Shown in pieces: positions 1 through 25,170 of a stretch of 25,170 bases of DNA. A program made the position numbers and the translations under genes. The stretch covers positions 1 to 25,170 of the forward strand of contig QXWX01000097.1 of the NCBI GenBank assembly GCA_009911175.1. The letters run 5' to 3'. The notes below the pieces were generated by a model. The model saw only the letters and a program-made list of their open reading frames with translations. It did not search any database and was not told the origin of the DNA. The DNA comes from Lachnospiraceae bacterium (GTDB lineage: Bacteria > Bacillota_A > Clostridia > Lachnospirales > Lachnospiraceae). Every line of letters starts with the position of its first letter. The stretch's first letter is position 1.

Positions 1-121
1 AAACTTTGAAAAATTGGCTGACAATGAATATATACGCAATTAGACAAAACTAACTCAAAATCACCTTTTAAAGCTGTGAAGTAAGGAATATTGTTGAAAA
101 TATATGAAAATTGTGTTAACA

Positions 122-150
122 TTTACTCGGTATTGAACGATAATTATAGT
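122..150 (+). promoter_or_regulatory. Candidate sigma-A promoter (-35 TTTACT, 17-bp spacer, -10 TATAGT)
   Basis: The -35-like hexamer TTTACT lies at 122-127 and the -10-like TATAGT (5 of 6 to consensus) at 145-150, with the ideal 17-bp spacing, in an AT-rich non-coding stretch. It would start RNA near 157 and read through the hairpin at 224-250 and the small ORF at 311-499. Bases 1-310 hold no gene I can support; this promoter and the hairpin are all I see there. The call rests on hexamer match only. Confidence 0.45.
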
Positions 151-223
151 AGAGTCTGTTAGTACTTATACGGTGCCGCGCGCTTGCTGAACGGCATCCG
201 GTCATACAGTGACAGGGCGGGCT

Positions 224-250
224 TGTCGCAGAGCAGGCCGCTCTGCGACA
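224..250 (+). other. Perfect 11-bp inverted repeat (RNA hairpin in leader)
   Basis: TGTCGCAGAGC (224-234) and GCTCTGCGACA (240-250) are perfect reverse complements around the five-base loop AGGCC, a very stable stem of 11 pairs. A second stem, CAGTTCT (249-255) with AGAACTG (265-271), shares bases 249-250 with it, so the two stems compete at their junction. No T-run follows, so this is not a plain terminator. It lies in the leader ahead of the small ORF at 311. It could be a regulatory RNA element, an mRNA-stabilising stem or a protein binding site; I do not recognise a known riboswitch here. Confidence 0.5.
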
Positions 251-310
251 GTTCTTACCCGGTCAGAACTGCAGCTCGGAATGATACTTTCCAGGGAGGT
301 CGGCAGAGCC

Positions 311-499
311 ATGCGGAACAGTCAATTGAATGAGAAGAAGGCATATGAATTTATAGAATCAGAACCAAGGCTCAGCCTGGACAAGGCGGAGGAGATTTTA
401 AAAAATGTATATCAGGCAGCCGGAATCTCTCCGCCCGATAACTGCGCGGAGATACTCCAAAGAGGCGTGGAACATCATTCTGAGTATAAAGATGCCTGA
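311..499 (+). CDS. Small protein of unknown function, 62 residues
   Basis: I do not recognise this protein. The open frame can be extended upstream to a GTG at 209, but that extension crosses the perfect hairpin and is Arg-rich and unconvincing. The ATG at 311 has a strong AGGGAGGT ribosome binding site (293-300) ten bases upstream, so I start there. The product is small, charged and soluble, with no signal peptide or membrane segment: a Glu/Lys-rich first half likely to form helices (roughly residues 7-34), then a Pro-containing turn and a second short helix. It is followed 42 bases later by a terminator, so it may be a monocistronic small protein or part of a leader controlling the operon downstream. 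It could be an unrecognised regulator or a spurious ORF; the ribosome binding site is the main support. Confidence 0.5.
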   Translation: MRNSQLNEKKAYEFIESEPRLSLDKAEEILKNVYQAAGISPPDNCAEILQRGVEHHSEYKDA

Positions 500-541
500 G
501 TTTTACAATGTGTAATAGATTTTGGGTGATTTTTGCAATGA

Positions 542-580
542 GGGCATACTTTTTCTAAATTTAGGAAGGATGCCTTTTTT
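542..580 (+). terminator. Rho-independent terminator / possible attenuator before the pel-like operon
   Basis: GGCAT (543-547) pairs with ATGCC (569-573). Further wobble pairing inside extends the stem, the palindrome CTAAATTTAG sits at the tip, and a run of six T follows (575-580 region). This is a standard intrinsic terminator on the + strand. It ends the transcript carrying the 62-residue ORF. No convincing promoter is visible between it and the first gene of the operon, so read-through control is possible. Confidence 0.75.
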
Positions 581-592
581 GTTCGCTCAGAG

Positions 593-602
593 TGTCCGGA
601 CA
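593..602. other. 10-bp perfect palindrome TGTCCGGACA
   Basis: A perfect ten-base palindrome lies 13 bases past the T-run of the terminator and about 95 bases before the chosen start of the operon's first gene. The position would suit an operator, but the site is short, occurs once in this leader, and could be chance. Confidence 0.2.
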
Positions 603-697
603 AAGAAAAGAATATGCGCATTTATTCCGAACGGCAGCGGACTCGTCTGCGGCAGAGCAGCTGCTGGCCAGAACGGATGCAAAAAAATATAAAGAAA

Positions 698-2893
698 ATG
701 GTGAACAGCATGGTTGTATTATTGATAGGCGGCGGCAGTGCGCTGATGGACGCGATGATCAGCAAACTGGCCAAGAACGGTCATCGTGTATACCTGCTGA
801 CAGGGCAGAAAAACAATCGTTCCTCTTATAAGAAGGTATTTGAAAAATATGATTTTCCGTATGACAGCGGGAGCATCAAGGATATTTTTGAGAGTACCAG
901 GCCGGATGTCGTTGTCTTTATGGGGGCATTTGACACGAATTTTGACTGGAAGGAAGACGCCAGACAGGAGTCGGTCCGTTATGTGGCGGGAATCGTAAAT
1001 CTCTTGTCTGCGTATAGTGTGGTCAAGGGGGGAAAGTTTGTATATTTCTCGTCCCATGAAGTATTCAGCAATGTATATATCGACAATGTTTCCGAGGACG
1101 AGCCGGTGTCTCCCAAGGGATTTAAAGCAATGGCCCTGGTTCAGGGGGAGGAAGCCTGTGAGAATTTCCGCAGGACACAGGGAACGGATACGATGATCCT
1201 CCGGTTTGACCATATGTACTGGGTGCCGGAAAAAGGAAAGACGGAGGACAATGACTGTTTTCGGATGTGTCTGGAGGCATTGAAAACAGGAAAGATTTCG
1301 GCAAATGAAAGAAGGGCATTTTCCATGATCTATATGAATGATGCTCTGGAGCTGGCTTACAGAGTGCTGTGCGAAGAGAAGCCGAAGCATTCTATGTATA
1401 ACATTTCGTCCGCAGAGACGATCAATGAAAAACAGTTTGCCGAGAAGATCAGAGATGAGATGGGGGAAGGTGTATCGGTTGCTGACAGCGCTGTAGGCGC
1501 AAACAGTCGTCTGGTGCTGGATTGCGGCAGATATAAGGAGGAGTTCGAATATGAACTGTTCCATGATTACGACAATGGAATAAAATCTGTGGTTCATTTT
1601 ATGATACGCCACAGCAATTCCTTTATTTTGGATGAGGATGAAGGTGCCGGTGTAGGCATGAAGATCTGGAACCATATCCGGAGGATCTTCAAGGCATTAT
1701 TGCCTTTTGCGGAGGCATTGGCGGTTTTTGCGCTTGCATATTTTCTGGACGGCAGGGCGGCGGACAGCGAGTTCCTGGCAAAGCTGGATATTTACCTGCT
1801 GTATGTGCTTCTGTTTGCCATTGTACACGGACAGCAGCAGGCGGTATTTTCGGCGGTACTTGCGGTGATCGGATACTGCAGCCGGGAGATGGCGGACAGC
1901 TCCTTATTTGAAGTGCTGCTGGATTACAATACATATGTCTGGATGGCGCAGCTGTTTATTGTGGGCCTGACAGTGGGATATCAGAAGGATCAGCTGAGTT
2001 TTATCCGGGATGAGGGGCGGTGCAGAGTTCAGTACCTGAACGGACAGCTGCGGGACATCGAAGATATCAATGACAGCAACGTAAAACTGAAGCATAATTT
2101 TGAATCCCAGGTAGTGAATCACCGGGAAAGTCTGGGGAAGATCTATGAGGTTTCGTCCTCACTGGAACAGTATGGACCGGAAGAGGTGCTTTTCTATGCG
2201 GCTCAGGTGCTGTCCAGGCTGATGGACTGCAGGGATGTGGCAGTATATAACGTTGCCAACCGGGATTACGCAAGGCTCTTTTCCGCAACCTCCCCGGAGG
2301 CGCGCAGATTGGGAAATTCCATCAAGTATACGGGGATGGAAGAACTGTATAACGAGCTGAAAGAACACAGGGTCTATATCAACCGGAATATGGTTGAGAA
2401 GATGCCGATGATGGCAAGTGCGGTATACTCAGAGGATGACATGCAGCTCATCATTATGCTCTGGGGCGTTCCATGGGAACGTATGACGCTGGGCGAGGCA
2501 AACCGCCTGACGATCGTAGGCTATCTGATCCAGAATGCGGTCGTCCGTGCCAACCGTTATCTGGATGTGCTTCGGAATGAGCGTTACGTGGAAGGGACCA
2601 GCGTGCTGGAGGAGGAAGCATTTACCCATCTGGCGAAAGCGTTCTTTGACGCAAAAGATAAGGGGCTGACGGAGTATATCCTGCTGGAGATCTTCACCAA
2701 CGGGTGGAACTATGCGCAGGCGGCAGACAGGCTGGGCGGCACGATGCGGCAGACAGACTATCTGGGGCTCTTCAAAGGCGGAAAACTGTATGCGCTGCTG
2801 CCGAATACCAACAAAGAAACTGTTGGCGGCATTATAGAACGTTTCCATGAATTAGGTTATACGTGCCGGATTGACGAGGAGGCAGTACTATGA
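698..2893 (+). CDS. pelD: PelD-like c-di-GMP receptor with N-terminal degenerate SDR/epimerase domain
   Basis: A 731-residue multidomain protein. Residues 5-310 resemble an extended SDR (sugar nucleotide epimerase). The Gly-rich NAD loop is altered (G11, S14, M17 in place of GxxGxxG), and the YxxxK pair reads F142 and A146, so it is probably not catalytic. Four membrane segments follow (about 333-351, 363-377, 380-393, 409-428), then a coiled coil (435-480), a GAF-like domain (487-620) and a degenerate GGDEF domain (632-731). This transmembrane-GAF-GGDEF layout is that of PelD, the c-di-GMP receptor of the Pel synthase. The GGDEF signature is KGGKL (693-697), but R684xxD687 precedes it by five residues and R715 matches the secondary inhibitory-site Arg, so binding looks preserved. 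The frame is open from 614. I chose ATG 698 because it directly precedes the Rossmann strand; 614, 677 and 710 are alternatives, and none has a strong ribosome binding site. ATGA overlap with the next gene. Confidence 0.85.
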   Translation: MVNSMVVLLIGGGSALMDAMISKLAKNGHRVYLLTGQKNNRSSYKKVFEKYDFPYDSGSIKDIFESTRPDVVVFMGAFDTNFDWKEDARQESVRYVAGIVNLLSAYSVVKGGKFVYFSSHEVFSNVYIDNVSEDEPVSPKGFKAMALVQGEEACENFRRTQGTDTMILRFDHMYWVPEKGKTEDNDCFRMCLEALKTGKISANERRAFSMIYMNDALELAYRVLCEEKPKHSMYNISSAETINEKQFAEKIRDEMGEGVSVADSAVGANSRLVLDCGRYKEEFEYELFHDYDNGIKSVVHFMIRHSNSFILDEDEGAGVGMKIWNHIRRIFKALLPFAEALAVFALAYFLDGRAADSEFLAKLDIYLLYVLLFAIVHGQQQAVFSAVLAVIGYCSREMADSSLFEVLLDYNTYVWMAQLFIVGLTVGYQKDQLSFIRDEGRCRVQYLNGQLRDIEDINDSNVKLKHNFESQVVNHRESLGKIYEVSSSLEQYGPEEVLFYAAQVLSRLMDCRDVAVYNVANRDYARLFSATSPEARRLGNSIKYTGMEELYNELKEHRVYINRNMVEKMPMMASAVYSEDDMQLIIMLWGVPWERMTLGEANRLTIVGYLIQNAVVRANRYLDVLRNERYVEGTSVLEEEAFTHLAKAFFDAKDKGLTEYILLEIFTNGWNYAQAADRLGGTMRQTDYLGLFKGGKLYALLPNTNKETVGGIIERFHELGYTCRIDEEAVL

Positions 2894-3864
2894 CCATGGC
2901 AAGAGATGAATACATCTTCCTGATCGTCCTGGCTGTCAATTTTATCGTGTCAGTGGTCTACCTGATCGCGGGGGTGGTGATTGTAGTGCCGGCCCGGGCA
3001 TCGCTGGCGGATGAAAACGGCACGGAGATCTTATATGACAACAGGCGGACCTATGTGATCCGTTTCATTGAAATGATTTTGTGCCCGGTCATCGTTCCGC
3101 TGTTTTTTCTGATGGGGCATCTGTTTTATCTGTTCGTGTTTTGGAGGGAAGCGAACCTGGCAGATGTAGTTTTCAGCAAAGACCGTGTCAAAACAAACCA
3201 GAAAGCGGATGAGGAAGTAGAGCGCAATATCATTCCTCTGGAAGAGGCTCTTCTGGTGAATGAGAAAAAGGATCTGCGGTCGGTGTTTGTCAATGTGATG
3301 CGGGAAGATATCAGGAGCTCTCTTGCATCTATCACACTGGCACTGGACAGTGAGGACTCGGAGACTTCTCACTATGCGGCTGCGGTGCTGTCGGATGAAC
3401 TGAACAAATTCCGGATGTTTGTACAGAAGCAGCTTCTGGAGATCCGGGAAAGGGAGCATCCGGATACGGAGTGCGAGGAGCTTCTGGTGGACTATATGGA
3501 CCACATTTTAAAGCAGCACATTTTTTCTGATCATGAACAGCGGAAATATGTGTATGAGATGGCAGAGATGGCCGAACTGCTCTATGAGAAGGATGCTTCC
3601 AGAATCACACTCGAGAGATATGAGGCAGTCTGCCTGAGGATCCTGGAGATGAAGGATTATGAAAACACTGCAAAATGGTGCCGGCGTATGGAAGAACAAT
3701 ATCCGGAGGAGCTTTCTACATATACCTGTAAGCTGAAGCTTTATTTTGCGGATCAGGACAGGGAAGCGTTCTTCAAAACGCTGGATGCCCTGAAAAAGTC
3801 AGATGTGATCATTGACCGCGAAACATTGGAATTGATCCGGATCTTCAGTACAAGGAGGCAATAA
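2890..3864 (+). CDS. pelE: PelE-like membrane protein of the Pel synthase complex
   Basis: A 324-residue protein whose start overlaps the stop of the pelD-like gene (ATGA), with GAGGAGG (2876-2882) seven bases upstream. Two N-terminal membrane helices (about 7-34 and 57-86) precede a helical cytoplasmic domain. The segment at 113-170 carries the PelE pattern: P116-LEEALLVN, an acidic Asp/Glu stretch near 153-158, then HYAAAVL (161-167). A helical repeat (TPR-like) tail follows to the C-terminus. In Pseudomonas, PelE is an inner-membrane TPR protein that works with PelD, PelF and PelG. Placement directly after pelD agrees. Sequence identity to proteobacterial PelE is clearly low, so the call rests on layout, motif and neighbours. 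Confidence 0.75.
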   Translation: MTMARDEYIFLIVLAVNFIVSVVYLIAGVVIVVPARASLADENGTEILYDNRRTYVIRFIEMILCPVIVPLFFLMGHLFYLFVFWREANLADVVFSKDRVKTNQKADEEVERNIIPLEEALLVNEKKDLRSVFVNVMREDIRSSLASITLALDSEDSETSHYAAAVLSDELNKFRMFVQKQLLEIREREHPDTECEELLVDYMDHILKQHIFSDHEQRKYVYEMAEMAELLYEKDASRITLERYEAVCLRILEMKDYENTAKWCRRMEEQYPEELSTYTCKLKLYFADQDREAFFKTLDALKKSDVIIDRETLELIRIFSTRRQ

Positions 3865-3866
3865 CG

Positions 3867-6161
3867 ATGTCAATGTCTATTCTTTCCATATTGCAGCTCG
3901 CAGGGATATCGGCAGCATACGTTCTTGTGGTTCTGATGCTGCCCTGGCTATTTCTGCGCAGACGGCTTGCCGGCTTCGGCAGTGTGTCCGTGAGATTTAT
4001 GATCTATTTCCTCACCGGGAATTTTTATATTATCAATCTGGTCTATCTGCTGCAGCTGCTTCACATATCCTGCTGGCTGACCCTGTTCTTTGGAACATTG
4101 GCTCCGTTTCTCGCAGAAGCTTATATAAAATACAGAGGATCTTTTCTGAGCATTCTGGAAAAAAGGCTGAACCGGCTTCTGCTGATCTTAGGCGGGGAGA
4201 TCGGCAGAAAAACACTGCTTCTTCATATCAGAAGAGGGGTGATGCGGTTCGCCGCTGCCGCAAGAAAAAAGCGCGGAGAATTTATAAAAACGTTCGGGGC
4301 GGAGATTTTTCTGGTTGTTGGCCTGATCGTGCTTTTGCTCTATATGTATGGAACGAATGCGGTCAATGTGTACGGCTACTGTGCCTCTGATATTGTGCTG
4401 CATAATTACTGGATCAATGAGATGGGACATAACAATATCTTTGCGGATGGTGTGTATCCGTTTGGTATGCACTGCCTTTTGTATCATCTGCATGGATTGT
4501 TTGGAATCCATACGCAGGTCCTGCTGAGGCTCTTTTATGTGATACAGACGGTGATGACGCACCTGGTCCTGCTGGCATTCCTCCGGAGTGTGTGTAAATC
4601 CAGATATGCTCCGTACATCGGGATTATCATCTACATTGTCTCGAACAAATTTTACTACTATACCTATATCCGATATCATGCGACTCTGCCCCAAGAGATG
4701 GGCATGGCCTTTATCCTGCCGGCCGCTTATTTTGCGATGGCTTTCTTGCAGGAGACGAATTTTGCATCCAGATTTGCGGGAAGAGGCGGGTCTGACGCGG
4801 AAGATGCCTTCGTGATGGAGACAGGGGGGGGAGCTGAGCGGGAGACGGATGGCAGAGAAACAGGGAAGGAAAAAAAGAAGGAACGGGCGCTTACCATCCC
4901 CGGATTCTATCTGGCGTTATTTGCAGTCAGTGTTTCGCTGACATTGACCGTTCATTTCTACGATACGATGATCGCGGGCCTGTTCTGCGCCGCAATCGGT
5001 GCGGGATTCTGTTTCCGCGTATTTCGCTGGAAGTACTTTAAGCGGATCGTGGCGGCAGGGATTGCCGGGATCCTGCTTGCCGTCTTGCCCATGGCGGCGG
5101 CATTTGCCACCGGTACCCCTCTGCAGGCCTCCCTGAACTGGGGAATGGCACAGATGCAGTCTTCCGCATCGGGAAGTACGCAGGCCTCCGGCGGAAGCGG
5201 CGGGAATGAGGGGCTTTCGGCACTGGAACATATTGTGGACAGGATGGATTATTTTGTGGCCTATGACATGAAGACGGCAGAGGTGATCGTGGGAAGCATC
5301 GGCATCCTTTTTCTGCTGGGAGCATTCTGGATCCTGTTCCGGAAGGTGAACTATGGGGCTGTGATCATATCCATCAGCATCTATATGGGAGCCATGGCTG
5401 TTCTGCAGGCTTCGGCACAGCTGGGACTGATCCAGATTCTGGAGGTTTCCCGTTATTCGGTTTATCTGGGATATGGGATCCCGGTTGTATGGAGTCTTTG
5501 TGTGGATGCCGTTTTGTTTATTTTGTTCCGAAAAGCAAAGGTGCTGAATTTCTGCTCTTTTGCGGCTTTGACAGCAGCCTGCGTTCTGACGGCGAAAACA
5601 GGGATGCGGGCGCCGGTATGCGTAAGTCCCTATGAGACGAATGAGGCCATGATCTGCCTCAATAATATTATACGGGAAAATAAAGACGAAGCATGGACAA
5701 TCTGCTCTGCCAATGATGAACGTCAGATGCTGGGGGACTACAAGCTGGGGTATCACTACGAGATGATCAAATTTATACGGGATATGCGCTCGTTTGATAA
5801 AGACACTACTATCACGATCCCGACCGCTACGGTTTACTTTTTTGTGGAAAAGCTCCCGCTTCTGTACCGGGATTATATCAATACAGAAAAACCGGAACGG
5901 ACCGTATCCCGGGAAGGGGCGAGAATGGCGATCTCGGAACGGCCGGGAATCCTGCCCTATATCGGAGATGACCGCTGGGTTACGATGTCACATATGTATT
6001 ATTGGGCGCAGGCATTTCAGGAGCTCTACCCAAACGAGATGGAGGTCTATTATGAGTCGGACAATTTTGTGTGCTACCGTGTGAAACAGAATGGGTACAG
6101 CCTGTATAATTTTGCGATAGATTACGGATATAACGGATATGACAAGACAAAGAAAGATTAG
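3867..6161 (+). CDS. Large polytopic membrane protein, GT-C-like, unknown role in Pel-type operon
   Basis: 764 residues with about ten or more hydrophobic helices across the first 600, then a mainly soluble C-terminal part of about 160 residues. The start has AAGGAGG (3852-3858) eight bases upstream. After the third or fourth helix an outside-facing loop contains SDIVLH (D175, H179), then a Gly, YPFG (197-200) and further His residues. A Dx3H acidic loop after an early helix recalls GT-C glycosyltransferases and related membrane polymerases, where such an Asp is catalytic. Two inserted polar loops are low in complexity: residues 295-340 (Gly/Glu/Lys-rich, encoded partly by a run of eight G) and a Ser/Gly-rich one near 430-445. 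It lies between pelE and the DUF2194 gene, a slot with no counterpart in the classical pel order that I know. It may modify or extend the polymer, anchor it, or replace missing export parts. Function not established. Confidence 0.7.
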   Translation: MSMSILSILQLAGISAAYVLVVLMLPWLFLRRRLAGFGSVSVRFMIYFLTGNFYIINLVYLLQLLHISCWLTLFFGTLAPFLAEAYIKYRGSFLSILEKRLNRLLLILGGEIGRKTLLLHIRRGVMRFAAAARKKRGEFIKTFGAEIFLVVGLIVLLLYMYGTNAVNVYGYCASDIVLHNYWINEMGHNNIFADGVYPFGMHCLLYHLHGLFGIHTQVLLRLFYVIQTVMTHLVLLAFLRSVCKSRYAPYIGIIIYIVSNKFYYYTYIRYHATLPQEMGMAFILPAAYFAMAFLQETNFASRFAGRGGSDAEDAFVMETGGGAERETDGRETGKEKKKERALTIPGFYLALFAVSVSLTLTVHFYDTMIAGLFCAAIGAGFCFRVFRWKYFKRIVAAGIAGILLAVLPMAAAFATGTPLQASLNWGMAQMQSSASGSTQASGGSGGNEGLSALEHIVDRMDYFVAYDMKTAEVIVGSIGILFLLGAFWILFRKVNYGAVIISISIYMGAMAVLQASAQLGLIQILEVSRYSVYLGYGIPVVWSLCVDAVLFILFRKAKVLNFCSFAALTAACVLTAKTGMRAPVCVSPYETNEAMICLNNIIRENKDEAWTICSANDERQMLGDYKLGYHYEMIKFIRDMRSFDKDTTITIPTATVYFFVEKLPLLYRDYINTEKPERTVSREGARMAISERPGILPYIGDDRWVTMSHMYYWAQAFQELYPNEMEVYYESDNFVCYRVKQNGYSLYNFAIDYGYNGYDKTKKD
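4824..4831 (+). repeat. G8 homopolymer tract inside the GT-C-like gene
   Basis: Eight consecutive G encode Gly320-Gly322 within a polar loop. Slippage by one or two bases here would truncate the protein after the first third, so the tract is a candidate for phase variation or a sequencing-error hotspot. The frame is intact as given. Confidence 0.6.
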
Positions 6162-6172
6162 GAGAGGGGAAT

Positions 6173-8056
6173 ATGATATCACGCCGGAATTTTTTCATAA
6201 TTACATTATTAATGTCTGTTGTATTCTTTCTGTGTATGTTTATCAATGATTTGAGGGACAGATTCAATGATTATGGTGTCAACGGCTTTGCCACCGGGAC
6301 GGCGGAGGATTATCCCTCCAAGGTCAATATCTATGTACCCGAGAGCCTGCGAGGAGACAGAAAATCCGTACTGGAGAAGACGGAAGGCGGAGAGGAGAAT
6401 GAGGAAGTCCCTGTTTCCCGCGGAAAAGCTGTCTGCATCGGCGGTAAGAACGGGATCCTGCAGGAGGTCGTGAAGGAATGGGCAATCTATACCAAGCGGA
6501 ATATTGCCGGGTATGCTTCCCTCAAATCGTATCATAAGGCGGAGAAGGATACGGCACGTCCGGAGATGCTGGTGATTGATTCCGGCGCGGTAGACTGGAA
6601 CCGGAAGAGTGAAACGGAATTTCTGATGGAGCAGGTCAGAGAGGGAACCCATCTGATTTTTGCGACCCTTCCGGAGGTATCCGTGATCCGAAGGAACAGG
6701 CAGCTTCAGGAACTCCTGGGCATCCGGAAGGTAGAGCGGACGGAGACGACGGTGGAGGGGATCCACCTGTACGATGGGTTCCTTCTCGGCGGCGAGATGG
6801 TTTATAAGGCCGAGAAAAAGAAGGACCGGAAATATCAGGATATGGAGCTTACATTCCCCTGGTTCAGTCTGACCTCCGGGACAAAGGTCTATATGAAGGG
6901 GATTCCGGAGGACGAAAAGGTAGAGACAGAGGACTATCCGGTTGTGATCTGGCGGAAGAGCTTCGGGTCGGCATATGTATTTGCCGTAAACGGCGGATAT
7001 ATGGAGGGGATTGAAGGCTTAGGGCTGCTTTCCGCCATGTCTGCGGAGATGTATCCCTATGAGATCTATCCGGTCGTAAACGCGCAGAATATTGTATTGG
7101 CCGGGTTCCCCGGTGTGGCCGATGAAAATCGGGAAGAGATGGAGAAGCTTTACGGACGCTCTGTTAAGCTATTGTGCCAGGAAAATATATGGCCTGCAGT
7201 CACTGCGGCAGTACAGGATTATTCCATGGGACTGACCTGTCTGATGTCTCCTCAGTATGACTATTCGGATGACAGGCTTCCGGATCCAAAGCAGCTTACG
7301 TATTATATGAAGATCTTTCATGAAAAATCTGCGGAGATTGGTCTCTCGGGGCTGAACGTGTCGAATACGCCTGTGAAGGAGAAGCTTGCAGAGGATCAGA
7401 AATTCCTGAAGGAAGCGGCGGAGAGATTCCGGTTTGCATCCTTTTACGCGGGGGATATGGGAGAGAAGGAAACTCTGGAGGCTCTTCAGGAGGATATCCT
7501 TTCCTCCGTGAGGACTGTGGTTCGGGACTATGATGAGAAAGACATCAGCCTCCTGGGATACCTTACAGAGCATATCACGGAGCAGCGCGCGGTCATCAAC
7601 GGGCCGGAGTATTCTTTCCTGCGGGATTTTCGAACCCGATGCGTGGAAACGGCGCTGGGGTATCTCAGTGTGTGCTGTGATATGGAGCGTATCGCATATC
7701 CCAGAGGGGACGAGGATTCGTGGGATGAGCTTTCCGTTGAATTTGTAAAAAATGTGGAAGCCTATGGGCGGAACCTGGAAGGTTTTTCCGGCACGACAGC
7801 AGCGGAATGCGATGAGAGGATCCGAAGCTTCCTGGCTCTGGATTATACGGAGAGCCGGAAAGGGGATACGATCCGTCTGCAGGTCAGCGGAACAGACGGA
7901 GCAGCATGGTTTATTTTCAGAAATTACGGCAATGACATAAAGGAAGTAGAAGGCGGAGGTTTTCAGGAGCTGGAAGAGGGCGTATATCTGATCGAAGCAA
8001 AGAGCAGCGAGATTTCGATCGTTCTTGAGCCGGCGGATGAGAGATTTTATTACTGA
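6173..8056 (+). CDS. DUF2194-type protein in the PelA-deacetylase position
   Basis: 627 residues, start 11 bases after the previous stop with AGGAG at 6160-6164. One N-terminal membrane anchor (about 6-25) places the rest outside the cell. Residues about 88-300 form an alternating hydrophobic/polar domain like the flavodoxin/GATase-like part of DUF2194 proteins. Residues 300-500 are the expected barrel-like deacetylase region, with an Asp-rich DYSDD stretch following the MSP motif. The tail (500-627) looks beta-rich, like a carbohydrate-binding sandwich. In Bacillus cereus the equivalent gene (pelA-DA, in pelDEA-DA-FG) supplies Pel deacetylation. I find only five His residues and no HxxxH motif of the usual metal-dependent deacetylase type, so activity is doubtful. 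Family call is moderate; function is inferred from position. Confidence 0.65.
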   Translation: MISRRNFFIITLLMSVVFFLCMFINDLRDRFNDYGVNGFATGTAEDYPSKVNIYVPESLRGDRKSVLEKTEGGEENEEVPVSRGKAVCIGGKNGILQEVVKEWAIYTKRNIAGYASLKSYHKAEKDTARPEMLVIDSGAVDWNRKSETEFLMEQVREGTHLIFATLPEVSVIRRNRQLQELLGIRKVERTETTVEGIHLYDGFLLGGEMVYKAEKKKDRKYQDMELTFPWFSLTSGTKVYMKGIPEDEKVETEDYPVVIWRKSFGSAYVFAVNGGYMEGIEGLGLLSAMSAEMYPYEIYPVVNAQNIVLAGFPGVADENREEMEKLYGRSVKLLCQENIWPAVTAAVQDYSMGLTCLMSPQYDYSDDRLPDPKQLTYYMKIFHEKSAEIGLSGLNVSNTPVKEKLAEDQKFLKEAAERFRFASFYAGDMGEKETLEALQEDILSSVRTVVRDYDEKDISLLGYLTEHITEQRAVINGPEYSFLRDFRTRCVETALGYLSVCCDMERIAYPRGDEDSWDELSVEFVKNVEAYGRNLEGFSGTTAAECDERIRSFLALDYTESRKGDTIRLQVSGTDGAAWFIFRNYGNDIKEVEGGGFQELEEGVYLIEAKSSEISIVLEPADERFYY

Positions 8057-8077
8057 CCTTCTGAAAGGAGCGATCAA

Positions 8078-9508
8078 GTGAGAGTCTGCATCGTTGTAGA
8101 AGGATGTTATCCATATGTGACAGGCGGCGTATCCAGTTGGGTGCACGGCTTGATCCAGTCTTTTCCGAAGCTGGAGTTTGTGATACTGGCAATTATCAGC
8201 AACCATTCCATGAGCGGAAAATTTACATATCAGATTCCGGAAAATGTGACAGAGGTACATGAACTATATCTGGAGGATGCTGACTGGAACCGGAAGGGCA
8301 GAAAAAAATTAAAGCTGAACAAATCCGAGTACCAGGCCTTCCGCAGCCTGGTGCATAACCGGCGTGTGGAGTGGGAATCGGTATTCCGGCTGTTTCAGGA
8401 AAAGCCGGTTTCTCTGGATAAGCTGCTGATGGGGGAAGACTTCCTGCAGATCGTAAGGGAATATTATGACCTGCATTACAGTCAGCTCGTTTTTTCAGAT
8501 TTTTTGTGGACGGTACGCTCCGTGTATCTGCCGCTGCTGTTTACCTTGAAGATGGAGCTTCCGAAGGCGGATCTGTACCATTGCGTGGCCACCGGATATG
8601 CCGGTGTACTGGGCAGTATGGCGAAGGTGCTTTATAACAGCCGGCTGCTGATCTCGGAGCATGGGATCTATACCAGAGAGCGGGAGGAGGAACTGCTGCG
8701 GGCGGAATGGGTGCAGGGGGTATACAAGAATATATGGATCGACCAATTTAAGAAGATGTCGAAGCTGGCATATGAGAAGGCTGACCTGGTGACCAGCCTG
8801 TATGAATATGCCAGGGAGCTCCAGGTAGATCTTGGCTGCCCTGTGGAAAAAACGATGGTCACGCCCAACGGGGTTTCTGTAGAAAGGCTGAAAGATCTTC
8901 CCGGCAGGACGGAAGAGGACAAGGGAAAGATCAATATCGGCGCCGTGCTTCGTGTGACGCCGATCAAGGATGTGAAAACAATGATCCAGGCATTCAGCTT
9001 TGCCAAGGAGCGGGAACCGAGACTGAAGCTGTGGATCATGGGGCCCATGGATGAGGACGAAGGGTATGCAAGGGAATGTCTGGAGCAGGTGGAGGCGCTG
9101 GGGATTGAGGATGTGGTCTTCACCGGAAGGATTGATATCCGGGATTATCTGGGCAGGATGGATATGACGATCCTGACCAGCCTCAGTGAAGGGCAGCCTC
9201 TTACCATTCTGGAGGGATATGCCGCGCATAAGCCGGCCATTGCCACGGATGTAGGGAACTGCCGGGGACTCATTTACGGCGAGAGCGATGACTTTGGGGA
9301 TGCGGGAATCGTGACCCATATCATGAACGTGGAGGAGATCGCGCAGGCGATGGTAGATCTGGCGAGGAACGAACCGCTGCGCCGTCAGATGGGCGAAAAT
9401 GGTTACCAGAGGGTGATATCGGGCTACCAGATCGAGCATATGCGCAGAAATTACCGGAAGATCTACAAGGACTTTTCAGACAGCCTGGGGCTTCCATGGG
9501 AAGAATAG
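8078..9508 (+). CDS. pelF: PelF-like GT4 glycosyltransferase
   Basis: A 476-residue soluble GT-B enzyme starting at GTG 8078, with AAAGGAG (8064-8070) seven bases upstream. It has the PelF hallmarks: EGCYPYVTGGVSSWVH at residues 8-23 (acceptor-side Gly loop), SEHGIYTRERE (193-203), TPNGV (262-266), TPIKDVKT (294-301) and the retaining-GT4 EX7E pair E371 and E379 in SEGQPLTILEG. In Pel systems this cytosolic enzyme uses UDP-sugar (UDP-GlcNAc/GalNAc in Pseudomonas) to polymerise the chain at the PelD-PelE-PelG complex. Length is close to the proteobacterial protein (about 500). It is followed directly by pelG, the most constant pair of pel operons. Confidence 0.92.
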   Translation: MRVCIVVEGCYPYVTGGVSSWVHGLIQSFPKLEFVILAIISNHSMSGKFTYQIPENVTEVHELYLEDADWNRKGRKKLKLNKSEYQAFRSLVHNRRVEWESVFRLFQEKPVSLDKLLMGEDFLQIVREYYDLHYSQLVFSDFLWTVRSVYLPLLFTLKMELPKADLYHCVATGYAGVLGSMAKVLYNSRLLISEHGIYTREREEELLRAEWVQGVYKNIWIDQFKKMSKLAYEKADLVTSLYEYARELQVDLGCPVEKTMVTPNGVSVERLKDLPGRTEEDKGKINIGAVLRVTPIKDVKTMIQAFSFAKEREPRLKLWIMGPMDEDEGYARECLEQVEALGIEDVVFTGRIDIRDYLGRMDMTILTSLSEGQPLTILEGYAAHKPAIATDVGNCRGLIYGESDDFGDAGIVTHIMNVEEIAQAMVDLARNEPLRRQMGENGYQRVISGYQIEHMRRNYRKIYKDFSDSLGLPWEE

Positions 9509-9529
9509 AGGGAGAGGAGGAGAAGGTCA

Positions 9530-10993
9530 ATGGACGGCATAGGAGAGAAACTGAGTAAGATATTTGAAAAAAATTCGATCACAACCTATCTGATCGGGTT
9601 TGCCTACAGCTCTATGTCAACGGTGACTCCAATGTTCGTGATCATTATGAATATTCTGCTGATGGGGTACTTCCTGGAGTTCAGCAGTCTGGGGCTGATC
9701 GAGCGGGAATTATTTTCCTGTACGGTACTGTATATATTTATTTTTGCGCTTTTGACCTGCGCGCCGTTTAATTCAGTTCTGTCCAAGTATATGTCTGATG
9801 TGATCTATGAGGAACGCTATCAGGATATCAGGCCCTGCTATTACCTGGGACTCCTGATGAATCTTACCCTCAGCAGTCTGTTGGGCATTCCGTTCTGCCT
9901 GTGGGAGCATTTTGTCGGCAGGGTGGATGTATTCTATGTATTTACAGGTTACTGCGGCTACATTGCGCTGGTTCTGGTTTTTTACTCCATGATCTACCTT
10001 TCCATCGCAAAGGCCTATGAGAAGATTTCGCTGTTTTATACACTTGGGATGGTCTGGGCATTTTTCCTGTCTCTGTTTCTGAGATTTGTTTTAAAGTGGG
10101 GCATCAGGGAAAGTATGTTGTTCGCCCTGACCACAGGGTTTTTCCTGATCGCTTTTCTGGAGATTGCGGTTGTGAAGCGTTATTTTCTGGAGAACAGCAA
10201 TCGGTATAGTTCCGTGCTGAGGTATTTCAGAAAGTACTGGCAGCTGGTGATTGCCAACTTCTGTTATATCCTGGGATTGTATGTCCATAATTTTGTATTC
10301 TGGACTACGGATATGAAGCTGGTGCTTGTCAGAACCTTCGTCTGCAACCAGCCCTATGATATGGCCACATGCCTGGCGATGTTTACCAATATATCCGCTA
10401 CCATCATTTTTATCACCCGTGTGGAGATGTTCTTTCATGAGAAGTATAAGAACTATTCCGAATCGGTCATCGGAGGGCGCGGAAGAGACATTGACATTGC
10501 CAAGAAGGAAATGTTCCGCCAGCTGTCCTCGGAGCTGATGAGCCTGGTACGCATCCAGTTTATCATTACATCCGTGGTATATCTGCTGTGCGTGGTATTC
10601 CTGCCGAGATTTGGATTTTCTGATCTGACGCTCAGGATCTACCCCTGTCTGGTGGTGGGATACTTTATCGTGTTTTTGATGTATTCTGAGATTATCTTTT
10701 TGTATTATTACAATGACCTGACCGGTGCTGCGCTTACGTCATTCACCTTCTGTCTGGTCACGTTTCTGGGAAGTATCCTGGCAACGAGGATGCCGGAACT
10801 GTGGTATGGGATCGGCGTGGTAATGGGAGCTTTTTCCGGATGGACGGTGGCGTATTTCCGCCTGCGTTATATTGAGAGGCATCTGGATGCCCATATATTC
10901 TGCGTGGGTTCGCTGTTAAAGCCCGGAATGGGGACGCGGCCGCCCAGGAAGGTATACGATAAAAATGTACAAACGAGAAGTGAGGAGGCTTAG
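9530..10993 (+). CDS. pelG: PelG-like polysaccharide transporter
   Basis: 487 residues with about twelve hydrophobic helices spread over the whole length, the layout of PelG in the MOP/MATE-like flippase superfamily. The first helix carries TPMFVIIMNILLMG (33-46), and a conserved Tyr-rich stretch follows. A strong AGGAGG (9515-9520) lies nine bases upstream of ATG 9530. PelG is the inner-membrane conduit for the polymer made by PelF and interacts with PelD and PelE. The C-terminal tail (about 455-487) is short, basic and cytoplasmic. Order pelF-pelG and spacing of 21 bases support the assignment. Confidence 0.9.
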   Translation: MDGIGEKLSKIFEKNSITTYLIGFAYSSMSTVTPMFVIIMNILLMGYFLEFSSLGLIERELFSCTVLYIFIFALLTCAPFNSVLSKYMSDVIYEERYQDIRPCYYLGLLMNLTLSSLLGIPFCLWEHFVGRVDVFYVFTGYCGYIALVLVFYSMIYLSIAKAYEKISLFYTLGMVWAFFLSLFLRFVLKWGIRESMLFALTTGFFLIAFLEIAVVKRYFLENSNRYSSVLRYFRKYWQLVIANFCYILGLYVHNFVFWTTDMKLVLVRTFVCNQPYDMATCLAMFTNISATIIFITRVEMFFHEKYKNYSESVIGGRGRDIDIAKKEMFRQLSSELMSLVRIQFIITSVVYLLCVVFLPRFGFSDLTLRIYPCLVVGYFIVFLMYSEIIFLYYYNDLTGAALTSFTFCLVTFLGSILATRMPELWYGIGVVMGAFSGWTVAYFRLRYIERHLDAHIFCVGSLLKPGMGTRPPRKVYDKNVQTRSEEA

Positions 10994-10995
10994 AC

Positions 10996-11406
10996 ATGGA
11001 TGCCAATATGATAAGGATCGGAATTGGGCTTGTAGGAATTCTGCTCATGGCAGCCAGCTTTTTGATGCATTCCTATAAAAAGATTACAGTGAACTATACT
11101 GTGATCTGGGTATTGCTGGGAATTGTGCTGTTTCTGATTGGGATTGTTCCGGTATTCTCGGAATGGACGAGATATCTCGCGACAGGGACGGGGCTGGCAT
11201 TTTTCTGCGTGGGAGCCATATTTTTGTTTGAAGAATTCCGGACAAGCGCGATGATCTCCCAATTGATCCTCAGGGAGCGTGAAATGGCCATGCATGTGGC
11301 TTTGCTTAACCAGGAAAACGAGGCGATTCTGAAAGAGCTTGACAGGCTGAGCAGGCTGGTGGGAGAGGACCATGAAGACAAGGAAGAATACAGTGAAGAA
11401 AAGTAA
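10996..11406 (+). CDS. DUF2304-type small membrane protein
   Basis: 136 residues: three membrane helices (about 5-25, 32-52 and 60-80), then a charged helical tail with heptad-like Leu spacing (about 85-120) and an acidic end. This matches DUF2304 proteins, which commonly sit beside GT2/GT4 glycosyltransferases in Gram-positive surface glycan loci and may hold them at the membrane. GAGGAGG (10982-10988) gives a strong start two bases after the pelG stop. The 3' end overlaps the next gene by 35 bases, so translation is coupled. Precise function is unknown. Confidence 0.75.
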   Translation: MDANMIRIGIGLVGILLMAASFLMHSYKKITVNYTVIWVLLGIVLFLIGIVPVFSEWTRYLATGTGLAFFCVGAIFLFEEFRTSAMISQLILREREMAMHVALLNQENEAILKELDRLSRLVGEDHEDKEEYSEEK

Positions 11407-12616
11407 AATTCTGTTCGTTGTGAATACGTTGGGACGGGCAGGCGCGGAGACAGCCCTCCTGGAGTTGCTGAGACACTTGGACAGCCCGGAGTATGAGATC
11501 TCTCTTTATGTGATCATGGGACAGGGCGTGATGATCAATGAACTGCCGTCTCATGTAAGACTCATGAATACCAGGTTCAGCAATCAGTCCGTACTGACGA
11601 AAAAGGGAAAGCGGATCATGATGCGGACCGTATGTACTTCCTTTCTTCGGAACGGAGGATGGTTTCGGAAGCTGCGCTTTATTATGAAGAATTATACGTC
11701 CATGAGTAGAACCGGGCATGTTCAGCCGGATAAGCTGCTGTGGCGGATGATTTCCGATGGTTCTCCGCATTTTTCCGAGAGGTTTGATATGGCTGTCGCA
11801 TATCTGGAAGGGGCTTCTGCCTACTATGTAGCGGAGCATGTGAAGGCTGACCGAAAATGTGCGTTTGTACATATTGACTACGAGAGCGCAGGATATACCA
11901 GGGAGATGGATCAGGGCTGCTGGGAGCGGTTTGATCGGATCTTTACGGTTTCCGATGAGGTGAGATCCCATTTCCTGGTGGTATACCCTGAATGTTCCTC
12001 AAAGACAGAGATCTTCCATAACTTGATTGACCAGGAAGGAATCCGGAAACGGGCGGAGGAAGAGGGCGGCTTTCAGGATACGTACCAGGGGATGCGGCTT
12101 CTGACTGTAGGGAGGCTGACATATCAGAAGGCGTATGATATCACGGTGGAGGCGATGAAGCTTTTGAAGGACGCAGGTCTCAGGGCAAGGTGGTATGTGC
12201 TGGGGGAAGGAGACCAGAGGAGTATGCTGGAGAAAAAGATCGCCTCCCTGGGGCTGAAAGAGGATTTTGTGCTTCTTGGAGCCGTAGCCAATCCGTATCC
12301 CTACTATGCGCAGGCAGACCTGTACATCCATGCCACCAGATTTGAAGGGAAAAGTATTGCCATTCAGGAGGCGCAGACGTTGGGCCGCGCGGTGATCGCT
12401 TCGGACTGCAACGGCAACAGGGAGCAGATTATAGACGGAGAGGACGGCATACTCTGCGAATTGACCCCGCAGGCGATCGCGGACAGTATTGCAGACCTTC
12501 TAAAGGATCACGAAAAGAGAAAACGGCTCGGACAGGCGGCCGCAAAGAAAACAACAGCTCAGAAAGAAGAGATCGAAAAGCTGCTCAGAGTCTTGCCAGG
12601 GGGACAAAGATCATGA
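11372..12616 (+). CDS. GT4 family glycosyltransferase
   Basis: A 414-residue GT-B enzyme. The N-terminal domain begins with FVVNTLGRAGAETAL (15-29), the typical acceptor Gly loop. The C-terminal donor domain has VGRLTYQK (246-253), GEGDQR (278-283) and the EX7E pair E325 and E333 in FEGKSIAIQEA, followed by the usual ASDCNGNREQI. ATG 11372 has a GGGAGAGG sequence just upstream; GTG 11393, with AAGGAAG before it, is an alternative start. It overlaps the DUF2304 gene and ends in an ATGA overlap with the DPM1-like GT2. Likely transfers a sugar to a lipid-linked or polymeric acceptor at the inner face of the membrane; donor and acceptor cannot be read from the sequence. Confidence 0.85.
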   Translation: MKTRKNTVKKSKILFVVNTLGRAGAETALLELLRHLDSPEYEISLYVIMGQGVMINELPSHVRLMNTRFSNQSVLTKKGKRIMMRTVCTSFLRNGGWFRKLRFIMKNYTSMSRTGHVQPDKLLWRMISDGSPHFSERFDMAVAYLEGASAYYVAEHVKADRKCAFVHIDYESAGYTREMDQGCWERFDRIFTVSDEVRSHFLVVYPECSSKTEIFHNLIDQEGIRKRAEEEGGFQDTYQGMRLLTVGRLTYQKAYDITVEAMKLLKDAGLRARWYVLGEGDQRSMLEKKIASLGLKEDFVLLGAVANPYPYYAQADLYIHATRFEGKSIAIQEAQTLGRAVIASDCNGNREQIIDGEDGILCELTPQAIADSIADLLKDHEKRKRLGQAAAKKTTAQKEEIEKLLRVLPGGQRS

Positions 12617-13392
12617 AGAATAAAGAACTATTGATCATCATACCGTCTTATAATGAAGGGAATAATATCCGGAGACTGCTTATGCAGCTGGAAGCGTTGG
12701 AAATGAAGGATATCGCGGATATCCTGATCGTAAATGACGCCTCCACAGATTCCACAAACTGGATCGTAAAGGAAATGCAGTATCCCATGCTCTCCCAACT
12801 TTACAATATGGGGTATGGCTGCGCTCTGCAGACGGGCTATAAATACGCGGTGCGCAGGGGATATCAATATGTGATCCAGATGGATGGGGACGGTCAGCAT
12901 GATGTGTGCAATATTCCGGTGATCTACCGGAAGCTGAAGGAAGCAGACGTGGTCGGACGATGCCCGGATATCGTGCTTGGAGCAAGGTTTATGAAGGAGA
13001 GCTCTGACTTTCCGGTCTCCCTGCCGAAACGGATCGTCTATACGATGTTCCGTTTTCTGATTCGAATGATCACGGGAAATCAAATCGCGGATCCGACCAC
13101 CGGATTGCAGGGATTAAGCAGAAAAGCATTTTTGTATTATTCGAAATATGATCACTTTGACGATAAATATCCGGACGCAAATATGATCATCCTGATGATT
13201 CTGACCAAGTTCCGGGTTGTGGAGATCCCGGCGGTGATGCATGCGAGGACCGAAGGAAAGAGCATGCATTCCGGGCTGAAGCCATTCTGGTATATGCTCA
13301 GAGTCATGTTCAGCATCCTGATCGTAGTATTCCGGGTAAAGGTGCTTAAGATGGATGCGGAGGTGGGACTTCTGAGCTCGGATAAGATCTGA
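12613..13392 (+). CDS. DPM1/GtrB-like GT2 glycosyltransferase
   Basis: 259 residues, single GT-A domain. IIIPSYNEG (8-16), VNDASTDST (40-48) and DGDGQHD (91-97) are the nucleotide-sugar and metal motifs of the dolichol/polyprenyl-phosphate sugar synthase branch. DPTTGLQGLSR follows at 160-170, also typical. One hydrophobic stretch near the C-terminus (about 228-245) may bind the membrane; there is no full GtrB pair of helices. ATGA overlap with the previous gene makes it translationally coupled. Together with DUF2304 this could make a polyprenyl-phosphate sugar for decoration outside the cell by the GT-C-like protein of the same operon. That is an inference. Confidence 0.85.
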   Translation: MKNKELLIIIPSYNEGNNIRRLLMQLEALEMKDIADILIVNDASTDSTNWIVKEMQYPMLSQLYNMGYGCALQTGYKYAVRRGYQYVIQMDGDGQHDVCNIPVIYRKLKEADVVGRCPDIVLGARFMKESSDFPVSLPKRIVYTMFRFLIRMITGNQIADPTTGLQGLSRKAFLYYSKYDHFDDKYPDANMIILMILTKFRVVEIPAVMHARTEGKSMHSGLKPFWYMLRVMFSILIVVFRVKVLKMDAEVGLLSSDKI

Positions 13393-13400
13393 TATGCCGA

Positions 13401-13430
13401 AGAGGGTAAGACTCATTTGCCCTTTGATTT
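13401..13430. terminator. Hairpin between convergent genes (possible bidirectional terminator)
   Basis: AGAGGGTAA (13401-13409) pairs with TTGCCCTTT (13417-13425), including two wobble pairs, around a seven-base loop, then GATTTTC. It lies between the + strand operon end (13392) and the end of the minus-strand DUF4832 gene (13450), where a terminator is expected. The T-run is short, so strength is uncertain. Confidence 0.45.
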
Positions 13431-13449
13431 TCGAAAGAACAGTAGAGTC

Positions 13450-14880
13450 CTACTTGGGGAATATGGTAATATCCAGATGTCCGAGTGTATGTCCGTTGCT
13501 GGTAACGATGCCTCCATTGGCAAGATAAATCGGACTGCCGGAAATCGGGTCACTGATCTTGAGAGCGATATCATAGGAGCCTGTGGCATATTCGCGGAAA
13601 TGGACAGGAAACGTAAGGGTGACCTGTTCCCCGGGAGCCCAGAAGCGGGTATCTGTTTGGACAGGGAGGGTAAAGGTCCTGTTCGTGGCCGCTTCCGTCA
13701 GAATCAGGGATACGTCAAAGGGGCGGTAGCAGTTGGAAAAACCGATATTCTCTAAAGTGACGGTCAGCTCCGCGGTCTTTTCCCAGGGGAGAGCCTGCGC
13801 GCATTCGGAGGAACGAAGAACATACCGGTATCCTAGATGCCTGGAAATATAGTCAAAACCGTTCATGCCGTGATACGGTGAAGCTTCCGTACAGAGCGCG
13901 GCCCGCCATTTGGAAAAAACGGCTTCGTCATAGGCGCTGTTGAGGTAGGAAACGCGTGCAGCCGAAAGATCCGTCACAGCAGCGGGAAAATCATTGTAGG
14001 GATTGGGCACCACGACTTCCCCTCCGTTGGGGACATAGGCGCATAAACGGTTTTGGAACGCAAGTTCATCCTGTCGGCTTCTTTTCTGATTGTATGAGAA
14101 TTCACCGAAGTCGGAGTCGGGAGCATAGGTGCTCAGGTCCGTATCCGAGCCAAGCATGCCGTCATTGAACAGGCTGAGTCTGGATGCCAGTGATCCGTTA
14201 AAGGCCGCGGATCTGTCAATCGGTTCCTCAGAGTCCGCAAGAAGCCGCCACTGCTGGGGCGTGCGGACAGCCAGGAAGATCTCGGGATCCGTGACGGAGG
14301 CCAGGTGGCTTGTCAGAGTGATCATATCCTCATTGTTTGCATAGCGGGAGCCGTGCATCTCTCCCCAGGGACCGATGAAGATGCCCTGCAGGAGATAGAC
14401 ACAATCGGAATAACGATTTACGGCTTCTGATGTCTGCGATATATGTGTCAGGATCAGGGACAGATCCCGGGGCTCCGCTTCCAGCGCGTTTCCGTCCCAG
14501 TCGTAGAAAAAGCGGAGGATCAGCTGTCTGCCCGTGGACTGCCAGCTTTCCAGAACCTGATCGAGAAGGGAGAGACCGTAATCGCTGATGGGGCGGTCCG
14601 CATAGTTTTGCAGATTAAATTCCAGCAGCGCAAGGCCGGCCCGGTGTTCCTGATCAAGAATTTCGGACAGATCATAGGACGCAGTGTCAGAAAGCATGTA
14701 ATTATGGATCTGATACCAGCCAATGTATGGGTTTTGAAGCTCTTCCGTAGATTCCGCACAGGTGTCAGGAGTGTAATTGACAAAACGCAGTGTCAGGAAT
14801 AAGAGGAATATTCCGGCGATCAGGCAGATGCAGATTGTGGAAGAAACAGCGATCAGAAGTTTTTTTAATTTCATGGTCAT
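13450..14880 (-). CDS. Membrane-anchored DUF4874/DUF4832 domain protein
   Basis: 476 residues on the minus strand. One N-terminal signal anchor (about 8-30) puts the rest outside. Residues 40-330 have the DUF4874 look: NPYIGWYQIHNY (50-61), LLEFNLQNY (85-93), RFFYDWDG (123-130) and GPWGEMHGSRY (170-180) with E174. This is a TIM-barrel-like series of strands ending in acidic and aromatic residues, reminiscent of glycoside hydrolases. The C-terminal part is beta-rich (DUF4832), suggestive of carbohydrate binding. The start has AGGAA just upstream; the second ATG, six bases in, is also possible. It is alone on its strand between two glycan modules and has its own extended -10 promoter. A polysaccharide hydrolase or lyase role is an inference; no catalytic activity is known to me for the family. 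Confidence 0.75.
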   Translation of the reverse strand: MTMKLKKLLIAVSSTICICLIAGIFLLFLTLRFVNYTPDTCAESTEELQNPYIGWYQIHNYMLSDTASYDLSEILDQEHRAGLALLEFNLQNYADRPISDYGLSLLDQVLESWQSTGRQLILRFFYDWDGNALEAEPRDLSLILTHISQTSEAVNRYSDCVYLLQGIFIGPWGEMHGSRYANNEDMITLTSHLASVTDPEIFLAVRTPQQWRLLADSEEPIDRSAAFNGSLASRLSLFNDGMLGSDTDLSTYAPDSDFGEFSYNQKRSRQDELAFQNRLCAYVPNGGEVVVPNPYNDFPAAVTDLSAARVSYLNSAYDEAVFSKWRAALCTEASPYHGMNGFDYISRHLGYRYVLRSSECAQALPWEKTAELTVTLENIGFSNCYRPFDVSLILTEAATNRTFTLPVQTDTRFWAPGEQVTLTFPVHFREYATGSYDIALKISDPISGSPIYLANGGIVTSNGHTLGHLDITIFPK

Positions 14881-14921
14881 GGGATTCCTGTCTTTACAAA
14901 GTTATTTTTAAAAGCAGGGAC

Positions 14922-14930
14922 ATTATATCA
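14922..14930 (-). promoter_or_regulatory. Extended -10 promoter for the DUF4832 gene
   Basis: On the minus strand the sequence reads TGATATAAT, an extended -10 (TGn) joined to a perfect TATAAT. RNA would start near 14915, about 35 bases before ATG 14880. No good -35 is seen, as is usual for extended -10 promoters. The element overlaps the upstream region of the divergent GT2-pyruvyl transferase gene. Confidence 0.55.
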
Positions 14931-14949
14931 CCTTTTGGAGAGAAAAGCT

Positions 14950-17157
14950 ATGATGAAAAAAGTATCGGTTATCATTCCGATGTATAATTCGGAAAAATAT
15001 ATCAGACAGTGTCTGGATTCCGTACTCAGGCAGACATTCCGGGATATGGAGATCATCGTGATCGACGACGGTTCCACGGATCGGGGGCCAAAGATCTGTG
15101 AAGAGCTGGGGCGGACGGACGACAGGATCCGGCTGCGCCGCCGGGAGAACGGAGGCGTTTCTGCGGCAAGAAATTATGGGATTGAGACAGCGGGGGGAGA
15201 ATATCTTTTTTTCCTGGACAGTGACGACGTGATCCATCCGCTCCTGATAGAGAACATGGTCCGGCAGGCAAAAGAGCGGCAGGCGGATCTGGTGTTCTGC
15301 GGTTACAGGAAGCTGGAGGCGCGGAAACTGGATGCGGTATTGGATACGGCATGGCCGGCGGAGGTGCCAGAGACGGCATGGGAGGCAGAGACATTGGCGG
15401 CAGACTGGAAGAAAGATATACGTGTCCGGTTTGAGACGGCAGAGGGAAAAGACGCGGAGAATTGGTTCCATATCCAATATGTGAATCAGCTGTCAGGGAT
15501 CGGTGGGAAGCTGCTGCGAAGATCTGCCATCGGAGATCTTCGGTTTGACAGGCGCCTGACAAATGGAGAGGACACCCTGTTTTTGTACTACTTTATCCGA
15601 AATCAGATCCGGACTGCCTATCTGCGGAAGGACTGGTACTATTACAGGATCCATCCGGAGAGTGTGACACAGTCTTCAGCGACGCGAAGGGGAAAGCGAT
15701 ATTTTGAAAGCAGCAGAAGGATCCGTGACGAAGAATACAAAAGAGGGAATACGGATTTTGCGCTGACCTGGGAACGGTTTGGTATCGGGCAGATCGAGAA
15801 AAACTATGAGATGCTGAAAAATGCAGGGGATCAAAAGGGCTGCAGAAGCTTGAGAGAGCTTGCGGCCAAAGAGAGAAGGCATCCCATGTTCCAGCAGCTT
15901 GCCCTAAGTGAAAAGCTGCTGTATGACCTGTGCTTCTTTTGCCATTCCATCTTTGTCCCGGTCAACCGCCAGGTGCCCGGGCTGCTGAAATGGAAGGAGG
16001 CATTTACGATGGGAAAAAGGCATTCGGATATTGGGATCATTACGTTCCATTGTTCCAATAATTATGGCGCGATGCTGCAGGCTTATGGTTTGAAAACCTT
16101 TCTGCGCAGAAATGGGAAACAGACGGATATCGTCCGTTATGAGCCATTTTATATGACCGGCAGGCATTGGTGGATCCCTTATACGCCGATCAAGGGACTG
16201 AAAGGACGGATATGGGGAATGTTCAATATGTGGAATGAGTTCAGGATCCATCTGCAGTCAAAGGAGGACTTTTCCAGGCGGCTGAGTAATATGAACTATT
16301 TCAGATATAAGTACCTGGTAGATAAAAAGCAGAGAAAGGTCTTATCCTTAGCAGGCCTGAAAAGGCTGAAATATCCATATTATGTGGTGGGAAGCGACCA
16401 GATCTGGAATCCGGATATTACCTGCGGGCTTCGCAAAGCATATTTCGGCGCTTTTGATAATAAATGGAAGAAGAAAGTCATTTCCTATGCGGCCAGCTTT
16501 GGCGGGGCGGAGCTTGCACGGCGTCATGACAAGGAATTTGCGAAACTGGTCCGCCATCTGGATGCCGTATCTGTCCGGGAGGAAGCTGCAGTCCCGTATG
16601 TGGAAAGGCTTTATGGAAAAGAAGTGACAGCCGTTCTGGATCCGGTATTCTTCCTGAAAAAGGAGTCCTGGCAAAAGGTGGAAAGGATTCCGGACAGAGT
16701 GAAGGACAGAAGCTACATTCTGGTTTATGTTACGGAGCCGAATCAGGCAATGTCGGATTATGCGAAGAAGCTCTCCCAAGAAACAGAGCTTCTCGTTATC
16801 GAGGTGCGTGCCGGACAGCTGGGGACCAATGCGGGCTTTGAAGTGGACCACACGGTAGGGCCTGCGGAATTTTTAGGGTATATCCACAAGGCAGAGTATG
16901 TGGTATCCAATTCCTTCCACGCGGTGGCGTTCAGTATGATCTATGAGAAGCGGTTTATTGCGTTTGTACACAGCCGTCTGGGAGCCAGGGTGAGGAATAT
17001 TATCGACATTCACGGACTGCGGGACAGGCTGTGTGAAGAGAAACCGGTGATCGATATCCATGATGAGATAGACTGGGAGAATGTAAGAAAGAGGACGAAG
17101 GAAAGCGTGAGGGCATCCGGTGAGTTCCTGCTGAAACACTTGGAAACCGGAGAATAA
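14950..17157 (+). CDS. GT2 glycosyltransferase fused to polysaccharide pyruvyl transferase
   Basis: 735 residues. Residues 5-340 are a GT2 GT-A glycosyltransferase: VSVIIPMYNSEKY (5-17), DDGSTD (39-44) and DSDD (90-93). From residue 354 the protein is a complete polysaccharide pyruvyl transferase-like domain: DIGIITFHCSNNYGAMLQAY, VVGSDQIWNP, ISYAASFGG, SVREE and VSNSFHAVAF, the usual order. The frame opens at a TTG (14935), but GGAG at 14937-14940 lies nine bases before ATG 14950, so I start there. At the join, AAGGAGG (15994-16000) and ATG 16009 look like a normal gene start, giving a possible 382-residue stand-alone transferase. The enzyme would add a sugar and a pyruvate ketal to a surface glycan. 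It is followed 11 bases later by the Fe-S gene. A fused pair is unusual; a frame error is possible but not needed. Confidence 0.85.
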   Translation: MMKKVSVIIPMYNSEKYIRQCLDSVLRQTFRDMEIIVIDDGSTDRGPKICEELGRTDDRIRLRRRENGGVSAARNYGIETAGGEYLFFLDSDDVIHPLLIENMVRQAKERQADLVFCGYRKLEARKLDAVLDTAWPAEVPETAWEAETLAADWKKDIRVRFETAEGKDAENWFHIQYVNQLSGIGGKLLRRSAIGDLRFDRRLTNGEDTLFLYYFIRNQIRTAYLRKDWYYYRIHPESVTQSSATRRGKRYFESSRRIRDEEYKRGNTDFALTWERFGIGQIEKNYEMLKNAGDQKGCRSLRELAAKERRHPMFQQLALSEKLLYDLCFFCHSIFVPVNRQVPGLLKWKEAFTMGKRHSDIGIITFHCSNNYGAMLQAYGLKTFLRRNGKQTDIVRYEPFYMTGRHWWIPYTPIKGLKGRIWGMFNMWNEFRIHLQSKEDFSRRLSNMNYFRYKYLVDKKQRKVLSLAGLKRLKYPYYVVGSDQIWNPDITCGLRKAYFGAFDNKWKKKVISYAASFGGAELARRHDKEFAKLVRHLDAVSVREEAAVPYVERLYGKEVTAVLDPVFFLKKESWQKVERIPDRVKDRSYILVYVTEPNQAMSDYAKKLSQETELLVIEVRAGQLGTNAGFEVDHTVGPAEFLGYIHKAEYVVSNSFHAVAFSMIYEKRFIAFVHSRLGARVRNIIDIHGLRDRLCEEKPVIDIHDEIDWENVRKRTKESVRASGEFLLKHLETGE
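15994..16011 (+). promoter_or_regulatory. Internal ribosome binding site and start codon at the fusion junction
   Basis: AAGGAGG (15994-16000), eight bases of spacer and ATG (16009-16011) lie in frame inside the fusion gene, exactly where the pyruvyl transferase domain begins (MGKRHSDIGI). The spacing equals that of ordinary starts elsewhere in the window, such as 3867. Internal initiation would yield a free pyruvyl transferase next to the full fusion. Confidence 0.6.
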
Positions 17158-17168
17158 AAGGTGCGGAT

Positions 17169-18293
17169 ATGAAAAAATTATATGTGAAAAAGAAGGAATG
17201 CTGCGGCTGCGGCGCATGTGTAGATGTCTGTCGGAAGGATGCGGTTCGGATGGTCATTGACCGGGAAGGCTTCCGCTATCCGAAGATTGACGGGGGATTA
17301 TGCGTGGACTGCGGGCGATGTGAGGATGTATGCCCCATCAAAAAGCAGAGTCCGAAAAAAGAGGCATCCCGGCAGTATTTTGCTGTACAGGCAAAGGATG
17401 AGAACGTACGGTATGCCAGTTCCTCCGGCGGAATGTTCCCAATCCTTGCGGAATATGTATTTCGGCAGCAGGGCGTTGTTTACGGCGCTGCCTATGATAA
17501 AAACATGAGAGTGGTACACAGGGAAATTTGCGGCAGGGAAGAGCTGGATTCGGTGAAGAGGACCAAATATGTCCAGAGCAGTATGAAGGGAATCTACCGA
17601 AAGATCGAGACCCAGCTGAAGAAGGAGCAGTGGGTACTGTTTTGCGGAACGCCCTGCCAGGCGGAAGGCTTAAGGCTTTATCTGAAACAACCGTATCCAA
17701 AACTGATCCTGGCGGATCTGGTCTGCTATGGAGTGCCTTCCCCGGGAATCTGGGGAGATTACGTGAAGCACCTGGAGGGGAAGCGCGGCGGAAAAATGAC
17801 AGATTTTTCATTCCGGGATAAAAGGATGCGCGACAGCGGGCATACCTGTGCCTATGTGATCGACGGACAGGAGTATTTCGGCTCCCTATATGCGGATGAA
17901 TATTGCAGGATGTACTTTACCAATCATATCCTGCGTCCGTCCTGCCATGACTGTAAATTCTGCACGGTGGAGAGGAACAGTGACATTACGATTGGGGACT
18001 TCTGGGGGATTGAGAAGGTGAAGCCGGAGATCGACGACGGTATGGGAACCTCGCTGGTCATCCTCCATACGGAGAAGGCCCGGGACATATGGGAAGCAGT
18101 CCGGGATGAGGTTTCCTGGTTTGCCTGTGAGGAGAGGGATGCGCTCCAGCCGCGGCTGACAGATCCGACAGAGGCAGCGAAAAGCAGAGGTTTGTTTATG
18201 ACCTCTTACAGGATGCTGTCATTTTCACAGCTTCTGAGACTTCATAAGGTGCTTGCGTTAGGCAGAGCATTGTTAAAGAAGCTGAAGAAATAG
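17169..18293 (+). CDS. Fe-S protein, coenzyme F420 hydrogenase/dehydrogenase beta-subunit family
   Basis: 374 residues. The N-terminus holds two 4Fe-4S ferredoxin motifs, C11-C14-C17-C21 and C45-C48-C51-C55-P. Then comes the FrhB/FdhB-like domain: SSGGMFPILA, YVQSSMKGIY, LFCGTPCQAEGL, VCYGVPSPGIW, and near the C-terminal third CHDCKFC followed by DITIGDFWGIEK. AAAGGTG precedes ATG 17169. Members of this family are often paired with polysaccharide pyruvyl transferases in surface glycan loci of bacteria that do not make F420. There the substrate is unknown, and a flavin-dependent reduction of a sugar or lipid carrier intermediate has been the usual guess. It follows the transferase gene by 11 bases, so it is co-transcribed and probably acts in the same modification. 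Confidence 0.85.
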   Translation: MKKLYVKKKECCGCGACVDVCRKDAVRMVIDREGFRYPKIDGGLCVDCGRCEDVCPIKKQSPKKEASRQYFAVQAKDENVRYASSSGGMFPILAEYVFRQQGVVYGAAYDKNMRVVHREICGREELDSVKRTKYVQSSMKGIYRKIETQLKKEQWVLFCGTPCQAEGLRLYLKQPYPKLILADLVCYGVPSPGIWGDYVKHLEGKRGGKMTDFSFRDKRMRDSGHTCAYVIDGQEYFGSLYADEYCRMYFTNHILRPSCHDCKFCTVERNSDITIGDFWGIEKVKPEIDDGMGTSLVILHTEKARDIWEAVRDEVSWFACEERDALQPRLTDPTEAAKSRGLFMTSYRMLSFSQLLRLHKVLALGRALLKKLKK

Positions 18294-18389
18294 ATATCGC
18301 TGTGGAAGAATGGAGCAGCTGTGCAATGGCAGAACTTAAATGGTAACTGTTCGAAGCAGGATACCTTGATGAATCAAAGGGGAAATGAT

Positions 18390-20093
18390 ATGGCGGAAAT
18401 GTTCAGATATTTGACAGGAATTTTGGACACAAGAGAGCAGAAGATATGGAAGGTATATGCGGTTTTCAGTTTGATCAGCCCGATTGTAGATATTTTCAGC
18501 TTTTCTGTGATTATTTATATCATCAATATTGTAGTGCGTGAAAACGGAGCGGATCCGAAGCTGACTGCATTTACCTTTTTTATGGTGCTTGTGTCCATAT
18601 TAAAATGCCTTTTTGAATTGTATAAGAGCAAGATTGCGAATCGATTTGTGTATGACGGCGCGCAGAAGCTGTCTATGAAGATTTATGAACTGCTGATCAA
18701 AGAGGAGTTGATGGAGCACAATAAGAAGAGTGCCATCCAGGCGATGAATATTGTGCGCAATGATACGACAAACTGTATCCAGATCATTACAGACTTCATT
18801 GAAGCCGTGATCAATGGGATTACCATGGCGGGATTTGCGGCGGTGCTGATCTATGTCTCCAGGTGGATCGGGATCGCAAGCTGTGTGATCCTTCTGCTCC
18901 TTATGGCTCTGATTTTTTTTCGGACTCGAAAGAGGATGCAGGATTACGGGGAAAAGAGCAGGGCCTGTTCGATTAAGGCAAACTCCCAGATCACCATAGC
19001 CTACGGTTCATTTAAGGAAATGAAGATCGATGATCGATCTGCCTTTGTACTGAGCAAATATGAGGACGCGAGCCAGGCATTTGCACAGGTCCAGGGGGAA
19101 TTCAAGTATAAGATCAGCAGTATCGCGGTGATTCTGCAGAATTCTATTATGGCGGCTATGTTTGTGATCCTTGCGGTGATCCTGGTGTTTGGGACGAACC
19201 TTGCGGCGATCCTGGCGCCCATGGTGGTGTATATCACGGCATTGGTCCGTATGTTGCCGATGGCATACAACATCCTGAACGGAATGAATAAGATCGAATT
19301 TGCGAAAAAGCCTTATGAGGCTGTGAAAGAAGCAATGGCGGATTACACCCGGATGAAGGAAGAGGAAGAACGCTCTGAAGCGGTTCGGCAGAAAAAGCTG
19401 ACCCTTCAAAAGGGGGTTTCTGTCAGAAACCTGACCTTTGGATATACTGACAGGGCGCAGATATTTCAGGATGCTTCGATAGATATACCGGTGGGGTGCT
19501 CCATTGCGGTGATCGGAGCATCGGGCGCGGGAAAAACGACCTTTGTGGACCTGCTTCTGGGCCTTTTGAAGCCCCAGGGCGGCCATGTCTTTTTTGACGA
19601 TTATGATATCGTGACCCAGTCGGACGAGGAAGGGCCGTGTAAGGCCAGCATGGGAGAAATGGTCAGCTACATTCCGCAGACGGTTTATCTGAACGGGGAG
19701 ACGATACGGAATAACGTGGCCTTTTTTGAAGAGGAAGAGGAGATTGATGACGCGCGGGTGATTGAGTGTCTCAAATGTGCCCAGATCTGGGAGGATGTTC
19801 AGAACATGGAGGATGGGGTACATACTTTGATCGGCGCCAATGGAATCACTCTGTCCGGAGGGCAGAGGCAGAGGATTGCGCTGGCAAGGGCGCTGTATAA
19901 GGATTTTGAGCTTCTGGTTATGGATGAGGCTACGGCCGCGCTGGACATGGAGACGGAAAAGGCAGTCATTGATTCCATTCGCCAGATCAAGGAGAATAAG
20001 ACGCTGATCATGGTGACCCACCACATGAGTTTGGCAAATGAATGTGACGTGGTGTACCGGATCGAAGATAAGAAAATTGTGCAGGTAAGATGA
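18390..20093 (+). CDS. ABC exporter, fused membrane and ATPase domains (PglK/MsbA type)
   Basis: 567 residues from ATG 18390, chosen because AAAGGGGA (18376-18383) lies six bases upstream; the frame is open further to a GTG at 18321. About six membrane helices in residues 20-300 form a type IV exporter domain. The ATPase domain has Walker A GASGAGKTT (376-384), Q-loop Q430, signature LSGGQ (488-492), Walker B LLVMDEA (508-514, E513) and switch VTHH (H544). All ATP-site residues are present, so it should be active as a homodimer. Length and neighbours (GT2 enzymes, pyruvyl transferase) fit flipping a lipid-linked oligosaccharide, as PglK (similar size) does. A lipid or peptide exporter cannot be excluded. 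Confidence 0.85.
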   Translation: MAEMFRYLTGILDTREQKIWKVYAVFSLISPIVDIFSFSVIIYIINIVVRENGADPKLTAFTFFMVLVSILKCLFELYKSKIANRFVYDGAQKLSMKIYELLIKEELMEHNKKSAIQAMNIVRNDTTNCIQIITDFIEAVINGITMAGFAAVLIYVSRWIGIASCVILLLLMALIFFRTRKRMQDYGEKSRACSIKANSQITIAYGSFKEMKIDDRSAFVLSKYEDASQAFAQVQGEFKYKISSIAVILQNSIMAAMFVILAVILVFGTNLAAILAPMVVYITALVRMLPMAYNILNGMNKIEFAKKPYEAVKEAMADYTRMKEEEERSEAVRQKKLTLQKGVSVRNLTFGYTDRAQIFQDASIDIPVGCSIAVIGASGAGKTTFVDLLLGLLKPQGGHVFFDDYDIVTQSDEEGPCKASMGEMVSYIPQTVYLNGETIRNNVAFFEEEEEIDDARVIECLKCAQIWEDVQNMEDGVHTLIGANGITLSGGQRQRIALARALYKDFELLVMDEATAALDMETEKAVIDSIRQIKENKTLIMVTHHMSLANECDVVYRIEDKKIVQVR

Positions 20094-20155
20094 TTGGAAA
20101 TAATATGCAGAAGCGTTGTTTGCGGCGGTGATTCTGTATATAGAAGGAGGGGCGG

Positions 20156-21163
20156 ATGGATCAGAAGCAATATGAATACAACGCAGGCCGGGTATCCATA
20201 GTGACTCCGGTCTACAACGGGGAGACGCATTTGGCAAAAATGTTGGATTCCGTGCTGGCTCAGACTTACCCGGATGTGGAGATGATCCTCGTGGATGACG
20301 GTTCAGCGGACGGTACGGTCAGAGCAGCGCAAAATTATAGTGAGAAATTTGAGGAAAAAGGGTATGGATACCGGATCGTCCGGGCGGAGCATAAAAATGC
20401 GTCCGCGGCGATCAACCAAGGGCTGCCCTTTGTGTCGGGGGAATATCTGATCTGGCCGGACAGCGACGACTATCTGGAACCGGAATCCATCCGGCGCAGG
20501 GTAGATTTTCTGCGGCAGCATCCGCAGTATGCGTGCGTCCGGTCGCTGTCCTATTACTTTGACGAGGAGACAGGGACAAGAAGCGAAAAGGCGGACGAGC
20601 AAAGAGGAGACCTGAAAAAGCTGGATCTGTTTTGGGACATTTTAGAATCCAAAACCTTTGTCTGCTGCGGATGCTATATGCTGCGGACGAAGGCATTTTT
20701 TGAGGTGTACCCGAAGCGGCGGATACCGGAATATGATGTGGGGCAGAATTTTCAGATGCTGCTGCCGTTTATGTACCGGCATCAGTGCCCTACGATTGAA
20801 GAGGAGCTGTATGGGGTTGCGGTCAGGGAGGGCAGTCATTCCAGGACGGTATTGACCCAGGCGCAGGAAGAGAAAAAGTACAGGGATTATGAAAAGCTGG
20901 TGGATGAGATCGCGGAAAACTGCGGGATCACGGACCGGGAATCGAGAGAACGGATCCTCTGCTGGAAGGCAAGGCGCAGATATCAGATCGCCCTCAAGTA
21001 CGGCCGCAAAAAGGCTGCGGCCAATGCGCTGGTCTGGCTGCACAGGTGCGGCGGATTCCGTGTCAGCGAAGCGCTCAAGGAGATCATCTGGCTCTATTTT
21101 GTGAATGGCTGGGTGGAAGAGAAGATTTATCCCATATACCAGAAAATCACCAGCAGGAAATGA
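20156..21163 (+). CDS. GT2 family glycosyltransferase
   Basis: 335 residues. VSIVTPVYNG (13-22), VDDGSADG (46-53) and DSDDYLEP (102-109) mark a GT-A inverting glycosyltransferase. AAGGAGG (20144-20150) is five bases before ATG 20156. The C-terminal 140 residues are helical and basic (Arg/Lys-rich around 265-285) without a clear membrane helix, as in many peripheral GT2 enzymes. It ends the plus-strand module that starts at 14950 and is probably co-transcribed with the ABC exporter 62 bases upstream. Donor and acceptor unknown. Confidence 0.85.
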   Translation: MDQKQYEYNAGRVSIVTPVYNGETHLAKMLDSVLAQTYPDVEMILVDDGSADGTVRAAQNYSEKFEEKGYGYRIVRAEHKNASAAINQGLPFVSGEYLIWPDSDDYLEPESIRRRVDFLRQHPQYACVRSLSYYFDEETGTRSEKADEQRGDLKKLDLFWDILESKTFVCCGCYMLRTKAFFEVYPKRRIPEYDVGQNFQMLLPFMYRHQCPTIEEELYGVAVREGSHSRTVLTQAQEEKKYRDYEKLVDEIAENCGITDRESRERILCWKARRRYQIALKYGRKKAAANALVWLHRCGGFRVSEALKEIIWLYFVNGWVEEKIYPIYQKITSRK

Positions 21164-21168
21164 TAGGG

Positions 21169-21208
21169 CAGGCAGAGTCCGATGGGTTTTCAAGCATTTC
21201 TCTGCCTG
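21169..21208. other. 9-bp inverted repeat between convergent genes
   Basis: CAGGCAGAG (21169-21177) and CTCTGCCTG (21200-21208) are perfect reverse complements with a 22-base loop, in the 86-base gap between the ends of two convergent GT2 genes. Placement suits a terminator, but neither side has a clear T-run, so it may work only weakly or act as an RNA end-protecting stem. Confidence 0.4.
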
Positions 21209-21249
21209 ATTGATGCAAGATTTTCTGGCATATCGAAGAAGACGATGAT

Positions 21250-22281
21250 TTAGAAATCGTTTCCTTTCAGATGCCTGTAGCTGGCCCGGCAGATCAGATC
21301 TGCCATGCGGTAGCATTTCAGGCGGAAGAAGAAAACTAGGATTTTTCTCGGCAGTATCCCGCTTTTCAGGTTATACTTCATGGCCTTCCGGTAGATCGCA
21401 TTTTTCTGCATTGCAGCGCACATCCGGCATTTTGTCCGGTAGGATCTGGGGCTTAAGGGGCTGAATACCTCCCAGATCAGGACGTAGGTCAGATTTTCAA
21501 GGCAATAAGATTCGTATGCGGGTTCCAGAAGGGGGAGCATATGGCAGTGCTCTAAAAGCTGCTTTAACTGCCGCAGCAGCCTTGCATGGTTCTTAAGAAG
21601 TCCGGACCGGAAGCCATGGGTCGCGGAGCCCATATGGATATCATAATAGTAAACGGGAATTGAGGTATATGCACAGGAACTGGCCCTGAGCTGGTACTCC
21701 AGATTGAACAGCAGGTCTTCCCCGACGGTCAGGCCGGGAGAGAAGCGGATGGAATACCGGTCGATGATGGATTTTCGGTAGGCCCTTGCACAGGGAGTTC
21801 GGAAATCGGCGCTTCCGCCTGCGTACAGGGGCTGCGGCACAAGGATCCGCCTGATCAGTTCCTGCATTTCTTTCCCCTGAAAGGTCAGGGTACGGACCGG
21901 ATAAGCCGCAGAAGCCTGCCCTGCGATGTGCTTGGAAAAATCAAACAGCAGCAGGTCTTTATCCTGATGGATTTCTTTGGCGATCAGGCTCAAGAAATCT
22001 TTGGAAATGAAATCATCGGAATCAACAAATACGATCCATTCTCCGTGACAATGGTCCAGACCGGTGTTTCGGGCGGAGGAAACGCCCTGATTTTTCTGAT
22101 GGATGACTTTGACGCGGCTGTCCTGCCGGGAATATTCTTCGCATATGGCCGGACTGCTGTCGGTGGATCCGTCGTTGACCAGAAGGATTTCAAAATTATC
22201 ACAGGCAGAATGTAAGATGGAATCGATACAGCGGCGGAGATATTTTTCAGTGTTGTAGACAGGGATTATTATGGAAATCAT
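21250..22281 (-). CDS. GT2 family glycosyltransferase (minus strand)
   Basis: 343 residues from the ATG at 22281. The frame also has an ATG at 22290, but the AAGGA box lies directly against it and is eight bases from the second ATG, so the second start is preferred. ISIIIPVYNTEKYLRRC, NDGSTD (36-41) and VDSDDF (86-91) define a GT-A GT2 enzyme, close in style to capsule and teichoic-type transferases. The C-terminal 100 residues are basic and aromatic, with several Arg/Lys clusters likely to sit on the membrane. It is transcribed opposite to its neighbours from a promoter near 22404-22432. Substrate unknown. Confidence 0.85.
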   Translation of the reverse strand: MISIIIPVYNTEKYLRRCIDSILHSACDNFEILLVNDGSTDSSPAICEEYSRQDSRVKVIHQKNQGVSSARNTGLDHCHGEWIVFVDSDDFISKDFLSLIAKEIHQDKDLLLFDFSKHIAGQASAAYPVRTLTFQGKEMQELIRRILVPQPLYAGGSADFRTPCARAYRKSIIDRYSIRFSPGLTVGEDLLFNLEYQLRASSCAYTSIPVYYYDIHMGSATHGFRSGLLKNHARLLRQLKQLLEHCHMLPLLEPAYESYCLENLTYVLIWEVFSPLSPRSYRTKCRMCAAMQKNAIYRKAMKYNLKSGILPRKILVFFFRLKCYRMADLICRASYRHLKGNDF

Positions 22282-22403
22282 GTTTTTCATCCTTTCGTTT
22301 GGGTGGAGAATGGAAGTTACAGGGCACGCCTGGTCAAGATATGACCTGTAACGAATGAGAATGTGTCATATACTGCGGACAGCATCCTCAGCTTCATATA
22401 TTT

Positions 22404-22432
22404 AATATAATATAGCTGCTGTAAAAAAACAA
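22404..22432 (-). promoter_or_regulatory. Candidate promoter for the minus-strand GT2 gene
   Basis: On the minus strand TTGTTT (plus 22427-22432) and TATATT (plus 22404-22409) are 17 bases apart in an AT-rich intergenic region. RNA would start near 22397 and leave a leader of about 115 bases. The 262-base gap 22291-22552 otherwise holds only weak plus-strand hexamers before the SpoIID-like gene. Confidence 0.4.
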
Positions 22433-22552
22433 TGGTAAGATTACGAACTAAAATCGTAAATAGAAAGAATGAGAAGGCTGTATCAGTAACGGCAGGAATT
22501 CTTTTGTCAAAAAGAGGAACATATTTTATGAGGGGTTCCGGGAAAAGGAGCA

Positions 22553-23875
22553 GTGAATCAATTGGGTACAGATGAAAAAAAAGACGGAAAACAGTTGTCA
22601 CAAAAAGGGACAGGAAAAAAAATCAAATACGGAATTATAGTTTTTATCGTATTGCTTTTGATCGGAGGCTTTGTGGTTACTATGAGGAGAGAGCCGCTGG
22701 ATGAGCCGCCGATTGATAATCCGGATTACAGGATCGTGATCCGGACCAATGAATTTGCGGAGGTGTTCCACCCGGACATGGAGATTTCGGCAGTCGGGGG
22801 AATGACGCTTTATTATGGGGAAGAAAGCCAGGAGGTAGCTGCAGGGGAGATTGAGAAATTTACTCCAGATGATCCGAGATTCGAAGATGGTGAGGATAAG
22901 ATCAGGATCACTGCCAACGATGGAGGGGAGATCACCCTGCACAGTATCCAGAGGGCATATGGAACGCCGTCTTATGCGGGAACTATCGAGCTGCGCCGGA
23001 CAGAGGAAGGGCTGGTAGTGATCAATGAGCTCCCCCTGGAAAAATATTTATGCAAGGTTGTACCCAGTGAAATGCCTTTTTACTATGAACTGGAAGCGCT
23101 GAAGGCCCAGGCAGTCTGTGCGAGAAATTTTGCGTATAAGCAGATCATGGACCCCGGATATCCGGAATATGAGGCAATCCTGGATGACAGCAACGCGCGC
23201 TATCAGGTATATGGAAACTGTCAGGAGGATGCGTTTGTGAATCAGGCGATCGAAGAGACAAAGAATCAGGTCATGCGTTACAAAGGCAGGCTGGTTACAA
23301 CACTTTATTTTTCAACCTCCTGCGGATATACGACAGGACTGGAGGCATGGGGAACAGAAGAGGACGAGGCCAGCCGGTATCTGAAATCCGTAGAGGTAAA
23401 GGGAGACGATGGAGACTATGAGGCAGAGATTCCGTGGTATAGATGGGAGATCCGGATTCCTGTGGAGACATTGTCGAGTCAGGTGAGCTTAAATACGGAG
23501 ACGGACATTGGCACCATTCAGGATATCGAGATCACGAAGACCGGGGACGGCGGGATTGCGCTTGAAGTCAGGATTACCGGCGACAAAGATACGGTAACAG
23601 TGGAAACGGAAAATAAGATCCGGAAGGCTTTGGGCGGTACAGGCGCTGAGGTTGTAAGACAGGACGGATCTGTCGAACCAGGTACAGCAATGCTTCCGAG
23701 CGCATTCTTTACGATTGAAAAGGAGGGGGACGCATTTGCGGTTTCGGGAGGCGGATTTGGACACGGAATCGGAATGAGCCAGAATGGCGCCAATGAGATG
23801 GCAAAGAAAGGGAAGAACTGCGAGGAAATACTGAGTTTGTTCTTTTATGACGTAAAGGTTGAAACGGAGGAATGA
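22553..23875 (+). CDS. SpoIID/LytB-domain membrane protein
   Basis: 440 residues with a charged N-terminus, one membrane anchor (about 25-44) and an outside domain. PLEKYLCKVVPSEMP (161-175) followed by EALKAQAVCARNFAY (181-195) is the SpoIID/LytB core, with E173 at the place of the catalytic Glu of SpoIID lytic transglycosylases. FSTSCGYTTG (253-262) and GGGFGHGIGMSQNGANEMAKKG near the C-terminus complete the family signature. The start is uncertain: AAAGGAG (22544-22550) is only two bases from GTG 22553 and eleven from TTG 22562. A sporulation role is possible in this group, but its place among glycosyltransferases suggests opening the wall or amidase activation during surface glycan assembly. 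That is an inference. Confidence 0.85.
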   Translation: MNQLGTDEKKDGKQLSQKGTGKKIKYGIIVFIVLLLIGGFVVTMRREPLDEPPIDNPDYRIVIRTNEFAEVFHPDMEISAVGGMTLYYGEESQEVAAGEIEKFTPDDPRFEDGEDKIRITANDGGEITLHSIQRAYGTPSYAGTIELRRTEEGLVVINELPLEKYLCKVVPSEMPFYYELEALKAQAVCARNFAYKQIMDPGYPEYEAILDDSNARYQVYGNCQEDAFVNQAIEETKNQVMRYKGRLVTTLYFSTSCGYTTGLEAWGTEEDEASRYLKSVEVKGDDGDYEAEIPWYRWEIRIPVETLSSQVSLNTETDIGTIQDIEITKTGDGGIALEVRITGDKDTVTVETENKIRKALGGTGAEVVRQDGSVEPGTAMLPSAFFTIEKEGDAFAVSGGGFGHGIGMSQNGANEMAKKGKNCEEILSLFFYDVKVETEE

Positions 23876-23882
23876 ATGTAAA

Positions 23883-24902
23883 ATGTTTACATTTGTAGTT
23901 ACATGCTATAACCAGGCGGAGGTTGTGACACATGCCCTGGAAAGTATCCGATATCAAATCTGCAGATTCGGAAAGGATCAGAAGTTTCAGCTGATCGTGG
24001 CGGATGACGGATCGGAGGATTCAAGCTGTGAGGTCATAGAACAGTGGATTACGGGGAATAGGGATATTTTTGAAAGGGTGGACAAGCTCTTTCGGGAGAA
24101 AAACGCCGGAATATGCAAAAATTATGCGGAGGCTTTAAGAATTGTAAAAGGAGACCGCTTCGTTGTTCTGAATGGTGACGATCTGTTTTCACCATACAAT
24201 TTATTTGGGGTTACGGACCTGCTGGATGAATATGATATCGTATGCACTGCGTTTATAAAATTTACCGGTTCCGGTGATATGATCCGAACCTATGCTACCT
24301 ACCTGGATGTGGTGCTGCAAAACTTTATCCGCGGGGGGATTCTTCGCCGTTCTATAAAGCTTGGCTGTGCGGTCATGGGGACGGCAGTGTACCGGAAGGA
24401 GCTGCTGACGGAAGAGGTATTTGATTTTATCCTGCGTTTCAGGACCGTCAATGACCGGGCCTGCTTTCAGAAGATCGTGGATGATCATGAGGAGCTCAGG
24501 GTATGCTATGTGAATCGGCCGTTTATTTTGTACCGGATATCGGAAAATTCGATTTCCAATTTTAACAGTCCAAACAGGCGGCTGCATAATCAGGAGGTTG
24601 CGCAGCTGTGCCGGGAGGAACGAACGTCAGAACAATCCGTTTTTTTTAGGGTAATGCTTTATCTACAAGAAAAATCTGCGGCAGTCAGGGCAAATCCAAA
24701 TTATTTTGTGAGACTGATGCGTTTTTTTTCACCATATTATTTTATTATGCTGTGGTTATTCCTGAAAAACTATCGGGAGATTGTCAGGATGGAGCATGAA
24801 CTGATTGATCCGTTCTGGAAGCATTGCAGTGATTTTTCATCTAAAATAAAAAAACGTGCTGAGAAATCTGCATGTTGCAGCAAAAATAAGGATCATCTAT
24901 GA
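23883..24902 (+). CDS. GT2 family glycosyltransferase
   Basis: 339 residues from ATG 23883, with GGAGG (23866-23870) twelve bases upstream. The frame opens earlier at a TTG (23859), which would overlap the previous gene and lacks a ribosome binding site. FTFVVTCYNQ (2-11), DDGSED (41-46) and LNGDD (96-100) are the GT-A nucleotide and metal motifs; the second is GDD rather than DSDD. The N-terminal half is clear GT2, while the C-terminal part has a hydrophobic, aromatic stretch (about 275-300) that may touch the membrane and a Lys/Cys-rich end. It follows the SpoIID-like gene by eight bases and is probably co-transcribed with it. Confidence 0.85.
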   Translation: MFTFVVTCYNQAEVVTHALESIRYQICRFGKDQKFQLIVADDGSEDSSCEVIEQWITGNRDIFERVDKLFREKNAGICKNYAEALRIVKGDRFVVLNGDDLFSPYNLFGVTDLLDEYDIVCTAFIKFTGSGDMIRTYATYLDVVLQNFIRGGILRRSIKLGCAVMGTAVYRKELLTEEVFDFILRFRTVNDRACFQKIVDDHEELRVCYVNRPFILYRISENSISNFNSPNRRLHNQEVAQLCREERTSEQSVFFRVMLYLQEKSAAVRANPNYFVRLMRFFSPYYFIMLWLFLKNYREIVRMEHELIDPFWKHCSDFSSKIKKRAEKSACCSKNKDHL

Positions 24903-24938
24903 AATTTTAATAATTATGTGAACTTGCGGTGAACCAGG

Positions 24939-24967
24939 TTACATTACTGGAAGGGATGTGCTATACT
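24939..24967 (+). promoter_or_regulatory. Promoter: TTACAT, 17-bp spacer, extended -10 TGCTATACT
   Basis: The -35 TTACAT (24939-24944) and -10 TATACT (24962-24967) are 17 bases apart, and the -10 is preceded by TGC, giving an extended -10. RNA would begin near 24974, 27 bases before the repeat-bearing gene at 25001. This is the best-looking promoter in the window. Confidence 0.65.
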
Positions 24968-25000
24968 GGACAAAATAAATCGAAGGAAAGGGGGAGTAAA

Positions 25001-25170
25001 ATGTTAGATGCAAAAGATTTAAAAGCAATTGCGGAATTGATCAATGCTCGGGCGGGGGAGACAGAGAAGCACCTGGAATCGTTGCTCGACACGAGAATCC
25101 AACAGACGGAAGAGCTGCTCGACACGAGAATCCAACAGACGGAAGAGCTGATCGACAGCAGAATCCAACA
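25001..25170 (+). CDS. Start of a small coiled-coil protein with 11-residue tandem repeats (cut by window end)
   Basis: ATG 25001 follows a purine-rich AAGGAAAGGGGGAG box. The readable 56 residues begin MLDAKDLKAIAELINARAGE and pass into exact 11-residue repeats of the form LLDTRIQQTEE, a hydrophobic-polar pattern of a long helical coiled coil. No membrane segment or signal is seen. The window ends inside the third repeat, so length and function are unknown. It has its own promoter and is not part of the glycan operon before it. Short helical repeat proteins of this sort are common as unknowns in gut Clostridia. Confidence 0.7.
   Translation, partial: MLDAKDLKAIAELINARAGETEKHLESLLDTRIQQTEELLDTRIQQTEELIDSRIQ
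25085..25170 (+). repeat. 33-bp tandem repeat, two exact copies and a partial third
   Basis: Copy 1 is 25085-25117 and copy 2 is 25118-25150, identical base for base (CTCGACACGAGAATCCAACA and so on). Copy 3 starts at 25151 with small changes (ATCGACAGCAG) and runs off the window. The unit is eleven codons, so copy-number change keeps the frame. Confidence 0.85.

Follow-up and report, generated by a model that had tools for sequence, protein, structure and literature searches.

A PelD-like receptor encoded in the window (the whole 25,170-nucleotide stretch of Lachnospiraceae DNA analysed here; Table 1) begins with an extended-SDR, epimerase-type domain that lacks the YxxxK pair on its catalytic helix, as the preliminary description of this DNA had claimed. 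An enzyme-derived domain devoid of its catalytic residues is joined to a PelD-type receptor whose own RxxD motif (RQTD) is intact. The dead domain is under purifying selection with some relaxation, because its dN/dS is low and yet it changes faster than the receptor core. The best explanation overall, to which we give about an even chance, is that an epimerase-derived domain has been retained on PelD in a non-catalytic role, for assembly or docking.

Table 1. Features of the pel-type cluster in the window.
Feature	Position	Strand	Basis or remark
pelD-like gene, 731 aa: pseudo-SDR, membrane helices, GAF-like and degenerate GGDEF-like regions	698..2893	+	
Pseudo-SDR domain, residues 5-310	710..1627	+	
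Former Gly-rich cofactor loop GGGSALMD, residues 11-18	728..751	+	Profile alignment with intact homologs
YFSSHEVF strand, residues 116-123, Ser pair S118/S119 retained	1043..1066	+	
Former catalytic helix FKAMALVQGEEACENFRRTQ, residues 142-161, Tyr and Lys absent	1121..1180	+	
Helical region read as transmembrane, residues 336-440	1703..2017	+	Model helices; membrane location inferred
GAF-like region, residues 491-630	2168..2587	+	Inferred from model secondary structure and a sub-cut-off GAF match (E 3e-4) in the intact Paenibacillus andongensis homolog P0122
Degenerate GGDEF-like region, residues 636-728	2603..2881	+	Profile match, positions 665-721 with diguanylate cyclase chain 3ign, E 0.0016
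RQTD, c-di-GMP I-site motif RxxD, residues 684-687	2747..2758	+	
pelE-like gene, 324 aa	2890..3864	+	Cluster position only; no family match
764-aa protein, apparently multi-pass membrane	3867..6161	+	Read from sequence; no family match; between pelE-like and DUF2194 genes
DUF2194 protein, PelADA homolog with catalytic residues lost (pseudo-deacetylase)	6173..8056	+	PF09960, E 8e-24
pelF, glycosyltransferase	8078..9508	+	NCBIfam PelF, E 4e-114, above cut-off
pelG, exporter	9530..10993	+	PF16933, E 2e-141
DUF2304 protein	10996..11406	+	
Glycosyltransferase, Glycos_transf_1	11372..12616	+	
Glycosyltransferase, Glycos_transf_2	12613..13392	+	

The N-terminal domain has the fold of an extended SDR/sugar-nucleotide epimerase, its reading frame is free of stops, and it keeps the catalytic Ser/Thr of the strand preceding the catalytic helix (S118, S119); the YFSSHEVF motif lies at residues 116-123 (window 1043-1066), as had been claimed. 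The GxxGxxG loop is lost, although not with the residues first assigned, since profile alignment favours G12, A15 and D18 at the three glycine sites rather than G11, S14 and M17. The catalytic YxxxK of helix alphaF is absent in every register. Three registers are possible (K140/A144, F142/A146 and K143/L147), none of which supplies the Tyr/Lys pair. K143/L147 is favoured by gapless profile alignments to intact homologs and to solved SDRs, and by the model helix starts (142 in the window protein, 139 in an intact homolog); K140/A144 comes, with a gap, from one profile comparison over the full length, whose intact side included 4 window-type proteins among its 44 rows. The loss of Tyr and Lys therefore stands, and the F142/A146 register of the preliminary description is probably one residue off.

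Within the window's clade the replacement is conserved. Across 174 aligned rows, made up of the window protein, 53 locus ORFs and 120 database proteins, F occupies position 142 in 144 and A occupies position 146 in 163, and position 143 is K or R in all 174. An 84-row alignment that includes the window has K (62 rows) or R (22) at 143, one of L, V, I, F or M at 147 in every row, and D or N at position 18, the third glycine site, in 72. A YxxxK at the end of the preceding helix (Y106-K110) looks like a chance match, as it is present in just 8 of the 84 rows, and a YTSEK near the helix in two rows (L045, L046) fits none of the three registers. Homologs with intact catalytic residues, named beforehand as potential counter-evidence, do exist in the wider family (Paenibacillus, Brevibacillus and other Bacillales), but none falls in the window's clade. 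In the receptor, R684 and D687 are invariant across the 84 rows and a GGDEF-like region with RxxD is present, while the Pfam PelD GGDEF model gives no match to the window protein at E 0.1; HMMER also misses the GGDEF domain of Bacillus cereus PelD, according to Whitfield et al. (2020; PMC7112168). The gene occupies the expected place in a pelDE-A-FG cluster, with PelF and PelG recognised by family models, the DUF2194 protein between them and pelE, and pelE assigned by position only.

Loci were drawn from genomes with the PelG model PF16933, which exceeded its cut-off in 13 of 398, 26 of 149, 19 of 150, 45 of 348 and 13 of 341 genomes in five partly overlapping draws and in 1 of 43 in a sixth, and 107 PelG places were examined with their flanks. 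Set A (L001-L052) was chosen by similarity to the window and set B by PelG in the drawn genomes, so the frequencies that follow are not population estimates. We left unused L088 (G223, a short contig), the G268 fragments, the G284 match, the second G747 match, the G975 match and all sub-cut-off matches. PelD was found in 158 of the 160 loci of set B, set A and the window (exceptions L206 and L268). The 159 PelDs classed comprise 34 short, SDR-less proteins and 125 long ones with an N-terminal region: 43 intact (Gly loop and Tyr/Lys by alignment column, counting L275 despite its odd motif), six with the Gly loop and no Tyr/Lys pair, 75 without either and one truncated. Five of the six loop-only proteins are from set B; the sixth, L034, is inside the window's clade. 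RxxD is kept in 75/76 dead, 42/44 intact, 5/5 Tyr-lost and 34/34 SDR-less PelDs, the three misses being gaps. Locus L032 has two PelD genes on opposite strands, the PelDs of L050 and L051 exceed their relatives (857 and 879 aa, with long N-terminal regions), and genomes G001, G002 and G003 (L053-L059) carry multiple pel clusters, with 2, 3 and 2 PelG genes.

Fused SDRs that remain intact are frequent in Paenibacillus and elsewhere in the Bacillales. Among the matches listed, 218 database proteins divide into 195 with GGG and the Tyr/Lys pair, 20 with GGG alone and three with the pair and a gap in the loop. Intact proteins include ones named Paenibacillus, Brevibacillus, Cohnella and Psychrobacillus, and under the name Bacillus there are two intact ones, P0207 and P0260, and one that is not, P0316. 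In Exiguobacterium-type proteins Tyr and Lys are gone and GGG is kept; several Tyr-lost rows are single metagenome sequences.

Catalytic death of the fused SDR appears to be recurrent, with many separate losses. On a PelG tree (112 of 147 rows used after near-copies were dropped) SDR presence changes once and the intact/inactive state six times; on a tree of the PelD core without the SDR (249 of 310 rows, near-copies again dropped and L264, L269, L274 and L275 removed by hand) the Tyr/Lys state changes 13 times, 11 of them forced by starred branches, both trees being quick searches with long branches flagged and the parsimony counts carrying no direction. L266 is placed only weakly beside the window's clade (88 and 48). 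The spread of intact forms across lineages and the logic of enzyme loss suggest that the intact state is ancestral.

What the dead domain still conserves bears on its role. Comparison of 34 intact with 39 window-clade rows identifies shared positions L9, G12, K26, A77, N101, L103, F114, S118, S119, V122, E133, G150, E151, C154, R169, Y174, D215, S237 and L274. C154 occurs in 97% of intact and 100% of window-clade fused SDRs and in none of 18 free SDRs; of these 18, at least 16 have another residue in place of G150, and N101 is present in four and K26 in three. Something besides catalysis is therefore preserved in the intact and window-clade groups, C154 being near-fixed in fused SDRs and absent from free ones, with N101 and G150 less clean. 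By a reckoning of helix geometry, G150 and C154 fall on the same helix face as the lost Tyr and Lys and may serve core packing. Of the 20 Tyr-lost proteins among the matches listed, 17 retain C154 and fewer retain G150; both residues are lost in three of ten Exiguobacterium-type proteins (P0249-P0251). The three Exiguobacterium-type rows compared with the free SDRs keep K26, N101, G150 and C154, and L203 keeps K26, G150 and C154. The class drawn around G032, which we take to be Negativicutes, has 14 dead rows, and these have not retained N101, G150 or C154.

The preliminary description had proposed a UDP-sugar sensor, and a broader form of it, in which the pseudo-SDR binds a nucleotide or a sugar nucleotide, does not turn it over, and controls PelD jointly with c-di-GMP, is the strongest competitor of the docking reading, if an unlikely one. 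It draws on D79, W84 and S209, which are invariant in the 84 rows, on the near-fixed new residues T35, E121, K/R143 and D171, and on former NAD-site positions whose level of conservation is seldom equalled by random sets of domain positions (17 of 5000). Moreover, NAD could still bind in the Tyr-lost proteins, since the Gly loop remains GGG in Exiguobacterium and the others (20/20 among the matches listed). Against it, in the window's clade the third glycine site is mostly D or N, and residues conserved in at least 90% of intact homologs at sites that we assign to NAD and sugar from GalE contacts have changed: D31 (which we take to hold the adenosine ribose) to T35, H71 to F74, N92 to Y95, N169 to H172, R207 to F208 and D208 to S209. 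Former sugar-site positions are barely enriched (290 of 5000 random sets as high), and the NAD-site excess vanishes in a loop control, in which 66 positions on the active-site side (2.52 bits) show no excess conservation over 25 on the opposite side (2.46 bits; permutation p 0.41). Pocket conservation was accordingly rejected as a signal, and sensing through the old pocket, most of whose cofactor- and sugar-site residues are gone, was not borne out.

Where PelD has no fused SDR, 13 of 34 loci carry a free SDR gene, against 2 of 44 where the fused domain is intact (Fisher p 0.0003), which is consistent with the intact fused domain acting as the cluster's epimerase. Still less probable than sensing, it seems, is a hetero-oligomer in which the dead domain pairs with a free, active GalE-like SDR and so anchors that enzyme at the synthase. 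Further SDRs of the same type do occur in all ten genomes searched, eight of which carry a dead or Tyr-lost domain, and intact free SDRs are encoded 28 bases upstream of pelD in L214 (3435-4469) and 35 bases upstream in L250 (6184-7152). However, GalE-type SDRs are common in genomes generally, and near an inactive fused SDR free ones are rare (0/54 loci of set A and the window, 2/27 of set B, some contigs being short); a free galE beside pelD was thus rejected as a rule for dead domains. Nor do the helices that usually form the SDR dimer, alphaE and alphaF, stand out in conservation from the remainder of the domain (1007 of 5000 random sets reach their level), and a conserved dimer face was rejected as well. 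The fused SDR of L214 lacks the Tyr/Lys pair and that of L250 retains it, and a hand-over of function is possible there. The gene upstream in L217, considered as a galE, is DNA polymerase III delta (the single such gene checked).

In favour of a decaying relic without function, heading for deletion, the fused SDR evolves somewhat faster than the receptor core, with a median dN ratio of 1.45 in 21 dead pairs against 1.08 in 11 intact pairs (a twelfth intact pair was too nearly identical for a ratio); two Exiguobacterium-type pairs have a ratio of about 2.3. The region is also missing from Streptococcus thermophilus JIM8232, where pel-dependent biofilm nevertheless forms, as PMC7112168 reports. 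We nonetheless regard decay as very improbable, with dN/dS far below 1 in window-clade pairs with dS below 1 (L007/L009 0.064, L038/L039 0.112, L035/L049 0.060, L047/L048 0.075), 14 SDR columns invariant in the 84 rows, the uninterrupted frame noted above, and a dead state maintained across the whole clade.

The second pseudoenzyme of the cluster is the DUF2194 protein, which aligns with PelADA-type proteins of other pel clusters and occupies the same operon place. In B. cereus PelADA the catalytic residues are D262/D263, HxxxH, R458 and H488, and Pel production needs the activity (PMC13254593); relative to that enzyme the window protein lacks the MT1 Asp pair, HxxxH, the Arg and the MT5 His. 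It has A, G, S, V, E and D at the six catalytic columns and no HxxxH anywhere, and the alignment sets DDFP against AGFP, GLHGYNHQ against GLSGLN plus a deletion, and HFVHPDD against VCCDMER (active against window side); elsewhere in the protein, Trp, Asn and Pro positions persist. Among 73 DUF2194 proteins from clusters with an intact SDR or none, each of the matching columns is conserved in 69 to 72. Scoring a deacetylase as active when at least five of six catalytic residues remain, active forms accompany 39/43 intact SDRs, 30/30 SDR-less PelDs, 17/19 dead SDRs outside the window's clade and 2/5 Tyr-lost SDRs. The window's clade has 0/50, every cluster keeping at most two of six residues; 12 of the 159 PelDs had no paired PelG, which left 50 of its 55 PelDs in this count. 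The two inactive exceptions among the 19, L272 and L274, lie beside the window's clade on the PelG tree. A dead SDR does not in itself imply a changed polymer, because 17 of those 19 loci keep an active-looking deacetylase. L253 and L255 combine an intact SDR with a dead deacetylase and L266, also intact, keeps three of six residues, which hints that deacetylase loss can precede SDR loss. Both proteins died in the Exiguobacterium lineage independently of the window's clade, and the coupling amounts to two deacetylase changes on the tree, too few for significance in an independent-pairs test. The co-loss in these two lineages points to a change of product, as an idea and not a result, since there are two events only. 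That the SDR is still an enzyme, working through the almost fixed K/R143, E121, D171 and S119, is the least credible reading, as the Gly loop and other NAD-site residues have gone together and the deacetylase of the same cluster is dead too.

Between pelD and pelG, 29 of 50 window-clade clusters and 1 of 97 others encode a homolog of the 764-aa, apparently membrane-bound protein; our guess is a membrane glycosyltransferase decorating the polymer. An EX7E pattern is matched by PelF in all 49 window-clade rows in which PelF was located. Downstream in the window lie a DUF4832/DUF4874 gene (13450-14880, minus strand) and, at 14935-18293, a GT2-polysaccharide pyruvyl transferase fusion followed by an FrhB-type iron-sulfur protein; for streptococci and clostridia, PMC7112168 counts DUF4832 among the accessories of pel. 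Elsewhere in the survey, PelG is fused to a CotH-kinase domain in L188 (3052-6159, minus strand; PF08757 E 5e-55; 19 paired PelG frames exceed 900 aa, and the scan for this domain covers L188), and a protein of 1525-1527 aa lies near the SDR-less pel clusters of L260, L261 and L262, the L260 copy with kinase, AAA and GGDEF domains.

Docking, the other role that the preliminary description offered, remains our preferred reading and, as judged from sequence, fits better than sensing. Against it count the unremarkable conservation of alphaE and alphaF, the mild relaxation of the dead domain, the groups that have lost N101, G150 or C154, and the biofilm of S. thermophilus JIM8232, which forms without the region. 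The SDR domain would descend from a sugar-nucleotide epimerase fused to the PelD N-terminus, for which one fusion fits the tree. In Bacillales the fused SDR still looks active and probably feeds PelF, and active fused forms may well be UDP-GlcNAc/UDP-GalNAc epimerases. In Lachnospiraceae and relatives, the lineage of the window, the catalytic pair has gone along with most residues of the cofactor and sugar sites while purifying selection kept the fold, and the dead domain may serve on the cytoplasmic side of the receptor as an assembly or docking module holding PelF, PelE or another PelD within the c-di-GMP-gated synthase. With the deacetylase dead too and a further membrane protein often present, the polymer may no longer need two GalNAc-related steps, so the lineage may make an altered polymer and the cluster something other than ordinary Pel. 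More specifically, and more tentatively than for docking itself, the Lachnospiraceae operon could keep its epimerase domain and deacetylase as structural pseudoenzymes around an intact polymerase, exporter and c-di-GMP switch that make a different polysaccharide. The dead deacetylase warns against labelling gut Lachnospiraceae clusters as cationic Pel producers, and the series from intact through Tyr-lost with a Gly loop to fully dead domains offers a natural comparison of whether catalysis, cofactor binding or mere presence matters.

Regulatory SDR-fold proteins such as MAT2B and NmrA use the fold without catalysis and offer a possible parallel. The UDP-glucose 4-epimerase TM0509 (4zrm/4zrn), whose entry describes an epimerase, is free-standing, and the P. 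protegens UDP-GlcNAc C4-epimerase (6wjb/6wj9), presumably PelX, is a separate protein, whereas the window SDR is fused. Among open papers, supplements aside, we found none joining Lachnospiraceae or Exiguobacterium with PelD and PelG and none on a 'pseudoenzyme' with PelD, and the literature on the Roseburia pel operon and deacetylase came to PMC7112168 and one review. Streptococcus intermedius PelD (class IV) has an N-terminal degenerate SDR of a function called unknown in a recent study (mBio 2025, PMC12345266), and lacks the GGDEF region, whereas the window PelD retains a GGDEF-like region and RxxD. S. intermedius may make mainly GalNAc, little-deacetylated Pel (PMC12345266), so a dead SDR can accompany a GalNAc polymer. 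Roseburia pel loci sit within larger capsule- or teichoic-acid-like clusters, and PMC7112168 leaves open whether these loci work and whether their polymer has anything to do with Pel. The same source (Whitfield et al., 2020) describes PelD of clostridia, streptococci and actinobacteria as carrying degenerate SDR domains, already judged likely inactive, and that of Brevibacillus as carrying an intact one; the window protein shares the fusion, the loss of cofactor and catalytic residues and the operon type. The degenerate SDR on PelD is thus of a kind already described, and the window finding rediscovers it; new beyond Whitfield et al. (2020) are the survey of intact, Tyr-lost and dead forms, their recurrent loss, the selection on the domain and the loss of PelADA residues in the same clusters.
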